Source of the DNA: a virus
Direction: 5' to 3' (one strand)
Virus record (IMG/VR): IMGVR_UViG_3300009419_000017
Coordinates: 1 to 64,000 of that record
Length of the DNA: 64,000 nucleotides
Part shown: positions 1 through 64,000 of the stretch, piece by piece
Layout of the letters: each line of letters begins with the position of its first letter
How positions within the stretch are numbered: position 1 is the first letter of the stretch
Made by a program: the position numbers and the translations under genes
The notes under the pieces: model-generated
The model's database searches: none
What the model was told of the DNA's origin: nothing
What the model saw: the letters and a program-made list of their open reading frames with translations, nothing else

Positions 1-324
1 ACATAGTTTCTTGATATAGCGGTGTTCTTGTTGCATGAGACTGATCCTCTAGTTTTTTGATACCTTGCAAAATCCTATATCGCTCATCTAATGTCCCAGC
101 CTGGTATCCAAGATTATAATCTTCCATGTCGTCATCGTCCAAGAAGCTGTCATCGTCAAACATATCTTCATCGATAGCATCTAAAACTGGCAAAAGATAG
201 CCACCACCACGAAGGTAGTCGTCTCCACCATCGATAAAGGATTTACCACACTTACATTTTACAAAGTCATGCCTGTGCTTAGACTCTATGATATCCTCAC
301 ACTCTAAACACTGGCCCCTGCTCA
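1..324 (-). CDS. DUF7695-like zinc-binding protein (partial)
   Basis: The leftmost gene starts at ATG 324-322 and runs off the left edge, leaving 108 codons visible. The N-terminus holds CxxC-type cysteines (C6, C9, then a KCKCGK block near 31-36) followed by an FIDGGDDYLRGG block, the pattern I associate with the small phage/bacterial DUF7695 family. The rest is strongly acidic (a run of Asp/Glu near residues 56-75). It follows the 342-659 gene by 17 bp and is probably co-transcribed with it. A zinc-ribbon role is likely; the function is unknown. Confidence 0.7.
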
Positions 325-341
325 TATTACTATTCCGCTAT

Positions 342-659
342 CTAAAAGCCGTCTTTTTCCAAAGACTCTTGGTATGCTTCTTCCGAATAGTCTATCTTTA
401 TTGGAATTATAATTTCTTTAATTTTAGATAGCGTGATGGCTTCGCCACCTCTTCCAGACTCCATAGCCCACTTGATGTGGGTATCTAGAATAAACTGTAT
501 TCGAGACTGCTCAGCTGAAATTCCCTCAGAGAACTGATCTGGATCCTGTTCTAACAGGTTAGCAGCCTCATAGCCAGTATCGTAGCCATCGTTCCAGCCA
601 TCTTGGTATGAGCTAAGTACTTCTTGCTTTATTAGCTTTTTTATTTTTTTTATTCCCAT
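342..659 (-). CDS. hypothetical protein, leaderless promoter
   Basis: A 105-residue soluble protein with a basic N-terminus (MGIKKIKKLIKQEV) and an otherwise acidic body; I do not recognise a family. The start at ATG 659 is well supported: a perfect -35 (689-694) and a TAAAAT -10 (666-671) with a 17-bp spacer end 6 nt before the ATG, so the transcript should begin at or next to the start codon. It is followed by the DUF7695-like gene on the same strand. Confidence 0.75.
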   Translation of the reverse strand: MGIKKIKKLIKQEVLSSYQDGWNDGYDTGYEAANLLEQDPDQFSEGISAEQSRIQFILDTHIKWAMESGRGGEAITLSKIKEIIIPIKIDYSEEAYQESLEKDGF

Positions 660-694
660 AGATATATTTTATACTAAAGGAAGCAGCTTGTCAA
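660..694 (-). promoter_or_regulatory. consensus leaderless promoter
   Basis: On the minus strand: TTGACA (689-694), 17-bp spacer, TAAAAT (666-671), then 6 nt to the ATG at 659. The predicted start site coincides with the start codon, so no ribosome-binding site is transcribed. Confidence 0.8.
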
Positions 695-1272
695 GACTTT
701 TTGGGAAACTGAGACATCCAATAAACAGTCTTATCAGTCATTCCCGACCAGGCTGACCAGTTCTTTCCGCCATCAGACATCTGGTATGCAATCTGAGCAT
801 TACGAACAGGATCAAAAAGATCCTTGTTTGATTCTAAATCATACTGTTCTAGCCTGGCAGGACCTAAGCTACCAATCATATTAATTTGGAATAGACCATA
901 AGAGTTATCTCCAGTAGCATTGTTTTTATTATGTGATCTTGGTCTGCCAGTAGACTCTTTCATCGCTACAGCCCAAGCCTCAATTAGATTGTCCCCACGA
1001 AAGCCAACCAAATATAGGATATCCCTTAACTCTTCAGGGCCGAGCTGCTCATTTCTTGAATACTCCCTTTTTTCAACTTTAACAATTTCGAGACTATGAA
1101 GTCTTTCGAAGCTGGGAGATGGAATCTCTGAAGATACCACAAGGCTTTGGTTGCTAGAAAAGTTTCCCAATAAGCTTACAGCTAGTACGGCTGTAGCTAC
1201 AACGGGTAGCGAGAATAGCAGGTAGGTAATTGTTTTATTAATGGGCTTATCACCCTCTACTTTATTAAACAT
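691..1272 (-). CDS. membrane-anchored lytic transglycosylase-like protein
   Basis: Probable peptidoglycan-cleaving enzyme. One hydrophobic N-terminal segment (about residues 14-36) acts as signal or anchor, followed by a C-terminal SLT/lysozyme-like domain. That domain has the catalytic-type Glu in AVAMKESTG (about E106) and the GDNSYGLFQINMIG block typical of goose-type/SLT folds. An in-frame TTG at 1308 gives a longer ORF, but that codon overlaps the -35 box. The ATG at 1272 lies 7 nt after a TACAAT box and is the better start (193 aa). It could be a virion-associated lysin or a lysis accessory; it diverges from the secreted metalloprotease gene. Confidence 0.78.
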   Translation of the reverse strand: MFNKVEGDKPINKTITYLLFSLPVVATAVLAVSLLGNFSSNQSLVVSSEIPSPSFERLHSLEIVKVEKREYSRNEQLGPEELRDILYLVGFRGDNLIEAWAVAMKESTGRPRSHNKNNATGDNSYGLFQINMIGSLGPARLEQYDLESNKDLFDPVRNAQIAYQMSDGGKNWSAWSGMTDKTVYWMSQFPKKS

Positions 1273-1279
1273 AGGTTTA

Positions 1280-1341
1280 ATTGTACACACAAAAAGCTCA
1301 CCTGTCAAGTGCTTGACTTTTACTAGGAATATTGTTATGAT
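1280..1341. promoter_or_regulatory. divergent back-to-back leaderless promoters
   Basis: Minus strand: TTGACA (1303-1308), 17-bp spacer, TACAAT (1280-1285), 7 nt to ATG 1272. Plus strand: TTGACT (1313-1318), 17-bp spacer, TATGAT (1336-1341), 6 nt to ATG 1348. The two -35 boxes face away from each other and form a near-perfect palindrome, GTCAAG-TG-CTTGAC, at 1304-1317. Both transcripts should start at their ATG. Confidence 0.8.
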
Positions 1342-1347
1342 TAAGCA

Positions 1348-2547
1348 ATGAAAACCACAACAAAGTTTAAATCTTTAATTGTTTTATTAGCCCTACTGAT
1401 CTCAAGTAGCGTTGCACCTGCATCAGCTGAAGTCAAGCTGCCAGCACAGGATTGTCAAATAGCTAGTAGTGGGTCGGAATGGAACACGGTTGGCTTTCCT
1501 CTTACTTCAAGGTTTTCTGGAACCCAACAAATACCAACTCTTCCCCTTACAGGTAAAATAAAAATTCTCTATGTACCAGTTGATTTTTCAAACTACCCCG
1601 ACACATCCAGCCCAGTTGGCTATGGACAATCAATTACAAAATTAGTAGCTGAATTTTATCACTCAATGTCCTATAACAAAGTGACGCTTGATTTTAAAAT
1701 TCTTCCTAGCTATGTGCGAATGCCTAGCCCTGCAGAGTCATACGGCCTAAGTGGCCGTGGTCAGGGAGATTACTTTGGTTTTTTTTCTCAGGCCCTCCAA
1801 GAGGCAGCTAAGACCCATGATATATCTGGCTTTGATGCTGTAGTAGTCTTGGGCTCTCCGAGAGTACCGCTTTCTGCCTTTACTCCAGGACCTGCTTTTC
1901 TTAGGCAGGTTATTACAGAAGATGGAGCAGTGAGGCTTGGTGCTGCAACGGGAAGCGTTTCATCTCCAGAAAATGGGTTTCGATGGATGGCACACGAAAT
2001 TGGTCACCTGTTTGGGTGGGCAGACCTTTATAACGTGACTGGGCCTGACACTGTATTTAGTGATCGCCATGTGGCTTTTGGATATTGGGATATTATGTCT
2101 ATGAATTGGCTAACGTTTTCACTACAAATTAATGGTTGGTTTAGATTTCAAGCTGGCTGGATAGAAGATGATGGCATTGTATGTCTCTCAGGTTTAAAAG
2201 ATGGAACATACGAAATACCTTTAAGTCCTCTACATAAAAAAGGTGGCACACGGATAGTCGCAATTAAGATATCCGACCAAGAGGTATTGGTTATTGAAAA
2301 TCGTAAAAGGGGTAGCTATTCGCCAATGCCAGGTGGATCAAACGGGCTGCTCGTTTATTTAGTTAATGGACGACACAGCTCATCTAAGGCTCCAATAACA
2401 ATTGTTCGCAAAGATAGTCTAATGACGGACCACGCTCTCTCAAGGGCAACCCTTAAACAAGGAGAGTCTGTGAATGTGACAAACCTTTCCATTACAAACC
2501 TGAAGGCATTTAAAAAAACCATTTTGCTAAAAGTAGAAGTTAAATAA
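1348..2547 (+). CDS. secreted M6-like zinc metalloprotease
   Basis: A 399-residue exported protease. Residues 1-27 form a clear Sec signal peptide (basic N-terminus, long hydrophobic core, ending ASA). The catalytic HEIGHLFGWADLYN motif lies near residues 216-229 and matches the HExxHxxGxxD zinc site of metzincin/M6 (immune-inhibitor-A type) peptidases. A downstream WDIMS-M block resembles the Met-turn. The C-terminal third looks like a beta-rich accessory domain. Secreted proteases are unusual in phages; it may act on host surface proteins or on competitors' secreted proteins. The start is fixed by a -10 box 6 nt upstream (leaderless). Confidence 0.85.
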   Translation: MKTTTKFKSLIVLLALLISSSVAPASAEVKLPAQDCQIASSGSEWNTVGFPLTSRFSGTQQIPTLPLTGKIKILYVPVDFSNYPDTSSPVGYGQSITKLVAEFYHSMSYNKVTLDFKILPSYVRMPSPAESYGLSGRGQGDYFGFFSQALQEAAKTHDISGFDAVVVLGSPRVPLSAFTPGPAFLRQVITEDGAVRLGAATGSVSSPENGFRWMAHEIGHLFGWADLYNVTGPDTVFSDRHVAFGYWDIMSMNWLTFSLQINGWFRFQAGWIEDDGIVCLSGLKDGTYEIPLSPLHKKGGTRIVAIKISDQEVLVIENRKRGSYSPMPGGSNGLLVYLVNGRHSSSKAPITIVRKDSLMTDHALSRATLKQGESVNVTNLSITNLKAFKKTILLKVEVK

Positions 2548-2558
2548 GGAATTCTAAA

Positions 2559-2966
2559 ATGATAAATAACTTTCAATCACAATCAACTAAATCTGGTAAT
2601 AAATTTGAAGATATGGTTCTTGCAGATTTAAAAAGAATGGGCTTTAAGAAGATACAAAAGCGTATTGTGTTAGAAGATCTTGGAATTGAAGCTGACTTTG
2701 GTCATGCAAGTTTTGCTGGCAAGCAGGTGTATGTTGAAGCCAAGGGTGGGGAAGCAGGGTATAAGAAAAGGCCAGGAGCTAGAAGAACTGATAGCGTAAA
2801 GAAGGCAATAGCAAACGGTGCATTGATTAAAGCACAATACCCAGATGCTCAATTTATAGTTTATTTTTCAGAGCTGCCCAAGCATGGTAGCTTTTCTCAT
2901 AAAATGATTAAGAATGCCATTATGGCTGGTTATGTTGATGCCGTTAGGTATTTAATTACTTATTAG
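2559..2966 (+). CDS. PD-(D/E)XK nuclease-like protein
   Basis: A 135-residue protein with the restriction-endonuclease-like signature: E45-D46 in GIEADFG, then E60-x-K62 in VYVEAKGG, with a preceding helix carrying E17. This matches small phage or Mrr-like/VRR-type nucleases. It begins 11 nt after the metalloprotease stop with an AAGGA element 8 nt upstream, so it is probably translated from the same message. Nuclease fold likely; the substrate (resolvase, host-DNA degradation or modification-dependent cleavage) is unknown. Confidence 0.7.
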   Translation: MINNFQSQSTKSGNKFEDMVLADLKRMGFKKIQKRIVLEDLGIEADFGHASFAGKQVYVEAKGGEAGYKKRPGARRTDSVKKAIANGALIKAQYPDAQFIVYFSELPKHGSFSHKMIKNAIMAGYVDAVRYLITY

Positions 2967-2995
2967 GGTAGGGCTACCAGCCTAAGAATACGGTA

Positions 2996-3007
2996 TATAA
3001 TATATGT
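2996..3007 (+). promoter_or_regulatory. -10 box of leaderless gene
   Basis: TATAAT at 2996-3001 followed by 6 nt and the ATG at 3008. No good -35 is visible at the expected distance. Confidence 0.65.
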
Positions 3008-3268
3008 ATGACTCAAAAAGAGATTATTGAAATCAATTTGCAGCGTCCTGTTGGTCAAGATAATATGCCACCAAAAATTGATGAAATCTTATCTGAGGAT
3101 CCAGAAATTATCTATACTAGATTAAACTATGAGGATGACTCCGATGTAATAAAGAGCATAGTGAATTCTGGTCAGCCAATAGCATCTCCATTTTTCTTAG
3201 CACTTCGTGATGGTAAGGTATTTAATTCATTTACCGATCCAAGCTCGATAACTAACTCAGATATTTAA
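3008..3268 (+). CDS. hypothetical protein
   Basis: 86 residues, acidic, no recognised family. Predicted mixed alpha/beta; a thioredoxin-like ending (PFFLALRDGKVF) resembles the cis-Pro/beta hairpin region of thioredoxin-fold proteins, but no CxxC is present, so this is weak. Leaderless start at 3008 from the TATAAT at 2996-3001. Its stop overlaps the stop of the convergent small zinc protein at 3265-3432. Confidence 0.6.
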   Translation: MTQKEIIEINLQRPVGQDNMPPKIDEILSEDPEIIYTRLNYEDDSDVIKSIVNSGQPIASPFFLALRDGKVFNSFTDPSSITNSDI

Positions 3269-3432
3269 ATAATTGCTGGCTCTTGGCAATATAGACAGAA
3301 ATACTCAGCTTCCTTTTCTTTGGGACCACCCAAAACAAGCTTGTCCTCACGGGCTAGGAATATTTCATTACTGGTTGGCATGCCATACCAAATTGGCACA
3401 AGGCCATGCTGAGTACAAATAGGACAAATCAT
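3265..3432 (-). CDS. small zinc-ribbon protein
   Basis: A 55-codon gene. The product starts MICPICTQHG and ends with a CLYCQ block near residues 46-50, giving two CxxC knuckles as in a rubredoxin-like or zinc-ribbon fold. Support for the start: TACAAT at 3439-3444 ends 6 nt before the ATG at 3432, the same leaderless arrangement used elsewhere in this window. Its TAA overlaps the end of the convergent 3008-3268 gene. Function unknown. Confidence 0.65.
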   Translation of the reverse strand: MICPICTQHGLVPIWYGMPTSNEIFLAREDKLVLGGPKEKEAEYFCLYCQEPAII

Positions 3433-3517
3433 ACAATAATTGTATCATATACAGCTGCGATCTATACCTAAAAAGCAACAAATATGAATGTTTTTATTTC
3501 AATGGTAGAATGTCTTT

Positions 3518-3799
3518 ATGACGACTCACTCTTTAATTACTTTGAATAGCACAACCGCAATTCGACTGTCTCCTGTTGGAACTCACTCTGGCTGCGATGT
3601 AACTATTCAAAATGTTGACTCTACACAATATGTTTATGTTGGTGGAGCATCTGTATCTACTACCAGTTATGGATATAGAATTTCTCCTAATCATGCCATT
3701 TCTTTTGAGCTACCTGGAAAGGATGCCCTGTATGCAGTAGCGTCGGATGACGGTGTGCAAACTGCAGTAATTATTACTGGCCTAGAGGCTGGAAGCTAG
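3518..3799 (+). CDS. putative virion protein, upstream of fibre
   Basis: 93 residues rich in Ser/Thr/Gly/Val with beta-strand periodicity and almost no charged helix, as in small phage beta-sandwich decoration or fibre-associated proteins. The stop TAG (3797-3799) overlaps the GTG start of the collagen-like fibre gene, so the two are translationally coupled and probably work together. The start is set by TAGAAT at 3506-3511, 6 nt before the ATG (leaderless). Virion role is inferred from composition and neighbour. Confidence 0.6.
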   Translation: MTTHSLITLNSTTAIRLSPVGTHSGCDVTIQNVDSTQYVYVGGASVSTTSYGYRISPNHAISFELPGKDALYAVASDDGVQTAVIITGLEAGS

Positions 3800-4704
3800 T
3801 GGCTAGATTTACAAATCCTGGTAGAGGAGATGGCTCTGGCGTTCCTGGACCTCAAGGGCCTACTGGACCAGCTGGTGAAGATGGAGCAGACGCTCTCTGG
3901 AACTTTCTTGGTGAATATAATAATGGAGCAGACTATTCTCCAGGAGATGTAGTGACATACGCTGGTGGAACTTACTATAGAATTGGCGAACCAAACCCAG
4001 GCTATCCACCAGGAACTTCATATTGGACAACTATTGCAGAGCCAGGAACAGATGGCTCTGACGGTGCAAATGGTAGCCCAGGGCTTGTTTACTTAGGGAA
4101 TTACGTTTCAGGAAACGGATACCTGGCAAATGTTGCTGTTGTAAAAGGAAGCGATAACAATTTATACATTGCAACATCAAGCGGTGGCTTAGGTGATCCA
4201 GTTGGTAACACTGCAGAGTGGGCTATATTCCTTCCTAAAGGTGAAGATGGTGCACCTGGAGCAGATGGAGCTGATGGTGCAGATGCGAACTTAGATACTG
4301 GAACAACAACTATCAATTCTTATAGCCCAGTTTGGAGTGGTACAGGATTAACATATACTAATACTCCAGCAACAGGATCTTATATAAAAATTGGTAATCT
4401 TGTAATTGTACAAATTGATGTTTTGTTTACAACTGTAACTAATTTTGGTACAGGACAATACTCATTAACTCTGCCTTTTGCATCTAAGTATCACACAGAT
4501 GTTTATGGTGGATCTGTTCATAAAAATACAAACCAAGGAATAGATCACTATAGTCTTAAGGGACATCTTGCTCCAACATCGTCAACTTTTACAGTATGGG
4601 CAATTGGAAGTAGTGCTGCAGATCAAACATTTAACAATAATACTCCTGTTGGCATAGATACAGACGATAAGTTTCATATGTCATTTTCATACATTTGCGA
4701 ATAA
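3799..4704 (+). CDS. collagen-like tail fibre / receptor-binding protein
   Basis: 301 residues starting at GTG 3799. It opens with a collagen-like Gly-X-Y segment (GVPGPQGPTGPAGEDGAD), then two similar carbohydrate-binding-like units, each with WxxxGxYxxGxxYxxGDVV-type spacing (about residues 34-75 and 98-145). These are joined by further Gly-X-Y linkers (GTDGSDGANGSPG, GEDGAPGADGADGADA). A C-terminal beta-rich knob (about 170-301) follows. This domain order is typical of phage fibres that bind surface glycans. It lies far from the main tail module, as an accessory or host-range fibre would. Confidence 0.78.
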   Translation: MARFTNPGRGDGSGVPGPQGPTGPAGEDGADALWNFLGEYNNGADYSPGDVVTYAGGTYYRIGEPNPGYPPGTSYWTTIAEPGTDGSDGANGSPGLVYLGNYVSGNGYLANVAVVKGSDNNLYIATSSGGLGDPVGNTAEWAIFLPKGEDGAPGADGADGADANLDTGTTTINSYSPVWSGTGLTYTNTPATGSYIKIGNLVIVQIDVLFTTVTNFGTGQYSLTLPFASKYHTDVYGGSVHKNTNQGIDHYSLKGHLAPTSSTFTVWAIGSSAADQTFNNNTPVGIDTDDKFHMSFSYICE

Positions 4705-4719
4705 ATGCTATAATTGATT

Positions 4720-4920
4720 ATGGACAATCCTAATGAGATTGATTATGATATCTCGAAGGCTACCGCTGAAATAGATCCCATGCTTATTGAGATGGTTAGA
4801 ATGTCTGAGCGTGTTAAGATTTTTTCTAAGCTTCGTAATCTTATTTATGAAAAGCAATATGAAAATGATCAAGTTGCTGAAGATATACTTGGCTGGGCCT
4901 ATGAAAAACTTGCTGACTAG
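4720..4920 (+). CDS. small acidic hypothetical protein
   Basis: 66 residues, helical, acidic. An upstream TTG (4714) is in frame, but it overlaps the TATAAT box (4709-4714) that lies 5 nt before the ATG at 4720, so the ATG is the better start. No recognised family. Confidence 0.6.
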   Translation: MDNPNEIDYDISKATAEIDPMLIEMVRMSERVKIFSKLRNLIYEKQYENDQVAEDILGWAYEKLAD

Positions 4921-4931
4921 CCCATACACCC

Positions 4932-4965
4932 TTGATTTTTAATTCAACTTACGGTAAAATAGTGT
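4932..4965 (+). promoter_or_regulatory. leaderless promoter ahead of small ORF and tRNAs
   Basis: TTGATT (4932-4937), 17-bp spacer, TAAAAT (4955-4960), 5 nt to the ATG at 4966. It probably also transcribes the two tRNAs that follow. Confidence 0.65.
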
Positions 4966-5118
4966 ATGGAAGATTTCCTAAAAGAAATAAAAGAAATATC
5001 TCAAAAGCTTGATGCTATTGAGATAGAGCTATTTATGAACCAAGAAGCTGCCCAATCTATAGAGATGGATCTTAGATTTTTAAAAGCACAAATAGATTAT
5101 GAAACTGAGGGGCGGTAG
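4966..5118 (+). CDS. small coiled-coil peptide overlapping tRNA-Met
   Basis: A 50-codon ORF encoding a heptad-like, highly charged helix (LKEIKEISQKLDAIEIELF and onward). The promoter sits 5 nt upstream of the ATG. The last codons and the TAG stop (5116-5118) overlap the acceptor stem and the following bases of tRNA-Met (5109-5182), so translation and tRNA maturation of one transcript would compete. Function unknown. Confidence 0.5.
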   Translation: MEDFLKEIKEISQKLDAIEIELFMNQEAAQSIEMDLRFLKAQIDYETEGR

Positions 5119-5182
5119 CTCAGCTGGTTAGAGCAGCGGACTCATAATCCGTCGGTCATGGGTTCAAGTCCCATCCGCCCCA
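5109..5182 (+). tRNA. tRNA-Met (CAT)
   Basis: 74-nt cloverleaf: 7-bp acceptor GGGGCGG/CCGCCCC, D arm with AGCTCAGCTGGTTAGAGC, anticodon loop CTCATAA (anticodon CAT) closed by GCGGA/TCCGT, and T loop GGTTCAAGTCC. No CCA is encoded. CAT could alternatively be a lysidine-type Ile tRNA; sequence alone does not separate elongator Met from Ile2. Confidence 0.9.
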
Positions 5183-5183
5183 C

Positions 5184-5256
5184 GTCCCCGTATCCCAATG
5201 GCAGAGGAAGTGGACTTAAAATCCATTCAGTGTCAGTTCGAGTCTGACTGGGGACA
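5184..5256 (+). tRNA. tRNA with UAA anticodon (Leu)
   Basis: 73-nt cloverleaf: acceptor GTCCCCG/TGGGGAC, anticodon loop CTTAAAA (anticodon TAA, codon UUA) on stem GTGGA/TCCAT, T arm GTCAG/CTGAC with loop TTCGAGT. The variable region is only about five nt, whereas bacterial Leu tRNAs normally have a long variable arm. Discriminator A is compatible with Leu. It lies one base after tRNA-Met. Confidence 0.8.
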
Positions 5257-5265
5257 CAAATAGTG

Positions 5266-5298
5266 TATAATTTAAATATTGACTGAAAGGTAATTGAA
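5266..5298 (+). promoter_or_regulatory. promoter and RBS of 2OG oxygenase
   Basis: TATAAT at 5266-5271, then a short AT-rich leader containing GAAAGGTAAT (5285-5294) before the TTG start at 5299. The same arrangement precedes the paralogous oxygenase at 13440. Confidence 0.6.
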
Positions 5299-5928
5299 TT
5301 GAACAAAGAGCAGCTGGCACCAGGCATATTTATGTATAGTGATGCTTGTGAAAATTTTGAAAAGCTAAGCAACCTAATATATTCGGATGATTTAAGGTGG
5401 TACCCAGCATTAATTGCAGCGAACAGAGATCCGTCTGAAGAAATCACAGACATCCGTCCAAAATATAACAAAGAAATTCGAGACTGTCTTTCTGTGCCAA
5501 TGCTATACGAAAAAGCTGATATACAATATTTTGCAAACCTTTCGCCAGATGAAGAGCCAGCTGATCTATGGATAGAGATACACGATATCATTAGGCCAAT
5601 GTTCGATAAAATAGAAAAAGACTATCTTGTAGATCATGAAATAGATTATATGACATGGCATTCTAGGCTGGAAATCCTTAAATACGAAGCTGGTCATTTT
5701 TTTGAAAATCACATAGACAACATTCCTGGAATTTTAAGAACTGTTTCGGTAGTCTATTATCTTAATGATGATTATGAAGGTGGCGAACTGTTTTTTGAAA
5801 GATTTAACCTTAGTATTAAGCCAAAAGCAAACTCTATGATTGTTTTTCCATCCAACTATGTCTACAACCATTCAGCTGAGCCAGTTATTTCTGGGACTAA
5901 GATTGCAATTGCAAGCTTTTTGGCTTAG
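5299..5928 (+). CDS. 2OG-Fe(II) oxygenase, P4H-like
   Basis: 209 residues of the prolyl-4-hydroxylase-like 2-oxoglutarate/Fe(II) dioxygenase fold. Iron ligands H138-x-D140 (HID) and distal H191 (YNHSAEP) are present. The 2OG-binding basic residue is K201 (SGTK) where the paralogs have Arg. The VYYLNDDYEGGELFF and KPKANSMIVFPS strands are family hallmarks. The substrate is unknown: protein Pro/Lys, glycan and nucleobase hydroxylation all occur in related families. TTG start chosen because of the GAAAGGT element upstream. It is one of seven such proteins in the window. Confidence 0.85.
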   Translation: MNKEQLAPGIFMYSDACENFEKLSNLIYSDDLRWYPALIAANRDPSEEITDIRPKYNKEIRDCLSVPMLYEKADIQYFANLSPDEEPADLWIEIHDIIRPMFDKIEKDYLVDHEIDYMTWHSRLEILKYEAGHFFENHIDNIPGILRTVSVVYYLNDDYEGGELFFERFNLSIKPKANSMIVFPSNYVYNHSAEPVISGTKIAIASFLA

Positions 5929-5970
5929 CTTTAGCCAATAGCAATCTAATAGCTAAACCCGTAAATAGTG

Positions 5971-5982
5971 TATAATAGGACT
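5971..5982 (+). promoter_or_regulatory. -10 box of leaderless gene
   Basis: TATAAT at 5971-5976, then 6 nt to the ATG at 5983. The longer in-frame ORF from 5968 would start inside this region and is unlikely. Confidence 0.65.
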
Positions 5983-6579
5983 ATGAGTATAAACGCATGG
6001 GGAAGCATTAGCCCAAGACGCAGAGAAAGAATGCAGAGGAGATCTGCAGAAACTAGTACTGAGGTTACCAAAAACAAGGTAGAAGACCAAAAGCTAAAGC
6101 GTTACGAATCTCAAGAGGCTAAGCGTGCACCAAAGATCCAGGTGGACCAAAAAATTATTCTTTGGACATGGCTCATTGGAATTTTGGCAGCTTTCATATC
6201 TTCTGCCGTAGTATCTTTTAATGGTATTACATCAGTTGCATCTTTTGTAGGACTGTCGCAAGCTTGGATGGCTGGACTGTTCTTCTTCTTTATTGAGCTA
6301 ATGTATTTGCTCTTTCTTATTGCTTATCTGGTCCTAGCTTCCCATATTGATGAAGATGGAAAGAAAGAAAAAACTGGCGGAGCACTGATTGGAATGATTG
6401 CCTTTGGTGGAATTGCTGTTCTTGCAAATGCTTTTCACACCTTTGATTTTTGGAATTGGGTTTGGGTAGAGCCACGTATGTGGGCTGGAGTAATTCTTAG
6501 CGTTGCTGCTCCGATAGCTATTATTAGCGCATCTAAGATGGCATCTAGAGTTGTATTTGCAAAAGCCATTAAGCTTTAA
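5983..6579 (+). CDS. four-helix membrane protein
   Basis: About 198 residues. A basic, polar N-terminal tail of about 55 residues is followed by four hydrophobic segments (roughly 58-80, 92-118, 130-152 and 160-182), with a charged loop HIDEDGKKEK between the second and third. No enzyme motif. The topology recalls actinobacterial DUF2637-type membrane proteins, but I cannot confirm that. Leaderless start at 5983. It could be an envelope-remodelling or exclusion protein. Its 3' end overlaps the convergent 6576-7265 gene by 4 nt. Confidence 0.65.
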   Translation: MSINAWGSISPRRRERMQRRSAETSTEVTKNKVEDQKLKRYESQEAKRAPKIQVDQKIILWTWLIGILAAFISSAVVSFNGITSVASFVGLSQAWMAGLFFFFIELMYLLFLIAYLVLASHIDEDGKKEKTGGALIGMIAFGGIAVLANAFHTFDFWNWVWVEPRMWAGVILSVAAPIAIISASKMASRVVFAKAIKL

Positions 6580-7265
6580 ACTTCTAAATAACTCTTTTCA
6601 TTAAACATACCCCTTAAAAGATTTCTTTCAATTACTTTAAATGAAGAGTCATTTGTTGATAAAAACGGAGAGTCTCCCGAAAGGTAATCATAATCCTTAA
6701 AACTCATATTGCTGGTCAAGTAGACTTTAACATCTGCGGTCTGCTCTCCACCAACATTAAAGATGTTTCCATACATAGATCTCCACAATAAGTTTTTATA
6801 CTTAATAACTTCTAGCAACTTACTCTTTTCTACTAAAAATGGAACATGTAGCTCATAAGACAACGGATTTGAAAACCCCAACCTAGCAAGCTTATCGTGT
6901 GTATTTGTTATCTTTTTAACATATGAGTAGCTAGCATAGGAACTTAAATAGTCCCTATACTTATCTCTCAGACTACCCTCGTGGCTATAGGCTATGTCAT
7001 CAATGCTCTTTATAATATAAAAGTCATCATTCATAACAACAAACTTCTCGTTTATTTCAGATGAGTCGATAGCTGCTTCAAGGTTTTTGTGCACATTTGC
7101 ATACTTAGTTCCATTTTGGATTACGCTGATAAACTTTCCAGTATACCAAGATGGCTTGTTTCCTACCAATATTATTTCAGGATCTTTAAAGTTTTTAACT
7201 AATGATCTTATAGAGTATTTGAGATCTTCACTTGTTCCAGGGCCACAAAGGTATACAAACTGCAC
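6576..7265 (-). CDS. Stealth-like glycosyl/sugar-phosphate transferase
   Basis: 229 residues. The N-terminus (VYLCGPGTSEDLKYSIRSL) and the FVVMNDDFYI block with N79-D80-D81 match the conserved regions of Stealth-type hexosyl-phosphate transferases, whose RYSLRSI and LYLNDD motifs sit at the same spacing. Such enzymes act on capsule-like polysaccharides. It is the last of three consecutive leftward glycosyltransferase genes (8672 to 6576) separated by a few nt or overlapping, so it belongs to one operon. Distant similarity; the acceptor is unknown. Confidence 0.65.
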   Translation of the reverse strand: MQFVYLCGPGTSEDLKYSIRSLVKNFKDPEIILVGNKPSWYTGKFISVIQNGTKYANVHKNLEAAIDSSEINEKFVVMNDDFYIIKSIDDIAYSHEGSLRDKYRDYLSSYASYSYVKKITNTHDKLARLGFSNPLSYELHVPFLVEKSKLLEVIKYKNLLWRSMYGNIFNVGGEQTADVKVYLTSNMSFKDYDYLSGDSPFLSTNDSSFKVIERNLLRGMFNEKSYLEV

Positions 7266-7266
7266 G

Positions 7267-7941
7267 CTATGCCCTTTTATCTTTAAAGTCTACAAGGTCT
7301 TTGAAGTGTTGGTTTTCTGGTCTATCTCCACGGTACGTAGGATCATTAAATGTAGAGTGAGCAGAGCCAAAGATATATCCAAACAGCTTTCCATACTTTT
7401 CAAAATAGGTTCTATGGAACATGGTATCTTCTGGTCCCCAACCCTTTATCCTTTCTTCAAAGCCTCCAAGCTCTTGGAATATAGCTGCAGGGACAACGAT
7501 GCTCCCACTACATGGCCACAACCTTCTTGGAAGGGTATCTGAATAAGAAAGCGTAGGTGGAGAGAACTCCTTGCCTAGCTTCATGTCATATCTAATCTTT
7601 TTTAGAAAGACAGAAGTCTCTTTGGCATCCTTATGCTGAAAGTATTTAGTGTAGGGTGCAGCAATCTCATTGTTTTTTACTGCATAGGTAATTGCTTTTT
7701 TTAAAACAGCTGGGTCTACAAAAAAGTCAGCATCATTGAAGATGATTATGTCAGCACCTAGATCAAGGGCTTTCTTAGCCCCAGAATTTCTTGCTTGAGC
7801 TAGGTTAAAGTCTTTTTCTGAGCTGTCGGATATAATTATTTCAAAGTCTGGAAAGTTGGCCTGGTATAAACTAGTAACTTTTTCAAAAGCTTCTACCCTG
7901 CTGGGATGAGATCTCCAGGGAATGACTATAAAAACTTTCAC
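7267..7941 (-). CDS. galactosyltransferase-like glycosyltransferase
   Basis: 224-residue GT-A enzyme: N-terminal nucleotide-binding strand MKVFIVIPWR, DxD-type metal/sugar-nucleotide site IIFNDADFF (D70, D72), and the GWGPEDTMF segment near residue 168. That segment is characteristic of the C-terminal domain of GT7/GT27-like galactosyl and GalNAc transferases and supplies the catalytic acid. The start ATG overlaps the stop of the upstream GT32-like gene, showing translational coupling. Cytoplasmic; probable role in building or capping a surface glycan. Confidence 0.82.
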   Translation of the reverse strand: MKVFIVIPWRSHPSRVEAFEKVTSLYQANFPDFEIIISDSSEKDFNLAQARNSGAKKALDLGADIIIFNDADFFVDPAVLKKAITYAVKNNEIAAPYTKYFQHKDAKETSVFLKKIRYDMKLGKEFSPPTLSYSDTLPRRLWPCSGSIVVPAAIFQELGGFEERIKGWGPEDTMFHRTYFEKYGKLFGYIFGSAHSTFNDPTYRGDRPENQHFKDLVDFKDKRA

Positions 7942-8672
7942 AGAGATACCCCAAACTTTTTAGCAAAATATTCTATTGCAGAACCTTTCGGCAAACTTTG
8001 CTCAGTGTCAAAACCTTGCATTCTTAGTGATCCAGTAAAAAATGTTGCACAATATGCTGCTTCTGAAGCTTTAACAATCTCGTCTTTATTTTTTGGATTC
8101 CAAAAGTTTTTCCCTAAACTCCAATGATCTAACAAGTTAACTAATCTTGCTGGTTGTGCATAAGAAGATAGCCCAAACTTATTCACCATTTTGGTCAAAA
8201 GCATTGGGCCTAGCATTGCCCACTTAAAAGACTTGGAGCTGGTCTTTAGCCTAGGCAGTAATGAGCTAGCCTGAACATTAATTTGTTTAGTCATAGCGTG
8301 GTCGCTTGGCATTTTTAAAATTCCTCCAGCAATTAACGTGTCAGATTCTTTTATAAAAACAAATGGAGTATCTTCAAAGAAATCTTTATTTAAACACAGA
8401 GTGTCTGCATCAACCCACATAAGATCAGTTTTCTCTATCATCTTATATCTAAAGTAGTCTGAGAAAGCAGCGAGTTGACCATGATGCTTAAAAATTTTAT
8501 TTGCAGGCACTATCTCCTCTGCATTTTTCTTGATAACCCCAGCAGGGACTTTCATGTCCATGTCATAAACATAGAGAGACACCTCGTGACCATAGTAAAC
8601 AAAAGATGTCAGGCATAGTCTTTGGACAAAACCAAGACCATCCCCAATCCACAAAGAGCCTACCTTGGCCAT
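7938..8672 (-). CDS. GT32-like glycosyltransferase
   Basis: GT-A glycosyltransferase with SLWIG near the N-terminus, a FSDYFRYKMI helix and the DxD motif in LMWVDADTL (D88, D90), the pattern of GT32/OCH1-like sugar transferases. The start is uncertain. An in-frame TTG at 8708 gives 12 extra residues but overlaps the -10 region. The ATG at 8672 has no clear SD but fits where family members begin. A minus-strand TATAAT at 8707-8712 could start the transcript near 8701. First gene of the three-gene glycosyltransferase operon. Confidence 0.75.
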   Translation of the reverse strand: MAKVGSLWIGDGLGFVQRLCLTSFVYYGHEVSLYVYDMDMKVPAGVIKKNAEEIVPANKIFKHHGQLAAFSDYFRYKMIEKTDLMWVDADTLCLNKDFFEDTPFVFIKESDTLIAGGILKMPSDHAMTKQINVQASSLLPRLKTSSKSFKWAMLGPMLLTKMVNKFGLSSYAQPARLVNLLDHWSLGKNFWNPKNKDEIVKASEAAYCATFFTGSLRMQGFDTEQSLPKGSAIEYFAKKFGVSL

Positions 8673-8703
8673 AGTACACCAGGGAACGTTAGTAATGTCA
8701 TGA

Positions 8704-8717
8704 TACAATTATAGCGT
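8704..8717. promoter_or_regulatory. overlapping divergent -10 boxes
   Basis: Plus strand: TACAAT (8704-8709), 8 nt before the ATG at 8718. Minus strand: TATAAT (8707-8712), pointing toward the glycosyltransferase operon. The two boxes overlap, so the polymerases would compete for the same site. Confidence 0.5.
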
Positions 8718-8990
8718 ATGACAGCGTCTGCCAAACAGAGAAAGCAACTGCATTCTACGCTGGAGGAGTTGCACCTCCATAAAGAAAAGCATGGCTGTGC
8801 AGATTGCAGAAGTCACTTCCCCCATTACGTATTAGAGTTTGATCATAGGCCAGAAGAAATTAAGATAGACGTTGTCTACAGGGTATTAAGAAACTTTGGG
8901 GTAGAGGCAGCCTGGAAAGAAGTTAAAAAGTGCGACGTTGTTTGTGCAAATTGCATAAGATTAGGACCTACCAGAGAGAGAACGATTTAG
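8718..8990 (+). CDS. HNH-like zinc protein lacking last His
   Basis: 90 residues. The cysteine knuckle CADC (27-30), the central FDHRP (43-47) and the CANC knuckle (76-79) match the HNH endonuclease zinc-finger frame. In canonical enzymes the second knuckle continues CANCH; here it reads CANCI, so the terminal His of the metal site is missing. It may be an inactive HNH fold used for DNA binding, or a divergent nuclease. No paired homing context is seen. Confidence 0.65.
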   Translation: MTASAKQRKQLHSTLEELHLHKEKHGCADCRSHFPHYVLEFDHRPEEIKIDVVYRVLRNFGVEAAWKEVKKCDVVCANCIRLGPTRERTI

Positions 8991-9012
8991 AGTCTTAAAG
9001 CTAAACCAGGGG

Positions 9013-9026
9013 GGTATAATTATACC
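9013..9026. other. perfect 14-bp palindrome with two -10 boxes
   Basis: GGTATAATTATACC contains a TATAAT on each strand and sits in the short gap between two convergent genes. It could be a weak bidirectional promoter or a protein site. Confidence 0.4.
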
Positions 9027-9032
9027 GTTGGC

Positions 9033-10022
9033 CTATGCAAATGGCTCAGAGAGCTTCACAGAGCTTGTGAAGTCCTTTCCAAAGTCAGAGAACAGGGCCT
9101 TGTCAGCTTCTCTTTGAGAGATCCTTCTTGACCAGGAATATCCAGCATCTCCACCCCAAGCAAGCCACATAATGTATCCATTAGATGGGTTAGCTTGGTT
9201 TCCCCAGTCCTTGCCCTTCTTGTCTACCTCGTGACGTGAGAAGTAAGAGTACATACGCTTTACTGTGCTTAGCGAGAGTGTCTCTCCATTAGCCAGTTGT
9301 CTAGCTCTAGTCCATCCAACTGCAGTTCCAGCTCCTGTAGCCTTACCGTCTTCCTTGAACTTGATAGCCCTACGAGCAGCAGCCCTAGCCCCAGCAGGAG
9401 GAGAGTAGCCTTCAGCTTTGTCCATATATCCATCATCTTCATAATCTTCCATACTAATGTTAGGCATATTAATTCTTTCAACATCTGACATCAACGCACC
9501 AATTGAATATGGTGTGTAATAGTAGACTCCATCGTCTTCTTCTAAAATTCTAATTGCTACTGCTGGGTTTTCTGGAGTAGACTCTACTGCATAAGGATTT
9601 CCTGGCTCTCCATAAGTTCCACCCTCAATCATAATGTGCTCTACCTGACCTACGATCATACCTTCAGTAGTCCTTGCCATTACGAAGTCTCCCTCAGTAA
9701 GTGATGCATCAGCTTCTGAAACTGGTACACAGTTTGGAACCATTCTTCCATTATCCCCTGGCTTCATGCCACGCTGAGTATAGCCCTCCCAACAAGGATC
9801 TGCCTTAGATACTGGCCACTCATCTGGATTCTTGATTCCCATTCCACCATCATTTGTGACTATTTCTTTTTCATCAATGTTGCCTTCAGACTGATTGATG
9901 GCATAAATTTGATTAGCTGCTTCTTCTTTAGATGTGTGGCAACCCATTACGGTTCCATCATCTTTTAGTGCAGGGTACCCCGAGCAACCGTAAGACCCCT
10001 TAGCTCCAACATGATATGGCAT
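9033..10022 (-). CDS. head-maturation-associated phage protein
   Basis: 329 residues. Three parts are visible: an N-terminal module (YGCSGYPALK, GCHTSKEEA) of the kind appended to phage head-maturation proteins; a middle stretch with DPCWEGYTQ and GGRMVPNCVP-type blocks (here NGRMVPNCVP); and a C-terminal domain with GARAAARRAIKFK, VKRMYSYFSRHEVD and WGGDAGYSWSRR. That C-terminal domain recurs at the ends of actinophage prohead-protease-type proteins. No Ser/His/Asp protease core is evident. Likely a capsid-associated or maturation accessory factor. The leaderless start at 10022 follows a TATAAT box (10029-10034) by 6 nt. Confidence 0.55.
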   Translation of the reverse strand: MPYHVGAKGSYGCSGYPALKDDGTVMGCHTSKEEAANQIYAINQSEGNIDEKEIVTNDGGMGIKNPDEWPVSKADPCWEGYTQRGMKPGDNGRMVPNCVPVSEADASLTEGDFVMARTTEGMIVGQVEHIMIEGGTYGEPGNPYAVESTPENPAVAIRILEEDDGVYYYTPYSIGALMSDVERINMPNISMEDYEDDGYMDKAEGYSPPAGARAAARRAIKFKEDGKATGAGTAVGWTRARQLANGETLSLSTVKRMYSYFSRHEVDKKGKDWGNQANPSNGYIMWLAWGGDAGYSWSRRISQREADKALFSDFGKDFTSSVKLSEPFA

Positions 10023-10034
10023 ACATATATTATA
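10023..10034 (-). promoter_or_regulatory. -10 box of leaderless gene
   Basis: Minus-strand TATAAT (10029-10034), 6 nt before the ATG at 10022. Confidence 0.65.
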
Positions 10035-10045
10035 GCACTAAAAAT

Positions 10046-10126
10046 CCCCACACAGAGACCTTGGCGATGCCTAGTAAAATGGTAACTAATCATCCTAAGG
10101 TAAGCGACACCTTGCCCTGCGTGGGG
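10046..10126 (-). ncRNA. candidate structured small RNA
   Basis: About 81 nt between the hsp20 stop (10141) and the next gene. On the minus strand the ends form a 10-bp helix (10117-10126 with 10046-10055). It is continuous only on this strand, because one position is G-U in the minus RNA but A-C on the plus. Inside are an AAGGT/ACCTT hairpin and a second arm (GATG/CATC plus TAGT/ACTA), giving a three-way-junction shape. A TACAAT box at 10135-10140 precedes it by about 8 nt, and a run of five U follows the closing helix, as in an intrinsic terminator. No ORF. Not recognised as a known family. Confidence 0.5.
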
Positions 10127-10140
10127 ACTCTTATATTGTA

Positions 10141-10530
10141 CTACGAAATTGTAATCTGCTTAGGCTTTTTTTCTTCTGGGACATTCCTAATCAGATCGAT
10201 ATACAGAATGCCGTCCTCAAAGCCAGCAGACTCTACCTCAAAATATTCAGGTAGTGTGAATGAGCGATGAAACTTTCTAGCAGCAATACCTTTATGAAGA
10301 TATTCCTTCTCTGTCGTTTCTGGCTTTTCAGCCTTGATAGAAAGAACGCTCTTTTCAGTAGTAATACTGATGTCTTTCTTTTTAAATCCAGCTACCGCAA
10401 ATTCCATAACAAGTTTGTCATCATTAATCTTGACAACATTGTAGGGTGGGTATGCTGGGGTGGTGCTAGTAGCAGAAAAGAACTTGTCAATATCTAGACC
10501 AAGTCCTCCGAATGGTGTTGTAATAACCAT
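10141..10530 (-). CDS. Hsp20-type small heat-shock protein
   Basis: 129 residues with a complete alpha-crystallin domain: PPYNVVKINDDKLVMEFAVAGFKKKDI, then KFHRSFTLPEYFEV, FEDGILYIDLIRNVPEEKKPK and the terminal I-x-I motif (ITIS). An ATP-independent chaperone that binds unfolding proteins. Small Hsp20 proteins occur in several T4-like and aquatic phages, where a role in virion assembly or host stress is assumed. Strong SD AAGGAG 9 nt before ATG 10530; a -10 TATAAT at 10587-10592 gives a leader of about 50 nt. Confidence 0.93.
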   Translation of the reverse strand: MVITTPFGGLGLDIDKFFSATSTTPAYPPYNVVKINDDKLVMEFAVAGFKKKDISITTEKSVLSIKAEKPETTEKEYLHKGIAARKFHRSFTLPEYFEVESAGFEDGILYIDLIRNVPEEKKPKQITIS

Positions 10531-10586
10531 TTATATCATCTCCTTATGTTAAGCGAGTTAATTGCCTCCATTTGGCAGGCATATAT

Positions 10587-10592
10587 ATTATA
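10587..10592 (-). promoter_or_regulatory. -10 box for hsp20
   Basis: Minus-strand TATAAT; predicted start near 10580, leaving about 50 nt of leader that contains the AAGGAG of hsp20. Confidence 0.5.
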
Positions 10593-10602
10593 CCAAAAGA
10601 AA

Positions 10603-10628
10603 AGGCGGACTGCAAAAGCAATCCGCCT
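10603..10628 (-). terminator. intrinsic terminator of endolysin gene
   Basis: An 11-bp hairpin with a four-base loop. One position (10610/10621) pairs G-U only in the minus-strand RNA. It is followed by U-rich UUUCUUUU on the minus strand. It lies 19 nt after the endolysin stop. Confidence 0.85.
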
Positions 10629-10646
10629 ATCTTTGTTTATACTATA

Positions 10647-11300
10647 CTACTTCTTCTTTTTAGGCTTTGCTCCAAAACCTGGAACTGGATTTACAAGCTT
10701 TCCAGTAGGCTTTGCTTTGGCCTTTAAGCTGCTTACGTCAAAGCTAGGCGGGGTGTCGTCTAGCACCCCATCGTCTGGTGTTGCAGCTGGAGCAGAGTCT
10801 CTTAACTTTTCGTAAGCCATTACTGCTTCAACAAAAGCGATAGGGCTAACAAATCCCTTACCGTTTAGATCCCAGCGGTGGACCTTGCCTTCTACGATCT
10901 CGAAGTGAAGGTGACGACCAGCAGAAGCGCCAGTGTTTCCCATGATTCCAAGAATGGTTCCAGCTTCGATCTTCTGACCAGTCTTTACTTTCAAAGAGCC
11001 TTCGACCATGTGGCCATAACGAGCAACATACCACTTGCCATTAACCTTAGAGCGTAGGTCAACGTAATATCCTACGCCACCAATTGAGCCGTCAGCGTTC
11101 TTTAGCTTTGATGTGCCAGCGTAAACCACTGTGCCATCGTGCCAAGCTTCGCAATAAATCTTTGGATTGCTGCCCCACAGGTCATCGCCATTATGATGCT
11201 TCTTGATTTTCTCTATAGGATGCACCCTCCATCCGAAACCGCTCGTAATCTTCCAAGCTTTTCCCTTTTTCCCGTCAATCGGGTATTGTGCTTTTGGCAT
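10647..11300 (-). CDS. M23 metallopeptidase endolysin
   Basis: 217 residues. LytM/M23 zinc peptidase: first ligands H36-x3-D40 (HNGDD), then H97 (GHM) and the H130-x-H132 pair (GRHLHFE) of the second motif. It cuts peptidoglycan cross-bridges or stems. No signal peptide, so release would depend on a holin. The C-terminal 60 residues are a low-complexity Pro/Lys-rich tail ending KPKKKK, possibly a wall-binding extension. Strong AAGGAG SD 6 nt before ATG 11300; own terminator at 10603-10628. Confidence 0.9.
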   Translation of the reverse strand: MPKAQYPIDGKKGKAWKITSGFGWRVHPIEKIKKHHNGDDLWGSNPKIYCEAWHDGTVVYAGTSKLKNADGSIGGVGYYVDLRSKVNGKWYVARYGHMVEGSLKVKTGQKIEAGTILGIMGNTGASAGRHLHFEIVEGKVHRWDLNGKGFVSPIAFVEAVMAYEKLRDSAPAATPDDGVLDDTPPSFDVSSLKAKAKPTGKLVNPVPGFGAKPKKKK

Positions 11301-11347
11301 AAAAATCTCCTTATTAAGCGTTGTAATTATTAAAATTAACGCACATA

Positions 11348-11354
11348 TATTATA
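11348..11354. promoter_or_regulatory. symmetric bidirectional -10 (TATTATA)
   Basis: TATTAT on the plus strand (11348-11353) lies 5 nt before the ATG at 11359 (leaderless). TATAAT on the minus strand (11349-11354) faces the endolysin gene with a leader of roughly 40 nt. One seven-base element serves both directions. Confidence 0.6.
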
Positions 11355-11358
11355 GCAT

Positions 11359-12075
11359 ATGGTAGAATATAAGAAAAGGACAGATGTGCCAAAAATTCCA
11401 ACAAGATATTTAGATATATCGGAAAATCAGGGTTTTGATAATGCCCTAGTAGAAAGCGCTAGAGAGATTTCAGAATCTCAGTTAGCAAATTCTAAAGTTA
11501 TCCCAAGCCGAGAACATTTTATAAAGTATCTTCCAGAAAACCTCAGGTACCTAGAGATAGGAGTTGCCTGGGGATATTACGCTGATTTAGTTTGCTCCAA
11601 AAATCCCGCAGTGCTTCACTTAATGGATACCTACAACCAGGATCTAAAGTGCTGGTCTTGGAGAAAGTTTGGAGAGTGCAAATGTGATGGCAAGAAGCAT
11701 GAACTTCTTTACTCTCCCGAAACGCATCAGGACTATATAGATAAAAAGTATAGCGGGCATAACGTATTGACTATAAAGGGCAAGGCTCCTGACCAAATTA
11801 ACCAGTCTTATGAATACGATTTTATATATATTGATTTTATCAATGAAAGGTTTGCAATCCGTGACACCCTGGACAAGTGCAAGGACATGGTTCCAGTTGG
11901 AGGATACCTTGGGATTAATGACTATTTAATCTATGATGGAATTATTGAAGACTCCTCCTATGGTACATACCAGGCAGTAAATGAATTTTTGTACTATAAT
12001 AGAAACTGGGAAGTTGTCTTTTTGGCACTACATCCAGTTGGATTTTATGACATTTATTTAAGGAAAATATTTTGA
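11359..12075 (+). CDS. class I SAM methyltransferase (Methyltransf_24-like)
   Basis: 238 residues. Motif I is YLEIGVAWGYYADL (64-77), followed by an acidic strand end (HLMDTYNQD) and the YDFIYIDFINERFAIRDTL and GGYLGINDYL segments. This layout matches CmcI/Methyltransf_24-type O- or N-methyltransferases that act on sugars or secondary metabolites. Its TGA overlaps the TTG start of the SGNH-hydrolase gene, so the pair is coupled. Likely a glycan-tailoring enzyme; the acceptor is unknown. Leaderless promoter at 11348-11353. Confidence 0.75.
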   Translation: MVEYKKRTDVPKIPTRYLDISENQGFDNALVESAREISESQLANSKVIPSREHFIKYLPENLRYLEIGVAWGYYADLVCSKNPAVLHLMDTYNQDLKCWSWRKFGECKCDGKKHELLYSPETHQDYIDKKYSGHNVLTIKGKAPDQINQSYEYDFIYIDFINERFAIRDTLDKCKDMVPVGGYLGINDYLIYDGIIEDSSYGTYQAVNEFLYYNRNWEVVFLALHPVGFYDIYLRKIF

Positions 12076-13019
12076 AACGTGATCTTAATACAAAGAAAAA
12101 AGACATCTCTAACTTTTTAGTAACTGCTGCCAATATTGAAAAAAGTTCTGGTATTGACGATGTGTTTTTTAATAAATTTGACATAACCTGGGCAAAAAAT
12201 TCCAGAGATTCTTTTTCAAAGACGACGCTAATACACCCAGTGGAAGTTGATGGACCAAGTAGGCATGGCATAGTTCCTGACGAAAATATTGTTTATGAAT
12301 TTAATAATGAATGGTTTAGGAGTGATGACTTTATAGTTGATCATTCAGAAAAGTATCATGTCCTTTTTGCTGGCTGCTCAGAAACTGAAGGGGTTGGCTC
12401 AAGCTTAGACACTGTATGGACAAAAATGCTACACGAATCATTAAAAAATGACTACGATATTGGTGGATTCTATAGTGTTGCAAAGTCTGGATTTGGATGG
12501 CAAAAAATAATCACTAGCGTTATGATATACATAAAAAAATATGGAACCCCAACGCACCTATTTATACTATTACCCAATATTGATAGAATGTTTAAGTGGT
12601 TTGACAGTGAAAGAATATGGAGATATATTCAAAGATTTCCAATCGGCGTAGGGGATCCAAAAGAGCATGATGGAATGAGATCTGCGACTGAAGAAGAACA
12701 CATGGAGATGTTGATAAATTTTATAATTAGCTGGAAACTTTTTGAGCAATACTGCAAGTTACTCAATATAAAGGTTTTGTGGACTACATGGGATTCAGAA
12801 GAAAATGAAAACCACCGCATATTTAATCAAAGTGAGAATTTCTTTATAGGTCATACAGATACAGAACTTGCTAATTTTATAAAAGCTCATAGGCCAGATG
12901 GAAAACTAGAAGAAGATGATCTTAACAGAAGAGATGGTCATTCTGGCAAACTGTATCACATGTTTTGGAAAGAAAATTTTTATAATGAAATAAATAAAAG
13001 GGGCCTATTTAATGATTAA
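12072..13019 (+). CDS. SGNH/GDSL-type hydrolase
   Basis: 315 residues, TTG start overlapping the preceding TGA. Block I is VLFAGCSETEG with nucleophile S103 (the usual GDSxTxG with Cys for Asp). The C-terminal catalytic block is DGHSG (D288, H290), the DxxH-like site of SGNH esterases and acyltransferases. Middle segments (GYGTPTHLFILLPN-like) fit blocks III-IV. Probable sugar O-acyl esterase or acyltransferase. Its coupling to a CmcI-like methyltransferase supports a glycan-modification role. Confidence 0.75.
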   Translation: MKRDLNTKKKDISNFLVTAANIEKSSGIDDVFFNKFDITWAKNSRDSFSKTTLIHPVEVDGPSRHGIVPDENIVYEFNNEWFRSDDFIVDHSEKYHVLFAGCSETEGVGSSLDTVWTKMLHESLKNDYDIGGFYSVAKSGFGWQKIITSVMIYIKKYGTPTHLFILLPNIDRMFKWFDSERIWRYIQRFPIGVGDPKEHDGMRSATEEEHMEMLINFIISWKLFEQYCKLLNIKVLWTTWDSEENENHRIFNQSENFFIGHTDTELANFIKAHRPDGKLEEDDLNRRDGHSGKLYHMFWKENFYNEINKRGLFND

Positions 13020-13092
13020 AAAATTTCTTGTTTGGTATAGATTTAGGAAAATAAAAAAAGAAATTGGTAAAGGTAGAAAATTTATTTACTAG
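13012..13092 (+). CDS. 26-residue basic peptide
   Basis: An ATG overlapping the SGNH stop (AATGATTAA) opens a 26-codon ORF with a short hydrophobic start (MIKKFLVWYRF) and a Lys/Arg-rich remainder. The last codons overlap the convergent gene. Real translation is plausible from the overlap but unproven. Confidence 0.3.
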   Translation: MIKKFLVWYRFRKIKKEIGKGRKFIY

Positions 13093-13364
13093 TTCTCTTC
13101 ACTAGTAAACATTTTTGCAAGTCTTACTTCGCACAACTTTCCCTGATGTCTGTCGGTAATCATTCCATCTACCTTAGCGGCAAATGCAGGCGTAGCGTTA
13201 AATCTCCATCCGCCAGACAACTCTGCAAACTGATCCTCGTCCTGTCCAGCCTTAAGTCTAATTATGGAAACATCTGGATGCTGCTGGCTAAATAGATCAA
13301 CCTTTTCCTGGACTTCCTCTGATGCTAAGCAGTTGTCTCCGCTTACAAAAATTAATTCTTTCAT
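13089..13364 (-). CDS. thioredoxin-fold-like protein
   Basis: 91 residues with a thioredoxin-like outline: strand MKELIFVSGDNC, a helix, a second strand SIIRLKAG, and a cis-Pro-type ATPAFAAKVDG followed by a beta turn. Only one Cys (C12) is at the active-site position and the second is missing, so classic dithiol chemistry is unlikely; a monothiol role is possible. GGGGG-rich SD 7 nt before ATG 13364. Confidence 0.6.
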   Translation of the reverse strand: MKELIFVSGDNCLASEEVQEKVDLFSQQHPDVSIIRLKAGQDEDQFAELSGGWRFNATPAFAAKVDGMITDRHQGKLCEVRLAKMFTSEEN

Positions 13365-13409
13365 GGGTGCCCCCTTCTTTTGAGCAATTAATTGTACCAG
13401 ATTCTGTGA

Positions 13410-13439
13410 TATAATTTTTATATAATTGAAAGGTAATAC
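13410..13439 (+). promoter_or_regulatory. promoter and RBS of 2OG oxygenase
   Basis: TATAAT at 13410-13415, then an AT-rich leader carrying GAAAGGTAAT, ending at the GTG 13440. Nearly the same leader as for the oxygenase at 5299. Confidence 0.6.
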
Positions 13440-14153
13440 GTGAACAAAGAACGTTTAGAGGATGCCCAATCTGGGGTCACAAAAAGCCGTAGAGGCAACG
13501 TATTTCCATACGAGTCTCCAATCCCTGGTGTACACATTTATAGCAATATTTGGCCAAACTCTATAGAATTTTTTAATAAAATTGACGGCGATGAGTATTG
13601 GGATAAAAACCCTAATGGCAATAAAAGATGGATTCGGGAAGATTATTTAGATGAAGATACTGGCAAAAAAAGTCAGACCTGTTGGATTTGGAGCGATCCA
13701 GAGGTAACAGAGGGCTTAGAAGAAGTTATCGACTCTTATCTATACCACTGGAATCTAGGTGCAAAGAGTAGGGAAGACCTTAGAATAACCAAGTTTACTG
13801 GACCAGGTGAGTTTTTTGGATCTCACTCTGATGATACCTTCGCCACTCCGAGAACCGCTTCAATGGTTTATTACCCAAATGACGATTACGAAGGTGGAGA
13901 GCTAGAGTTTATACATTTTGGAGTAACTGTAAAACCAAAGGCTGGACAGTTATTTTTATTCCCATCTGGATATAGCTATGAGCATAAGGTCCACCCTGTA
14001 AAAAGTGGAACTAGGACTACTATGGTTTGCTTTTTTAATGAAATCACTTTTGAAGAAAGAGAAAGCAGGCAGAGTCTTTTAGATCCTAACAAATACTACC
14101 AGCCAAAAGTTGAGTACGTTTTTCAGCCAGAGTTTGGAAATACCCAGGAATAA
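13440..14153 (+). CDS. 2OG-Fe(II) oxygenase, P4H-like
   Basis: 237 residues, GTG start. Iron ligands H129-x-D131 (HSD) and H182 (SYEH), with R192 (SGTR) for 2-oxoglutarate. The YYPNDDYEGGELEF and KPKAGQLFLFPSG strands are diagnostic. The first residues (MNKERLEDAQ) and the leader resemble those of the 5299 gene, so the two look like duplicates that have diverged. It is flanked by the minus-strand holin candidate and the terminator at 14159. Confidence 0.87.
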   Translation: MNKERLEDAQSGVTKSRRGNVFPYESPIPGVHIYSNIWPNSIEFFNKIDGDEYWDKNPNGNKRWIREDYLDEDTGKKSQTCWIWSDPEVTEGLEEVIDSYLYHWNLGAKSREDLRITKFTGPGEFFGSHSDDTFATPRTASMVYYPNDDYEGGELEFIHFGVTVKPKAGQLFLFPSGYSYEHKVHPVKSGTRTTMVCFFNEITFEERESRQSLLDPNKYYQPKVEYVFQPEFGNTQE

Positions 14154-14158
14154 GAAAA

Positions 14159-14184
14159 AGCGGCCTGCAAAAATGCAGACCGCT
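14159..14184 (-). terminator. intrinsic terminator after holin candidate
   Basis: An 11-bp hairpin with a four-base loop, including a G-U pair in the minus RNA (14164/14179), then UUUUUC. It lies 16 nt after the stop of the 14200 gene. It may also stop plus-strand reading from the oxygenase, but the U tract favours the minus strand. Confidence 0.85.
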
Positions 14185-14199
14185 ATTCTCTATTCTAAA

Positions 14200-14532
14200 T
14201 TACTTAACTTGCTTTGACTTTCCGCTATTACCAGATCCTGGCTTCTTTGCTGCTGGCTTCTTCTTGGTAGAAGCTGCTGCAGTAGATAGCTTCTTTGAAA
14301 CTTCCTTTGCTGCAATTTCTGCAACTGCTCCAAATGCTGGGTCTGCCTTGTTTACCCAACGAAGGATTACTGGGATAAGAGATGCCCAGAGTGCGTTAGC
14401 AACTAGTAGCCACTCGCCTCCCCCAAAGTCAATTGGTGTGCTGACGCCTGAGGTCTGCATAACAATCATGATTGCTCCAATGACCTGACCAAGAAGGTTT
14501 CTTAGGTAGGACTCAATTACTGCTTTGTTCAT
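14200..14532 (-). CDS. putative holin
   Basis: 110 residues from the ATG at 14532 (AAGGAG 5 nt upstream); the longer in-frame start at 14595 lacks support. Two hydrophobic segments (about 11-28 and 41-58) flank a short Gly-rich turn. A Lys/Ala/Pro-rich, strongly basic C-terminal tail (KKKPAAKKPGSG) follows, the usual class II holin layout. It has its own terminator at 14159. The endolysin is 3 kb away, so lysis genes are not clustered. Confidence 0.6.
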   Translation of the reverse strand: MNKAVIESYLRNLLGQVIGAIMIVMQTSGVSTPIDFGGGEWLLVANALWASLIPVILRWVNKADPAFGAVAEIAAKEVSKKLSTAAASTKKKPAAKKPGSGNSGKSKQVK

Positions 14533-14549
14533 TTTTCTCCTTATTATAT

Positions 14550-14738
14550 CTACCACAATACCTCTGAAGAGATAGTGGTGTAGTGTATTTTGCAAAACGG
14601 CAAGAACCGTTTTTCTATAGTTTCGTATACCTTGTATACAGCGCTATCACAATTAGATATACAGCAAAATCCACCCTCTCCCTTAAAGAAAAGGGCTAGG
14701 CTTGTGTCAATTGCGTTTGGATCTTTTAGTGGTAGCAT
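14550..14738 (-). CDS. small Cys/His protein, DUF7455-like
   Basis: 62 residues. Cysteines in FCCISNCDS (24-30) and FCKIHYTTI (48-56) reproduce the CxxxC...FCxxHY pattern of the 17888-18133 protein in this window, a zinc-binding family widespread in actinobacteria (DUF7455). It starts at the end of the upstream gene and lies just before the holin candidate. Function unknown. Confidence 0.55.
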   Translation of the reverse strand: MLPLKDPNAIDTSLALFFKGEGGFCCISNCDSAVYKVYETIEKRFLPFCKIHYTTISSEVLW

Positions 14739-14739
14739 T

Positions 14740-15126
14740 TTATTTTGCCTTGTCCGAATCTTCAGACGGCAAAAGATTAATTAGTTTTTGATAACAGCCA
14801 TCTATTTGCGAGTCATTAGCCTCAGACTCAATAAGAGTTTTTAACTCTTGAAGGGCAGATTGAAAATCCTCTATGTACTCATATGCGCTAGACCTAGATT
14901 CTGACAAAAACTTAACAAAATCATTCTCAATGCTCGGGCTGTTATTTGCAATAAAAGAAAGTCTCTTTATTTCGTCTGAAAGAATTTGCTTATCTATAAC
15001 TAGCTGGGCTACAGTAGCATAAAGCTTTGTAACCCTTGCCTTAAATACAACATAAATTAAAAGGGTGGCAAACAAAAAAGCCACTGCTACGGCAGATAGT
15101 ATTACTTCAATTAGATCAAAACTCAT
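14740..15126 (-). CDS. single-TM coiled-coil protein
   Basis: 128 residues: one N-terminal membrane helix (about 6-29), then a long charged helical domain. The topology (short N-in segment, one TM, periplasm-side coiled coil) is spanin-like, but actinobacterial hosts lack a classical outer membrane. Placed between the holin candidate and small cytoplasmic genes. Function unknown; a lysis accessory is possible. Confidence 0.55.
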   Translation of the reverse strand: MSFDLIEVILSAVAVAFLFATLLIYVVFKARVTKLYATVAQLVIDKQILSDEIKRLSFIANNSPSIENDFVKFLSESRSSAYEYIEDFQSALQELKTLIESEANDSQIDGCYQKLINLLPSEDSDKAK

Positions 15127-15368
15127 TGAGTCTCCACCCCACCCTCTCTAACTAGCAGCACGATAGCCCCGTTGTCCTCTAGGGCCTTTTTAACTCTTAT
15201 CATATATTCTACAGCACGGCGCTTGTCTTCGTCAACCAATTTCATAAAGACATCTTCTTTTGCTTTTACCGTAATAAAGTTATCGTTGTCTATAACCTGC
15301 ACCCCAAAACCCTTGGGAGCAAAATGATCTAATGACCTAAAGGCCCTTTGCATTGCATCTGTATACAT
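15123..15368 (-). CDS. hypothetical protein
   Basis: 81 residues, mixed alpha/beta, no recognised motif. Overlaps both neighbours by 1-4 nt, in the same leftward operon as the WhiB-like gene. Confidence 0.6.
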   Translation of the reverse strand: MYTDAMQRAFRSLDHFAPKGFGVQVIDNDNFITVKAKEDVFMKLVDEDKRRAVEYMIRVKKALEDNGAIVLLVREGGVETQ

Positions 15369-15652
15369 TAGTTATCCATCGTTAAGTATTTCCAGGTTTC
15401 TGCCCATTCTGGCTTACTCCTGTGCTTGTTAAATTCTCTAGAAATTTTACCGCCTTCTAGATAAACTCCACCCCAGACTCCCCATTCTTTTTGGGAGATG
15501 CCCACTGCAAAACACTGTGTTGCAACTGGACATTTAGAGCATAGCTTATCTATGGCAGGCCTAAGAGTTAGATCTTCTTCGTATTTATCAAAAAATAAAT
15601 TTGGATCATAGTCCTGGCATGAAGCTTCATTTTTCCATTCATTGGGTTGCAT
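15368..15652 (-). CDS. WhiB-like [4Fe-4S] transcription factor
   Basis: 94 residues with the four WhiB cysteines C12, C38, C41 and C47 (C...CxxCxxxxxC) and the G-W segment GVWGGVYLEGG (58-68) that contacts sigma-factor region 4. WhiB proteins are essentially restricted to actinobacteria and their phages and bind the primary sigma factor to redirect promoters. The basic C-terminal tail could touch DNA. This is the best single host marker in the window. Start ATG 15652 with GGGGTGA upstream. Confidence 0.9.
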   Translation of the reverse strand: MQPNEWKNEASCQDYDPNLFFDKYEEDLTLRPAIDKLCSKCPVATQCFAVGISQKEWGVWGGVYLEGGKISREFNKHRSKPEWAETWKYLTMDN

Positions 15653-15656
15653 TTAG

Positions 15657-15872
15657 TCACCCCATGAACTTGTTTGGTATCTCCCAGCCATTGGTGGACA
15701 GAGCAAATATCTTTTGAGTGTGCCACCTACCCTTGACATAGGCACCGTCTGGCTTTGACCAGGCAGCAGGGTTTGGTATAAGATGTACTACATCCCATCC
15801 ATTCCAAGAAAGAGATTTGTTCGATTCAACAATCTTTTCCATTTGTTCAAGTGATTTGATAACCATCATCAC
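15657..15872 (-). CDS. hypothetical protein
   Basis: 71 residues, Trp-rich (five Trp), with WNGWDVVHLIPNPAAWSK and KGRWHTQKIF segments. I do not know a named family. AAGGAG SD 4 nt upstream of ATG 15872; three ATG codons occur in tandem. First gene of the segment leading to WhiB. Confidence 0.6.
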   Translation of the reverse strand: MMMVIKSLEQMEKIVESNKSLSWNGWDVVHLIPNPAAWSKPDGAYVKGRWHTQKIFALSTNGWEIPNKFMG

Positions 15873-15901
15873 TCCTTATGCTAAACATTATTTTATTTAT
15901 T

Positions 15902-16258
15902 TTATTTTACTTCTTGATATCTATGAATTTGAACATCGACATCTTTTGATTCTAAGAAACCTACAAGTTCTGAATATGGCTCCTTCTTATTACAAAAAAA
16001 GGAAAACATTTCTAACTTATAAAAGTTGCTTTTAAACCAAGACTCTGGCACATTAACAAGTTTTACTTTAATTCCACGAGATTTAAAATTTGAAACATTT
16101 ATAAATTCAAGTGCCATTTCTTTTACTCTTCTTGGACCAGCGCTAAAGATTGTTAGCTCTTCGTCTGTATCCTTTAACTTACGCAAAACTAATGCCATCC
16201 CAGAAAGGAAAATAGCGTAGTCATCAAAGGTCTTTGAGCCTTGGATCCCTGCCATCAT
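15902..16258 (-). CDS. hypothetical alpha/beta protein
   Basis: About 118 residues from the ATG at 16258, which has GGAAGG upstream; the longer ORF start at 16288 would overlap the preceding gene by 65 nt. The segment LTIFSAGPRRVKEMALEFINVSN looks like a Rossmann strand-loop-helix (SLOG-like), but the evidence is weak. Function unknown. Confidence 0.55.
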   Translation of the reverse strand: MMAGIQGSKTFDDYAIFLSGMALVLRKLKDTDEELTIFSAGPRRVKEMALEFINVSNFKSRGIKVKLVNVPESWFKSNFYKLEMFSFFCNKKEPYSELVGFLESKDVDVQIHRYQEVK

Positions 16259-16661
16259 TTTTCTTGCCTTCCGTAAGCTTTTGAACAATAAAAAACATCT
16301 TGTCTAATTCTACCTTATTCATACCCATTGTGTCAACCTTTTTTTTAGAAAAATCATCAATTTTTCCATCAACGACATCGGCCTGGTAGAAGCAATTATC
16401 TTTAATCCAGTATGCTAGGCTATCAACGAAGACAAACCGAAGCTCATCTTTAGCCATTAAGTTTCTAGATTGGGTCTTGGCTGGTTGTGGGAAGTTGACC
16501 ATCCTATTAATTTCAGCACCAACCAGATCGTAGACATGGCTTTGTCTATAGACTAGCTTGCGAATAGATAGGTATTTTCTTTTAAAGTCTAACTCTAATA
16601 GGATTCCCCTTGACAAAACAATTAAAAAAATTGTAAAAATAGATCCAGCTAAAAATTCCAT
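16224..16661 (-). CDS. N-terminally anchored hypothetical protein
   Basis: 145 residues with one hydrophobic helix at 3-22 followed by a basic stretch (FKRKYLSIRK), so it is probably an N-out/C-in membrane-attached protein. No catalytic motif. It overlaps the next gene's start region and follows the 16666-17001 gene by 4 nt. Confidence 0.6.
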   Translation of the reverse strand: MEFLAGSIFTIFLIVLSRGILLELDFKRKYLSIRKLVYRQSHVYDLVGAEINRMVNFPQPAKTQSRNLMAKDELRFVFVDSLAYWIKDNCFYQADVVDGKIDDFSKKKVDTMGMNKVELDKMFFIVQKLTEGKKNDGRDPRLKDL

Positions 16662-16665
16662 AGCT

Positions 16666-17001
16666 TTACCACAGCCTGCTTAGAGCGTCAATAATGTTCA
16701 TCATTGCATTCCTATGCTCTTCTGGTAATGCAAAAACTGCGTCTGGATCTAGGGCCTTATCTTTTAAGCTTACCACTGGGTTGTCGGAGTCAATGTCCAT
16801 CTCCAAAAACCCTCGCTCCCATAGATAGACTATTGATTTATAAAATTCTTCATCAAGCTGTCTTCTTAGATCGGGGATTATAGTCTTGGCCTCTTCTGTA
16901 AAAGAGTATAAGAAGTCACCAGACGTTTTGTCGATTCCAGCAACCTCTATATATCCATTTAGAATCAAATATTCTATGGACTCTTCTGAATTATTTTCCA
17001 T
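16666..17001 (-). CDS. hypothetical acidic protein
   Basis: 111 residues, acidic, helical; a winged-helix-like outline (YLILNGYIEVAGIDKTSGDFLYSFTEEA) is suggestive but not convincing. Overlaps the end of the thermonuclease gene by 11 nt. Confidence 0.6.
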   Translation of the reverse strand: MENNSEESIEYLILNGYIEVAGIDKTSGDFLYSFTEEAKTIIPDLRRQLDEEFYKSIVYLWERGFLEMDIDSDNPVVSLKDKALDPDAVFALPEEHRNAMMNIIDALSRLW

Positions 17002-17392
17002 TTCTTTTAGCTAGCAATGCATCGAAATCTTTTACTTTTGTATCTCCAAGATAACCCCAGGCGTAGCCATTTTCAATCATCTCGTGGTTGACAGAATTGC
17101 CTTCACCATCTAAGTAGATCCATCCAAGGATACGGCCATACTTCTCAGAACTATCAAGCTTCTCAGTTTTAATGACTACATTCTTGGCTGCCTTGATCCT
17201 GGCCTCAAGATACTTCTTTGACTCAAGGCCAAGCGCCTTTTCTTTCTTGTCTGCAGTGCGAGACTCTGGGGTATCAATACCAGCCAGACGCACTCTAGAT
17301 GCAAACATAATGTCAAAGCCCAAGTCTATAATAACATCAATGGTGTCCCCATCGACTACCTTGGTTACTTCTTTTACGTAATACTCATACAT
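16991..17392 (-). CDS. thermonuclease (SNase-like)
   Basis: 133-residue staphylococcal-nuclease fold: VTKVVDGDTIDV opening strand, VRLAGIDTPES catalytic loop (Arg and Asp ligands), a second catalytic segment SSEKYGRILGWIY and the closing ENGYAWGYLG. A Ca2+-dependent endo/exonuclease on DNA or RNA. No signal peptide, so it acts in the cytoplasm, plausibly in host nucleic-acid breakdown. Part of the leftward small-gene operon. Confidence 0.9.
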   Translation of the reverse strand: MYEYYVKEVTKVVDGDTIDVIIDLGFDIMFASRVRLAGIDTPESRTADKKEKALGLESKKYLEARIKAAKNVVIKTEKLDSSEKYGRILGWIYLDGEGNSVNHEMIENGYAWGYLGDTKVKDFDALLAKRNGK

Positions 17393-17891
17393 GGTTGATC
17401 TCCTTAATTTTAGCCAAAATAACTCCTACCCAATACTCTGCGGAATTGTTTTCATCATTTCCAAAATTAGTTATGTGGATGTCATACTCGCTGGAGTCTG
17501 GCTCTTCCCAATAGCTTAGTTCTTGAAATTCTATATTATCGTGGTTATCTACTAGCTGAACCTTACGTTCAATGTACCCAGGAATCTTGTCAAAGTCTTC
17601 GTGAGGTATGCTGTCTACATAGATTGCTAAGTCTGGCATTACCCTGCCCTCTTCAACCTTATACTGTTCTCGGGCCTCTGCAGTGGCAAAATATCCGCTA
17701 GTGATAATGTCTCCGTGGTAGTTTCTATCAAATAGCTTTGATACTACCCTGAGCCATCTGGCTTGCTGGGGCTGAGTATGTCCCATAGGAAGATCTGTAC
17801 TGTCTAGGTACCAGGCATCTAATTCTTTTGCAAGACGCTTGCCAATTATATTTCTAGCATTTGCATCCATGCCAAACATTTGAATAATCAA
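17385..17891 (-). CDS. P-loop kinase-like protein, degenerate Walker A
   Basis: 168 residues. The N-terminus (MIIQMFGMDANARNIIGKRLAKEL) aligns by position with adenylylsulfate/nucleotide kinases, whose P-loop would read GxxGxGKS/T; here the glycines and GKS are lost. The later PDLAIYVDSIP strand fits the NMP-kinase family. It is either a non-catalytic relative or an enzyme with a rewritten phosphate loop. TTG start overlaps the TGA of the upstream gene. Confidence 0.55.
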   Translation of the reverse strand: MIIQMFGMDANARNIIGKRLAKELDAWYLDSTDLPMGHTQPQQARWLRVVSKLFDRNYHGDIITSGYFATAEAREQYKVEEGRVMPDLAIYVDSIPHEDFDKIPGYIERKVQLVDNHDNIEFQELSYWEEPDSSEYDIHITNFGNDENNSAEYWVGVILAKIKEINHV

Positions 17892-18133
17892 TTTTCACCA
17901 ACCAAACGATTTTCTATTAATCTTTCACGCTCATCAGCAATTTTATATGCAAATTTCATCATCTTGTCATACCCGACGGCGTTGTCCATTATATTGTTAT
18001 AATGATGAGCGCAGAAAGTTAGATCTCCAGTGACACCAGTTACCATTACGTAGGCCTGAGCGCCGCAATTTTCAGAGTCGCAGCGATCTGTTACAGTTAA
18101 AATCCAGCTTTTGTTTTCTTCTTTAACTAACAC
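17888..18133 (-). CDS. DUF7455-type zinc protein
   Basis: 81 residues. DRCDSENCGAQAYVMV (about 17-32) and LTFCAHHYN (39-47) are the signature of the actinobacterial DUF7455 family (DRCDxCGAxAxV...FCxHH). Presumed zinc site. GTG start with AAGGAC upstream. A second hint of an actinobacterial host. Confidence 0.75.
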   Translation of the reverse strand: MLVKEENKSWILTVTDRCDSENCGAQAYVMVTGVTGDLTFCAHHYNNIMDNAVGYDKMMKFAYKIADERERLIENRLVGEN

Positions 18134-18145
18134 AGCTATATGTCC

Positions 18146-18328
18146 TTATTTTTTATTATCGGTTGAGTAGAAGCCGCCACCATTAAAGGCAACCCCTATA
18201 GAAGAGTATATCCTATTTAAAGGAATATTGCAAGACCCGCATTGAGGAACAACCTCTTTATCTGAAATGCCTCTCACAATCGTTTCAGACAACCCGCAAG
18301 TTTTGCACTTATATTCGTATTTTGGCAC
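18146..18328 (-). CDS. FmdB-like zinc-ribbon protein
   Basis: 60 residues: MPKYEYKCKTCG, then PQCGSCN, the two CxxC knuckles of the FmdB/CxxC_CXXC_SSSS regulatory-protein family, with the expected spacing and a Gly-rich end. GTG start with AAGGGG 8 nt upstream. Possible regulator or RNA/DNA-binding adaptor; the function is not established. Confidence 0.75.
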   Translation of the reverse strand: MPKYEYKCKTCGLSETIVRGISDKEVVPQCGSCNIPLNRIYSSIGVAFNGGGFYSTDNKK

Positions 18329-18356
18329 AGAAAATTCCCCTTACGAAACAATTATA

Positions 18357-19001
18357 TCATTCATCGCCAGTAGAGTCAAGCATTTGTTTTGTATTGTGGT
18401 ACCAGTGTGGCATCGAATATCTAAAGCCAGATGCTATGGGATACACCTCATGTACATATAAAAAGTTAGATGGGAAGAAAATAATGCTTCCAGCTTCTGG
18501 TTTTAGCTTAACGCCAGAATTTATAAACTCAATCTCTCCGCCTTCATAATTATCATTTAGATACATTACTGATGAAAGGACTCTAGTAGAAACTCCCTGA
18601 TCTTGGTGGGCTGGCAGGTGTCCTCCAGGCCCGTACTTTAACAAATGAATGCTTGGCTCTCTAGACTTTACGTTATTTTCTGCGAATGGATAGATCTGCT
18701 TAGAGTAGTGAGAGAAAGCTTTTTCTAAAGACCCATAAAGAATATCTGCTATTACTCTCATTTCTGATGCATAGTAGTCGTTGTCAAATATTGCATGAGA
18801 CTCTGGGAAAAATTTTTGCATGTTGAAAGTCGTATTTCCATACTTCCAGGGGGACCACTCTTTAACAAAAGTATACTGATCCCCATGCTCATTTGCTAAA
18901 AATCTTTTGTCAAGATCTTCTATTAAACTAATAAGCTCGTTAGGCTTTTCAATAGCCTCTTTGTAGTATACTAAGCCTAAGTCTAAAATGTCATACTTCA
19001 T
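18357..19001 (-). CDS. 2OG-Fe(II) oxygenase, P4H-like
   Basis: 214 residues. Ligands H132-x-D134 (HQD), H184 (LYVHEV) and R194 (SGFR). Strands MYLNDNYEGGEIEF and KPEAGSIIFFPSN match the family. Its start overlaps the stop of the NodU-type carbamoyltransferase (ATG over TAG/TGA region), so hydroxylation and carbamoylation enzymes are co-translated. This suggests a two-step O-carbamoylation of one substrate, which is inference. Confidence 0.88.
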   Translation of the reverse strand: MKYDILDLGLVYYKEAIEKPNELISLIEDLDKRFLANEHGDQYTFVKEWSPWKYGNTTFNMQKFFPESHAIFDNDYYASEMRVIADILYGSLEKAFSHYSKQIYPFAENNVKSREPSIHLLKYGPGGHLPAHQDQGVSTRVLSSVMYLNDNYEGGEIEFINSGVKLKPEAGSIIFFPSNFLYVHEVYPIASGFRYSMPHWYHNTKQMLDSTGDE

Positions 19002-20419
19002 CTAACTATTTCCGTTCCGTAGGTTTGTTCCCAGTCAATTATATCATTCTCATCATTAAGCAACGGCTGGCCCTTTATATTAAGACTAGTATTCAAAAGC
19101 AAAGGCACCCCAGTTTTTTCATAAAACATCTTCAGCAGGTCATAGAGTCCTGGATGCTGAGACCTATTAACCGTCTGTACCCTGGAAGTGCCGTCCACAT
19201 GGACAACAGAAGGAATTAGTTCTGGCTTCAAGCATTTAGGAGTGTATTGCATATAAGGGCTTGTATAGTCCATGTCAAACCATTCTGAGGCATACTCCTC
19301 CATTATGACTGGAGCAAAGGGCCTAAATAGCTCACGTTGTTTTATTAAGTTAACTCTATCTTTTATGTTAGGATCTCTTGGATCTGCCAAGATACTCCTG
19401 TTCCCTAATGCCCTTGGCCCAAACTCTGCCCTGCCAGTAGCCACGGCAGCGACCCCATCTTTCATAATACGATCAAAAATCTTTTGAATGGGATATTCTC
19501 CACCAAGGTCATACCCCAGATACGGACCTTCCCACTTTATGTGCTTATTCAGAACCGCTAGAGCTGACCCTAAAGAGGATCCAGCATCTCCTGGGTTTGG
19601 CATAATCCAGATATCGTCAAAAATTTTCCAAAGAATAGTATTTGCAGATGCGTTTAGTGCACAGCCACCCATAAAGACAAGGTTATTATAATCTGGCAGA
19701 AGTCTTGACCTAACGTCGTGCATAAAGTCAGTTAGCCTTAGCTCATACACTAGCTGAACTGCAGCAGCTATGTCAAATTTTGCTTGCTCGTCAATCTCTT
19801 CTTCCCAGTCGTGGATTCCTTTGTGGTAATTGTACTTCTGCTGTTTAGTGTTTGGGAAATACTGTAAAACTTTTTTATAGTATCTGTTTGGATCTCCGTA
19901 TCCAGCCATGCCCATTAAAATATATTCGTGCTCATTTGGCTTTAATCCGATCAAGTCTGTGAAAGCAGTATAGAATAATCCAAAGCTAAGTGGGTACTTA
20001 ATCTCTTTAATTAGTTTTATATTTTCCCCATCACCCGCCCAGACGGTAGAGGTCGAAAACTCTCCGATTGCATCTAGAACTACTATCGCTGCTTTGTCAA
20101 ATGAACTTGTATAATAGCCAGCACAGGCATGTGAGTAGTGATGCTTAAATGCTTTGTCGTGTCTATGCCTTGGCTTCCATTCAGCCTTGCCACCTCGTAG
20201 CAGTAGCCTCAGCTGCTTTAGCCTTGGCTTTTCGTAATAAGCTATGGCATCTGGATCTCCAAACTTCAGACCATCATCCCAGAGAGCCTTGTTTGTATAC
20301 CAGTCATTTTTTTCTTTGCTATATCTTTCAGCATGACCCGCAAACAAAATTGTGTTGCTGTCAATAACGGCAAGGGCCGCATCGTGAGATGTTTCATTAA
20401 ATCCAAAAATTCTCAACAT
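18998..20419 (-). CDS. NodU/CmcH-type O-carbamoyltransferase
   Basis: 473 residues. N-terminal Kae1/HSP70-like domain begins FGFNETSHDAALAVI (7-21) and contains HHYSHACAGYY (about 92-103) with metal-binding His; MGGCALN and NPGDAGSSLGSAL follow. The C-terminal YrdC-like part carries GRAEFGPRALGNRSI and LLLNTSLNIKGQPL. It transfers a carbamoyl group from carbamoyl phosphate through carbamoyl-AMP to a hydroxyl. Relatives decorate Nod factors, antibiotics, glycans and, in some phages, hypermodified bases. Its stop and start overlap oxygenase genes on both sides, so one operon. Confidence 0.9.
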   Translation of the reverse strand: MLRIFGFNETSHDAALAVIDSNTILFAGHAERYSKEKNDWYTNKALWDDGLKFGDPDAIAYYEKPRLKQLRLLLRGGKAEWKPRHRHDKAFKHHYSHACAGYYTSSFDKAAIVVLDAIGEFSTSTVWAGDGENIKLIKEIKYPLSFGLFYTAFTDLIGLKPNEHEYILMGMAGYGDPNRYYKKVLQYFPNTKQQKYNYHKGIHDWEEEIDEQAKFDIAAAVQLVYELRLTDFMHDVRSRLLPDYNNLVFMGGCALNASANTILWKIFDDIWIMPNPGDAGSSLGSALAVLNKHIKWEGPYLGYDLGGEYPIQKIFDRIMKDGVAAVATGRAEFGPRALGNRSILADPRDPNIKDRVNLIKQRELFRPFAPVIMEEYASEWFDMDYTSPYMQYTPKCLKPELIPSVVHVDGTSRVQTVNRSQHPGLYDLLKMFYEKTGVPLLLNTSLNIKGQPLLNDENDIIDWEQTYGTEIVR

Positions 20420-21021
20420 TACTCCTTAGAGTATGGGTGCTGTTGTGCTGGCCAAATGCTTCTATCTACTTCTGGATGAAATTCTGGATCTAGATACTTA
20501 GGAATGCTTGTGTGCATATACAAGGCCGTGTGCCTTGCCCCAGATGTAACTGTTGTAATTCCATGGATATATTCTGATCCTGCGCTTGGGAAAAATACAG
20601 CAGAGTATTTCCTTGGCTTATATTCAAAATCTTGGTTTGGGAAATATATAAGACCGCCTTCATAATCACTAGGATCATTTAGATAAATTATCGTACTCCA
20701 CTCAATAAATGGCTCTGGATCTTGGGCATCCATATGCAGGTCTCCCTTTGTTCCTGGGTTCCACCATGAACCAAAAGCCTTAAACACATAAATTGGATTT
20801 ACAAATCCATTCTTTTCTTTATGAACATCATTTGATTTATGACCATACTTAATCAATATGTCCATAACACGCTTATTGTATGGAAATGCTGTGCCACCAT
20901 ATCGCTCAGAGTAGTATTCTGGATATGGGTTTCTTTCAGAAGGATTCTTTTGCTCATCAATTAGAGTCTGTGCGTCCTCTGGTGTAATAAAGTTGTCAAT
21001 GATAGTAATTCTGTGTGTCAT
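20419..21021 (-). CDS. 2OG-Fe(II) oxygenase, P4H-like
   Basis: 200 residues. Ligands H96-x-D98 (LHMD), H153 (YIHGI), R163 (SGAR). IIYLNDPSDYEGGLIYFP and KPRKYSAVFFPS are the conserved strands. Shares its last base with the carbamoyltransferase start. Good AAGGAG-like SD (AAGGAGAACC) before ATG 21021. It belongs to the operon 21843 to 18357 together with a glycosyltransferase, the carbamoyltransferase and a second oxygenase. Confidence 0.88.
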   Translation of the reverse strand: MTHRITIIDNFITPEDAQTLIDEQKNPSERNPYPEYYSERYGGTAFPYNKRVMDILIKYGHKSNDVHKEKNGFVNPIYVFKAFGSWWNPGTKGDLHMDAQDPEPFIEWSTIIYLNDPSDYEGGLIYFPNQDFEYKPRKYSAVFFPSAGSEYIHGITTVTSGARHTALYMHTSIPKYLDPEFHPEVDRSIWPAQQHPYSKE

Positions 21022-21033
21022 GGTTCTCCTTAT

Positions 21034-21843
21034 TTAGTATATCGACTTTACGTTAGAAATAAATTTCCTGGAATCTATGTCATTTATTTTAAGACTATTT
21101 GGGTTGTATAAAACATCGTCATTTGTATATGGCAAAGGCAGTATTGGACACTTATCTAGTCCCACATACCTCCAAAAACTATCAGATATTGTATCTATAA
21201 CTTTACCATACTTATGCTCTATAGAAAATGTTTTATACTTAGTCTCTAGGGTTCTTTGCTCAAGGTCTGATCCCAAAGAACTTGGGGCATTATAAACATG
21301 GTAGCCTTTCTCAAAGCAACTAAAAGATAGCAACTCATCTTCCCCAAGATACTTTACTTTTATAGGATAGGTAACTGGCTTTAAGGTCTTTGTTTTTGAA
21401 AAAATTAAATTCTTACTTATAATGCTGCTTTGAACAAAACTATCTGACTCTTCGGATTCCGCAATTATTGTAAACAGGTCCCTGTTTTTAAAGTGCTGCT
21501 TGCCTATGCCAGAAACAATAGTTTTATTATCTTTAATAAAATCTATTAAGATGTTGTCCCAACCATCTTTAACCATAATGTCATCTGATAATACTAAAAA
21601 GTATTCCGAAGAGCTCTCGTGAATTGTTTTCGACTTATACTCGCAAGGGCTATTTAGGTAATCCCAAAAAATATGGTTATATGATATTTGTGGGCTATCG
21701 AACATTTCTTTTCTGTCTAAAGGGTGTTGGTCATAAACGTGTATATAAATGTCATTACTGGTTGACGAAATAAGATTGTCAACAACTTCCTTTAGGAATT
21801 TATTTTTGTATGAATAGATAACGGCATCAATCGTTGTCGTCAT
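21034..21843 (-). CDS. GT60/GT2-like glycosyltransferase
   Basis: 269 residues. GT-A type: strand AVIYSYKNKFLKEVV, then CEYKSKTIHESSSEYFLVLSDD with D87-D88 and KDGWDN (93-97). This is the arrangement of GT60-like GlcNAc-transferases, where an aspartate/His site is followed by GWD. Overlaps the upstream 21827-22594 gene by 17 nt. Probable sugar transferase of the modification operon; acceptor unknown. Confidence 0.65.
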   Translation of the reverse strand: MTTTIDAVIYSYKNKFLKEVVDNLISSTSNDIYIHVYDQHPLDRKEMFDSPQISYNHIFWDYLNSPCEYKSKTIHESSSEYFLVLSDDIMVKDGWDNILIDFIKDNKTIVSGIGKQHFKNRDLFTIIAESEESDSFVQSSIISKNLIFSKTKTLKPVTYPIKVKYLGEDELLSFSCFEKGYHVYNAPSSLGSDLEQRTLETKYKTFSIEHKYGKVIDTISDSFWRYVGLDKCPILPLPYTNDDVLYNPNSLKINDIDSRKFISNVKSIY

Positions 21844-22594
21844 GGCTTACCTCTGGTGACTTTTTATTAAATATACCAAAATTCTTTTTTCTCCAGGCAA
21901 ATTTTTTATAATATCCATAAAGCATAGATCGCCTATTTTCAGCCATGAGCTCATGCTTATCTAGCTCTTCGTCTGTATCTATAACCTTTGACTCCCAGTC
22001 TTCTCTTTTGAATGGGATTATTTGAAATATTGGCGTGCCTTTGGGAATCACCCCTCTAAAATTTCTCTTTAGAAAAAATGCAGTAAAGACTGGAAGACCC
22101 CAAATGTCGGACTCCACAATTCCAGACAGGGTATAAAACGGAAGGTCGTGCCTATTCATCGGTTGTGTAACCAGTACAGAGTAGCCTGGTGGGGTTTCGT
22201 AATACCAATTCATCCTCCAGCCATAGTGAATTGGGTGGCAGTTATCTGGAACTGGAACCTCTATCGTTGGCCTAGTGTCTACAATCATGACGTCACCTTT
22301 CCAGGACAAAACTGGAACTCCGTTTTCATCCAAGTCTACATAAAGGTCATCCTCTAAAACATACTGGTATCCAGCTGTTAGCGCATCAAAGAAGGGCATA
22401 CACATTTTTGTAGCCACCTGTGCTCCATCGGTTCCTAGAGAGTTTTGGGGGCTTAGCGTCTTGTCGCTATTAGATTTTTCAAACTTTGCCAAGCTTCTAT
22501 ACCATTCTGGGACATGCCTTGTCGCTGGCTGTGGAGCAGTTAGCCTGTCTCCAGGCATTCTAAAAGATGGAATAAAATTAATTATGTTTGACAC
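21827..22594 (-). CDS. conserved phage protein (DUF6065-like), copy A
   Basis: 255 residues of a family I associate tentatively with DUF6065. The opening PQPATRHVPEWYRSL, then MCMPFFDALTAGYQ, YSVLVTQPMNRHD, GTPIFQIIPFKREDWES. The same blocks occur in the broken neighbour (22594-23316), so the two genes are tandem duplicates. No catalytic motif known to me; the His/Trp/Pro-rich strands suggest a cupin-like beta barrel. It sits directly upstream of the glycosyltransferase and oxygenase genes. Confidence 0.65.
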   Translation of the reverse strand: MSNIINFIPSFRMPGDRLTAPQPATRHVPEWYRSLAKFEKSNSDKTLSPQNSLGTDGAQVATKMCMPFFDALTAGYQYVLEDDLYVDLDENGVPVLSWKGDVMIVDTRPTIEVPVPDNCHPIHYGWRMNWYYETPPGYSVLVTQPMNRHDLPFYTLSGIVESDIWGLPVFTAFFLKRNFRGVIPKGTPIFQIIPFKREDWESKVIDTDEELDKHELMAENRRSMLYGYYKKFAWRKKNFGIFNKKSPEVSHDDND

Positions 22595-23019
22595 TAATTA
22601 TATTCTTTCTTTGATCTAAAGATAAGCTTATAGCCATTTGCGAACATGCTACGTAGCTTAAGTCTCTGGTTTAATAAAGTTTTCTTTGAGTCTTCTGCTT
22701 CTGTAATCTCCGACTCCCAGTCATCTCTCTTGATTGGAATGACTTGTACTAATGGAGTGCCACGCTTAATTATACCCTTAAACCCCTTTTCTACAATAAA
22801 GGATAGGTGGCCTTCTGTAATAAACTTGTCGGAGTCAACTAAAGCTGGTATTGCAGTTAGTGGGTAGGTGTCTCTGTGAACTGGATTTAAGAATAGTGTG
22901 CTATATCCAGGATCTGTTTTCATATACCAGAACGGCATTATTCTGAACAATGTTTCATGTTGACGACTTTTATCTATTGGGTATTCGTCATATTGTTGTT
23001 TTTCATGGGAAGAAAACAT
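22594..23019 (-). pseudogene. DUF6065-like copy B, C-terminal part
   Basis: This 141-codon ORF is the C-terminal part of the interrupted paralog of the 21827-22594 gene (YSTLFLNPVHRD, GTPLVQVIPIKRDDWES). It is in the same frame as 23068-23316 and is separated from it only by one TAA codon (23068-23070) and 16 sense codons. An internal ATG at 23019 could restart translation, but no convincing SD is present. Probably part of a gene killed or controlled by a nonsense codon. Confidence 0.7.
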
Positions 23020-23067
23020 GTCTGCCTGGAATTGCTTAATTGCAATTGGTATAGACCAAGTTAGCTT

Positions 23068-23316
23068 TTATGGATTTGTAGAATCTAGGTAGACGTCGCA
23101 TGGCATAGTTATCATATAGCCAGCAGTCATTATGTCAAAAACTGGCATGCACCTTTTAACAGTTGAGGTAGAGTATCCCTTTGGAAGTGTTTCGGCATCA
23201 TTAACTGTGCCCTTTTGCTTTCTATACCACTCTGGCACAAACTTTGATGCTGGCTGAGGCGGATCTGTATAGGCAGAAGTGCTCTCGCTATGTTGATAAA
23301 ACTTAATCTTTGGCAT
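23068..23316 (-). CDS. DUF6065-like copy B, N-terminal part (nonsense codon)
   Basis: 82 codons that match the N-terminus of the 21827 protein (PQPASKFVPEWYRKQ, KRCMPVFDIMTAGYM). The frame ends at an in-frame TAA (23068-23070), after which homology resumes without a frameshift. The complete reading frame is 22594-23316 (about 240 codons), close in length to the intact paralog. The ATG at 23316 overlaps the end of the upstream gene by 14 nt. Confidence 0.7.
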   Translation of the reverse strand: MPKIKFYQHSESTSAYTDPPQPASKFVPEWYRKQKGTVNDAETLPKGYSTSTVKRCMPVFDIMTAGYMITMPCDVYLDSTNP

Positions 23317-23974
23317 AAAATTCCTTAATCCCTAAGTCTATTATAGCATTCCTGGAAATTACCATATCGTAAACTGGAGACAGCCTTTTGACCTTTCCAA
23401 ACTCAGAGTCTGCCATATGGCTGCCTTCTTTTTTAAATCTAAATGGTATCATGAATGGCTCAAGGTATCTTGTTTCTTCAGGAATTTTAATGCAATTCCT
23501 TGTGGTTTCAAATACTTTAAATGCAGACTCTTCTTCTGGAACTACAAATCTAACTTCACAGGCTGAATCAATTATCCAAGGAGTATACGCTACAAACATA
23601 TCGTCAAAACACTCGGGGTCCAGGTCTGCAACATAAGATGATTTGTAGAATTGTCGCAACCAAGGTCTATCTAGAAACTTTCTTTCTTTTTTATTCACTA
23701 GAATAAAAACTTCTGCATGGCTGTATTGCCTTAGTCTAATAAAATTATCATCGATGCTGATTAGTTTTGGTGCTGGATAGAGAGCTTCTGCGTATTTGTT
23801 AATTGGCTTTATAACACTGCTTTTATATTTTTCTGATGATGCAATTTTTTGAAAATTTAACCACTTCTCTGGAACTCTAGATTTAAAAGAAATTTCTACA
23901 AAGTTTGGATCATAGCTTGATTTCCATATGCCAAAGTCATAGTCCGTGTTAGTGAGTATATCTGGCTTATCCAC
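23303..23974 (-). CDS. hypothetical protein of modification operon
   Basis: About 223 residues from GTG 23974, which has GCAGGAAACC just upstream; the in-frame TTG at 23986 is less likely. Segments PEKWLNFQ near the N-terminus and KRLSPVYDMV near the C-terminus echo the PEWYR and CMPVFDxxT blocks of the two DUF6065-like neighbours, so it may be a distant third relative. Function unknown. Confidence 0.6.
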   Translation of the reverse strand: MDKPDILTNTDYDFGIWKSSYDPNFVEISFKSRVPEKWLNFQKIASSEKYKSSVIKPINKYAEALYPAPKLISIDDNFIRLRQYSHAEVFILVNKKERKFLDRPWLRQFYKSSYVADLDPECFDDMFVAYTPWIIDSACEVRFVVPEEESAFKVFETTRNCIKIPEETRYLEPFMIPFRFKKEGSHMADSEFGKVKRLSPVYDMVISRNAIIDLGIKEFYAKD

Positions 23975-24149
23975 GGTTTCCTGCAATCAAGATAGAAATA
24001 AAGTCTGACTGATGTATAGTCATGTCTGAGACTTTACTAATAATTTTTGACACACTGCCCCTAGCTATCGTTTGATTTGCCATGCTAACATTTATACCAA
24101 TTCCAATTTGACAATACTTGCCAAAAACAGTTTCGATATCTTTTAAAAT
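23967..24149 (-). pseudogene. RsmI-like methyltransferase, C-terminal part
   Basis: 60 sense codons in the same frame directly after the internal TAA (24150-24152) of the RsmI-like gene. The sequence (QIGIGINVSMANQTIARGSVSKI, ending ILIAGNRG) fits the C-terminal sheet of tetrapyrrole-methylase-fold enzymes, which end in a G-x-x-x-hydrophobic-x-G strand. It has no start codon or SD of its own near the stop. It ends at TAA 23967-23969, overlapping the next gene. Confidence 0.65.
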
Positions 24150-24680
24150 TTACAAAACTTTAGAGTTATGATCTCTTCTATTTTTAACTAAAAACAAGTA
24201 TGGCATTCTGCTTTCTTTAATCCAGACGAGCCTCTCTATCCGAATGTCTGAAGACTCTCCTGGAACATCGTCTTCGAATATAAATGATTTTCCACCTATC
24301 CCAAGTATAGCAGGCAGGGCTGAAATAATCGATGGGCCTGGAATCACTTCTACTGGCAAGCCCTCCTCATGAGCAATAACAATTATTTTGCCGCCTGGGT
24401 CTGCTATGCTAGCCATCCCATCATCTGGACATATCAAAACATCTTTATTGTTTTTGAGTGCCTCAACAACTTTTGAAATTATTGGCTCTTCAAGCGCTTC
24501 ATCCATTGGGACATAGTACTCAATAACAGATCCACACGGAACAACTGACAAATCTTTACAAAGATTATCAAACATAGATTTATTTTCGACCAAGACAATG
24601 TCTGAGTCTTTGATTGCAGATATCATTCTGCTACCAATATCTAGCCTATTGCCAATGTCTACTCCGCCAACAATTAACAT
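24150..24680 (-). CDS. RsmI-like tetrapyrrole methylase-fold methyltransferase (nonsense codon)
   Basis: 176 codons, continuing after one TAA for 60 more in frame. The fold's hallmarks are present: MLIVGGVDIGNRLDIGSRM opening (family: G-x-PIGN), CPDDGMASIADPGGKII (family: SDAGTPxISDPG) and VIPGPSIISALPAILGIGG (family: PGPSAxxxALxxSGL). RsmI methylates the 2'-OH of C1402 in 16S rRNA. It lies 15 nt after tRNA-Thr with a GAAAGG SD, so it would be made from the tRNA transcript; tRNA or rRNA is the plausible substrate. Unclear whether functional, because the end of the domain is lost. Confidence 0.75.
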   Translation of the reverse strand: MLIVGGVDIGNRLDIGSRMISAIKDSDIVLVENKSMFDNLCKDLSVVPCGSVIEYYVPMDEALEEPIISKVVEALKNNKDVLICPDDGMASIADPGGKIIVIAHEEGLPVEVIPGPSIISALPAILGIGGKSFIFEDDVPGESSDIRIERLVWIKESRMPYLFLVKNRRDHNSKVL

Positions 24681-24695
24681 ATATGCCTTTCTTCG

Positions 24696-24767
24696 AGCCT
24701 CCTGTCAGGATTGAACTGACGACCTACGCATTACAAGTGCGTTGCTCTACCACTGAGCTAAAGAGGC
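24696..24767 (-). tRNA. tRNA-Thr (TGT)
   Basis: 72 nt; acceptor GCCTCTT/AGGAGGC, anticodon loop CTTGTAA on stem ACGCA/TGCGT, T arm GTCAG-TTCAATC-CTGAC. No encoded CCA. Last of five in the leftward tRNA array. Confidence 0.92.
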
Positions 24768-24768
24768 G

Positions 24769-24841
24769 TACTCCCAACGGGATTTGAACCCGTGCTACCG
24801 CCGTGAAAGGGCGACGTCCTAGGCCACTAGACGATGAGAGC
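24769..24841 (-). tRNA. tRNA-Glu (TTC)
   Basis: 73 nt; acceptor GCTCTCA/TGGGAGT with a terminal G-U pair, anticodon loop CTTTCAC on stem TCGCC/GGCGG, T arm CGGG-TTCAAAT-CCCG. It is one nt from tRNA-Thr. Confidence 0.9.
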
Positions 24842-24918
24842 CAGTGCTAGTTTTCTCCTAAAGACGAAACTTTAAGCGGAGTCATTCCACCACGAAAAAC
24901 TAGCAAACGCAGTGGCAG
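24842..24918 (-). other. long-hairpin spacer between tRNA-Asp and tRNA-Glu
   Basis: On the minus strand GCTAGTTTT pairs with AAAACTAGC (9 bp, outer ends 24903 and 24846). Inside are nested CTCC/GGAG and TAAAG/CTTTA helices with an asymmetric 13-14 nt bulge on the 5' side. No tRNA cloverleaf can be drawn, because a T arm with GTTCRA is missing. Probably a structured linker or processing element. Confidence 0.5.
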
Positions 24919-24992
24919 CGACCCTGACCAGACTTGAACTGGCGACCTCCTCCGTGACAGGGAGGCGCTCTAACCAACTGAGCTACAGGGCC
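24919..24992 (-). tRNA. tRNA-Asp (GTC)
   Basis: 74 nt; acceptor GGCCCTG/CAGGGTC, D arm AGCTCAGTTGGTTAGAGC, anticodon loop CTGTCAC on CCTCC/GGAGG, T arm GCCAG-TTCAAGT-CTGGT. Discriminator G as expected for Asp. Confidence 0.93.
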
Positions 24993-25046
24993 TGGTGTCC
25001 ACTTTTATCCCTTCTCTCATTGGGAGTGGTGTAGACTAAACCATTA
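24993..25046 (-). repeat. tRNA spacer hairpin, copy 1
   Basis: 54 nt between tRNA-Gly and tRNA-Asp, clearly homologous to the 25119-25171 spacer. Shared blocks are ATGGT, ACCACTCCC, AGGGATAAAA and TGGACA. Minus-strand outer helix GTCTAC/GTGGAC (one G-U), inner TCCC/GGGA. Confidence 0.7.
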
Positions 25047-25118
25047 GAGCGAATGGAGAGAATCGAACTCTCACCGTCAGTTTGGAAGACTGAGGCACTA
25101 CCACTATGCAACATTCGC
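25047..25118 (-). tRNA. tRNA-Gly (TCC)
   Basis: 72 nt; acceptor GCGAATG/CATTCGC, anticodon loop CTTCCAA on TCAGT/ACTGA, T arm GAGAG-TTCGATT-CTCTC. Discriminator U. Confidence 0.93.
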
Positions 25119-25171
25119 TATGTCCATTTTTATCCCTATACCCGTGGGAGTGGTATGGACCACACCATAAG
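25119..25171 (-). repeat. tRNA spacer hairpin, copy 2
   Basis: 53 nt between tRNA-Asn and tRNA-Gly. Minus-strand outer helix GTCCAT/ATGGAC, inner TCCC/GGGA. The innermost outer-helix pair is T-A here and C-G in copy 1, a compensatory change. Confidence 0.7.
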
Positions 25172-25243
25172 CTCTCCCTCGTGGACTCGAACCACGAACC
25201 TTAGAGTTAACAGCTCTCTGCTCTGCCATTGAGCTAAGGGAGA
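25172..25243 (-). tRNA. tRNA-Asn (GTT)
   Basis: 72 nt; acceptor TCTCCCT/AGGGAGA, anticodon loop CTGTTAA, T arm CGTGG-TTCGAGT-CCACG, discriminator G. First of the array, 8 nt after the subtilase ORF. Confidence 0.92.
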
Positions 25244-25251
25244 AAACCTAT

Positions 25252-25578
25252 TTAGTTATTTTTGACTGCAGCAGTAACGGTTGCTACAGATGTTGTAAAG
25301 CCAACCATAAACGGATTAGCATCTACTAGGTTGATTGGAAAGGAGTCGTGCAACCCTTGGACCGCTGTCCTGGTAGACTTTAAAGTTTTGCTCGTATATC
25401 CATTGCCAGAAAGAACCACGTCTGATCTCTGTGTGCTACCAATAAACTGAGTAGAGCCAACTGCAATAGAGTCTGAGATACAGGCTGGATAATCAATATT
25501 GTTTCCGCTTCCATAGTTTCCAGAAGAAGCATAGAACTTAACATTAGATGTCTTTAGAGCCGTAATAGCCTTAACCAC
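25252..25578 (-). pseudogene. subtilase, C-terminal part
   Basis: C-terminal part of the subtilisin-like gene, in the same frame as 25642-26037 and separated from it by one TAA (25642-25644) and 21 sense codons. It carries the oxyanion Asn segment YASSGNYGSG and the catalytic Ser block FTTSVATVTAAV (family GTSMAAP). A GTG at 25578 is the only nearby alternative start, without an SD, so a separate protein is unlikely. Confidence 0.7.
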
Positions 25579-25641
25579 ATTATCGTGAGTTGTTTTAATA
25601 GCTACCCCTGGCGATGCTGGAGAACATTTTGCACCATTACC

Positions 25642-26037
25642 TTAGTTGTAGGAAAATGATACTGCCTTAATGTTATACTTAGCCGAATTAGTAATTACCC
25701 AATTAAGAGCATTAGCCAGCTGAATTCCAGTAATAACTCCAGTCTTAGTTGTGCCTGCTTCAATTAAAACTAGTGGGACGTCTGGACCAGCAGATCTAGC
25801 AATGTCTGCCATAACTGTTCCATGATTAAATGCCTTAAACTCTGAAGCATTTCTTGGAGTTGCGGCTGAGCTACACACTGAAGGTGCTGCCAAGCAAACC
25901 TCTGTTACTTCTCCACCGATTAGATTGGATTCAAAATTTACATCGATAATTGCAACTGCTCCGTTAGCATTTGCCTGAGCTGGAATAATTCCAACAACCA
26001 CAAGAACTGCAGCAAGAGCGATAATTACTTTTTTCAT
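25642..26037 (-). CDS. secreted subtilase, N-terminal part (nonsense codon)
   Basis: 131 codons. Residues 1-24 are a Sec signal peptide (MKKVIIALAAVLVVVGI..., ending ANA). The catalytic Asp lies in AIIDVNFES and the catalytic His in FNHGTVMADI (family HGTxVA). The frame stops at TAA 25642-25644 in SFSYN, then continues without shift to the Ser and Asn motifs; the uninterrupted protein would be about 261 residues. The triad is therefore split by one nonsense codon. Followed by the tRNA array. Confidence 0.75.
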   Translation of the reverse strand: MKKVIIALAAVLVVVGIIPAQANANGAVAIIDVNFESNLIGGEVTEVCLAAPSVCSSAATPRNASEFKAFNHGTVMADIARSAGPDVPLVLIEAGTTKTGVITGIQLANALNWVITNSAKYNIKAVSFSYN

Positions 26038-26052
26038 ATTATTTATTTCTTT

Positions 26053-26271
26053 CTATTGATTAATTAATTTAATAACTGGTGAACACGGGTCTCCGCCGTC
26101 TTCCCATTCTTTTTCTTCTTCTTCTGTCATGTACGGATCTCCGTCATGAGTGTAGCAGAATGGCTCAGTTACCCAGCCATTACTAATGCCAACCATAAGC
26201 CATTCATCAAAATCAGGCGGTGAGGGCTCATTGTCTACGATGTTATCCATAGAAAAATCCTTTTGAGTCAT
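26053..26271 (-). CDS. small acidic hypothetical protein, consensus leaderless promoter
   Basis: 72 residues starting at ATG 26271; the longer ORF from 26373 reads through the promoter and is rejected. Acidic, with TEEEEKEW and two Cys (FCYTHDGDP, DPCSP). No recognised family. Its promoter has a perfect TTGACA and TATAAT at 17 bp and 6 nt to the ATG. First gene of the transcript leading to the subtilase and tRNAs. Confidence 0.65.
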   Translation of the reverse strand: MTQKDFSMDNIVDNEPSPPDFDEWLMVGISNGWVTEPFCYTHDGDPYMTEEEEKEWEDGGDPCSPVIKLINQ

Positions 26272-26306
26272 ATATACATTATATCCAATTCGAGGAAGCT
26301 TGTCAA
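26272..26306 (-). promoter_or_regulatory. perfect consensus leaderless promoter
   Basis: Minus strand: TTGACA (26301-26306), 17-bp spacer, TATAAT (26278-26283), 6 nt to ATG 26271. The -35 overlaps the stop codon of the upstream methyltransferase gene. It probably drives the 26271 gene, the subtilase and the tRNA array. Confidence 0.85.
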
Positions 26307-27019
26307 CTATTTTTGAGTGACTGGTGGTAGCCTGACCACTTGCATAAATATAAGGCAAGTTTTTCGTCCTCAATAGTAGTTAGGGAGGGATGGTCAATAA
26401 AGTTTTTTAGCAAAAATTCTCGCCATCTTTTACCAACTTTATGTCTATTAGTATTAAGATACTCTTCTAGTAAAAATTCTGAATCATTTTTTGGGAATTC
26501 TTTTTTTAGAAATAAACCCTCAATAGACCATGGCCAGTATGTTTCTGTTTTTATTCTTTTAAAAATTTTAGACATATCCATCAGCTTCCAAGAGTCGGGC
26601 TGTAGTTCATAGTGATCTGGTAAAAAACAATCATATTTTACATCAGTTTCATAGGTTGTGGCATCTCCTGAAATGATTTTAATTTTATGATTTTCTGGAT
26701 TACTTTCTAAAAAAGCTTTTTCTACATCTGAATTTAGCTCAAGAACTGTTACGCTAGAAACATTTTCTTTTTGTGCAAGGGCAATTGGAAGAATCCCAAA
26801 GCCCAAACCAGTTAACAAAACATTTCCGTAAGCTAGATCATATTGGGAATAAAAAGTATCTTTTGGATGAGTAAAGTCTTTATCAGTTTGCATCCAACCT
26901 ATACCATTATGATATAAAAAATATGCCTGCCTTTCAGGCTCAAAAATTATTTCTACTTCTCCATAAACACCTGGAACAATATTTGGCATTGTGGCATCAT
27001 GTATTGTTTTAAGATTCAA
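26303..27019 (-). CDS. class I SAM methyltransferase, spermidine synthase-like
   Basis: 238 residues from TTG 27019 (AAAGGG upstream; the ATG at 26989 lacks an SD). Motif I LLTGLGFGILPIAL (about 70-83), acidic strand end VTVLELNSDVEKAF, ISGDATTYE and YDCFLPDHY match spermidine-synthase/class I methyltransferase Rossmann folds; the usual fourth-motif Asp is followed by HYE. Probably a small-molecule or protein methyltransferase; target unknown. Expressed from the dyad-embedded promoter upstream. Confidence 0.7.
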   Translation of the reverse strand: MNLKTIHDATMPNIVPGVYGEVEIIFEPERQAYFLYHNGIGWMQTDKDFTHPKDTFYSQYDLAYGNVLLTGLGFGILPIALAQKENVSSVTVLELNSDVEKAFLESNPENHKIKIISGDATTYETDVKYDCFLPDHYELQPDSWKLMDMSKIFKRIKTETYWPWSIEGLFLKKEFPKNDSEFLLEEYLNTNRHKVGKRWREFLLKNFIDHPSLTTIEDEKLALYLCKWSGYHQSLKNS

Positions 27020-27069
27020 GAACAGCCCTTTCTAAGGCAGTTAGCTGCAGACTGTACAGAATGACAAAT

Positions 27070-27116
27070 CCCCTCAGCCTAGATATAATTATATACCTAG
27101 GAGAGGGGGTTGTCAA
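27070..27116 (-). promoter_or_regulatory. perfect promoter inside a dyad (operator-like)
   Basis: Minus strand: TTGACA (27111-27116), 17-bp spacer, TATAAT (27088-27093). An inverted repeat CCCCTC-A-(G)CCTAG / CTAGG-A-GAGGGG (27070-27108) is centred on the -10 box. This fits an operator for a dimeric repressor; a hairpin in the leader RNA is the alternative. Confidence 0.7.
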
Positions 27117-27120
27117 ACAA

Positions 27121-27387
27121 TTACTTAGAGTTTTTGTCTACTTTAGAAAAAGCCTGGTTAATTTCTTCTAGGGTTAGCTGGCCATCATCCAAGAATGCTC
27201 TTGCAAGCTTCTCTACTACGCTAGCTACTCCAAGAATACCTGCCATGATTACTGCAGAAATTAGGTCAATTCCTACTACTGCACCAGCACCCAAGACGCT
27301 AAGTCCCGAAGCTGCAAACACAGCTAGAATTCTCCAGAATATGTTCTTGATGGTTGCCCATCCTCCTGTTACTCCTTGTTCTTCCAT
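27121..27387 (-). CDS. small membrane protein, holin-like
   Basis: 88 residues with two hydrophobic segments (about 16-40 and 42-60) rich in Ala/Gly/Val, then an acidic amphipathic tail (DDGQLTLEEINQAFSKVDKNSK). Strong AGGAGG SD 5 nt before ATG 27387. Layout and size fit actinophage holins; it is next to a second small membrane protein, a pairing common for holin/antiholin in actinophages. Confidence 0.6.
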   Translation of the reverse strand: MEEQGVTGGWATIKNIFWRILAVFAASGLSVLGAGAVVGIDLISAVIMAGILGVASVVEKLARAFLDDGQLTLEEINQAFSKVDKNSK

Positions 27388-27401
27388 GTTATCCTCCTAT
27401 T

Positions 27402-27587
27402 TTATTTATCTTCTTTTTCATAACGAAAAATCGGAAATGTTACTACCCATACTAATAAAGTAATTAGTATTAAGTTTCCTGTAAGTTCCTTAGCGGAACC
27501 TTCAAGAACAAGCCAAGCCACAACCATGCCAAGCAATGTCCATGCCTGTTCTACGATGTCCTTAGCCAATGCTGTTAAAAATTTCAT
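27402..27587 (-). CDS. two-TM small membrane protein, holin-like
   Basis: 61 residues: two hydrophobic helices (about 14-31 and 35-52) and charged ends (KFLTALAKD, FRYEKEDK). Lies 14 nt upstream of the 27121 gene. Candidate holin or antiholin partner; a toxic or exclusion peptide is the alternative. Confidence 0.55.
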   Translation of the reverse strand: MKFLTALAKDIVEQAWTLLGMVVAWLVLEGSAKELTGNLILITLLVWVVTFPIFRYEKEDK

Positions 27588-27590
27588 TTT

Positions 27591-28364
27591 TTACGATCCA
27601 CTCCTTATGTTTACTGTTGTTGCTATACCGCTTATAGAAATTGCTGATAGAGCTGCTTGCACCGCAACAATTGCTGTAACTACTACCTTCTCTGAATCCT
27701 CTCTAACTTGTGGGCTCATGTCTGCCCCTGCGTTTCCAAGGAAGTTTAGGGCCTCTACGGCTCCACCAAGAACATCCCCAAGAAGTGGGATAGCCACTAG
27801 GGATTCATCTAAAACAATGTCATCGGCCTGGGCTGCCACAAATAGGGCCTCCAGAGCCTGCTGATACTCCTCTGAGCCCTGTTCTGCTGTCTCAAAGGTC
27901 TCCAGCGCTGCCTCTATAAGAGCCCCTACCTGGGCCTCTGAGAGCTCTGTAGCTATGATCTGAGAGAGGTCTACAGCCATGAGCAATTCTGGGGAAATCT
28001 CCTCTGGTAATTCTTCGGCAGATGTGATAGACTCTTCTTCAGGCTCTATAACGGGAGGTTCAATTGGAGAAGGTATTACAGGTTCTGGTTCTGGCTCTGC
28101 TGGTGGCTCTATTTCCTCTGGCTGTGGCGTGGTCGATTCTTCTGGCTCTGGCTCCAATGACGGTTCTGGTTCTGGGGTTGCTGGTATGGAGGGCTGTGGC
28201 TCTGGTACAACGGGCACGACTGGGGATGGCTCAATCGGAGTCTGAACTGGAATATCCTCATAGACTATTAGAAGAATCAAGACCTTAGGCGTTCCAGGGG
28301 CTGGATCATTTTCAAATACGGTGTTAGACACCTCTACTATTGCTGAAGTTTCTCCAGCTAACAA
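27591..28364 (-). pseudogene. surface protein, C-terminal part (frameshifted)
   Basis: 257 codons in the frame -1 relative to 28358-29464. The frame is open upstream of the nominal TTG start and reads QDVSSILFELLAGETSAIVEVSN, which continues the domain begun in the other ORF. After that come a Pro/Glu-rich linker (several PEPEP-type repeats, about 55-115), an acidic helical domain and a C-terminal hydrophobic segment (VVVTAIVAVQAALSAISISGIA). Probably the back half of one exported protein of more than 600 residues. Confidence 0.65.
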
Positions 28365-29464
28365 TTCAAAGAGGATAGAAGAAACATCTTGGCACGAGTC
28401 GAGTTGTTTGGATCTCCGTAGTATCCTATGGCACTAGCAATCCTCTGACCTTCAGGGGCAACTATCTCTACAACTGATCCTTCCCATGTAGTTGTTGCAC
28501 CTTCTGGAACTGTGGGGGCAGGAGGTGGAGGAGACGCCACTAATGTCGAAGCAGTATCTGAGAAGGAAGAATAGATAGCTTCTGTGTCGTTATCAGAACG
28601 TATTCTGAATTGATAAGTCTGATCCAACCCACCTGTAGTTGCAAAAGCATCTCTAGATATGTTAATGCTGTTTGTGGTAGACGAGATTCCCCAACCTGTG
28701 GCGAAGTTATCTGTTGACCAACTAACTGCGTAACGCTCTACTGATGTGCTAGTAGGTATTGGAGCATCCCAGGTAAGCTGAACGGTTCCGTCTTGCAGCT
28801 GAGTAGCGGTGACGTTTGTTGGAGCGTTAAGAGATGGAGCTGGTGGTGGTGGGTTAAATGGAGCTTCTTCAGTTGGCTCTGGTGCCAGCTCTGGAGTCTC
28901 TTCTGTCTCTTCAATTCCGTAAGTCTCGAAGTCAACAATGCTTCCATCATTTAGACGCACTCCAGTTCGTGGATTGTTCTGTGGGTACTCTGGACCACTT
29001 AGGGTGTAGGCCATTGCAACTGTTCCGTCTGAAAGGATAGCAGCGGTAATAACAATACGAGTAGGTTCTAATGTGCCCTGTAGCCAGATTGGTCTAGCTG
29101 AAATGTCTACCTGAAATCCACCATCTGATGAACGAATGATGAGATGTTCATCTGCTCTGTTGTTTGGGTATACAACCCAGTCAAAAGAGTAAAGCGAGAT
29201 AGAGGGGGTGCCTGGGTAGGTCCAGTAAGTTCCGTCTGGTCTGCCGAAGGTGATTACTGAGTTGGTGGTCGCATAAATATTGTTGTAGACAATCCCATCG
29301 AAAGTTACGCTGGTTGTTAGTGGAATCTGGTAAGAGGTATCGTCTCCACCGCAGGTGCGAATTTCTGTGACTACTGGTTCTGTTGAGGCTGCTTGCTGAG
29401 CAGCGGCAGCTGCAGCTTCTTGTCCTGGGTAGACGCAGCTTGCATGTGCAAAACTAGCTCCCAT
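28358..29464 (-). CDS. exported fibronectin-III surface protein, N-terminal part
   Basis: 368 codons from ATG 29464. That start cuts an obvious signal peptide: in-frame codons upstream read KTPIKILVVLSLAFFPSFMG and end AHA/S, preceded by AAGGAG but with ATA (29519-29521) where ATG would be expected. Residues about 210-310 form a fibronectin type III domain (PTNVTATQ...VQLTWDAP, TYQFRIRSDN). A small domain then starts (EGSVVEIVAPEGQRI) and is broken by a frameshift near 28394. It may be a displayed adhesion or wall-binding protein. Confidence 0.65.
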   Translation of the reverse strand: MGASFAHASCVYPGQEAAAAAAQQAASTEPVVTEIRTCGGDDTSYQIPLTTSVTFDGIVYNNIYATTNSVITFGRPDGTYWTYPGTPSISLYSFDWVVYPNNRADEHLIIRSSDGGFQVDISARPIWLQGTLEPTRIVITAAILSDGTVAMAYTLSGPEYPQNNPRTGVRLNDGSIVDFETYGIEETEETPELAPEPTEEAPFNPPPPAPSLNAPTNVTATQLQDGTVQLTWDAPIPTSTSVERYAVSWSTDNFATGWGISSTTNSINISRDAFATTGGLDQTYQFRIRSDNDTEAIYSSFSDTASTLVASPPPPAPTVPEGATTTWEGSVVEIVAPEGQRIASAIGYYGDPNNSTRAKMFLLSSLNC

Positions 29465-29532
29465 AAATGATGGGAAAAAAGCTAGAGACAGGACTACTAA
29501 AATTTTGATAGGGGTTTTTATTTTTGCTCCTT

Positions 29533-29552
29533 GTTAGTGGGGTAAGACTAAC
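29533..29552 (-). other. leader hairpin before SD of surface protein
   Basis: GTTAGT/ACTAAC, 6 bp with an 8-nt loop, immediately upstream of AAGGAG. A TATAAT lies farther upstream (29557-29562 on the minus strand). It could tune initiation. Confidence 0.4.
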
Positions 29553-29582
29553 AGGATAATTATACCATTTTATTTAGGTATA

Positions 29583-32636
<3,054 letters not shown>

Positions 32637-32650
<14 letters not shown>

Positions 32651-33056
32651 ATAGAATCCTCATCCTTTGTTTTACTTTGTCTACGTCTTCGGGTGTGCCG
32701 AATATTTCTATCCTAGCAACAATTGGTACTCCAGTTTTTTTAGAGATTAATTCTGCAGCCTTGCAAAAATGTTCTCCAAAGTTTGTATTCCCAAATCCAA
32801 CTACTCCTCTGAGGAGATCTCTGTTTTGGGGTACATTTAAAAATTGTCTGACTTGTCTGGGAATCGCACTACGTTCGGATCCTCCACCGTAAGTCGGTAC
32901 AAAGAGTATATAAGGAGAATTGGAAACAAAAGGAGCATGCCCAATCCCAGAATCAATAGGAATCCTAGCAATATTAAAGCTTCCATCATCTACCTTATTT
33001 ACAAATCTTTTTGTATTTCCTGAGTAATTTGAGAAATACACAATGTTTATGGACAT
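32637..33056 (-). CDS. nrdI: NrdI flavodoxin-like RNR activator
   Basis: 139 residues: [17 protein letters not shown] (FMN phosphate loop), FVPTYGGG and [15 protein letters not shown] are NrdI hallmarks. Supplies superoxide or oxidant to assemble the NrdF dimetal centre. Start ATG 33056; a TATAAT lies just 2 nt upstream, too close for a normal leaderless start, and GAGAGG could act as SD from an upstream promoter. Overlaps nrdE by 14 nt. Confidence 0.93.
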
Positions 33057-33093
33057 TAATTATACCTCTCTTTTTTGTTTGGAGATAAACAAA

Positions 33094-33118
33094 GGGAAGG
33101 GCAAAAATAGCCCTTCCC
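33094..33118 (-). terminator. intrinsic terminator after surface protein
   Basis: 9-bp perfect helix GGGAAGGGC/GCCCTTCCC with a 7-nt loop, followed on the minus strand by UUUGUUUA. It lies 20 nt after the stop of the 33138 gene and separates it from nrdI. Confidence 0.8.
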
Positions 33119-33137
33119 CAAGTCTATCTTGCTTTAA

Positions 33138-34022
33138 TTACTTGACTAGCTTAACTCTCTTGGACTTCTTTACTAGCTTGTTGTACTTAGCAGCTAGCTT
33201 GTTAAAGTCGCTCTTTAGCTTTGCATTGTCTGCATTCAGAATAGCTACCTGAGTAAGTAGGTCTGCAGCTGCAATAGAGAAAGATACTTCCTTTACTGCC
33301 TTTGCTAGGCCAGTCACGTCTGTGGCAGAAATGTTTGCAATACCAGCAACTGCACCAGCGGTAGCAGGAGTGGTGATTACACCCTTGTATAGCTTATCGG
33401 TTGAGTTCCAGGTTAGTGCTGTCTTAACAGTTCCACGAAGAAGTGTTGTTGTAATTGTTGCATTCTCAACCTTATTACCAAATACGTCAGTAGCGGTTGC
33501 AGTAAAGTCTACATCCGAACCAAGGCCAGCAACAGTTGGTACTGAAACTGATAGGTTGTATGCAGGACCAGCAACACCCTTTAGGTAGTAGGTTGTAGAT
33601 GATCCACCAACAGAAACAACAACTGAACCAGCTGTGGTCTTAGTAGTGAATGCATAGAAGGTTGCTGTAGTTCCAGAACCTGTTGCAATCTCAACGCTAG
33701 AAGTTCCTGCAGAAGCAGGTACTGGAGCGTCAGCTGCATCCAAAGCTGTTACTAGCTTTGCATCAGTTGCTGATGCACGAACAACTGTACCAGTTGCTAC
33801 TGTAACAACAAACTTAACAGTGTCAGCAAGGTCAACCTTGTTGTCTGATGGAACTGTTGGAGTTGCTGGAGTTGTTGATACCTTAGATGTAGTTGCTACG
33901 TCTGTTGCACCTACGGTTACAGCCGCATTTACGGTTGCGTTAGCTGGAACTGCCAAGATAGCAGTTGCAACAAGCGCTACTGCCGAAGCAATAGCAATTA
34001 GTGGCTTCTTAAATGAAGTCAT
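33138..34022 (-). CDS. secreted Ig-like (Big-type) surface protein
   Basis: 294 residues. Signal peptide 1-29 (MTSFKKPLIAIASAVALVATAILAVPANA). The mature part is Thr/Ala/Val-rich beta structure; VDFTATATDVFGNKVENATI (about 168-188) is the signature of bacterial Ig-like domain 1. The C-terminus is a Lys/Leu coiled coil ending KKSKRVKLVK. It has its own SD (AAGGAG) and terminator. It resembles actinobacterial wall or S-layer-like proteins more than phage virion proteins and may have been acquired from a host. Possible role in superinfection or surface masking. Confidence 0.7.
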   Translation of the reverse strand: MTSFKKPLIAIASAVALVATAILAVPANATVNAAVTVGATDVATTSKVSTTPATPTVPSDNKVDLADTVKFVVTVATGTVVRASATDAKLVTALDAADAPVPASAGTSSVEIATGSGTTATFYAFTTKTTAGSVVVSVGGSSTTYYLKGVAGPAYNLSVSVPTVAGLGSDVDFTATATDVFGNKVENATITTTLLRGTVKTALTWNSTDKLYKGVITTPATAGAVAGIANISATDVTGLAKAVKEVSFSIAAADLLTQVAILNADNAKLKSDFNKLAAKYNKLVKKSKRVKLVK

Positions 34023-34036
34023 AGTTTTTCTCCTTA

Positions 34037-35812
34037 TTATAATAAATTGAATCTATCCAAATACTCTTTAACGTCTTCTGGCATAGGCTTATATTTTATC
34101 ACATCTTGCCTGTCCATGTCAAGGTCTGATTTTGACCTATCACTAAAAGTATGAATCTCTACTTCAAGGTTTTGATCCTTTGGGGTGTGAGAAATAGCCC
34201 CAAAGATAGCTCCGCAGACAGCGTCTGCAAGGTCTTTTGAAGACTTTCTTGGGTGGTCAACCCTATTATTTTTCATGATTTTTAATTCCGTAAGCTCTTC
34301 AAATAAAAGCTCAATTGTTGGCATTGCCAATCTTTCTTCATACATAAGCATGGCCATGTCTTCATAATGCTTTTTAGCTACCGACACTGTCTCTGTTCTC
34401 ATACCAACGGACTTGAGCTCATTCTGAATGTCAAACGATTGCCAACGGTCAAATGACACCATCCCAATATCGAAGCCTTGCCTTCTTAAGTTTTGTATCC
34501 ATTGCTTTACTTCGGAAAGATTTACTGGCCCTTCTATTCTTGGCTCCCAGTAGACAACAGCATCTACGATTACCATTGGCACGACTTGCTCATAGTCCTT
34601 CATTACCTGAACAGATACCCATTTCTCTACGTGAGCAATTGCTACAGCACACTTGTCATGCTTCTGAGCAAGGTCAGCATGGACAAAATACTTCTTATTC
34701 GGATCTGGCTTAAAGGTCTCATCAAATCTTTTATTTGAATCAATTGGGTTTCTTATGGTCATGCATGCTCGAACCTTTTCCTGCTGCTTAAAGAACGCAT
34801 CAGATGCAAAGGTGGGGACACAGGCAAAACGCTGCATGGCATCGCCTAGGTCTGTGTAAAACGCAAGCTTAAAGTCATCTATCTTTCTTGTAGGGTTAAC
34901 TTCCCAGGTTGGCTTTTTTAGTGCAAACATTCCTGGGTACTTGTAAGAAATTATATTATCTTCATCCCAAGAAATTTCCATAGAGTTTCCTGGAGAATCT
35001 TCTGGAAGATCCTCATTCATAATAAACTTATGAGTCTTAGAGATTACTTCTTTTTCCATAATGACGTCATCATATCTTTTAGAAATAAAGTCTCCTGGAT
35101 ATCTTGGGAATGATAGCAATGCTACCTTTCCAAGATCTGGGAAACGTGAATCTACGGATGCACGGAATGCCTTATAAATATTATCAGCTGTCTTACCCTG
35201 GTCATTACCAGTGCCAATCTCTTGAGCGAAACCAGAAATCTCATCAAGCACTGCCAGGATAAGGTTAAGTCCTTCGTGGGACTCTCTTTCCGAATGTCCA
35301 GAATAAACAGTGATTGCCTTATCAAATTCTACGCTATCAGCTTTTGCATAGAACTTTCCAGCAAACCAGGGAGACTTTTCAATCTTACTTTTAAAGCCTT
35401 TAAAGAAAACGTTCTTAGCCTGCTGTGCGTTAATAGCAACGTTAATGATATCTATGGCATCCCCACTTGGCTTTCCAAAATATCTTGAAGGATCTTTTAG
35501 ACACAACAGCTTATAAACAATGTATGCACAAGCAACCGTAGACGTGAAGTCTTTTCCAGATCCTTTACCAAGCTGCAGAATTACTTCATTCTTTGTATAC
35601 TTTTTATAATAGCGACGGCCTTCTTCTTCCCCCATCAGGTCAATTAAATCTTCTACCCTGTAGATCTGACTCATTGCCTCGACAATGTCATACTGGACTT
35701 GAGAGAGTGGTGGTTGCTGAAGGAAGTCATCACCCTCAACAAATGTCTTAGCGTCTACTGGCTTTTCTTCAAAGTTGTCCGCTTTAAGAACTTCTAAGAA
35801 CTCATCAAACAT
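34037..35812 (-). CDS. terminase large subunit
   Basis: 591 residues. ATPase domain with a Walker-A-like loop LGKGSGKDFT (81-90) and Walker B LILAVLDEIS (184-193, D190-E191). Nuclease domain with metal Asp in FVHADLAQKHDKCAVA and MVSFDRWQSFDIQ, and a late DAVCGAIF. Packages DNA into the prohead with the portal. Starts within the end of the small-subunit candidate (8-nt overlap). Confidence 0.93.
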   Translation of the reverse strand: MFDEFLEVLKADNFEEKPVDAKTFVEGDDFLQQPPLSQVQYDIVEAMSQIYRVEDLIDLMGEEEGRRYYKKYTKNEVILQLGKGSGKDFTSTVACAYIVYKLLCLKDPSRYFGKPSGDAIDIINVAINAQQAKNVFFKGFKSKIEKSPWFAGKFYAKADSVEFDKAITVYSGHSERESHEGLNLILAVLDEISGFAQEIGTGNDQGKTADNIYKAFRASVDSRFPDLGKVALLSFPRYPGDFISKRYDDVIMEKEVISKTHKFIMNEDLPEDSPGNSMEISWDEDNIISYKYPGMFALKKPTWEVNPTRKIDDFKLAFYTDLGDAMQRFACVPTFASDAFFKQQEKVRACMTIRNPIDSNKRFDETFKPDPNKKYFVHADLAQKHDKCAVAIAHVEKWVSVQVMKDYEQVVPMVIVDAVVYWEPRIEGPVNLSEVKQWIQNLRRQGFDIGMVSFDRWQSFDIQNELKSVGMRTETVSVAKKHYEDMAMLMYEERLAMPTIELLFEELTELKIMKNNRVDHPRKSSKDLADAVCGAIFGAISHTPKDQNLEVEIHTFSDRSKSDLDMDRQDVIKYKPMPEDVKEYLDRFNLL

Positions 35813-36341
35813 CCGTGTGGACCACCGTTATTACTTCTTGCTTTCTAGACACATCTGAAAGTCTTCGCATAATCTTATCTCTAATTTCTGGATGCTCGGA
35901 GGCAATGTCTTTGAGTATGCCAACTAAAATTTCCTGCTTGTTTTCAATCTCTAGCATTTCTTCTGCTAGTTCTTTATTTTCTAGAAGTCCAGCCTTCTGT
36001 AGCATTTCAATTCTAGTTTTTTCAATATCCATAACTAATTTAATTGAAGCATTTTTTGCACCAAGGTTTGCTGTAGTTGTAGCATCATCCATAACCTCAT
36101 AAGCTTTTTGAATTAGCTTGTTGTAGTGAGCGTCTGCACCTGCCAAAGCTTCTCTAGCACGTCCTCGAATAGCTGCATTATCTGCAGCCATGACTCTCCA
36201 CTCATTTATATATGCAACAACTTTTTGTCTTGGCATATCTAGCTCTTTAGAGATTTGGGTTGGTTCATTACCAGCCAAATACTTTTCAACTACCCTGTTT
36301 ACTTCATCAAGGTGTTCTATTGTTAGATCTTCAAATGACAC
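35805..36341 (-). CDS. putative terminase small subunit
   Basis: About 178 residues from GTG 36341 (GAGGG 7 nt upstream); the longer ORF from 36419 would overlap its neighbour by 89 nt. N-terminal helix-turn-helix-like region (KYLAGNEPTQISKELDMPRQKVVAYINEW), then a long coiled coil (about 75-150) typical of oligomerising small terminases. Position immediately upstream of the large subunit supports the call. Confidence 0.7.
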   Translation of the reverse strand: MSFEDLTIEHLDEVNRVVEKYLAGNEPTQISKELDMPRQKVVAYINEWRVMAADNAAIRGRAREALAGADAHYNKLIQKAYEVMDDATTTANLGAKNASIKLVMDIEKTRIEMLQKAGLLENKELAEEMLEIENKQEILVGILKDIASEHPEIRDKIMRRLSDVSRKQEVITVVHTDV

Positions 36342-36615
36342 GCTTAGCCCTCTTTCCTCTTTGTGGGATACGTTTAATACTATCAGATTTAAAGCTTCTG
36401 TATGCCCCAACCTGGCCACGTTGGATTTCGAAACAATCTATCCACTGAGCTCCAGTTTCAAGGTTCGTTGTAAGGCTTTGGAACTTAAACTTAGAGCCAT
36501 GCTCGCCCTTAACCTTAAAAAGATCTCCCTTGATAATTGAGAACCCATCAATCATAATTTCTGGATCTTTTGCAAACTTAGTTGGCTGCTCTTCTGTGGG
36601 GTTACGCCTTCTCAT
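36331..36615 (-). CDS. conserved actinophage protein
   Basis: 94 residues, basic. Segments GDLFKVKGEHGSKFKFQSLTTN and WIDCFEIQRGQVGAYRSFKSDSIKRIP look like a small beta-barrel family recurring in actinophages beside terminase or replication genes. The C-terminus is Arg/Lys-rich (QRGKRAKRVI), which suggests nucleic-acid contact. Function unknown. Confidence 0.6.
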   Translation of the reverse strand: MRRRNPTEEQPTKFAKDPEIMIDGFSIIKGDLFKVKGEHGSKFKFQSLTTNLETGAQWIDCFEIQRGQVGAYRSFKSDSIKRIPQRGKRAKRVI

Positions 36616-36874
36616 TGGCCCCTCGTTCTTTAGAAACTTTAAGAAGAACTAGATATCCGATCAAATCATCAATGTCGTTATCTCCTGGGTACTTCTTTCC
36701 CCTTGCAAACCTAGACAGCTTGTCGTCAATCCTAACTAGCAGCTGCTCCATGCTATTTGCTTTAGAAAAAATTCTAACTGGATCTAGGGCTGAGTCTCCG
36801 TATGCCAGATTTTTCTCTATTAGCATGCGCTTGATCTCATCGCATATTCTATTGATATCGTTTACTGTATTCAT
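36602..36874 (-). CDS. DUF1599/MazG-like protein
   Basis: 90 residues: LIEKNLAYGDSALDPVRIF, RIDDKLSRFARG and DDLIGYLVLLK are the blocks of the all-helical DUF1599 (nucleotide-modification-associated) family related to MazG/dUTPase-type pyrophosphatases. It may hydrolyse a non-canonical or competing dNTP. If true, it hints at a nucleotide-pool adjustment linked to DNA modification. Confidence 0.7.
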   Translation of the reverse strand: MNTVNDINRICDEIKRMLIEKNLAYGDSALDPVRIFSKANSMEQLLVRIDDKLSRFARGKKYPGDNDIDDLIGYLVLLKVSKERGANEKA

Positions 36875-37026
36875 CTACGGGATTTCCTTAATCCAAACTT
36901 AGCAAGATAAACGTAGACTGTCTCTACGCTTGTCCCGCACTCTTTTGCAATTTCTTCTGGGCTCTTCTTGTCAAGCCAGTAGCGTTTCTTTAGCCATGCT
37001 TCATTGGTATATAGTTTAGCAGCCAT
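36871..37026 (-). CDS. small helix-turn-helix protein
   Basis: 51 residues from ATG 37026. WLDKKSPEEIAKECGTSVETVYVYLAKFGLRK is a sigma-region-4/resolvase-type HTH, with a basic end KSRR. The longer ORF start at 37059 overlaps the RuvC-like gene. Possible DNA-binding regulator or resolvase partner. Confidence 0.6.
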   Translation of the reverse strand: MAAKLYTNEAWLKKRYWLDKKSPEEIAKECGTSVETVYVYLAKFGLRKSRR

Positions 37027-37037
37027 GATCTTTTCTG

Positions 37038-37613
37038 TCAATCCCCCAGCCTGTCCCAATTTTGTAATGCATAATGGCCTATCCCAACTGCATCTGCAAT
37101 GTCATTATCGCTAATTTCTAAATCATAGTTAATATTAACAAAGTTGATTGTCTTTTGCTTCCTGACCTCACGCTCATGTTGCTTATACCAAGACTCTGAC
37201 TTGCCTGGATTTTCTTTTCTCATCAATAGCTTGGCATCTTTTGTGACTTTTCCATTGCCAATATATGTTTGCCAGGCTATTGGGTTTGTGCCCTTAAAGA
37301 CTTTAACTCCAGCCAAGGATGCTCCTGCAAGTATGGCACCCTGAACCATAGAAAGCTCAGACATTGTTTTTGGACTATTTATAAAAATTGCCCTTTCTAT
37401 GACCAAAGCCTCTGGGTTAATATCTCTTATAACGTCTACAACTGACCCTATTGCGCTTGATATTTTTTCATAGACATTCTTACCTAAAAACTCAACCTTG
37501 CCACTAAGAATAAGTTTTTTATTTTCAAAAACAGCATAGGCTATGCTGGTGGTACTTGCGTCAATTGAAATGATCCTATTTGGAACAGAAGAGAATTTAC
37601 TCAAATTTACCAT
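37038..37613 (-). CDS. RuvC-like Holliday junction resolvase
   Basis: 191 residues, RNase H-like fold: first catalytic Asp D18 in RIISIDASTTSIAYAV, Glu in ALVIERAIF, and the C-terminal acidic pair NDIADAVGIGHYA. Resolves four-way junctions before packaging. Its neighbour on the same message is a Cas4-like exonuclease, so this stretch is a recombination module. Overlaps the preceding zinc-protein gene by 17 nt. Confidence 0.83.
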   Translation of the reverse strand: MVNLSKFSSVPNRIISIDASTTSIAYAVFENKKLILSGKVEFLGKNVYEKISSAIGSVVDVIRDINPEALVIERAIFINSPKTMSELSMVQGAILAGASLAGVKVFKGTNPIAWQTYIGNGKVTKDAKLLMRKENPGKSESWYKQHEREVRKQKTINFVNINYDLEISDNDIADAVGIGHYALQNWDRLGD

Positions 37614-37890
37614 TAGAGAAATCCCTTATTTCTTTTATGGCTTTTTTTACGTCTTGAGGATTTACTATACACTTAGTACATAGTGGCTCATCGTTATAAG
37701 CAGAAAGCGGCCCGTTACAGCTTTTACAAAGTCTTTCTTTTCCTATCCTTTTGCTTCTTCTGTTTTGGGCATACTTCTGTGCCATCTTTTCTTTGGTTGC
37801 AGATTCTCTGCACCCTGAAGAACAGTATATCTGATAAGAAATCTCTGTTTCAAATACAGAGTCACACCAATTACAATGCTTGCTTTTCAT
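37597..37890 (-). CDS. two-zinc-finger protein
   Basis: 97 residues with a CxxC (C6, C9) and YCSSGCRE knuckle, then CKSCNGPL and LCTKC, giving two treble-clef or ribbon zinc sites joined by a basic helix (YAQNRRSKRIGKERL). Suggests DNA or RNA binding next to resolvase and exonuclease. No family name known to me. Confidence 0.65.
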   Translation of the reverse strand: MKSKHCNWCDSVFETEISYQIYCSSGCRESATKEKMAQKYAQNRRSKRIGKERLCKSCNGPLSAYNDEPLCTKCIVNPQDVKKAIKEIRDFSNGKFE

Positions 37891-38668
37891 CTAGAGGCTC
37901 CAAGGAATTAATCTTTATTAGTCCCTTGCCAGCCTCTGCGCATGCCTTTTGTATTGGACATGTCTTGCAAATTTTAGAATTAGATCGATAGTTCTTTTCT
38001 GGCAGAGTTTTGCTTTCCCATGCCTTACGTACCGTTTTCATCCATTCAAACGCCTGGTTTACCCACCTGACATAATAATCATTAATCTCTACTGGTATTA
38101 CCAGAAGGTCATGATTATTTTTGTTTTCATAAATCAAGACAGCTTTTGTCTTGTTTAATATTTTCATATAGATAAGCAGCTGGATTAAATGTCCTAGCTT
38201 TGCTTTGCCACTTGCTTTCCTATACTCAAAACCTTCATTAGGCATTGTCTTAATCTCTCCAAGAAGATCCTCGCCTGCCCAATCTAGAATAACATCTCCA
38301 AATCCAAAAATTGGTGGATCGCTATAAGTAACTTTAAATTCTGAATCTTTTAGAATTCCTGCGTCAGCCATGGCTTGCTGGATTCGCTCGTGCGACTTTG
38401 TTCCGCTAGTCATATTTGCCCCGCCGTAAGCATCGGCATTATCCTCGAACGTTGCACCCTCAAAAGCTAGGTACCAGTATCTGGGACACTCTCCATGAGA
38501 GTATGCTATTGTGCTTGGAGCAAAAGAGTTTTTCTTTGTAAACTTTGGCTCACGCTTAGCGATATACCCGTAGTTAATCTTATCAATAAGATCTTTTGTA
38601 TTAAGAAACGATGGACCAGAATTTTCTGGACTTTTTAGCATTACCTGCTGTAATAAATTTTTAGCCAT
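37871..38668 (-). CDS. Cas4/RecB-like exonuclease
   Basis: 265 residues. PD-(D/E)XK core GFGDVILDWAGEDLLGEIKTMP (D, E-x-K) followed by a QLLIYMKIL helix. Iron-sulfur-type cysteines: one in SHGECPRYWYL and three in CKTCPIQKAC, as in Cas4/AddB enzymes. A 5'-3' ssDNA exonuclease role in recombination or DNA breakdown is usual in phages; no CRISPR array is present, so this is not adaptation machinery. Confidence 0.83.
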   Translation of the reverse strand: MAKNLLQQVMLKSPENSGPSFLNTKDLIDKINYGYIAKREPKFTKKNSFAPSTIAYSHGECPRYWYLAFEGATFEDNADAYGGANMTSGTKSHERIQQAMADAGILKDSEFKVTYSDPPIFGFGDVILDWAGEDLLGEIKTMPNEGFEYRKASGKAKLGHLIQLLIYMKILNKTKAVLIYENKNNHDLLVIPVEINDYYVRWVNQAFEWMKTVRKAWESKTLPEKNYRSNSKICKTCPIQKACAEAGKGLIKINSLEPLDEKQAL

Positions 38669-38674
38669 AGCTAG

Positions 38675-38980
38675 TTAGCGAATGATATATTTAAGGGCAG
38701 CAACCAAGCTATTGATTGATTCTGCTGCAGTATAATAAATATTCTTTTTCGCTCTATCTCCTTTTTCTACGTTAGTCAACCAGGTTGCACGAAATGCCAT
38801 TTTAGCTGCAATTGCCTGAAGACGAACGATTTCTAGAGTTACCACACTCATTGGAATGTCTGGCTTTAGTATAACTTTTGAAATAAAAACAAGTGCGGAA
38901 GTTAATTCCTCATCGTTCATATAATCTGCTACTTCTGACAGTCCGTTAATCATGTCTATAGTTGAAGTGTTGTTTTCCAT
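38675..38980 (-). CDS. hypothetical helical protein
   Basis: 101 residues, all-helical by composition, no motif. Begins the leftward run toward the Cas4-like gene. Common small-protein type in phage recombination modules; function unknown. Confidence 0.6.
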   Translation of the reverse strand: MENNTSTIDMINGLSEVADYMNDEELTSALVFISKVILKPDIPMSVVTLEIVRLQAIAAKMAFRATWLTNVEKGDRAKKNIYYTAAESINSLVAALKYIIR

Positions 38981-39008
38981 AATTACTCTATTCTACCATA
39001 TTCGGCTA

Positions 39009-39761
39009 CTACTTACCAATATTTTTGGCAAGTGAATTATACATGTCCCAGGCTGATGTAAACTCTATACGCTCCTTCAAGCCTTCTAAATATTCTTTGT
39101 GAGCTTCTGGTCTTTTTAATGGATCGATAGGGTCCTCTTCTCCAGTAAGTGCCCAGTCTGCTGCTGGGCAGTAGTCAAAGGTGACTATCTCCAAAAAGTC
39201 TCCCTCTCTCCACTCACGCTTTGGCCTCCAGTGTACTTGATTAACTGCACTAAAGATTATGGCGTCTCCAGTCTTGAGACTATATGGTTGATTGTTTATG
39301 TAGATATCCCAATCTATGTTACCGCCAAGCTGGTAATTAAAGGTTACAAGGTTTTCTGTGCTATCTATATGTGGTGGTAGCGTGGGCTCATACCTTCCGT
39401 CACCATACTTTAAGTCATAGTCTATATAGCTATAATGTGCAAGCTTTATTTCATCTTTGTGCAACGGCTTAGAGTAAGAGTCCATAACCTTTTCTACGGA
39501 TTCTGGGCAATCAAACTCAACAATCAGTCTAGACATATGAGTCATTAGTCTGGGCTCAAGTCTGCTGGTTGTGCTTATGAACTCCTCTTTGTCTCCAGGC
39601 AATGGATGAGACGCCAAGGGCGTATTTTTAATTAGGCTAATTGCTTCTTTTAGTTCTAAAATTTGATCTTCGGAAAATGGACTCTCTACGTAAATTGGTA
39701 GAGTTTTATTATATCTATCAAAGCCCGACAAGAACTTATGCATTTTTGCAACATTAGTCAT
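39009..39761 (-). CDS. Fe/2OG oxygenase-like protein, triplet copy 3
   Basis: 250 residues. Double-stranded-beta-helix core with H131-x-D133 (PPHIDS) and distal H187 (QVHWRPKREW), plus Arg nearby. The strand FNYQLGGNIDWDIYI and SLKTGDAIIFSA are shared with the next two genes. Compared with the P4H-like group (5299, 13440, 18357, 20419) the EGGEL strand is missing and HWRP replaces the H-x-V-P block, so this is a separate subfamily. Overlaps the 39754 gene by 8 nt. The substrate is unknown. Confidence 0.72.
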   Translation of the reverse strand: MTNVAKMHKFLSGFDRYNKTLPIYVESPFSEDQILELKEAISLIKNTPLASHPLPGDKEEFISTTSRLEPRLMTHMSRLIVEFDCPESVEKVMDSYSKPLHKDEIKLAHYSYIDYDLKYGDGRYEPTLPPHIDSTENLVTFNYQLGGNIDWDIYINNQPYSLKTGDAIIFSAVNQVHWRPKREWREGDFLEIVTFDYCPAADWALTGEEDPIDPLKRPEAHKEYLEGLKERIEFTSAWDMYNSLAKNIGK

Positions 39762-40338
39762 TTTGAGATCCCAGCTTTAAAAGCCATTCTTCTGACCTAT
39801 TATCCATAAAATCAAAGTGCTCTAGGCCAACCGTATCTTTACTATCTTTAAGATATAAGTGACAGAATATCATTTCTATAAATTCTCCAGGAACGAAGTC
39901 TCTGCTTGGTCTCCAATGTACCTGATGTGTTCCACTAAATGTTAACGCTTCGTTATTGTTTAAAACAAACTCTGTTCCCTCTACATAAATAGGCCAGCTA
40001 ACATTTGAATCTAGCTGATAATCAAACGTGAATCTTGGCTCGCTAAATCTGTCAAAGTGTGGGCGAAGGCTTGGAACTTCAGTCTTTCCATTAATGTCTA
40101 AAAGTTCATACCTGGAGAACTGATATTCCATTTCAAATCCAGAAAGACCTGTTATTTTTTCAACATGCGAAATTATTTTTTGCTCAATTTTTTCTGGCAT
40201 TTTAAAGTCTGAAATTTGCTGCACAAACATACTCATAACATATTTGTTATAAGGGTTTTTAATTGAGCTAAGCACGTCTTCTAGCTCAGAGTCTGTTAAA
40301 ACGTTTTGTACAACTATATTTTTTTCATCAAACTTCAA
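39754..40338 (-). CDS. Fe/2OG oxygenase-like protein, triplet copy 2
   Basis: 194 residues. H94-x-D96 (RPHFDR), H141 (QVHWRPSRDF). Shared strands FDYQLDSNVSWPIYV and NNNEALTFSGT. Same architecture as its two neighbours with roughly recognisable block-by-block identity, so all three arose by tandem duplication. It overlaps the 40328-40966 gene by 11 nt. Confidence 0.72.
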   Translation of the reverse strand: MKFDEKNIVVQNVLTDSELEDVLSSIKNPYNKYVMSMFVQQISDFKMPEKIEQKIISHVEKITGLSGFEMEYQFSRYELLDINGKTEVPSLRPHFDRFSEPRFTFDYQLDSNVSWPIYVEGTEFVLNNNEALTFSGTHQVHWRPSRDFVPGEFIEMIFCHLYLKDSKDTVGLEHFDFMDNRSEEWLLKLGSQND

Positions 40339-40966
40339 CTTGTTCCTCCAGGTTGCTAATGCCAGTTTCTCCTATTAAGAAACTTGCACGTTCCCTCAGA
40401 ACGTCTTCCTGCTGATTGTCTAGTGGCATATCGGACACATACTCTAAATGACAAAAGATCATGTCGATCTCTGCATCATCTGCTATCTGCTTGTCTTCTC
40501 TCCAATGTATTTGCTGAGTTCCTGCAAAAACCAGAGCCTGATTATCCTGTAGATTATAGACATCCTCCTCTACAACAAGTGCCCAAGGCTCTGAAGTTTT
40601 TAGCTGAATGTCGAACGTTACCCTCTGACTTGGTCTAGTGTCGTAGTGTGGGAAAAGTTTTGCTCGATATCCAAATTTAGGAGAATACCTTGCAAAAGAG
40701 TAGTCTTTTTTAAGCACTAGATGATCTCCCAAAGAATTCTTTACAACTTGATTAATCCTATCTTCAATCTCTTCGCCCAAAGATACGTCACAAACCTTAT
40801 GACTAGCCCAAGGCTGAATCCTGGTCTGCTCTTCTGAGGCATTGCCAATAATTTCATAGATCCTGTCAATGTGCCCTTGTTCAAATATATCATCAACCAC
40901 TGTCACATTAAAGTCCTGGTTAGATATATGTCTTTGAGTTGCCTTAAAATCTTTATATGATGTCAT
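40328..40966 (-). CDS. Fe/2OG oxygenase-like protein, triplet copy 1
   Basis: 212 residues from ATG 40966; the upstream in-frame ATG at 40984 precedes the -10 box and is rejected. H107-x-D109 (FPHYDT), H154 (QIHWREDK), strands FDIQLKTSEPWALVV and DNQALVFAGT. First gene of the tandem triplet, with a leaderless promoter, so the three are expressed as a unit. Confidence 0.72.
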   Translation of the reverse strand: MTSYKDFKATQRHISNQDFNVTVVDDIFEQGHIDRIYEIIGNASEEQTRIQPWASHKVCDVSLGEEIEDRINQVVKNSLGDHLVLKKDYSFARYSPKFGYRAKLFPHYDTRPSQRVTFDIQLKTSEPWALVVEEDVYNLQDNQALVFAGTQQIHWREDKQIADDAEIDMIFCHLEYVSDMPLDNQQEDVLRERASFLIGETGISNLEEQVEV

Positions 40967-40978
40967 AATTAAATTATA
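40967..40978 (-). promoter_or_regulatory. -10 box of leaderless oxygenase triplet
   Basis: Minus-strand TATAAT (40973-40978), 6 nt before ATG 40966. Confidence 0.65.
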
Positions 40979-40987
40979 CACCATAGC

Positions 40988-41596
40988 CTAGTAGGCTTCG
41001 GTTGCCTCTATAATGGCCTGTTTCTCTTTGCTAGACACCCTGCTACTAGTAACAAACCATGGCAATAGAATGTCATACAAATCTATTAGTAGATTAACAT
41101 CCTGAATTTGATACTTCTTCATTTCTTTCCAAGAGTCCTTATCGCCAGCCATGCATCCAAGCCATAGTCTAAATCCAGAATGCTTAACCTTTGCCCCAAC
41201 CTCAAGCTTCTGTGCCACATAGTCTAGCTTATTTGAAGGAAACATAAAGTTTGCTTTTGTTACACTCATCAAATCTAAATCCTTAACTGGTGATGGCGGT
41301 AGCATGCCATTTTCCAAGAACTCTCTATTTATATGTTTGTGATCAAATGCAGCTGAGTTCCAGCCAACAAGCACATCTGCCTCTTCCATAAGTTCGTGCA
41401 GCTCTTCTAGCATGGCCTGTTTGCCGTCATGGTGTACTGATTTAAAAATTACCTTTTTGCTTCCAAGCCACCTGGCTCCAAAGCACAGCATTTCAGTACT
41501 CTTAATAATTTGATCAATACTAATGTTCTGATCCCATAGCCCCCATGTATAAACCTGCATAGGTGTTGTTTCAATATCTAAAAATAATGTCTTCAT
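40988..41596 (-). CDS. DEDDy 3'-5' exonuclease
   Basis: 202 residues. Exo I LFLDIETTP (D7, E9), Exo II VGWNSAAFDHKHI, Exo III with Y-x3-D (YQIQDVNLL). Matches the DnaQ-like/PolB-type exonuclease domain as a stand-alone protein. The phage DnaE-type polymerase has no exonuclease domain, so this gene 2 kb downstream is the natural proofreading candidate. Confidence 0.85.
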   Translation of the reverse strand: MKTLFLDIETTPMQVYTWGLWDQNISIDQIIKSTEMLCFGARWLGSKKVIFKSVHHDGKQAMLEELHELMEEADVLVGWNSAAFDHKHINREFLENGMLPPSPVKDLDLMSVTKANFMFPSNKLDYVAQKLEVGAKVKHSGFRLWLGCMAGDKDSWKEMKKYQIQDVNLLIDLYDILLPWFVTSSRVSSKEKQAIIEATEAY

Positions 41597-41598
41597 AA

Positions 41599-41880
41599 TT
41601 AATCCTCAATTAGTTGCTCTAATAGAGATAGCTCTATTATTGCTAGTCTAGTTTTTTTATTTCCTTCTCCCAGTACCACGATGATAGCTGGGTCATTTTT
41701 ATTTTTCATTGCATCTGTAGTTGCCTTTGCCCAGTTATCCTGGTTTACGGTAAATCCTTTTGGATACTCTTTAAAATCTACCGTAAAGTTTTCAAAGACT
41801 GCGTCGCCCTTAGTTGTACCTCTGCCACTATTCTTTATAGCCTTGGCCCCTAAACGCTTAATTTCAGATCTCTCGCTCAT
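41599..41880 (-). CDS. PD-(D/E)XK-type nuclease/resolvase-like protein
   Basis: 93 residues with RGTTKGDAVFENFTVDFKEYPKGFTV, in which D and D-x-K/E spacing fits small VRR-NUC/Holliday-resolvase-like folds found in phage replication operons, followed by a basic helix with QDNWAKATTDA. Assignment tentative. Lies between the DEDDy exonuclease (2 nt) and a small zinc protein (17-nt overlap). Confidence 0.55.
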   Translation of the reverse strand: MSERSEIKRLGAKAIKNSGRGTTKGDAVFENFTVDFKEYPKGFTVNQDNWAKATTDAMKNKNDPAIIVVLGEGNKKTRLAIIELSLLEQLIED

Positions 41881-42040
41881 AATCTTTCTTTGTTTTAGTT
41901 TTTAAAGATACCTCACTTAGATGTTTTTCAAGGCACATCCATGTAAGTAGTTTTTCTTCTGGGTAATGTCTAAGGCTAGTTACTTCAGCACTACACATTT
42001 GGCACTTAAATTTCCCTTGGTAAACTGTATATCTAGACAC
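41864..42040 (-). CDS. small Cys/His protein after recA
   Basis: 58-codon gene starting at GTG 42040 inside the end of recA and ending at TGA 41864. The product begins VSRYTVYQGKFKC (Met in vivo), with CQMC (13-16) and a later MCLEKH (37-42), a CxxC...CxxxH zinc pattern, then a Lys-rich tail. The tight overlap with both neighbours and the conserved Cys/His layout support it. Confidence 0.6.
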   Translation of the reverse strand: MSRYTVYQGKFKCQMCSAEVTSLRHYPEEKLLTWMCLEKHLSEVSLKTKTKKDYEREI

Positions 42041-43043
42041 TGTGTACCTTTTCGTATAGCATATTGTAAAGCTCTTTATCTTCTCTTACCTTAGCAACAA
42101 AAGCATCTCTACCCTGCAACTTAGTTCCGTCTTCCAATTGGTACCAGGCCCCAGTTCTGCTTACAAATCCAAGCATCTCTGCAGTATCTACTAAGTCTCC
42201 AACAGAATCAATTCCAATCATGTCTCCTCTGTAGTAAAAGTCATACTCAGCAGAATCTCCTGGGGCAGATGTCTTAGAATTAAGAACTTCCCATCGGACC
42301 TTTCGACCAACCTTTTGCTCTATTAGCTTATCTCCCGACTGAATCTTTGCCTTGATAGCCTGAGAGTCAGAGCTAGATGAAAACAGTTTAACTATTGTAG
42401 ATGACATAAACTGTGTTGTTAGCCCTCCTGTTGGAGCTGCCTGAGTATAGGTGGCCTGAATGTTATTCCTTGCCTGAGAAATTGCAACTATAAGAGCTGG
42501 CTTCTCCCGATTATTGGCATAGTTTAGCATTAGCCAAGCATGCTTTAAGTCTTTAGACTCAGCACCGATCTGCTTAGTCTGATCCAAAGCCTTTAGCTCA
42601 TCGGAGTCTTTTTCAAAATACACAGCTGGAAGAAGAGAGCTAATACTGTCAATTACGATAATGTCTACACCTGCTTGAAGAAGTGCAACACCAACGTCTA
42701 CCATATCATTTATACTTCTGGCTTCAGAGTATATTAGCTTTTCTGTATCCACCCCTAGCTTTTTTGCCCAGTCTTCGTCATAGGACATTTCTGCGTCAAC
42801 CCATGCGCAAAGCTTGCCCTCTTTTTGAGCCATAGCAATCATTTGCAGACAAAGTGAAGACTTTGCGCTAGACTTGCTTCCCCAAAGAAGAACCTGCCTT
42901 CCATAAGGAAAGCCACCACCTAGGGCACGGTTTAGTCCTGCACTTGGCGTAGGCTGCATCTCTGTCTTGATACCAACACCAGTGCTTAGCCTTTTCCTAA
43001 TCTTGGGATCTAACTGAGCCATTGCTTCTTCAATAGTAGTCAT
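42033..43043 (-). CDS. recA: RecA-like recombinase
   Basis: 336 residues. RecA/UvsX core with Walker A GSKSSAKSS (55-63, in place of GPESSGKTT), Walker B VDIIVIDSISSLLP, and the L2-side VAISQARNN and QAAPTGGL. The Walker-A glycine before Lys is Ala, seen in divergent phage recombinases. Works with the Cas4-like exonuclease and RuvC-like resolvase in recombination-dependent replication and repair. Confidence 0.93.
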   Translation of the reverse strand: MTTIEEAMAQLDPKIRKRLSTGVGIKTEMQPTPSAGLNRALGGGFPYGRQVLLWGSKSSAKSSLCLQMIAMAQKEGKLCAWVDAEMSYDEDWAKKLGVDTEKLIYSEARSINDMVDVGVALLQAGVDIIVIDSISSLLPAVYFEKDSDELKALDQTKQIGAESKDLKHAWLMLNYANNREKPALIVAISQARNNIQATYTQAAPTGGLTTQFMSSTIVKLFSSSSDSQAIKAKIQSGDKLIEQKVGRKVRWEVLNSKTSAPGDSAEYDFYYRGDMIGIDSVGDLVDTAEMLGFVSRTGAWYQLEDGTKLQGRDAFVAKVREDKELYNMLYEKVHSV

Positions 43044-43264
43044 TAGCCCACCAATCCCGAAATCTTGTCTGGATTAAATCCTGACCAAGAATCATCGTCT
43101 GTAATAACTACTGGAGCTGACTTAAATCCCTTAGAGATTACCAGATCTAGAGCTTCTTCGTTTACTGTAATGTCCACAGTTGAATACTCAATATTCAGCT
43201 TGTCCATCATTCTTTTAGTTGCATCGCACTGAACGCACGAAGGCTTTGTGTATACTGTAATCAT
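43043..43264 (-). CDS. nrdH: NrdH-like glutaredoxin
   Basis: 73 residues. CxxC active site C10-V-Q-C13, cis-Pro SAPVVI, and WSGFNPDKI, the NrdH signature (family WSGFRPD). Electron donor for class Ib ribonucleotide reductase; its partner NrdE has the C-terminal Cys pair. Its place between polymerase and recA links dNTP supply to the replisome. Confidence 0.9.
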   Translation of the reverse strand: MITVYTKPSCVQCDATKRMMDKLNIEYSTVDITVNEEALDLVISKGFKSAPVVITDDDSWSGFNPDKISGLVG

Positions 43265-46200
43265 TATTTTATATCCTCCAAGATAATTGTTCCATCCTTT
43301 GTTTTACCAAACTCAAAAGTGTATGCCATGCCCTCTTTAATATTCATGTATGCCTTTGGAAAGGCTGTAGGGAATACTGTGACAGAGTGTAGGTTTCGTG
43401 AAGTATCTGCCAAGGTAAGAGATGCCATCTTCTTACCTGCCTTTGTAACTCTTGGCTTAAAAGAAATAACAAACATTTCGTCATCCTTATATGGCAGCAT
43501 CTTATAGTTTAAGAACTTAACCAGGGCGGATTCAGAACCTTTAATTTCGTCAACACTGATAGCATTAACAATCCGATTATCATTACATAAAACAAGGTAG
43601 GTTTTACCAGTTTCAATAGTTGTCTGTTCTTCATCAAATATCCCAACACTTCCTGTTTTGTCTAGAATTTCTACACGTGACCAACCCTTGCCACGTTTAA
43701 TTGTTTTAACCATTCCCATGAGAACGTACGCACCCTTTTCTTCAAACTCTTCTATGTCATTAATAAATGCATAGTAGTGAGATGGAATATCTATGTTAAA
43801 CTCTGGGAGGTTTAGATACTCATAAAGGCTCTCTCGTACCTCGTTTTCATTTCTTGGGTTATCATCAAAAGTTGCTGCTCCTACTAGCTTAAGTGCTTGC
43901 AGTGCACGGCTATTGACTCCGTTGCCCTTTCCAAAAGTAAACGCCTCAAGATCTTTATAGGAGGCAAATGGTCTTCTAGCAATATACTTCTTTGCAATAT
44001 TGTCAGAGATATACTTGATTGAGCTTAGTCCAAACCTAATGCCCTTACCCTCAATTTTAAAGTCCATGTCTGATTCATTGATGTGTGGAAGCATAATAGA
44101 AATGTTCATTCTCTTGGCTTCGATCAAATACTCAGTCCTGGCATCCTTATCCTTTTCATTCTTAAGAACAGAGTACATAAACTCTATTGGATAATACTTT
44201 TTAAGCCAGGCTGTCCAGTAAGATAGTGTTGAGTAGGCTACCGCATGAGACTTGTTAAATGAGTAACCTGCGTGAGCTTCAAAATCTGTCCACAGGTTTA
44301 GCGCATCATTTGGAGATAGATAGTTAGACGCACCAGAAACAAACTTTTCCTTAAACTGGTCAAACTCTTTTGCATCTTTCTTTTTACCAATAATTTTACG
44401 AACCTTGTCAGCTTCGGCCATCGACATTCCGCCTAGCTCAGTACAGGCTTGCATAACCTGCTCCTGATACAAGATACACCCATAGGTATCTTGAGTAAAT
44501 GCCTTCATGACTTGGTGATGATAGCTAATGTTTTGCTTGCCGTGCTTACGAGCAATATAGTCTTTACCAATAGTATTCATGGCACCTGGTCGAACTAGAG
44601 CGTTAGAAGCAGCTAGCTCTGCAAAATTCTTTACCCCCATCTTTACCAAAAGATTTGTATATGGTGTAGCTTCACACTGAAACACTCCCTTAGTATATCC
44701 AGAAGAAAGCATCTCGTAGACCTTGTCGTCTTCCATATCAATTTCTAAAAGATTTATATCTTTCCCAGTCCTATCCTTAATAATATCCAAGGTGTCTCTT
44801 AGCACTGACAGGGTCTTTAGACCTAGAGCATCGATCTTAATTAGTCCGATGCGCTCCGCTTCTTCCATGTCTACCGCAACAACTGGAATTCTGTCTCCGC
44901 TTCCTGGAGAAGTTCTTGTTTCCAGTGGTGCATATTTAAATATTGGAGACTTTGAGGTGACAACACCAGCAGCATGGATTCCAGTGCCACGAATGCGGCC
45001 ACGCAGTTGTTCACCGTATTTTTCAATTTCTGGATACTTTTCACGGAACCAGGCAGCTTGTTTTGATGTGCAATAATCGTCCCAAGTATCTACGACTTTC
45101 ATAACTTTATTTACGTCGGTCAGCGGTATGTTTAGCACACGAGCAATGTCCCTAACAACACCCTTGTCTTTGAACTGTAGGAATGTTGCAATAGATGCTA
45201 CGTGACGATATTGACGTACAAGATAGTCTTTTACTTCTTCACGACGTGAGTCCTGGATGTCCGTATCGATATCTGGAAAGTCATTACGCTCTGGATTGAT
45301 AAATCGGAAAAACAGAAGTCCGTGCTTGATTGGATCAATATCTGTAATCCCTAACGCATAGCAAAGTAAAGATCCTGCAGAAGATCCACGGCCAGGACCT
45401 ACAAGGATGCCTTCTTTCTTTGCCCAAGAAATCATGTTTCGAACTACAAGAAAGTATGGACCAAACTTTTTATCCTTGATTACAGACAGCTCTTCCTGTA
45501 GTCTATCCAGGTATTCCTGCTTGTCCTTTAAGCCTCTTTGGGCAAGACCCTCAAGAGCAAGATTTCTCAGCTCTTCATCTGGCTTCTGGTACTGAACTGG
45601 GAGCAAGTCTAGGTGATCCTGAATATCGTAAGAGCCAATCTTTTCAGAAATCTCAAGGGTGCTCTGGTAAATATCTTCTCTGTCTATTCCCTGAGATGAC
45701 ATTGCATTCTTCATCTCTTCATAGGATAGTAAATGAATTTCAAACTTATTAAAAGACATCTGTCTATCTGCACCGTAAAGATAATCCAGCTTATCCATAA
45801 GATTGTCATGCTTAAGGGACTTTTCGTATGTAGCATCCTTGGCAATCTTATTAGCATATGTATTAAGAATTAGCTTTAGCTCTTGAATTTCTTTTTGTCC
45901 AGCATGTGAGTGGTGACAGTCTGGAGTTACCACAGCCTTGACGCCATACTCATCAGCTAGCTCAAGCAGCTGATTATTCACTTCTGGTGGATTATGCGGC
46001 ATTACTTCAATATAATAGTCTTCTCCAAAAACACGCTTATGCCATTCAATAATGTGCTTTGCCTCTGCAAGCTCTTCAGCCTCAATAGCTTTTGCTAGTG
46101 CACCAGACAAGCAACCAGAAAGAACGATAAGCCCTTCTGAATACTTCTCTAACACTTCATAATCAATGCGTGGCTTTTTGTAGTAGCCCTCAGTCCAAGC

Positions 46201-46536
46201 AATTTCGTTAAGCTTGTTTAGATTTTCTAGACCAACATCATTCTTTGCAATAATAATTATGTGGTTATAGACTAGGTCTAAAAGGCCTTTCCTTTCTTCC
46301 TTGTCTCTTTGATCAAATCTGTCTTGGGTTATATAACCCTCTACTCCTAATATCGGCTTAATGCCACTCTCATTAGCAGCCCGAAAGAACTCCCTGTGAC
46401 CAGAAAGAGATCCGTGGTCAGTAATTGCCAATGCATCCATACCCAGTTCTTTGGCACGCTCTACATACTCTAATGGAGTAGCGATGCCGTCAAATAGACT
46501 GTAATGAGTGTGGACATGTAAGCCAACATAGGACAT
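43264..46536 (-). CDS. dnaE: DNA polymerase III alpha-type replicative polymerase
   Basis: 1,090 residues, family C. N-terminal PHP domain with metal His/Asp retained (LHVHTHYSLFDG at 6-17, ITDHGSL, TPDCHHSHA). Catalytic core GPGRGSSAGSLLCY, FPDIDTDIQDSRR and the third Asp in GLIKIDALGLKTL; thumb with YQEQVMQA and FNKSHAVAYS. A C-terminal OB-fold region is recognisable (VLMGMVKTIKRG). The intact PHP site suggests possible proofreading of its own, alongside the DEDDy exonuclease. C-family polymerases are uncommon in phages. Confidence 0.96.
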   Translation of the reverse strand: MSYVGLHVHTHYSLFDGIATPLEYVERAKELGMDALAITDHGSLSGHREFFRAANESGIKPILGVEGYITQDRFDQRDKEERKGLLDLVYNHIIIIAKNDVGLENLNKLNEIAWTEGYYKKPRIDYEVLEKYSEGLIVLSGCLSGALAKAIEAEELAEAKHIIEWHKRVFGEDYYIEVMPHNPPEVNNQLLELADEYGVKAVVTPDCHHSHAGQKEIQELKLILNTYANKIAKDATYEKSLKHDNLMDKLDYLYGADRQMSFNKFEIHLLSYEEMKNAMSSQGIDREDIYQSTLEISEKIGSYDIQDHLDLLPVQYQKPDEELRNLALEGLAQRGLKDKQEYLDRLQEELSVIKDKKFGPYFLVVRNMISWAKKEGILVGPGRGSSAGSLLCYALGITDIDPIKHGLLFFRFINPERNDFPDIDTDIQDSRREEVKDYLVRQYRHVASIATFLQFKDKGVVRDIARVLNIPLTDVNKVMKVVDTWDDYCTSKQAAWFREKYPEIEKYGEQLRGRIRGTGIHAAGVVTSKSPIFKYAPLETRTSPGSGDRIPVVAVDMEEAERIGLIKIDALGLKTLSVLRDTLDIIKDRTGKDINLLEIDMEDDKVYEMLSSGYTKGVFQCEATPYTNLLVKMGVKNFAELAASNALVRPGAMNTIGKDYIARKHGKQNISYHHQVMKAFTQDTYGCILYQEQVMQACTELGGMSMAEADKVRKIIGKKKDAKEFDQFKEKFVSGASNYLSPNDALNLWTDFEAHAGYSFNKSHAVAYSTLSYWTAWLKKYYPIEFMYSVLKNEKDKDARTEYLIEAKRMNISIMLPHINESDMDFKIEGKGIRFGLSSIKYISDNIAKKYIARRPFASYKDLEAFTFGKGNGVNSRALQALKLVGAATFDDNPRNENEVRESLYEYLNLPEFNIDIPSHYYAFINDIEEFEEKGAYVLMGMVKTIKRGKGWSRVEILDKTGSVGIFDEEQTTIETGKTYLVLCNDNRIVNAISVDEIKGSESALVKFLNYKMLPYKDDEMFVISFKPRVTKAGKKMASLTLADTSRNLHSVTVFPTAFPKAYMNIKEGMAYTFEFGKTKDGTIILEDIK

Positions 46537-46544
46537 AGACTATA

Positions 46545-47201
46545 TTACCAATCTATGTTCGAACTAGAGGCGGAAGACGGTGTGTCAAAGCCTAGGTAGA
46601 AAGCTTCTTGCTCGGCATATGGTACCTTGCTCAAAGCTGACTCTAGTGGATATGGACGGATGTCTGTCCAATTGAATGGTTCCTTATCTGGAGTTGAAGG
46701 AATAAGGGTATAGCTTGTTTCCGTACCCTGACCATTCCTCTTTAGCTTCCAGGTCTGATTTGAAATGCTTCCAGTCTCAAGAGCGAACTCACGAATGGTA
46801 TTAAATGCAGACTGCTTGCTTACTCCCATAGACCAAATAGCAACATATGGATCTTCTAGTCCATCATCAACTAGAACGTTGCAGTAGAAACGGAGACGTG
46901 CTCTCCATCCAGCCTTTGGATCTTTTCTGTGCATTTCTTCTGCCCAGTCACGACCTTCGGTGTCCATGGTATCTACAGCCTTGCGTCTGTAGTCCTTTGG
47001 ATTGGTGTGTTCCTTTACAACAAGTGCAAGGCCTCGCTCTTCAGAATAGCTTGAGCTATCCTCATCTAGCTCTTCAATGAAACGAATCTTTACAGACTGT
47101 CCATCTGCCAGCTTTAGCCAGCGAACCTTTGCTTTATTTTCATCATATTTTGGCTTATCAAGTAGTGCATTGATATTCTTTAGCCCTTTTACTACGCTCA
47201 T
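46545..47201 (-). CDS. ssDNA-binding protein (gp32-like)
   Basis: 218 residues. N-terminal basic region (VVKGLKNINALLDKPKYDE), OB-like core with KVRWLKLADGQSVKIRFI and RLRFYCNVLVDD, aromatic/basic mix, and a Ser/acidic C-terminal tail ending SSSNIDW, the usual protein-interaction tip. Upstream of the polymerase by 9 nt, SD TAGGAG before ATG 47201. Coats ssDNA at the fork and in recombination. Confidence 0.82.
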   Translation of the reverse strand: MSVVKGLKNINALLDKPKYDENKAKVRWLKLADGQSVKIRFIEELDEDSSSYSEERGLALVVKEHTNPKDYRRKAVDTMDTEGRDWAEEMHRKDPKAGWRARLRFYCNVLVDDGLEDPYVAIWSMGVSKQSAFNTIREFALETGSISNQTWKLKRNGQGTETSYTLIPSTPDKEPFNWTDIRPYPLESALSKVPYAEQEAFYLGFDTPSSASSSNIDW

Positions 47202-47224
47202 TTTTTCTCCTATATCTTAGTTTA

Positions 47225-48169
47225 TTATTTTAACATTGAAGCGATTGATTTGTCAAATGATTCATCTAATTGCTTAATCTCATCATCTGACATATCGCCT
47301 ATATCTTTGTATTTTTTATTTAGTTGTATTACGATAACACGAGATCCAAGATTTTCTACAATCTTGTCTTTCATGTTGCCGCCTGCTTCATCATTATCTG
47401 CAATAACGCAAATGTTATTGAAGTATTTTTTGAGTAGGTCTATTTGGTAGTTAGAGACATTTGACCCTAGGGTGGCTACCGCTGGGAAGCCGCACTGGTC
47501 TAGTCTAATCGCATCGAAAGATGACTCAACTACGTAAACTTTCTTAGATGTCTTAACCCTATGAAGATTAAACAATATCTTTGCTTTCGGAAGTCTTGGG
47601 GTGTTTTTAAAGTCTTTGCCCTCAATTGATCTACCAACAAATCCAACTTCCATGCCGTCTGGAGAGTGAACTGGAATAGTTACCATGTCTTGCTTTTCAG
47701 AATAGCCAAGCCAAAACTTTTTAACAGAAGCTTCTGGAATAAGTCTGCCTTCAAAATATCTCATGGCTCTTGGAGATTCTAAAGCTTGGGAGTTAAGTCT
47801 TTTAATTGAAACCTGATCATACTGAACATACTCTGGAACATCAACTAGCTTTTTATTAATCCTATCCAGAACAGAAGAGCTTTCTTCCTTGCTCTTAATA
47901 AATCTGACAGCCTCAAAATATTTTCTTCCAGAATAGTGCATAACAAGTTCTATAAAGTCGCAGACGTGGTGGCATGAGAAACAAAAGAATACGCCAGTAA
48001 TCTTATCTACTTCTCCAGCTGGCGTTCTGTTGTTAGCGTGAAATGGACAAAAGATAATAAAGTCAGTGTCTACTTCTGACTGGACCTCTAGGCCCGTTCC
48101 TTCAAGGACTCTCTTGATTTGCTCTCTTGTATATAGATTGGTTTTGCTTCGTCTATTCCCAGTATCCAT
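47225..48169 (-). CDS. dnaG: DnaG-type primase
   Basis: 314 residues. CHC2 zinc finger C41-x2-H44...C63-x2-C66, linker, then TOPRIM domain with Glu in VYVVESSFDAIRLDQ and D-x-D in VIADNDEAGG. Lacks the C-terminal helicase-binding domain of bacterial DnaG, as is normal for phages. Primes lagging-strand synthesis with the DnaB helicase encoded just upstream. Confidence 0.92.
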   Translation of the reverse strand: MDTGNRRSKTNLYTREQIKRVLEGTGLEVQSEVDTDFIIFCPFHANNRTPAGEVDKITGVFFCFSCHHVCDFIELVMHYSGRKYFEAVRFIKSKEESSSVLDRINKKLVDVPEYVQYDQVSIKRLNSQALESPRAMRYFEGRLIPEASVKKFWLGYSEKQDMVTIPVHSPDGMEVGFVGRSIEGKDFKNTPRLPKAKILFNLHRVKTSKKVYVVESSFDAIRLDQCGFPAVATLGSNVSNYQIDLLKKYFNNICVIADNDEAGGNMKDKIVENLGSRVIVIQLNKKYKDIGDMSDDEIKQLDESFDKSIASMLK

Positions 48170-48414
48170 TCGCTTTGTTTCTTTCCTATATATATTCCGT
48201 ATAAACTTAGTTTAAATTCAAAAAAATCTTTTAGCTCGTTATAGTATATCGTAAAATCTGGATTAATGTCAAGCCTTGGGACATATCCAGAAAGTCTCAT
48301 CTCTGTTACTAGCAGTCTTATATACTCACCCTTGAGTCTTGGTATGGCAGAGTCATCATGGATATTTCCATCTAAGCCAAACTTCTTGATTGGCTTGTGG
48401 TGTATATTAAGCAT
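48088..48414 (-). CDS. hypothetical protein of replication operon
   Basis: 108 residues from ATG 48414 (leaderless: TATAAT 48421-48426, 6 nt away); the longer ORF from 48471 is rejected. Aromatic-rich core (FTIYYNELKDFFEFKLSLYGIYIG). It overlaps the primase start by 82 nt. This suggests a small accessory protein whose promoter lets the primase-polymerase segment be transcribed separately from dnaB. Confidence 0.6.
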   Translation of the reverse strand: MLNIHHKPIKKFGLDGNIHDDSAIPRLKGEYIRLLVTEMRLSGYVPRLDINPDFTIYYNELKDFFEFKLSLYGIYIGKKQSEWILGIDEAKPIYIQESKSRESLKERA

Positions 48415-48426
48415 GTAATAATTATA
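48415..48426 (-). promoter_or_regulatory. internal leaderless promoter in replication operon
   Basis: Minus-strand TATAAT (48421-48426), 6 nt before ATG 48414; overlaps the stop of dnaB (48428). Confidence 0.6.
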
Positions 48427-48427
48427 A

Positions 48428-49645
48428 CTACTTATCCTCGAAGTCTTTATACCTGTACCAGCCTTTGTCAAAGTCTGCCTGGACTAAAAACTCTCCCATA
48501 TAGCCATTACGGTTTTTCCTAAATACACACTCAATAATATCACTGTTGGCTGCACGGCCTAGAGCTAGGACCCAGTCGGCATCGTAAGCAATCTGTCTAG
48601 ACCAGGCTGTCTGGCCAAGAGTTGGAACTGTGTCTAGCTTTGTGACATCGTCTGGTGTTGCAGAAGAAATTGCCATGATCGGAACCTGCTCAGAAATAGC
48701 CATAAGCTTTAGTTCACGAGAAAGGTTTTTCATTCTAACAGTTTCGTTATCTGACTTTTGGTTTGGAGACATTAGCTGTAGGTAGTCAACCACGACAAAG
48801 TCTGGCTTATACTGATCTAATTTTCCTCTAAGCACAGGGTTTACATCGCCACCACTATCATTAGAGATAATGTGAAACTCTGGTTTGCCTTCAAGATTTT
48901 TTTCGTGCCACTTAGCTAGATCTTCTAAATCTACCTGACCACTAGAAAGCTTCCTATGAGACCAAAGACCTTCTCCCATGATAGCGTACACACGATTACG
49001 AACTTCAGTTTCGCTCATTTCAAGACTGACAATCATTGGGGACTTGCCCTGCTTCCAGGCTTGCACGGCAAAGTAAAGACTTAGCCAAGACTTTCCAATA
49101 CCTGGATAAGCCAAGAAGACTCCTAGCTGTCCTGGCATAATTCCAGCTGGCAAGTAGTTGTCAAATCCTGGAAGCCCAGTCTTAATGCCAATGAACCCTA
49201 GCTCCTGATCTCTCTGAAGCTTTTTGTAATACTCTATAGCAGAGGCTAAATCGGTTGCGTCAATATCTCGGATTGCTGAGGTATTTTTCTTGAGCTCAGA
49301 AGTCTTTGTAATTAGAGACTCTAGTGCAGCAACACTACTACCACCCTGAATTTCTGTAGCTGCAGAAACCAAGATTTCTTTTATGCTGCTCTCAAGGTAT
49401 TCGCCCTGAAGCTCTTCAAGATGATGCTTCGTAGCCCCGACTCCATCAACTGGAGAAAAGTCCCTAAACTTTTCAACTACTACGGACTTTGGTGGAACGG
49501 ATCCATTAATCTCTGCATACTTACGAATAAACTGCCAAATATCGGTATGGGTACGCAAAAGCTTTTCCACATCTGCCTGAAGCAGAACGTGGAGCTGCTT
49601 GTCCTCTAGGACCGCAGATATTAGTTTGTCTTCTACGCTACTCAC
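48428..49645 (-). CDS. dnaB: DnaB-type replicative helicase
   Basis: 405 residues. RecA-like motor: Walker A AYPGIGKSWL (179-188), EMSETEVRNRV, Walker B PDFVVVDYLQLMSP, and the R-finger/H4 region near GQTAWSRQIAYDADWVLAL. N-terminal helical domain about 1-100. Hexameric 5'-3' fork helicase; works with the primase downstream. An 8-nt overlap with the preceding gene. Confidence 0.93.
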   Translation of the reverse strand: MSSVEDKLISAVLEDKQLHVLLQADVEKLLRTHTDIWQFIRKYAEINGSVPPKSVVVEKFRDFSPVDGVGATKHHLEELQGEYLESSIKEILVSAATEIQGGSSVAALESLITKTSELKKNTSAIRDIDATDLASAIEYYKKLQRDQELGFIGIKTGLPGFDNYLPAGIMPGQLGVFLAYPGIGKSWLSLYFAVQAWKQGKSPMIVSLEMSETEVRNRVYAIMGEGLWSHRKLSSGQVDLEDLAKWHEKNLEGKPEFHIISNDSGGDVNPVLRGKLDQYKPDFVVVDYLQLMSPNQKSDNETVRMKNLSRELKLMAISEQVPIMAISSATPDDVTKLDTVPTLGQTAWSRQIAYDADWVLALGRAANSDIIECVFRKNRNGYMGEFLVQADFDKGWYRYKDFEDK

Positions 49646-49946
49646 TTAGCCACTCTTTCGCTTTCTTTCTTCTTTCAATTCTCTGAGCTGTATCCTCTTC
49701 GATACGTGATTTAGACTCAATTAGCTTATCTATGTTGCTTGCAAAATTCTTCCAATTTGGAGTTGGGTATACATCAAAGTAGTACTCTAGCATTTCGTAG
49801 CACACGTGCATTCCATAAGAGTCTATGATTGCGTCTGCTGCCCAAGCTTCGGCCCACCTATTAAGATTTGGCTTTATGTCATATTTGAACTTGTAGTGCT
49901 TTTCAAATTTGCTGAGCAAGGCCATCTGGTCTTTGCGCTCAGCCAT
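49638..49946 (-). CDS. putative helicase-loader-type protein
   Basis: 102 residues, helical, Trp-rich (AEAWAADAI, TPNWKNF), basic end (RRKKAKEW). Position immediately before dnaB and coupling by overlap are the usual context for a loader; no AAA+ motif is present. Role inferred from context only. Confidence 0.5.
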   Translation of the reverse strand: MAERKDQMALLSKFEKHYKFKYDIKPNLNRWAEAWAADAIIDSYGMHVCYEMLEYYFDVYPTPNWKNFASNIDKLIESKSRIEEDTAQRIERRKKAKEWLSE

Positions 49947-49947
49947 T

Positions 49948-50157
49948 CTACTTGGCCTCTACCTCAGCCGATGCCTCTTTAACCTTAGAGGCTAACTTGT
50001 CCTCAACAAAAGCATAGACACGCTCAAAGGCATCTCCGATGTTCTCACCATCACGCTTGTTGTCTTGGATCTCTACGTCAATTCGTAGTGACTGAAAGTT
50101 TCCTAGATTAAGAGTATAGCCTAAAGCAACCCTTACCTTAGTTTCTTCGTTATTCAT
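49948..50157 (-). CDS. hypothetical protein
   Basis: 69 residues, beta-strand start (VRVALGYTLNLGNFQSLRIDVEI) and acidic helical end. Similar small proteins accompany phage replication genes; function unknown. 1 nt from the 49638 gene. Confidence 0.6.
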   Translation of the reverse strand: MNNEETKVRVALGYTLNLGNFQSLRIDVEIQDNKRDGENIGDAFERVYAFVEDKLASKVKEASAEVEAK

Positions 50158-50169
50158 ACCCGTTTCTTT

Positions 50170-50700
50170 CTATATAGATTCTGACCAAATCGGAATGAAT
50201 CTTCCGTCTTCAGTTCTTGTATATGTCAGTATACCATCGCCCATCCTTCTTGTCAACTCCTGGATGGATGGAGTTACATCATTTGTAATTAACTTATCTT
50301 TCCTAGGTCTTCCCATGTGGTAAGATGCAAGTATATCACGAACTTCTCTTATTTGCGATTCTGAGTAATAGCTTCTTACCTGCCAGCCAGTTTCTCCGCG
50401 TTTTTGTGATCCAGTAGGATATGGAATTATACCACGCTTCATTAAGTTTGGCAAGTATTTTTTGTTACGATTTACGAGCTCTGCTGTTTGGCCAACAGTA
50501 TAAGCCCTTTGTCTATTTTTTTTAAAGTCTGATATTAAACAACTTTCTATCTGATCCTTAATTATATTATAAACAGACATAATTCCATTAGACTTATTTA
50601 AGTGATGAATTCTTACCAAGTCTCCATTTAAGAACCAAACCTTTTTACTTCCAGGAATGACTGGAGCGCTATTGTATAGAGCCATGTCCGTTAGTGGCAT
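50170..50700 (-). CDS. MerR-like DNA-binding protein
   Basis: 176 residues. After an N-terminal part with beta strands, YTVGQTAELVNRNKKYLPNLMKRGIIPYP resembles a winged helix of MerR/excisionase type, followed by RPRKDKLIT and a regulator-like tail. A candidate transcriptional regulator between the tail module and the replication operon. The exact start is uncertain (ATG 50700 taken). Confidence 0.6.
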   Translation of the reverse strand: MPLTDMALYNSAPVIPGSKKVWFLNGDLVRIHHLNKSNGIMSVYNIIKDQIESCLISDFKKNRQRAYTVGQTAELVNRNKKYLPNLMKRGIIPYPTGSQKRGETGWQVRSYYSESQIREVRDILASYHMGRPRKDKLITNDVTPSIQELTRRMGDGILTYTRTEDGRFIPIWSESI

Positions 50701-50707
50701 GAAAAAC

Positions 50708-51160
50708 CTAGCTTGGGATTCCTACTGCAAGAATATTAATACCTATAGACGCAGTACCACTTGTTCCAAATTTTACAACGCCTTCAATTCTAGATGTAGT
50801 GACCAAAGTTAAAACAACAGAAACGTCACCACCACTTTCAGTTCCAAATACGTTAATTGGTGTTGCTGTTACAATAGGTGGATATTTAAAATCGGCAGCT
50901 GGGAAGTTATATGAAAAGCTCGTCGACGATCCAGCTGTGACATCAGTATTTGGTGCAAGTTCATAGTACCCTCCGACAACCCTAGTGTCAGCAATACGAA
51001 CATCCTGCCTACCGATGTTTGCGGCAGGGGTTTCAATTGAGCTAAACTTATTTGAAGAGTATGAGGCTTGAAGGGAAAGCTGATTTACAGCATTTGCAAG
51101 CTGATAGATATACGAAAGGTCAAGTGGTTGCCCTCGCTCTGGTACTGGAATGTTTGCCAT
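50708..51160 (-). CDS. virion structural protein (tail tip/fibre-associated)
   Basis: 150 residues. The N-terminal helix LSYIYQLANAVNQLSLQ is typical of trimeric fibre adaptor proteins; the rest is beta-rich (YPPIVTATPINVFGTESGGDVSVVL). SD GGAGAA before ATG 51160. It is the last gene of the tail module. Confidence 0.65.
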   Translation of the reverse strand: MANIPVPERGQPLDLSYIYQLANAVNQLSLQASYSSNKFSSIETPAANIGRQDVRIADTRVVGGYYELAPNTDVTAGSSTSFSYNFPAADFKYPPIVTATPINVFGTESGGDVSVVLTLVTTSRIEGVVKFGTSGTASIGINILAVGIPS

Positions 51161-51178
51161 TTTTCTCCTAAACTAATA

Positions 51179-51601
51179 TTATACCAGAGGTATAATCTCC
51201 GATTCGTAAATCTCTAAAGCAACGCTGCGGGTCTTAGATATTCCAGATACCTGAATCGCATACCTAAAAGACTCTGTTGCTTGGTTGATAAAGCTATAGG
51301 TGTGAACAGAAGACGATCCATGGTAAAAATAATCATCATTATCAAACTTAACAAAGATATCATATTCTGGCCTGCTCTCTTCATCTTCCCATACCACAGT
51401 TACAATATCTGGGCTTTGAATATACTTAGAATCTACTGGTGTGGGTGGTTTAGCATTTAAAGAAAAAACTGGAGACCAGGCAGAGACTCTGTTTTTGTCA
51501 TCCGAAACTATCCTGTATCTAACCAGATACTTATTGTCATTAGTAACGTTGGTCAGGGATGATTTTGGAATTATTACTTTTTTAATTCCCCTGTCTGCCA
51601 C
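51179..51601 (-). CDS. fibronectin-like minor tail protein
   Basis: 140 residues. A fibronectin-III-like pattern is visible: YLVRYRIVSDDKNRVSAWSPVF, VVWEDEESRPEYDIFVKF, YAIQVSG. Overlaps the 51601 start by one base. Likely surface-exposed tail component. Confidence 0.65.
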   Translation of the reverse strand: MADRGIKKVIIPKSSLTNVTNDNKYLVRYRIVSDDKNRVSAWSPVFSLNAKPPTPVDSKYIQSPDIVTVVWEDEESRPEYDIFVKFDNDDYFYHGSSSVHTYSFINQATESFRYAIQVSGISKTRSVALEIYESEIIPLV

Positions 51602-52773
51602 TAGTCTACCCCAATTGCAATTCTAAATTCAATATAGTTTGATGTATTTGAAGACTTTACTATTGGCAATGCCCCGTCGGATTTTATAACAGAATAACCA
51701 GTAAGGCCGTATAGTGGGTTTGTGGTTGTAAGATTTTCGAGTCTCATTCCATCTATAGCAATGTAGTAATCTGAAGACCCCTCTCCATCCTTAGAAACTT
51801 CGGCATAAACTCTTGCAGTATTTGCAGTGTTCCAGTTAAATCCAGGTGTGTAGTAAAGATCCTGTATTTGTTTTGAGGACACAAAGTATCTATTCTGAGT
51901 AAAGTTTTTTTCTTCTGGAGCAGTTCCAGAGGAAAATGCAGTGTGATCAATGTTTACAGCAAAGCTTGCATACTGCTGTGGAGTGGTTGATGAGAAAAAT
52001 CTAACCAATACCTTTAGATTGTCTGGCACGTTAGAATCTTCGCCATCCTTATTGATCAAAGAGAAGGCAAGCTTGATTCTGTCTGTTGGTGCATTTTTGC
52101 TAAAACTAAAAGATGTTTGAGCTCTTTCTATATAATTTCCAGAAGCAACCGTCACGCCCTGATTAACATCACTCTGTAGTTCTGAGCTATCTCCAACAAT
52201 CATAATCATGTTATTGAAGAACCTACATCTTTCGTTCCTGTTAACTCTAGTGCTATCTGTAAAAATTCTATTGTCTGCATTGGTATGGAATATTGGAGTT
52301 TCCCTCATTGTTCCATTCACAATATACTCACCAGTGATTACGTTATTCCCAGCAGTATCTAGTGGTGCATAGACTGAAGGGATCTCGTCTGACCCTAAAT
52401 ACTTCCAGCCTTCTGTTTGATTAAACAAGAAAAAGTTTTTGCTGTCAAATGCCCCTGCTGATGGGTTTGACTGTGCTGGAAAAATTCCAACCTCTGTAAT
52501 CTCGTATCGCTCTTCTGTAGGCAATTCAGCAGTTAAGACTAGTTTAGTCAAATTGTTTTCATTAATATAGCCTTTTGAAATAATGGGAACACGAAACATT
52601 TCAAAGTCTAACGACTTCTTCTCTGAATACTCTGCCTTTTGTTCCTCAGTAAATCCTGAAGTTTCACTATTCAATGCAGAGGGTCCGCAACCAACAGCAA
52701 TATATGAGGCATAGGCTGGCGTCTGACCAACCAAATATTTGGCTAGTATGCCTTTTCCTGTATTTGTAATCAC
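51601..52773 (-). CDS. minor tail/baseplate protein
   Basis: 390 residues. N-terminal block MITNTGKGILAKYLVGQTPAYASYIAVGCG and ERYEITEVGIFPAQ resemble baseplate or tail-fibre attachment proteins of actinophages (long-tail siphovirus type). The C-terminal part is beta-rich. One-base coupling to both neighbours. Confidence 0.7.
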   Translation of the reverse strand: MITNTGKGILAKYLVGQTPAYASYIAVGCGPSALNSETSGFTEEQKAEYSEKKSLDFEMFRVPIISKGYINENNLTKLVLTAELPTEERYEITEVGIFPAQSNPSAGAFDSKNFFLFNQTEGWKYLGSDEIPSVYAPLDTAGNNVITGEYIVNGTMRETPIFHTNADNRIFTDSTRVNRNERCRFFNNMIMIVGDSSELQSDVNQGVTVASGNYIERAQTSFSFSKNAPTDRIKLAFSLINKDGEDSNVPDNLKVLVRFFSSTTPQQYASFAVNIDHTAFSSGTAPEEKNFTQNRYFVSSKQIQDLYYTPGFNWNTANTARVYAEVSKDGEGSSDYYIAIDGMRLENLTTTNPLYGLTGYSVIKSDGALPIVKSSNTSNYIEFRIAIGVD

Positions 52774-53312
52774 TACGAAAGCTCCTCAGAATATATTGTA
52801 TCATGTAGCTCCCGAATATTGGAGATAATTTGTACCTCAACTTGCTCTTCTGGCTTTAAGTTAATTAGATCAATCACTATATCGCCAGTATTTGGCTCTA
52901 CATAAACATACTCACAGGTAGAAATAGACAGCTGTGGCTCGCCTGGGGCAGTAAAGATGTAGTATCCACTGCCGCACTCTGGAGTTTTATTAGAAAGAGA
53001 GATTGCAAAATTCTTAAAGTAGTCCCTGTCTGTTCTTGACAAAGGAATAATATTGTCTGACCTATACTGATACGACAAGCCAGAAAGATTTTTGATAGGC
53101 TGATACGTCACATTTTGACCATTTATAATATCATTTCTAACAATGTTAATTATTTCCTGGCCACCGATATCTTCAAATATCAGATCAACCATGACGTCTT
53201 CTGTTAGCGTGCTATCAGAGAAGTTTAACAACTCTGGCGTTGCAATTTTTACAGAGCTAGATGTGCTTGAGTTATAAACTTTTTTATCTACTGATAATGG
53301 CTTAGATTCCAT
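52773..53312 (-). CDS. tail module protein
   Basis: 179 residues, acidic, beta-rich; SVDKKVYNSS start and CEYVYVEPNTGDIVIDLINLKPEEQ end. No recognised motif; location between the two large tail proteins implies a virion role. Confidence 0.6.
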   Translation of the reverse strand: MESKPLSVDKKVYNSSTSSSVKIATPELLNFSDSTLTEDVMVDLIFEDIGGQEIINIVRNDIINGQNVTYQPIKNLSGLSYQYRSDNIIPLSRTDRDYFKNFAISLSNKTPECGSGYYIFTAPGEPQLSISTCEYVYVEPNTGDIVIDLINLKPEEQVEVQIISNIRELHDTIYSEELS

Positions 53313-56300
53313 TATGCTACCTCACTTAAAAATATAGACATCTCTGGACCCTCTGTAGTTCCAGAATATTCTATTTGATAAACTACAAACCTGTCAGCCT
53401 CTAAAGCTACTTGATCCACATTATCACTGTCCTTATAGTTAATCTTTACGATATCACCGAGCTGCAATATTGGCATTCCAAACACGGTAAGGCCTACGGA
53501 TTTTCTTGGCTTCATGATTTTAGAAATCATCCAGGACATTAGATTTTCTGCATCGTCATGGGACTGAATGTATGGTGCGTCTAGAGTAAAGTCTTTTTTA
53601 CCATGAGTTAGTCGGCTAACCTTAATGTCTTGATATTCCTGCTTAGCTTTTGCTGTATAGCTTACCAGCTGCTGTGAATCAAACTGTGTGCTAGACAAAT
53701 CACTATTTTTATCGAAGTACTCATCTACCGTTAGCTCGTGTGTCGACTGTTGGGTAAATGTTACACCCTGAATTCTTAAATAGTTGTTGCTTGTTTCGTC
53801 TAGGCTTAAAGCCGTGTCTGTTGCATTAAATATTAAGAACTCTGCACCATAAGCAGTTGCCATAAATCCAGAAGTTGTGTAGCCCTGCATCTTATTAAAG
53901 GTTGGAGAAAGCTTAGCGTACAAAGCTGGATAAGCCTTATCATATCTTATATTAAAGTATGCGGCTTCACGCATAATTGTGCCAAACTCTTCAAAATAGA
54001 TATTATATCTTGGTGGCTCTGAAGAACTGATCCCAGAAAGATATGTTGCCTTTATTGCGCCAGTAAGTCCATACTTTCTAAATGACTCATTCATTCCAGC
54101 TTCATCTTGTAAAAAGACATCGCTTATTGGGGTGTCTAAAGCATAAGACGTGTTTTGAGAATAGTTGTTTGATATTGCATAAACATTTTCAAACATTGCC
54201 CTTGCACCACCACGCACAAAAAGACACATATTTTTGTGTATTGGTAGCGGATCTTCGTCTACAACTGTAGCAATTAGCTTATTATTAATGTACAGGAAGA
54301 ATTTTCTAGATGCTCCAATGTCCTGGTATTCAACTGCAAGATCATATACCGTTGGCTTAGCTTCATTTGCCATCCTGTACTGCCCAGTAAAGTTTCCGTC
54401 ATCTACTAGGATTTGAGCCAAACCACCATAAAGCTTTACTGGTATTGCTTTTGTTGTTGGCCCAGTAGCTGGCTTTGCGACCTTATAAAATAATACGTTA
54501 TGAATTTCATCTGCATTGTCATATGAGTTTATGTTGTCTTCAGTCAAAGCAGCGATCTCAAAGAAATATCCATTATTTGTTTCAGGATTTACCAGAATGC
54601 CGAGTCCGCCAGACGCCCCTGAAATTATAGAAGGCTGGCTTGGGTTACTTGCAGAGCCAAGGAAGTATGAAGATGACCCAATTGGAGTCTGAATACTATT
54701 AACATTATTTTCAACCTTTCCAATAATTCTCATCCTAGACCCAAAATGCTTGTACTTATCATCTAAAGGCTTATACACATATGAAATAAAGTCAGTTGGT
54801 ACGTCAGAGGTGGTGAATGCTGGTCCAGTAAATACAAAAGCAGATGACTGCATTGTTCCTGGCGCAATCGAGTCCTCCGAAATATTCTCCAACTCTGGAC
54901 GATATGTCAAAAGATTTTTCAGAATTCCAGTTCTAGAAGAGTTTTGAGCTAGGGAATTGTTTATTCCTGCTGCTCCAGAAGTAACAGACTGCGTTGATGG
55001 CTTTCCAAATAGCTGAGTTCCGTCCATGACACATCCACGAACATTTTGATTATCTGACCAATAAGAAGGCAAGCCTGCTGAATGAACAACAGCTTTAGTG
55101 CCAAACTGCTCCCTACCATGCTTTGCAACTGCACCTTCTGCAAGCCTGGTTTCGTTATCTGTAATGACATAATTTGGCTCTGCGTATATTCTTACTCTAC
55201 CAGTTGGATACATTTTTCCATTAAATGGAAGCTTTGCAAAATATTTTTGGTAATCTCTTACGCTAGAAATCCACACTCTGCCAATACCACCAGATACAGA
55301 TGTGTCTGCAGTTATTTCTCCATTAATATTTTCCTGCAATACAGTTCTTTCTACTCCAGGAATTTCAAACTCTACAGCATCATATTTTATAATTTCGCCA
55401 TTTGCATAAAAGTATCCGTTATACCTTGTAATCCAATAGACACTTTCTCCAAGATCCATTGTATTATTTTGGATAGCTCCATTAACAATAACTGGTAGCT
55501 GGTCAGTAAGAGTGGTGCTTAGCGGGATTGCCCCAAGCACGAAGTTTGACTGATTATTTACAACATCATTTACAGACTTTGTATTTTCAGAGCCAGCGAC
55601 TTCCCAAAGCAGTGCTGGCTTATAGATCCAAACCTTGTCCTTGTCTATCATGCTTGCCTGCCTGATTGTCCCGTAAGACCTCTGGATATACCTGGTGCTG
55701 TAGTTAATCTTACCGCCGTTGAATACCTCATCTTTTTGACTTGCTATTTCAATGATGTTTGCCAACTTGGTACTTGTTGTTTTATTACTTATTTGTCCGT
55801 CTACAGAAAAATCTTTTGACCCATAAAGAGTTAAGTCTAGCTCTCTTTCGGATTCTGAAGGTAGCATGTACTCTTTTGACATTACGACAAGATTGTTATA
55901 CTCATCAAAGAACATTGCACTTTGTGTTGACACAGCTATGTCATTTAATACTTCTGCTAAAGATTTATCTGGGGCAACAAAAAAGCTTGGAATAATTGGC
56001 TCTGAAAGATCACTCACTCTTTTAAATACGTAATTTGAAAAACCAATAGAGTCTAGTATCATTGATACGGCATAGCTTAGTGATGCATTTTGAATGAATG
56101 TCTGAGGGGCAAGCTTTGATTCAAAGTAAAAGAATAGATCCCTAAGCTCTAGCGTCACAGATCTATCTGCTGATGTTAGGTCTGGAATTTCCTCTGAGTA
56201 CATAGTTTTAATTGGAATATAATAATCGATACCGCTAACATCCAGGATAACCTCATAGAGCTTAAACTGAATTCCCTTATTCAGATAATTTCTAACAATG

Positions 56301-57673
56301 CTTTTTTGATTATAAGAGCTAAAGGCTAGATCATAGTCAAATAGCGACAGTGAGCCAACCCCAGCTAAAAGTTGTCCAACTGGCATTCCACTATTTCCTA
56401 AGTCTGATGCGGATTTAGTAATCTTAAATGACTCAACCTTATCGGAAAGGTCAACGGCAAGCCTAGGAGATAGCTCAATTAGATCTAGGGTGGAATCTAC
56501 CTTGTTCATTGTATCTACGACTATGCGTATTCCAGAAATCTCGTCGAACTCTCTATACTTGATAAGTCCGTCTACTGGATCTACATAGGATGCTGGATCA
56601 GTTAGGTTTGTTGCAAAATTTGTAAGCTTGTCTACCTGAGACTCTTCTAGGTACCAGCCATATTCTGGAACAAAAACCTCATAGTCTTCAGTAGACTCTA
56701 TCCAAATATGATACGTACCAATGTCTGTATCTGTTTCTTTAATTAGATAAGCATAACCATTTGTGGACGTCTCTGGCAAAAAGCTTTCTGTGTAATACTC
56801 GTCTGCTTTTACAAAGATATCTCGATAGCCTTCTGGCACCATAAGGCCATAGGACAACTCAACATATCCGTCAGACTTGATAATTGCAGATCCGTCTTGC
56901 CTTGTTGAGCTAAAGTCAAAAGAAGCAGCGTCTACCCAGTCATTATCTTTTAGGGTTTGAACCTTCCACTTTACTGGCGTAGTTTTATTTTGATCTCCAA
57001 AAAACGGATCGTTAAAAGTTCCGCCATTGCCAGAAAATGTTCCAAAGTCTATATCTCCAACATTAGTTTGCATCTTTACAACTAGCCTATTTGCTGGCAG
57101 GATATTTTTATACACTACAAATGGAGAGGCATCGTCTATGAAGTATTGTCCATTAATTAATTTATTTGCAATACCTCGCTCAATTCCATTCTCAGTTCTG
57201 TAGGATGACCAGTACTTAAACTGATCTTCTTTATGTGACATGTAATATCTAGGTCTTCTAATCATGTCAATGTTAGTGAAATGAGTATACTTTCCAGGAA
57301 AATATCTAAGCTTGTTAATTCCAGAGCGTGGCCTGAATTTTCCAAAACAATCTTCTAAGGAATAAAGTAGTCTTTCTTTTTCTTTTTTAGGAGTAAAAAG
57401 AATTGGAGTTTCGTCATCATCCTCAAGTCCGCCGTCTACGACAACGTCGGCATCAGTAGCGTTTGTATAAAAATTACCAGAGTCATTTTCGTCAAATGAG
57501 GTTACTGCTAGGCCATAATCGCTAGATGGGCCCTCTGATGGACGATATCTGTAGTTACCAATCTTTAGAATGTTTTCTGCAATATTCATATTCCATTCTG
57601 CAATGACTGCAGAATTGCTTTTAATTGTAGAGGATGTTTCTAAATGATTTAATAATTCATCATCTTTAAACAT
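53312..57673 (-). CDS. large minor tail protein (tail tip/central fibre)
   Basis: 1,453 residues. It follows the distal-tail-like gene, as the tail-associated (Tal/gpJ-like) protein does in siphovirus tails. Recognisable: an N-terminal beta domain, a central part with SPRLAVDLSDKVESFKITKSASDLG and VTLELRDLFFYFESKLAP (phage tail hub-type), a concanavalin-like stretch near residues 960-1150, and a C-terminal repeat of the hub domain. No lysin motif seen. Expected at the tail tip; it may bind the receptor. Confidence 0.75.
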   Translation of the reverse strand: MFKDDELLNHLETSSTIKSNSAVIAEWNMNIAENILKIGNYRYRPSEGPSSDYGLAVTSFDENDSGNFYTNATDADVVVDGGLEDDDETPILFTPKKEKERLLYSLEDCFGKFRPRSGINKLRYFPGKYTHFTNIDMIRRPRYYMSHKEDQFKYWSSYRTENGIERGIANKLINGQYFIDDASPFVVYKNILPANRLVVKMQTNVGDIDFGTFSGNGGTFNDPFFGDQNKTTPVKWKVQTLKDNDWVDAASFDFSSTRQDGSAIIKSDGYVELSYGLMVPEGYRDIFVKADEYYTESFLPETSTNGYAYLIKETDTDIGTYHIWIESTEDYEVFVPEYGWYLEESQVDKLTNFATNLTDPASYVDPVDGLIKYREFDEISGIRIVVDTMNKVDSTLDLIELSPRLAVDLSDKVESFKITKSASDLGNSGMPVGQLLAGVGSLSLFDYDLAFSSYNQKSIVRNYLNKGIQFKLYEVILDVSGIDYYIPIKTMYSEEIPDLTSADRSVTLELRDLFFYFESKLAPQTFIQNASLSYAVSMILDSIGFSNYVFKRVSDLSEPIIPSFFVAPDKSLAEVLNDIAVSTQSAMFFDEYNNLVVMSKEYMLPSESERELDLTLYGSKDFSVDGQISNKTTSTKLANIIEIASQKDEVFNGGKINYSTRYIQRSYGTIRQASMIDKDKVWIYKPALLWEVAGSENTKSVNDVVNNQSNFVLGAIPLSTTLTDQLPVIVNGAIQNNTMDLGESVYWITRYNGYFYANGEIIKYDAVEFEIPGVERTVLQENINGEITADTSVSGGIGRVWISSVRDYQKYFAKLPFNGKMYPTGRVRIYAEPNYVITDNETRLAEGAVAKHGREQFGTKAVVHSAGLPSYWSDNQNVRGCVMDGTQLFGKPSTQSVTSGAAGINNSLAQNSSRTGILKNLLTYRPELENISEDSIAPGTMQSSAFVFTGPAFTTSDVPTDFISYVYKPLDDKYKHFGSRMRIIGKVENNVNSIQTPIGSSSYFLGSASNPSQPSIISGASGGLGILVNPETNNGYFFEIAALTEDNINSYDNADEIHNVLFYKVAKPATGPTTKAIPVKLYGGLAQILVDDGNFTGQYRMANEAKPTVYDLAVEYQDIGASRKFFLYINNKLIATVVDEDPLPIHKNMCLFVRGGARAMFENVYAISNNYSQNTSYALDTPISDVFLQDEAGMNESFRKYGLTGAIKATYLSGISSSEPPRYNIYFEEFGTIMREAAYFNIRYDKAYPALYAKLSPTFNKMQGYTTSGFMATAYGAEFLIFNATDTALSLDETSNNYLRIQGVTFTQQSTHELTVDEYFDKNSDLSSTQFDSQQLVSYTAKAKQEYQDIKVSRLTHGKKDFTLDAPYIQSHDDAENLMSWMISKIMKPRKSVGLTVFGMPILQLGDIVKINYKDSDNVDQVALEADRFVVYQIEYSGTTEGPEMSIFLSEVA

Positions 57674-58372
57674 TTACACCTCTTCCAGCGTTACCGATAT
57701 GTTCCAAAAATCATGTGTACTGGATCCACGCTTAACAACAGTATAGGAAAAATCTGAAATAAACATTTCAATCAGTTGATTATAGTGTGGCAAATGCGAA
57801 TATGTTTCACTATTGTTTTCAAAAACAGAATACTTGTCGTATGCAAGGTACACCCAAAAAGAACCTTTGTAGTTTTCGTACCATCTCAAAATTTCTACTC
57901 CACCTGCGCCACCATCTGTTGTATACTGCTCAGAAGAGTTTGTTGTATTAGGCAAGATTATGAATGATCCATCGTCTCCTGGCTCTCTAGATCCTACAGT
58001 ATTTAAATCTGACTTACCAGTTGCCTGGTCAAAATTTGGGCTTAGCTTATGAGACCTAGATGGTAGCATATTCCAAGAAGTAGAAACTGTTAGTTTATCT
58101 GCAATATGATAAGACCTCATCCTACCATTTACCATTCTTTTTCTATTCTCAATTCTTGTTGGGGTAAACTCTATTGAGGACCTGTTGTCGTCAGATAGAA
58201 TTAGAAATTGTCCTAGGCTACCTGTTTGAGCATTAAAGCTTGTCTCAGAGTTAACCTCAAGACCGCTGGGGATGTATAGTCCATCTACAAGCGTGCCAGG
58301 GTTTTCAGACCATAGCATAGCTTGTGGTCTTTGATATTTTTTACGGCCTAGCATGTAGTCTTCTGTAGCCAT
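57674..58372 (-). CDS. distal tail (Dit)-like protein
   Basis: 232 residues. Position directly after the tape measure and before the large hub protein is the Dit slot. The sequence has a beta core (SSIEFTPTRIENRKRMVNGRMRSY) and an N-terminal KKYQRPQAMLW. The assignment rests mainly on synteny. Confidence 0.6.
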   Translation of the reverse strand: MATEDYMLGRKKYQRPQAMLWSENPGTLVDGLYIPSGLEVNSETSFNAQTGSLGQFLILSDDNRSSIEFTPTRIENRKRMVNGRMRSYHIADKLTVSTSWNMLPSRSHKLSPNFDQATGKSDLNTVGSREPGDDGSFIILPNTTNSSEQYTTDGGAGGVEILRWYENYKGSFWVYLAYDKYSVFENNSETYSHLPHYNQLIEMFISDFSYTVVKRGSSTHDFWNISVTLEEV

Positions 58373-61300
58373 TAAAACTTATTCCCCCTAATCCTTTGAG
58401 AGTCAATCTGCTTAATTTGTCCAATAACGGATCTAGCAATCTGATCTGCATTGGCATCTGTTTTAACATTAACGTTTACCTCATAATTATACACTGAATC
58501 GCTGGAATGTGTTCCATTATTTATTGCTTTCATCTTGTCTACACCATACTTTTCAACGGCATATTTGCGAACGACAAATTCTCCTGGAGTAAGCATTGCA
58601 GGGACGGTATCCGTACCCTTAGGCTCAAATATTCCACCATCACCCATGTATGGAACAGGGCCTCCCTGAGACATCATTAGCTTAGCTCCCTTGGCATTGT
58701 ACGGAGTGTTGCCTGTTGGAGAGGTAAACTTATCTCCAGTAAGTGGATCTCTAAAGACTATTCCAGTATTTACCCTAGCATCTGCCACAGGAACAAAATA
58801 CCCACGAGTAGGATCGTAAGTTACCGACTCTCTGGTGGATGTGGCAGGAGCTGGTGGAAGAGCTGCTGACAGAGTCTTTGACCCAAGACTATTCCAGTGA
58901 GACACAATGTCTTTAACAATATCTAGGGCTGCTTGCATGGCATCCTTGAAGGGTTGGCTAGAAGTAACTGCTAAGTCAATGCCGTTTTTTATCTGTGTCC
59001 ATTCAAGCTTTGTTTTGTTAAGGACTGTTAGGGCTTCGGTAGCTACAGCAAGATTTGCCTCAGCAATTCGAACAGCTTCTGCTGCTGGCTCTAACCTTGT
59101 TTCTTCAATCTTAAAGATTTCTTTTTCAACTCTTAGAATTTCTGCTTCTAGCTCTGTTCTAGATTTACCGCCAGAAGACCTAAGGTTGCTTAGGGCTCCT
59201 TGCCTTGACGCCTCTAGCATATCTCTCTGAGTTCCAATAGCACCCTGAGCAGATTGAGCCCTCATCTCCTGGGCTGCTCTTGCTGCTGCTGCAATGTCTC
59301 CCTGGCTTAGTGCGTCGGCAAGAGAGATCTGTGTTTTCTGCTGTGCGGAAATTGCATCGTTTGCCTTTTCAATTTTATCTAGCGCATCTAGTCTCTTGTC
59401 GTACTTTTCATTAACAGAATCTTCTTGCCATTCAATTTCTTGGATACCAGCCTGAAGGTTATCCATTTGGAATTGTAGTGCAGCTATTTCTCTTTGAGCC
59501 TGGGCCAATATTTCTCTAGCACCCTTTTGAGCCACACCAGCAATACTAAAGTCTTTTAGCTTAATTTCCATATCAATCTGAAGCTTTTCTTCTTGCGCAG
59601 AGAAGGCTTCCATTGCTTTGTTAAAGCCATCATCAAAAACAGATTGCTTAAAGTCAATGTCGTTAATTACTTGCTGCATACGTGTAGCAAATTCTGCTGG
59701 CAGTTCTGTTATCATACCGCTCAAGAACTTTTGGTATGTTTCTGAAAGTGTTGAGTCGAACTCAATTGCTGCTTGCTGTAACTCTGTAAACTTAGTATTG
59801 TTTGTGCTAAAAGCATTCTTCATTGCGCTTTCGCCTGAAGCCTGCTGAATATCTTCAATCAGCTGGAGTCTTGATGCTACTAGGCCTACCTTAGCTGCTG
59901 AATCATTAGCATCCTTTCCTAACTGCTTAAGCTCTTTAGAGCTTATGTCTTTTGAGGCAATTGCAGCTGCAACGGCTGGGTCCTCTATAGCCTTCAGAGC
60001 TTCTGCCACAGACATACCTGCAGCAACTAACTTGTTGAATGCCGTTGACTGGTTCAGGGCGTCTCTGGAAGCTTCTTTAAGTCCAACCTGGAACTCTCCC
60101 AAGGCAATTTCATTAAATACCTTGGCCATGTTTTTGCCAGCCTCTTTAAGTGTAACGATTCCATTCTTAACTCTTATAAACTTATCTTGAATATCCTTAT
60201 CAAGTCCTAGTAAGTAATCAATGAAGGTCCTGTTAACTCCTCGGCCAATTAGCTGCTGCTCAATACCCTTAAACTGCTTCATGTTTTTATTTCCGCCGAG
60301 CCACTTATTAAGCTCTGTAATTCCACCAGTTGCTTTTACTGCTGCTTCACGTATTTCTCTAAGCCTTTGCAACGGCTCTTCGTAAGGGTCTTGCTTCGCT
60401 CCGCCTGTAGGTGGAGTTTTAGCATTTGGATCAAAGTCTCCGAGGGTCATATCTGCATTTCCAGTTTCAGCTTTTTGGAAAGACATAGCTTCTGCATACT
60501 CTTTTAAGATTATAGGGTCTGGAGAGTTTGCCCACGCAGCACCTTCTGATTTTAACCAGGCCTGAACTTTTGGATCGTGAACTGTTTTGACTGAGCTTAT
60601 TATTGTTGCATACGTTCTCAAGAAGATTTCTTTGCCCTCTTCTGTGAGTTTTTCAAACTCTGCTATGTCCTGACCAACTAAGTTTAAGTTTTCTGCACCG
60701 ACTATATCTGCTACAACTTTAACAGTAATAGGGCCCTTTATTTTATCTATTTCATCATACATTCCCTGAAGTTTTTTAGCTGCAGTTGGATTTTTAATAA
60801 AGAAGTCTACTGCAAAAGCAGCATCTTTTCCAGATGCCTGAGTTACCTTTGTATAAAAGTCAATTATATCTGCAGCTTCTTTTGAAGTTTTTGCCCCGTC
60901 AACTTGAGCAACAAATGAGGAAACGACGCTATCTATTGGCTTTCCAGTTACTGGATCTGTAAAAAATTGAGTCATTGCAGATACTTGATTTGCAAAGGCT
61001 CCGCCATATTTTGTAATAATATTTACAGTTCTTGTTTGTGTTGATTCTGGCATTGAAAGAATATTGACAAGCTGTACTGGGTCAACCTCTTTAGATGCAA
61101 GCTGCATTGTAACTAGATACTTTTTCTCTGGTGTCAGATTAGACGATTCCAAATTCTTTAATCCAAGAGCTGCAACTGCTGCCATTGGAGTATCTTTATA
61201 TGCAGCTGTGACAGAAGTTTTTGCACCAGTCATTAAGGCATCTTGTAATTCTGGACTTGCTGTTTTGTAGCTCTCCATAATTCCAGTAGTTAGTTTTTGA

Positions 61301-63996
61301 TTTTGAGTTAAAATATCTACTCTTGCATCTTCTAATTCTTTGAGGAGCTTGGCCTTTTTTACTAAGTCTCCAGCAGATTCAGCATTAGCTATCCTTTGCT
61401 CGTATTCTAACTCTAAAGAGTCGGACATCTGCTGTTGCTGTTCTAATGCCATCTGTTGCATTGCTACAGCAGCGCCAGAAGCTAGCCCAAGATCTTCCTT
61501 CCTGCCTGTTGACCCTGCAACATATCCAGTAATTCCGCCGCTGACTCCACCAATAATAGTTCCAGCTACAGCACCAATACCAGTTCCGATTCCTGGAAGG
61601 ATTGCAGTTCCAATAGCTGCACCAATACCAGCACCGATACCAGCGCCAGCCGCAGCACCCCCAACCATGGTGCCAATCGCATTCCAGTCAGTTCCTTCAA
61701 TTGATTTTTTAGCAAGGTCCATCGTTGTCTTAACTTGCTCCTGTTGATCTTCTAGTATTTCAAGCCTTACTTTAAGTGGGTCCTTAGCTAGGTTTTCTCC
61801 ATTTGGTCCAAGGATATTAATTAATTGTGCGTTTACCTGAATTCCAAGAGCGTAGTCTCCCATTTCTTTTGAAATATTTGCGACAACAGATCTTGCCTCA
61901 GCTGCAGACATAGCTCCAGAGGCTACTGCTGTAGCCATTTGATTAACTAATTGTGATTGGGTGGCTACACGGCCGTTAGTTGAAAGTGACTTTGTAACAT
62001 CACCTATCGCTGTCTTTCCCTCTTCAGTTTGAACAAAAGCTTCTCCAAAAGTTGTCTTTCCTGTTGCAGTCTGGAATTGGCTCAAAGAGCCTGCCCTTCT
62101 TTTATCCATAATTTCACTTGCAGTTGCGTTACCAGCAAACTTGGCAAACTTCTGAAGGGCTGCGTCGCCTGCGCCTAAGCTACCACTTAAATCAAGAGCA
62201 CTCTTTTGTGCTGCTTTAAATGCTTCATCTAGCTTATAGGCGGCATACATAGGCAAAGCTACAGCTGCAACTAATGCCATCAAGGCTGCGCTAACTGGCC
62301 CCTGAATAAACATGGCTAAGGTTGATAGACCAAGCAAAACTGGAGCTATATCTTGAGCAACCTTTCCAGCTTCTCCTGGTAGCATCATAGCCGCACCAGT
62401 AGCCATGCTTGCACCCATACCAATCATGCCGATACGCTGGGCGCCTTGTGCAAACCTTTGCTTTGGATCCATTCCAGATCTGGAAGCCGCTAGCCTGCTT
62501 TGGGCCTGTTGTCTGCTTATGCGGTTTCCGTTAGCATCTTTATATCCACCCCTTGGACCACGTGTCAGCCCTGCGGCTTCGAGTCTTTTTGCTTCTTTTC
62601 TATCTAATGCAGCTTGGTTGATAACCTTTCCATTTTCATCAACGACCTGATTTCCAGCCATGGTTCCAATAGCTGACCCTATTGGCTTAGCAATAGCATT
62701 TCCTACTGCCCTTAGTCCTGATCCTAGCCCAGTGGCGACTGCAGACCCCATCTGCTTTCCGCTAGCAGCAAGAACACGAGGAGCAAACGCTTCTTTGCGG
62801 AATATCCTACCTGATTTTTTGGCTTGCTTATTTTCTTCTGAGTCTGCTTGGGCGGAAGAGCCAAAAGGATCTCCGTCAAATTTGGGAGGAGCAAAAGTAT
62901 TTGTAGAAGGAGTTCTAAAAGGATCATTAAGTGGATCATAGCCATCAAAGTACCCTGGAATATTATCAGAAATCATAGAGCTAATTAGTGGGGAATACTT
63001 CTTTGCCATCTTTGTAGGTATGACCGCTTCCCCTGGAGAAAGCATAGCTGGAACTACGTCGCCCTTGCCCTTTGGTCCTGGTACTGAAACTACACCAGTC
63101 GCAAACTTGTTTCTGCCAAACCTTCTTGCAAGCATCCCCATAACCATTTCAGAAAAAGTTTTAGCTGGTGCAACTGCTGGCATTTTTTGAGATCCAGCAA
63201 TGCTATTTCCAGCACTTAATATTTTGCTTAGTTGACTTATAGTTTTTTGAGTTGGAGCTATAGGCTTTTCGCTAGTGTTGGACTTTTGAGATCGCCGAGG
63301 CTTGGCAACTTCTTTTTCTGCTTTTGAAGATAGTTGACCATAAGACTTTTCTTTGAGCAATTTTTCCACAGACTCAAATCTTTCTTTTTGAGCCTTAAGT
63401 ACATCTGGTCGACCAACCTGATAAATAGAGTTAATTAGTCTGTTTGAAAATGCAAATTTTTCTTTTTTAGAAAGAGAGTTGTACCTTTCTCTTACACGAC
63501 TTCTAAGCTCTTCTGGTAACTTTACAGATCCTTGAGACAAGAAGTTTCTTTCAAATTTATCTACAAAGCTAGCTCCAAAGATTCTTTGAGAATTTCCGCC
63601 TCTTCTGGCACCTATTAGCCTATCCCTTACATTTCCAAAAATTGGGCTGTACTCTTTACCCCTACTGCTAGCCCCTTGACCAGGCTTTGCTACCGATGTT
63701 CTTAGCCTACCAAGCAAATTAAGATCTTGAATCATTGTTTTTGCTGCTGGACTTTTTATTTTTCTAACTGCTTTTGTTTCGGCCCTTTCGTACATATCTT
63801 GAAGGTCCGCCTCTGTTACTGTACGATTAAATGAAGACTTGAGCTCAGACCTCATTGCTTTGTCAAGATTAAGGGCATAGGACTTTATCTGCCTGTCAGA
63901 TATGCCGTGTCCCTCAGGAAGCCTAGACAATATTCCAGAACCAAAAAGACCTCTGGGCATACGGCGGAGTGCAGCCAAGTAACCCTTTCCAGTCAT
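58372..63996 (-). CDS. tape measure protein
   Basis: 1,874 residues visible; the true start may lie beyond the window. Contains transmembrane-like hydrophobic stretches (about 530-600), a Gly/Ala-rich segment (about 775-830, GGAAAGAGIGAG), and long coiled-coil regions. Two copies of a small motif, DVVPAMLSPGEAVIP (near 315-330) and DTVPAMLTPGEFVV (near 1795-1810), are the capsid/tape-measure TPGE block. Length sets the tail length, implying a long-tailed virion. First gene of the leftward tail module. Confidence 0.9.
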   Translation of the reverse strand: MTGKGYLAALRRMPRGLFGSGILSRLPEGHGISDRQIKSYALNLDKAMRSELKSSFNRTVTEADLQDMYERAETKAVRKIKSPAAKTMIQDLNLLGRLRTSVAKPGQGASSRGKEYSPIFGNVRDRLIGARRGGNSQRIFGASFVDKFERNFLSQGSVKLPEELRSRVRERYNSLSKKEKFAFSNRLINSIYQVGRPDVLKAQKERFESVEKLLKEKSYGQLSSKAEKEVAKPRRSQKSNTSEKPIAPTQKTISQLSKILSAGNSIAGSQKMPAVAPAKTFSEMVMGMLARRFGRNKFATGVVSVPGPKGKGDVVPAMLSPGEAVIPTKMAKKYSPLISSMISDNIPGYFDGYDPLNDPFRTPSTNTFAPPKFDGDPFGSSAQADSEENKQAKKSGRIFRKEAFAPRVLAASGKQMGSAVATGLGSGLRAVGNAIAKPIGSAIGTMAGNQVVDENGKVINQAALDRKEAKRLEAAGLTRGPRGGYKDANGNRISRQQAQSRLAASRSGMDPKQRFAQGAQRIGMIGMGASMATGAAMMLPGEAGKVAQDIAPVLLGLSTLAMFIQGPVSAALMALVAAVALPMYAAYKLDEAFKAAQKSALDLSGSLGAGDAALQKFAKFAGNATASEIMDKRRAGSLSQFQTATGKTTFGEAFVQTEEGKTAIGDVTKSLSTNGRVATQSQLVNQMATAVASGAMSAAEARSVVANISKEMGDYALGIQVNAQLINILGPNGENLAKDPLKVRLEILEDQQEQVKTTMDLAKKSIEGTDWNAIGTMVGGAAAGAGIGAGIGAAIGTAILPGIGTGIGAVAGTIIGGVSGGITGYVAGSTGRKEDLGLASGAAVAMQQMALEQQQQMSDSLELEYEQRIANAESAGDLVKKAKLLKELEDARVDILTQNQKLTTGIMESYKTASPELQDALMTGAKTSVTAAYKDTPMAAVAALGLKNLESSNLTPEKKYLVTMQLASKEVDPVQLVNILSMPESTQTRTVNIITKYGGAFANQVSAMTQFFTDPVTGKPIDSVVSSFVAQVDGAKTSKEAADIIDFYTKVTQASGKDAAFAVDFFIKNPTAAKKLQGMYDEIDKIKGPITVKVVADIVGAENLNLVGQDIAEFEKLTEEGKEIFLRTYATIISSVKTVHDPKVQAWLKSEGAAWANSPDPIILKEYAEAMSFQKAETGNADMTLGDFDPNAKTPPTGGAKQDPYEEPLQRLREIREAAVKATGGITELNKWLGGNKNMKQFKGIEQQLIGRGVNRTFIDYLLGLDKDIQDKFIRVKNGIVTLKEAGKNMAKVFNEIALGEFQVGLKEASRDALNQSTAFNKLVAAGMSVAEALKAIEDPAVAAAIASKDISSKELKQLGKDANDSAAKVGLVASRLQLIEDIQQASGESAMKNAFSTNNTKFTELQQAAIEFDSTLSETYQKFLSGMITELPAEFATRMQQVINDIDFKQSVFDDGFNKAMEAFSAQEEKLQIDMEIKLKDFSIAGVAQKGAREILAQAQREIAALQFQMDNLQAGIQEIEWQEDSVNEKYDKRLDALDKIEKANDAISAQQKTQISLADALSQGDIAAAARAAQEMRAQSAQGAIGTQRDMLEASRQGALSNLRSSGGKSRTELEAEILRVEKEIFKIEETRLEPAAEAVRIAEANLAVATEALTVLNKTKLEWTQIKNGIDLAVTSSQPFKDAMQAALDIVKDIVSHWNSLGSKTLSAALPPAPATSTRESVTYDPTRGYFVPVADARVNTGIVFRDPLTGDKFTSPTGNTPYNAKGAKLMMSQGGPVPYMGDGGIFEPKGTDTVPAMLTPGEFVVRKYAVEKYGVDKMKAINNGTHSSDSVYNYEVNVNVKTDANADQIARSVIGQIKQIDSQRIRGNKF

Positions 63997-64000
63997 TGCT

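Follow-up and report, generated by a model that had tools for sequence, protein, structure and literature searches.

A putative covalent-decoration cassette of oxygenase, carbamoyltransferase and glycosyltransferase genes with exchanged alleles in freshwater actinophages

Gene content of the block

We analysed a window of 64,000 nucleotides of viral DNA (positions 1 to 64,000 of IMG/VR record IMGVR_UViG_3300009419_000017), which comes from a freshwater actinophage. The initial annotation had described a four-gene operon of overlapping genes encoding a glycosyltransferase (GT), an oxygenase (OX2), a NodU-type carbamoyltransferase (CT) and a second oxygenase (OX1). All four open reading frames (ORFs) are present on the minus strand where it placed them, but the minus-strand block to which they belong is larger (18357-23986), with three more genes upstream (Table 1). 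Overlap holds for OX1 and CT (4 nt) and for CT and OX2 (1 nt) but not for GT and OX2, which are 12 nt apart; GT overlaps the next upstream gene, DUF6065 copy B, by 17 nt. A promoter scan returned 46 promoters compared to 41.7 expected from shuffled sequence. For the block and control genes, dN/dS values were 0.006-0.134 where measurable, indicating purifying selection throughout.

Table 1. Genes of the minus-strand block
Feature	Position	Strand	Basis
OX1, 2OG-Fe(II) oxygenase, prolyl-hydroxylase-like, 214 aa	18357..19001	-	PF13640, HxD..H and R, profile
CT, NodU/TobZ-type O-carbamoyltransferase, 473 aa	18998..20419	-	PF16861 and PF02543
OX2, 2OG-Fe(II) oxygenase, prolyl-3-hydroxylase-like, 200 aa	20419..21021	-	PF13640, HxD..H and R, profile
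GT, GT-A glycosyltransferase related to the PF11397 (GT60-type) family, 269 aa	21034..21843	-	Fold and hhalign
DUF6065 copy B (phrog_7084), 255 aa, dUTPase-like predicted fold	21827..22594	-	phrog_7084, fold
DUF6065 copy A, split by one in-frame stop	22594..23316	-	phrog_7084 on both halves
DUF6065 copy A, ORFs of 82 aa and 141 aa	23068-23316 and 22594-23019	-	
First gene of the block, 227 aa, no family match	23303..23986	-	Relatives at CT loci

The carbamoyltransferase and the two oxygenases

CT contains PF16861 (181 bits, 1.7e-53; cut-off 27) and PF02543 (124 bits, 9.6e-36; cut-off 24), and residues H93 and H97 (HxxxH) and D278, which we take to be a Kae1-like active site, are invariant in all 11 sequences compared (window plus 10 relatives). 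With both domains above cut-off and the catalytic residues kept, the NodU-type assignment of the initial annotation stands. These features are common to NodU and the TobZ/GdmN/NovN-type O-carbamoyltransferases, although CT falls short of NodU proper, scoring 158 bits against the NodU equivalog NF041651, for which 1000 are needed. Relatives of CT at 61-96% identity occur in 35 viral contigs, and 144 phage records match it.

Both oxygenases match PF13640 (OX1, 62 bits; OX2, 31 bits; cut-off 27), and the HxD..H motif and Arg are invariant in 13/13 aligned OX1 sequences and 12/12 aligned OX2 sequences. By profile, the nearest solved structures are a Bacillus prolyl 4-hydroxylase for OX1 (1.1e-6) and prolyl 3-hydroxylase 1 for OX2 (2.9e-8). 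By these domain and residue criteria OX1 and OX2 are prolyl-hydroxylase-type 2OG oxygenases, with protein-proline hydroxylation as their putative activity. OX1 is matched by 280 phage records. Since PF13640 fails to detect OX2 in record G000, counts based on PF13640 are too low, and OX2 was counted with a purpose-built profile.

One could imagine that these enzymes make a small carbamoylated and hydroxylated molecule, nucleoside- or amino-acid-like, in the style of an antibiotic pathway. The solved carbamoyltransferases nearest to CT are indeed antibiotic tailoring enzymes (NovN type, GdmN, and TobZ), and PKHD-type oxygenases are also among the profile matches of OX1 and OX2. However, genes for making a scaffold, activating it or exporting it were not recognised in the block with Pfam or PHROGs, and we consider such a product quite unlikely.

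The glycosyltransferase, the DUF6065 genes and the first gene

The match of GT to PF00535 is below threshold (15.6 bits; cut-off 23.3), and structure prediction confidently gives it a GT-A fold (pLDDT 83). The best structural match is the polypeptide GalNAc-transferase GalNAc-T2 (VIA Z 19.2, rmsd 3.0, 226 residues), ahead of SpsA (Z 15.5), and mimivirus R699 is among the Foldseek matches. Although GT itself has no match at E 1 to PF11397, which we take to be the GT60 family, 6 of 14 orthologues do match it within that limit (best 1.8e-4), and hhalign relates GT to PF11397 proteins of phages (prob 97.4, E 1.1e-11). The DxH motif, presumably the metal motif of GT27 and GT60 enzymes, is absent from GT; the window has SDD at this site, and all 14 aligned sequences have S/T-D/P-D/E. 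The profile relation and the GT27-like predicted fold identify GT as a distant relative of GT60/GT27 polypeptide sugar transferases, while nearest-fold arguments leave the acceptor unfixed. According to the accessible parts of two papers (PMC6939170, PMC8724618), the substrates of GT60 enzymes include the hydroxyproline of Skp1 and mucin-type polypeptides. PF11397 genes occur in 14/36 CT records and 0/14 control genomes. Against the reading that we favour below, our own OX profiles found an oxygenase near PF11397 genes at only 5 loci of 80.

DUF6065 copy B matches phrog_7084 (8.4e-34), with PF19541 below cut-off (23.7 bits; 26.6 needed). Copy A has an in-frame stop at codon 83 in the window and is unbroken, at 240-244 aa, in L034 and L005; with this copy split, our phage may make a reduced version of the product. 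The predicted model (pLDDT 71) has a dUTPase-like fold, and the 50 structure matches listed are all dUTPases (Z up to 10.3, rmsd 5.1, 128 residues). The dUTPase motifs AG-x-DL and RSG are missing at the equivalent positions of A2 (DUF6065), PF00692 has no DUF6065 match in G000, and hhalign against dUTPase gave a probability of 1.8. DUF6065 is thus predicted to be a dUTPase fold that lacks the dUTPase catalytic motifs.

We surveyed 80 of 164 bacterial DUF6065 loci, mostly alphaproteobacterial, and found DUF6065 in 40 by our own gene calls; no functional context was evident in these neighbourhoods. Sigma-factor, anti-sigma-like and protease-like genes recurred there by eye. In haloarchaeal viruses, DUF6065 adjoins tail genes on the opposite strand in both of the two records inspected out of 52. 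DUF6065 and PF11397 genes pair within 2.5 kb at 27/80 loci (0.103 per kb, compared to 0.031 further out), a proximity that carries little weight because most of these loci are near-copies.

Neither Pfam nor PHROGs gave a match below 0.1 for the first gene, whose relatives occur at 11 CT loci. We rejected the idea that it is a distant DUF6065, as the hhalign probability was only 5.1.

DNA as a candidate acceptor

The initial annotation had proposed DNA as one possible acceptor; an oxygenase would generate a hydroxymethyl base, which GT and CT would then cap. There is precedent, as a phage-type carbamoyltransferase for 5-hydroxymethylcytosine (5hmC) is proven in the accessible part of the MetaGPA study (PMC8670742); this enzyme belongs to the same family, is likely of phage origin and has the HxxxH and Asp of the window CT. 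The dUTPase-like predicted fold of DUF6065 could also mean nucleotide handling. However, DUF6065 lacks a PF00692 match and CT is only 25% identical to the proven 5hmC enzyme, from which it differs at all three diagnostic positions. At the residues corresponding to TobZ 408/421/423 (numbered by an offset from the alignment, assuming a six-residue tag), CT has V/G/R and the 5hmC enzyme I/C/T, and all 11 aligned cassette-type CTs keep the G and R. Moreover, relatives of the thymidylate-synthase/hydroxymethylase family, which would be expected near a 5hmC DNA carbamoyltransferase, were found in 0/36 CT records, which are fragments, and the TET/JBP profile (PF12851) scored 17.3 bits, below its cut-off of 34.9. 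These results count against a DNA acceptor, and we regard DNA hypermodification as highly improbable.

Distribution of the cassette and exchange of its alleles

We examined the linkage of these genes in a terminase-based sample of related contigs (21 of 80 loci, contigs of at least 25 kb; G048 was covered to base 39,000 of 39,299), with six PF11397-derived records scanned alongside, outside the 21. L240 and L243 were left out because they were already in the CT set; L243, which shares its contig with L036, carries the block, and L240, on the contig of L010, carries a version lacking OX1 and OX2. CT was found in 7 of the 21 contigs, and in all seven the first gene, DUF6065 (one or two copies), GT, OX2, OX1 and CT are clustered on a single strand in no more than ~8 kb. 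GT and the first gene were found in 0/14 CT-less contigs, using profiles derived from the CT loci themselves on viral records that may all be fragments. Partial members in CT-less contigs were a weak OX2 match in G055 (36 bits) and DUF6065 in G054, G059, and G061. A PF13640 gene lies within 2.5 kb of CT on the same strand in 7/7 contigs; random placement gave a mean of 0.66, and none of 20,000 placements scored as high.

One explanation is that independent infection-aiding genes have accumulated here at a hot spot, each with its own substrate and no joint pathway. CT, the oxygenases and PF11397 genes are each found without the others. As this explanation must contend with the complete set in 7/7 CT contigs, with GT and the first gene absent from the 14 others, and with a gene order kept among relatives except for swapping of OX1 and CT, we find it very unlikely. 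Co-occurrence of the set, together with intact catalytic residues in the oxygenases and CT, instead bears out the earlier proposal of a linked multi-gene decoration module.

The cassette also moves. On the terminase tree, with L240 and L243 labelled as cassette, well-supported branches force at least five changes in cassette presence. Two phages are ~99.9% identical over 36 kb and yet differ by 6-18% across the block, from which we conclude that block alleles have been swapped.

The association is not strict. In the CT-based sample, this GT occurs at only 14/35 loci, and 18/35 have an OX1-type gene on the strand of CT no more than 5 kb away, indicating that CT also works in other settings. Two cases argue against our favoured reading: the block of L010 lacks both oxygenases, and the 106 kb of G069 include two CTs but no PF13640 gene.

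A proposed decoration pathway

Our favoured, though tentative, reading is that phages exchange this block as a cassette for covalent decoration, which would yield a protein-linked glycan with a carbamoyl cap. It draws on the oxygenases being nearest to prolyl hydroxylases and the GT fold being nearest to polypeptide GalNAc-transferases. OX2 and OX1 would hydroxylate side chains (prolyl-type, judging from their nearest relatives) of a virion or host protein. GT, as a GT60/GT27-like enzyme, would attach a sugar to the side chain thus hydroxylated or to Ser/Thr, and CT would use carbamoyl phosphate and ATP to carbamoylate a hydroxyl of that sugar, much as NodU-type enzymes carbamoylate GlcNAc units. 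Such a glycan would alter host recognition or binding. The order of these steps is inferred. In the initial annotation, hydroxylation created the carbamoyl acceptor; the gene families appear to fit better with hydroxylation that feeds GT or is separate, with CT capping the sugar. The carbamoyl-capped sugar probably goes onto protein or glycan rather than DNA.

A non-protein glycan could be altered instead, either an actinobacterial envelope polysaccharide (perhaps as a barrier to superinfection) or the glycan product of other phage glycosyltransferases, with the oxygenases acting on sugars or lipids. NodU-type carbamoyltransferases have sugars as substrates, which speaks for this possibility. 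Further GT-like genes lie at 6576-8708, and allele swapping suits a surface role. Additionally, in the accessible part of PMC8670742, carbamoyltransferases of unmodified contigs are flanked by glycosyl transferases group 1. Since the oxygenases are nearest to protein prolyl hydroxylases and GT to polypeptide sugar transferases, we judge a non-protein glycan possible but somewhat unlikely.

We also considered a collagen-like tail fibre as the target of the proposed protein-linked decoration and rejected it, as the distribution of collagen-like proteins does not follow that of the cassette. GXY runs are present at 3799-4704 in the window. PF01391 at E 0.001 was found in 12/36 CT records, G000 not among them; G044, G049, and G059 have collagen-like proteins without any oxygenase match. 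Y positions of the long collagen-like proteins are mostly T/Q.

Relation to known systems

The Skp1 system of protists (PhyA and the GT60 enzyme Gnt1) resembles the cassette in pairing a prolyl-hydroxylase-type oxygenase with a GT60-related transferase that lacks a ricin domain; here, however, the genes form a phage cassette with additional CT and DUF6065 genes, and GT is only a distant relative. In its most specific form, our reading would be a Skp1-like route in a bacterial virus, in which a prolyl hydroxylase makes hydroxyproline (or hydroxylysine), a GT60-related enzyme glycosylates it, a NodU-type enzyme adds the carbamoyl cap, exchange of whole-cassette alleles alters the surface that is recognised, and the DUF6065 proteins, with their predicted dUTPase fold, are nucleotide- or nucleotide-sugar-binding partners of GT. 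This full version is unlikely. The mimivirus collagen pathway (L230 and R699; PMC9546862, from the part available) likewise combines virus-encoded protein hydroxylation and glycosylation. As described there, it belongs to a giant virus, uses hydroxylysine and has no carbamoyl step, whereas ours is a phage cassette that collagen-like proteins do not follow.

Cyanophages carry oxygenase and carbamoyltransferase genes of the same families, with many oxygenase copies per phage. In the accessible portions of PMC3037559, PMC9146016, and PMC10436341, these are treated as separate auxiliary genes, and the roles suggested for them are in DNA repair, 2OG signalling or pyrimidine synthesis. In the Xanthomonas jumbo phage XacN1, a PF11397 gene (ORF334, 260 bits) is followed directly by a carbamoyltransferase gene (ORF333), and no oxygenase was recognised among the neighbours scanned. 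A full-text literature search, with subscription journals and preprints mostly outside its scope, found no description of an operon of this kind, in agreement with the initial annotation's view that the pathway had not been described.

Phage 2OG-Fe(II) oxygenases and NodU-type carbamoyltransferases, widespread families so far filed under DNA repair, 2OG signalling, and pyrimidine synthesis, are linked by this cassette to a protein-type sugar transferase in freshwater Actinobacteria phages, with allele exchange seen in an otherwise near-identical genome.

Gene content and layout of the block

The four ORFs named in the initial annotation, encoding two 2OG-Fe(II) oxygenases (OX1 and OX2), a NodU/TobZ-type carbamoyltransferase (CT), and a GT-A glycosyltransferase (GT), were all present as described. 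It had called these genes overlapping; most neighboring ORFs do overlap, by 1-17 nt, but GT and OX2 lie 12 nt apart, and the halves of a broken DUF6065 copy are the exception to this spacing. CT matched PF16861 and PF02543 far above cut-off in Pfam and phrog_1601 ("Nol-like carbamoyltransferase"; 1.1e-96) in PHROGs, and both oxygenases matched PF13640 above cut-off. For GT, the Pfam match was weak and the fold match firm.

The window covers bases 1-64000 of its parent IMG/VR virus record, which is 68,646 bases long. A WhiB-type gene (PF02467, 49.7 bits) and a terminase ~53% identical to those of Streptomyces phages such as Gilson point to an actinophage. Genes for WhiB-like proteins, glycosyltransferases, and collagen-like proteins are also reported in isolated Nanopelagicales phages (PMC10202952).

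Features of the block and of other parts of the window
Feature	Position	Strand	Remark
OX1	18357-19001	-	oxygenase
CT	18998-20419	-	carbamoyltransferase
OX2	20419-21021	-	oxygenase
GT	21034-21843	-	glycosyltransferase
DUF6065 copy B	from 21827	-	upstream extension of block
DUF6065 copy A	ORFs at 22594 and 23068	-	cut in two by in-frame stop
First gene	23303-23986	-	unknown family; upstream extension of block
Five tRNA genes	24695-25243	-	just upstream of block
WhiB-type gene	15368-15652
Collagen-like tail-fibre gene, then two tRNAs and PF13640 oxygenase	3799-5928
Three glycosyltransferase-like genes (Stealth-CR2-like, GT2, capsule-synthesis-like)	6576-8708		overlapping or abutting; first and last sub-threshold
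Methyltransferase-like gene, gene of a family inserted beside CT in many relatives, third PF13640 oxygenase	11359-14153		all three also in L005, L011, L016
Three adjacent genes of unnamed family	39009-39761, 39754-40338, 40328-40984	-	HxD and later His as in 2OG oxygenases (by eye)

The block behaves as a unit

Relatives of CT, 61-96% identical, were encoded by 35 viral contigs. On the CT strand and within 5 kb of CT, the 35 loci carried an OX1-type gene in 18 cases, OX2 in 14, DUF6065 in 13, this GT in 12, the first gene in 11, and a PF11397-type gene in 7, counts in which many loci stop short of 5 kb from CT. Some loci, such as L013, L022-L024, and L032, clearly have CT in another gene setting.

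For a sample independent of CT, we searched with the terminase, kept 80 loci of at least 600 matches, and used the 21 contigs of at least 25 kb. CT was present in seven of these and a PF13640 domain in 13, including all seven with CT (Fisher 0.015). All seven share one gene order. The first gene is followed by DUF6065, present as two copies in four contigs and as a single recognised copy in the other three; GT and OX2 come next, and OX1 and CT close the block, with either of the two leading. GT and the first gene were found in none of the 14 CT-less contigs, whose DNA was read piecewise; a weak OX2 match occurred in one and DUF6065 in three. On the terminase tree, cassette presence must change six times, and well-supported branches force at least five of these changes. 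Given this co-occurrence, kept order, and pattern of changes, the block moves or is lost as one unit, with the caution that the records are fragments and the profiles were trained on CT loci. A single exchangeable decoration cassette is thus well supported. That its genes have no joint pathway is quite improbable, ranking after a small-molecule product.

Over 28-44 kb of the window, the contig G032, which holds locus L034, showed 99.8-100% identity in 1-kb bins; alignments gave at least 99.9% from 44 to 64 kb, but identity fell to 82-94% from 20 to 26 kb (1-kb bins). Terminase and RNR beta had no differences (dS 0), whereas block genes had dS values of 0.26-1.14. G032 begins within CT, and the far edge of the divergent stretch lies outside the contig. 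In the comparison with G032 (L357), the drop from ~100% is abrupt, across the block within window positions 19664-27000, in phages otherwise near-identical; the five tRNA genes lie within it.

DNA is an unlikely acceptor

DNA was one acceptor proposed initially. A phage-type 5hmC carbamoyltransferase is proven; in modified contigs its gene neighbors thymidylate synthase, and W408, G421, and R423 of TobZ were singled out as the most informative positions (PMC8670742). In our alignment, the proven enzyme has I, C, and T at these positions, whereas the window CT and ten relatives have V, G, and R. Neither the window's record nor any of the 35 CT records yielded a thymidylate synthase relative; such matches occurred in 9 of 14 control genomes. 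The TET/JBP profile stayed below cut-off. On these three grounds DNA appears unlikely as the acceptor, and we rank its modification last, as very improbable, even though a JBP-like route would not need a hydroxymethylase.

The "carbamoyltransferase" of cyanophages has been assigned to pyrimidine synthesis (PMC9146016, PMC10436341). This role looks doubtful, because the gene of cyanophage S-SZBM1 matches the NodU-type CT of the window.

Oxygenases, glycosyltransferase, and DUF6065

Against solved structures, the OX2 profile matched prolyl 3-hydroxylase 1 first (2.9e-8) and then PKHD types. The OX1 profile matched Bacillus prolyl 4-hydroxylase (1.1e-6), which acts on prolines of synthetic peptides (PMC8968730), PKHD types, P3H1, and HIF prolyl hydroxylase; Tet-like enzymes reached just 0.065. 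Both alignments keep HxD..H and the 2OG Arg without exception. PHROGs weakly named two genes of the 39009-40984 trio "ferrochelatase", and no oxygenase match appeared in Pfam or NCBIfam. The families phrog_3531 (ferrochelatase), phrog_274 (endonuclease V), and phrog_2297 (DNA endonuclease) match 2OG oxygenases across the oxygenase domain, and their names look misleading.

The closest superposition of the GT model was with polypeptide GalNAc-transferases (VIA; Z 19.2, rmsd 3.0, 226 residues), with SpsA (Z 15.5) and an LH3 domain (Z 15.0) ranked lower and mimivirus R699 among the Foldseek matches. Since GT-A folds are common, fold likeness alone fixes no acceptor. Profile comparison by hhalign relates the GT family to PF11397 proteins of phages (prob 97.4, E 1.1e-11), and L014 has a PF11397 gene with a DUF6065 gene on either side. 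At L019 (12110-14020), a PF11397 domain (48.8 bits) is fused to a 12072-type family domain directly after OX2 and OX1. GT60 comprises polypeptide alpha-GlcNAc-transferases, relatives of GalNAc-transferases that lack the ricin domain, and its member Gnt1 acts on Skp1 hydroxyproline (PMC6939170, PMC8724618). Because the window GT has no PF11397 match of its own and has SDD where DxH is expected, we class it as related to GT60 and not a member.

Both Foldseek and VIA-align assigned the DUF6065 model (pLDDT 71, pTM 0.67) to the dUTPase fold: among the 50 matches listed by Foldseek, nearly all were named dUTPase and one was a dCTP deaminase, and all 50 entries listed by VIA-align were dUTPases (Z up to 10.3). 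DUF6065 keeps G-I/L-V-D/E-x-D-like and KGTPIxQ stretches, both paired by hhalign with dUTPase motifs at a weak score (prob 1.8); against the dUTPase set, the motif I Asp and RSG are absent. No paper found by our literature search names DUF6065.

Possible product of the cassette

A full-text literature search, with subscription journals and preprints largely outside it, found no description of such an operon. Our best reading, tentative and unproven, is that the cassette makes a protein-linked, carbamoyl-capped sugar. Decoration of other glycans comes next and is less probable; a small molecule follows and is unlikely. A further candidate reading, and a rather unlikely one, is that a bacterial virus may carry a hydroxylation-glycosylation route like that of Skp1.

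Follow-up and report, generated by a model that had tools for sequence, protein, structure and literature searches.

Three neighbouring cargo genes of a tailed phage, each interrupted by one in-frame TAA: probably a recent loss of function

The DNA analysed here, called the window, is the stretch of 64,000 nucleotides formed by bases 1-64000 of the 68,646-bp IMG/VR record IMGVR_UViG_3300009419_000017. DNA polymerase, terminase and tail genes mark the record as that of a tailed phage, and to judge from its genes the source virus is a tailed, actinophage-like one. Its DNA polymerase is about 57% identical, over the whole protein, to those of the Streptomyces phages BillNye, Circinus and Wakanda (~127 kb), which are the closest named phages by this gene, yet distant from the record. 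Two close relatives are used for comparison throughout: r1 (IMGVR_UViG_3300027710_000017, 93 kb) and r2 (IMGVR_UViG_3300044634_002252, 90 kb). The overlap of the three records suggests a total genome length of about 115-120 kb; roughly 45-50 kb of the phage would then lie outside the record. The features under discussion, in order of position in the window, are the following.

19664..27450, unstranded: cargo block diverged from r1, with about 78-97% identity per 250 bp, adjoining near-identical sequence
22594..23316, minus strand: copy B of the DUF6065-like genes, in the PHROG 7084 family; 240 codons, with the break after residue 82, ending in TAG
23068-23070, minus strand: in-frame TAA of copy B; GAA (Glu) in r1 and r2
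23967..24680, minus strand: RsmI-like TP_methylase gene (PF00590), 237 codons, broken after residue 176, ending in TAA
24150-24152, minus strand: in-frame TAA of the methylase gene; GAA (Glu) in r1 and r2
24695..25243, minus strand: tRNA cluster Asn-Gly-Asp-Glu-Thr (in transcription order), between the protease and methylase genes, with no UUA anticodon
24842..24917, minus strand: structured spacer of 76 nt between tRNA-Asp and tRNA-Glu; in r1 and r2 it measures 3 nt
25252..26037, minus strand: gene of a subtilase-like secreted protease, 261 codons, broken after residue 131, ending in TAA
25642-25644, minus strand: in-frame TAA of the protease gene; GCT (Ala) in r1 and r2

Each of the three TAA codons is the sole internal stop of a frame that is otherwise open. 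A preliminary description of this DNA had placed them at these positions, had held that no frameshift is needed to continue past any of them, and had found that each whole frame ends at a normal stop; all of this is borne out. The frames are open on either side, the proteins of intact relatives align straight across every TAA (94.6% over 240 amino acids for copy B, 88.6% over 237 for the methylase and 76.7% over 258 for the protease), and the alignments of the three frames with relatives contain no frameshift. The terminators are TAG for copy B, against TAA in its relatives, and TAA for the two other genes. A comparison with close relatives had also been proposed, and it yields sense codons at the sites with homology continuing past the stops; indeed, every sampled homolog has a sense codon at the three sites, and none has a stop.

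The mutational path suggested in the same description, from CAA to TAA, has to be replaced, since the three sites read GAA, GAA and GCT in r1 and r2. For copy B and the methylase, a single G>T change, a transversion, turns GAA into TAA. Of 17 homologous records, 14 have an Ala codon at the protease site, two a Ser codon (TCT) and one a Val codon, and the TAA is at least two changes away from any codon in these records, with a path, for example, via the Ser codon TCA. The codon lost in the protease was probably one for Ala or Ser.

What do the three genes encode? Copy B and its neighbour, copy A, are tandem paralogs, about 29% identical, that occupy positions 21827-23316 of the window. The label DUF6065-like, inherited from the preliminary description, is weak for copy B, which has no match to the DUF6065 model PF19541 at E<=10, and copy A reaches 23.7 bits, below the curated cut-off of 26.6; what stands is the kinship of the copies, both of which match PHROG 7084. 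Relatives of this DUF6065-like protein are present also in tailed viruses of haloarchaea. Against PF00590, whose curated cut-off is 27.8 bits, the r1 methylase scores 55.3 bits and the truncated protein of the window 47.9 bits, and the methylase also matches the solved RsmI structure 5hw4 (E 6.6e-7). For the protease, no subtilase model of Pfam matches at E<=10 and the phage collection searched gives no match, and its profile match to the subtilisin-like structure 1q5p is weak, covering only 46 residues (E 0.0034); its predicted catalytic residues D32, H72 and S250 are invariant in 8 homologs. An AlphaFold model of this protein was set aside as too poor (pLDDT 44), and scans of GTDB with the methylase and the protease gave no relatives. 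At their C-terminus, the proteases of r1 and r2 (L039 5543-6577 and L045) are longer by about 85 residues, an extension that is absent from the window protein and from the other homologs; the short C-terminus was thus rejected as a sign of further decay, the short form being the usual one in the family.

Judging from the predicted proteins, each truncation should be disabling, because the protease, with its stop after His72 and ahead of Ser250, both predicted to be catalytic, would lose the segment that holds the latter, the methylase would lose its last 61 residues, and copy B two thirds of its length.

The 76-nt spacer of the tRNA cluster, present in this record only, can be drawn as an 11-bp closing stem with two inner hairpins. 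It was considered as a hidden suppressor tRNA and rejected: none of the three ARAGORN modes (standard, mitochondrial and relaxed) called a tRNA here, Rfam gave no match at E<=10, and a scan for anticodon-arm motifs was negative. Related tRNA arrays hold structured spacers of other sequence. Separately, a conserved small RNA of phage inter-tRNA spacers occurs at 24993-25046 and 25118-25170 of the window, on the minus strand, and also in loci L039, L045, L058, L062, L066, L069, L076 and others. Its layout is UAAUGGU, a 6-bp P1, ACCAC, a 4-bp P2 hairpin, UAAAA and the P1 partner, and UGGU is predicted to be able to pair with ACCA, forming a pseudoknot. Across 17 distinct spacers, every one of the six P1 and four P2 pairs is kept, 8 pairs show compensatory changes, and a covariance model retrieves 25 copies in 562 kb, those checked lying between or just after tRNA genes. 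The copies of the window have no Rfam match at E<=10. This RNA is possibly a processing or protection element, and perhaps an undescribed RNA family.

The pair of DUF6065-like genes, the methylase gene, the five tRNAs and the protease gene all belong to the cargo block, along with genes that, from reading their sequences, we take to be carbamoyltransferase-like, 2OG-Fe-oxygenase-like and glycosyltransferase-like. The block may extend further left than 19664, where r1 begins. Left of ~27.2 kb, identity to r1 is about 90%; right of ~27.3-27.5 kb, it is about 99.95% overall (range 99.6-100%). The change is an abrupt step, within positions 27200-27450 of the window, that may be a recombination breakpoint or a strain join, and the block would consequently be either an exchanged cargo segment or the product of a join between strains. 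The cargo island is variable: the methylase is missing from many related loci with the same tRNA neighbourhood, and no protease match lies beside the tRNAs in L051, L055, L059, L069, L076 and L080.

Counts of changes in the block give an idea of the age of the stops. Synonymous, missense and nonsense changes number 196, 61 and 3 on the branch of the record and 105, 34 and 0 on that of r1; the neutral expectation is about 2.5 missense changes per synonymous change. Downstream of the stops there are 13 missense to 38 synonymous changes, and upstream 32 to 52, so that the ratio is no higher downstream and relaxed selection is not seen there. The downstream parts were thus constrained for most of the branch, and the stops are recent, unless they are read through. 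A neutral gene gains about 0.13-0.16 stops per synonymous change; a few stops in a short interval would therefore need no special mechanism once selection had lapsed. The spectrum of the branch-specific changes is ordinary. It is rich in transitions, with G>T and C>A making up only 26 of 363 changes, and oxidative damage and hypermutation were rejected on these grounds.

To assess how rare such interruptions are, 521 ORFs from 27 records (this record, r1, r2 and 24 further loci) were compared all against all. Among them, these three were judged to be the only true cases of a single stop with homology on either side. The other flagged stops lie, by our judgement, in antisense, overlapping or spurious frames; a TAG in a gene-like frame of r1, for instance, is part of an upstream extension, in a frame overlapping the gene next to it. 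The probability that three stops fall within 2.6 kb by chance is 0.004 over the whole record, and 0.027 when restricted to the 27 kb in which it is not nearly identical to r1. The stops do cluster, but to a moderate degree. About 44% of neutral nonsense changes would be TAA, which gives about 0.09 for three TAA stops.

Are the stops present in the phage at all? Base errors, or the consensus of a strain chimera in the diverged left block, could have put stops into intact genes. For every stop that random errors place in these genes, about 19 missense changes would be expected, along with some frameshifts; no such excess is seen, and there are no frameshifts. In favour of a fault is the identity step with respect to r1 at ~27.2-27.45 kb, of the kind that a two-strain join could give, with all three stops on its diverged side; the gene order across this junction is nevertheless identical in the record, r1 and r2. 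The haplotype with the three stops is found in one record only, with no independent second record: pattern scans of other records for a TAA at the DUF6065-like or protease site, from which near-identical records may be left out, found none. The protease codon, at least two bases from every homolog, and the all-TAA pattern would also fit an artefact. On balance, a fault of the record is rather improbable, though worth keeping in mind, and it may be limited to a few bases, or to a minority-strain consensus, in this record. If the stops are real, the two halves of each gene might be made separately, the second by internal restart, as a 141-aa ORF with an ATG 17 codons downstream of the stop of the DUF6065-like gene could suggest. 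However, uninterrupted relatives have this ATG too, together with the bases that precede it, the methylase has no start nearby, the stop of the protease separates two predicted catalytic residues, and no relative is split. We consider such split genes extremely unlikely.

The remaining alternative is that an amino acid is inserted at these TAA codons, by a suppressor tRNA or by programmed readthrough, so that full-length proteins are made in some hosts. The phage recoding described in PMC12386605 and in the abstract of PMC9523058 concerns TAG and TGA, with no change of TAA; stops that are read would for this reason matter far more than stops that are not. The segments downstream of the stops are still under purifying selection, the same codon is used three times, twice in place of a Glu codon, and both a part of the genome and the host lie outside the data. 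Yet TAA, the commonest terminator, ends 33 of the 68 ORFs of at least 100 amino acids, and it ends the methylase and protease genes themselves; the preliminary description was right to find TAA improbable as a genome-wide sense codon, and we reject it as one. There is no sign of backup stops either: behind TAA, the following stop in frame lies at a median of 7 codons, against 8 for TAG and 7.5 for TGA. The same description had seen no tRNA with a TTA anticodon in the window, and ARAGORN agrees. The wider search that it called for is answered in part, with no UUA-anticodon tRNA in the 68.6-kb record, r1 or r2, but the remaining ~45-50 kb of the genome lie outside the record. The 76-nt spacer is not tRNA-like, the contexts of the three stops have nothing in common, and each site is an ordinary sense codon in every sampled relative. 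Regulated readthrough, offered earlier as one of two explanations, therefore finds no support here, and a reading of TAA as an amino acid is very unlikely. Its narrower form, in which the UAA codons of a few cargo genes are decoded, perhaps as Glu, conditionally by a suppressor of the host or of the unseen part of the genome, the cargo being made in certain hosts only, is most improbable.

It is thus natural to favour recent nonsense inactivation of three dispensable cargo genes of a mosaic phage, caught in one genome, which we regard as probable. Loss of function was also the other explanation of the preliminary description, and the sense codons of the relatives and the constraint downstream of the stops make it the best supported. 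This conclusion draws on the sense codons in all sampled relatives, with frames otherwise intact and free of frameshifts, on the location of the genes in a variable cargo island, on an ordinary mutation spectrum, and on the use of TAA as the terminator of two of the genes and of half of the long ORFs. In such a scenario, the block would have been exchanged by recombination, the three genes would recently have lost their selective value in this lineage, and the stops would then have drifted, or may now segregate in the population. Several points count against it. Three recent losses in adjacent genes are a coincidence unless selection lapsed across the block; copies of the DUF6065-like and protease genes are intact in relatives down to ~30% identity; all three stops are TAA; the one in the protease takes at least two changes, in a codon that is conserved; and a single record shows the haplotype. 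If nonsense inactivation is real, the record is a snapshot of cargo-gene loss in a single lineage, within a group of phages where those genes are otherwise kept, and it also cautions that an isolated in-frame stop in a virus contig is no evidence of recoding.

Two known systems invite comparison. Stop-recoded phages, in which TAG is read as Gln ('code 15') or TGA is recoded, such as the crAss-like and Lak phages, also have in-frame stops inside conserved genes; here, however, the codon is TAA, three genes only are concerned, no suppressor tRNA was found, and TAA continues to serve as the most frequent terminator, two of these genes included. The accessory genes of phages that nonsense mutations have turned into pseudogenes differ from the present case in that here three neighbours are hit at once, all by TAA and in a single record, but they resemble it in having one premature stop per gene, a frame otherwise intact, intact orthologs, and a place in a variable cargo region.
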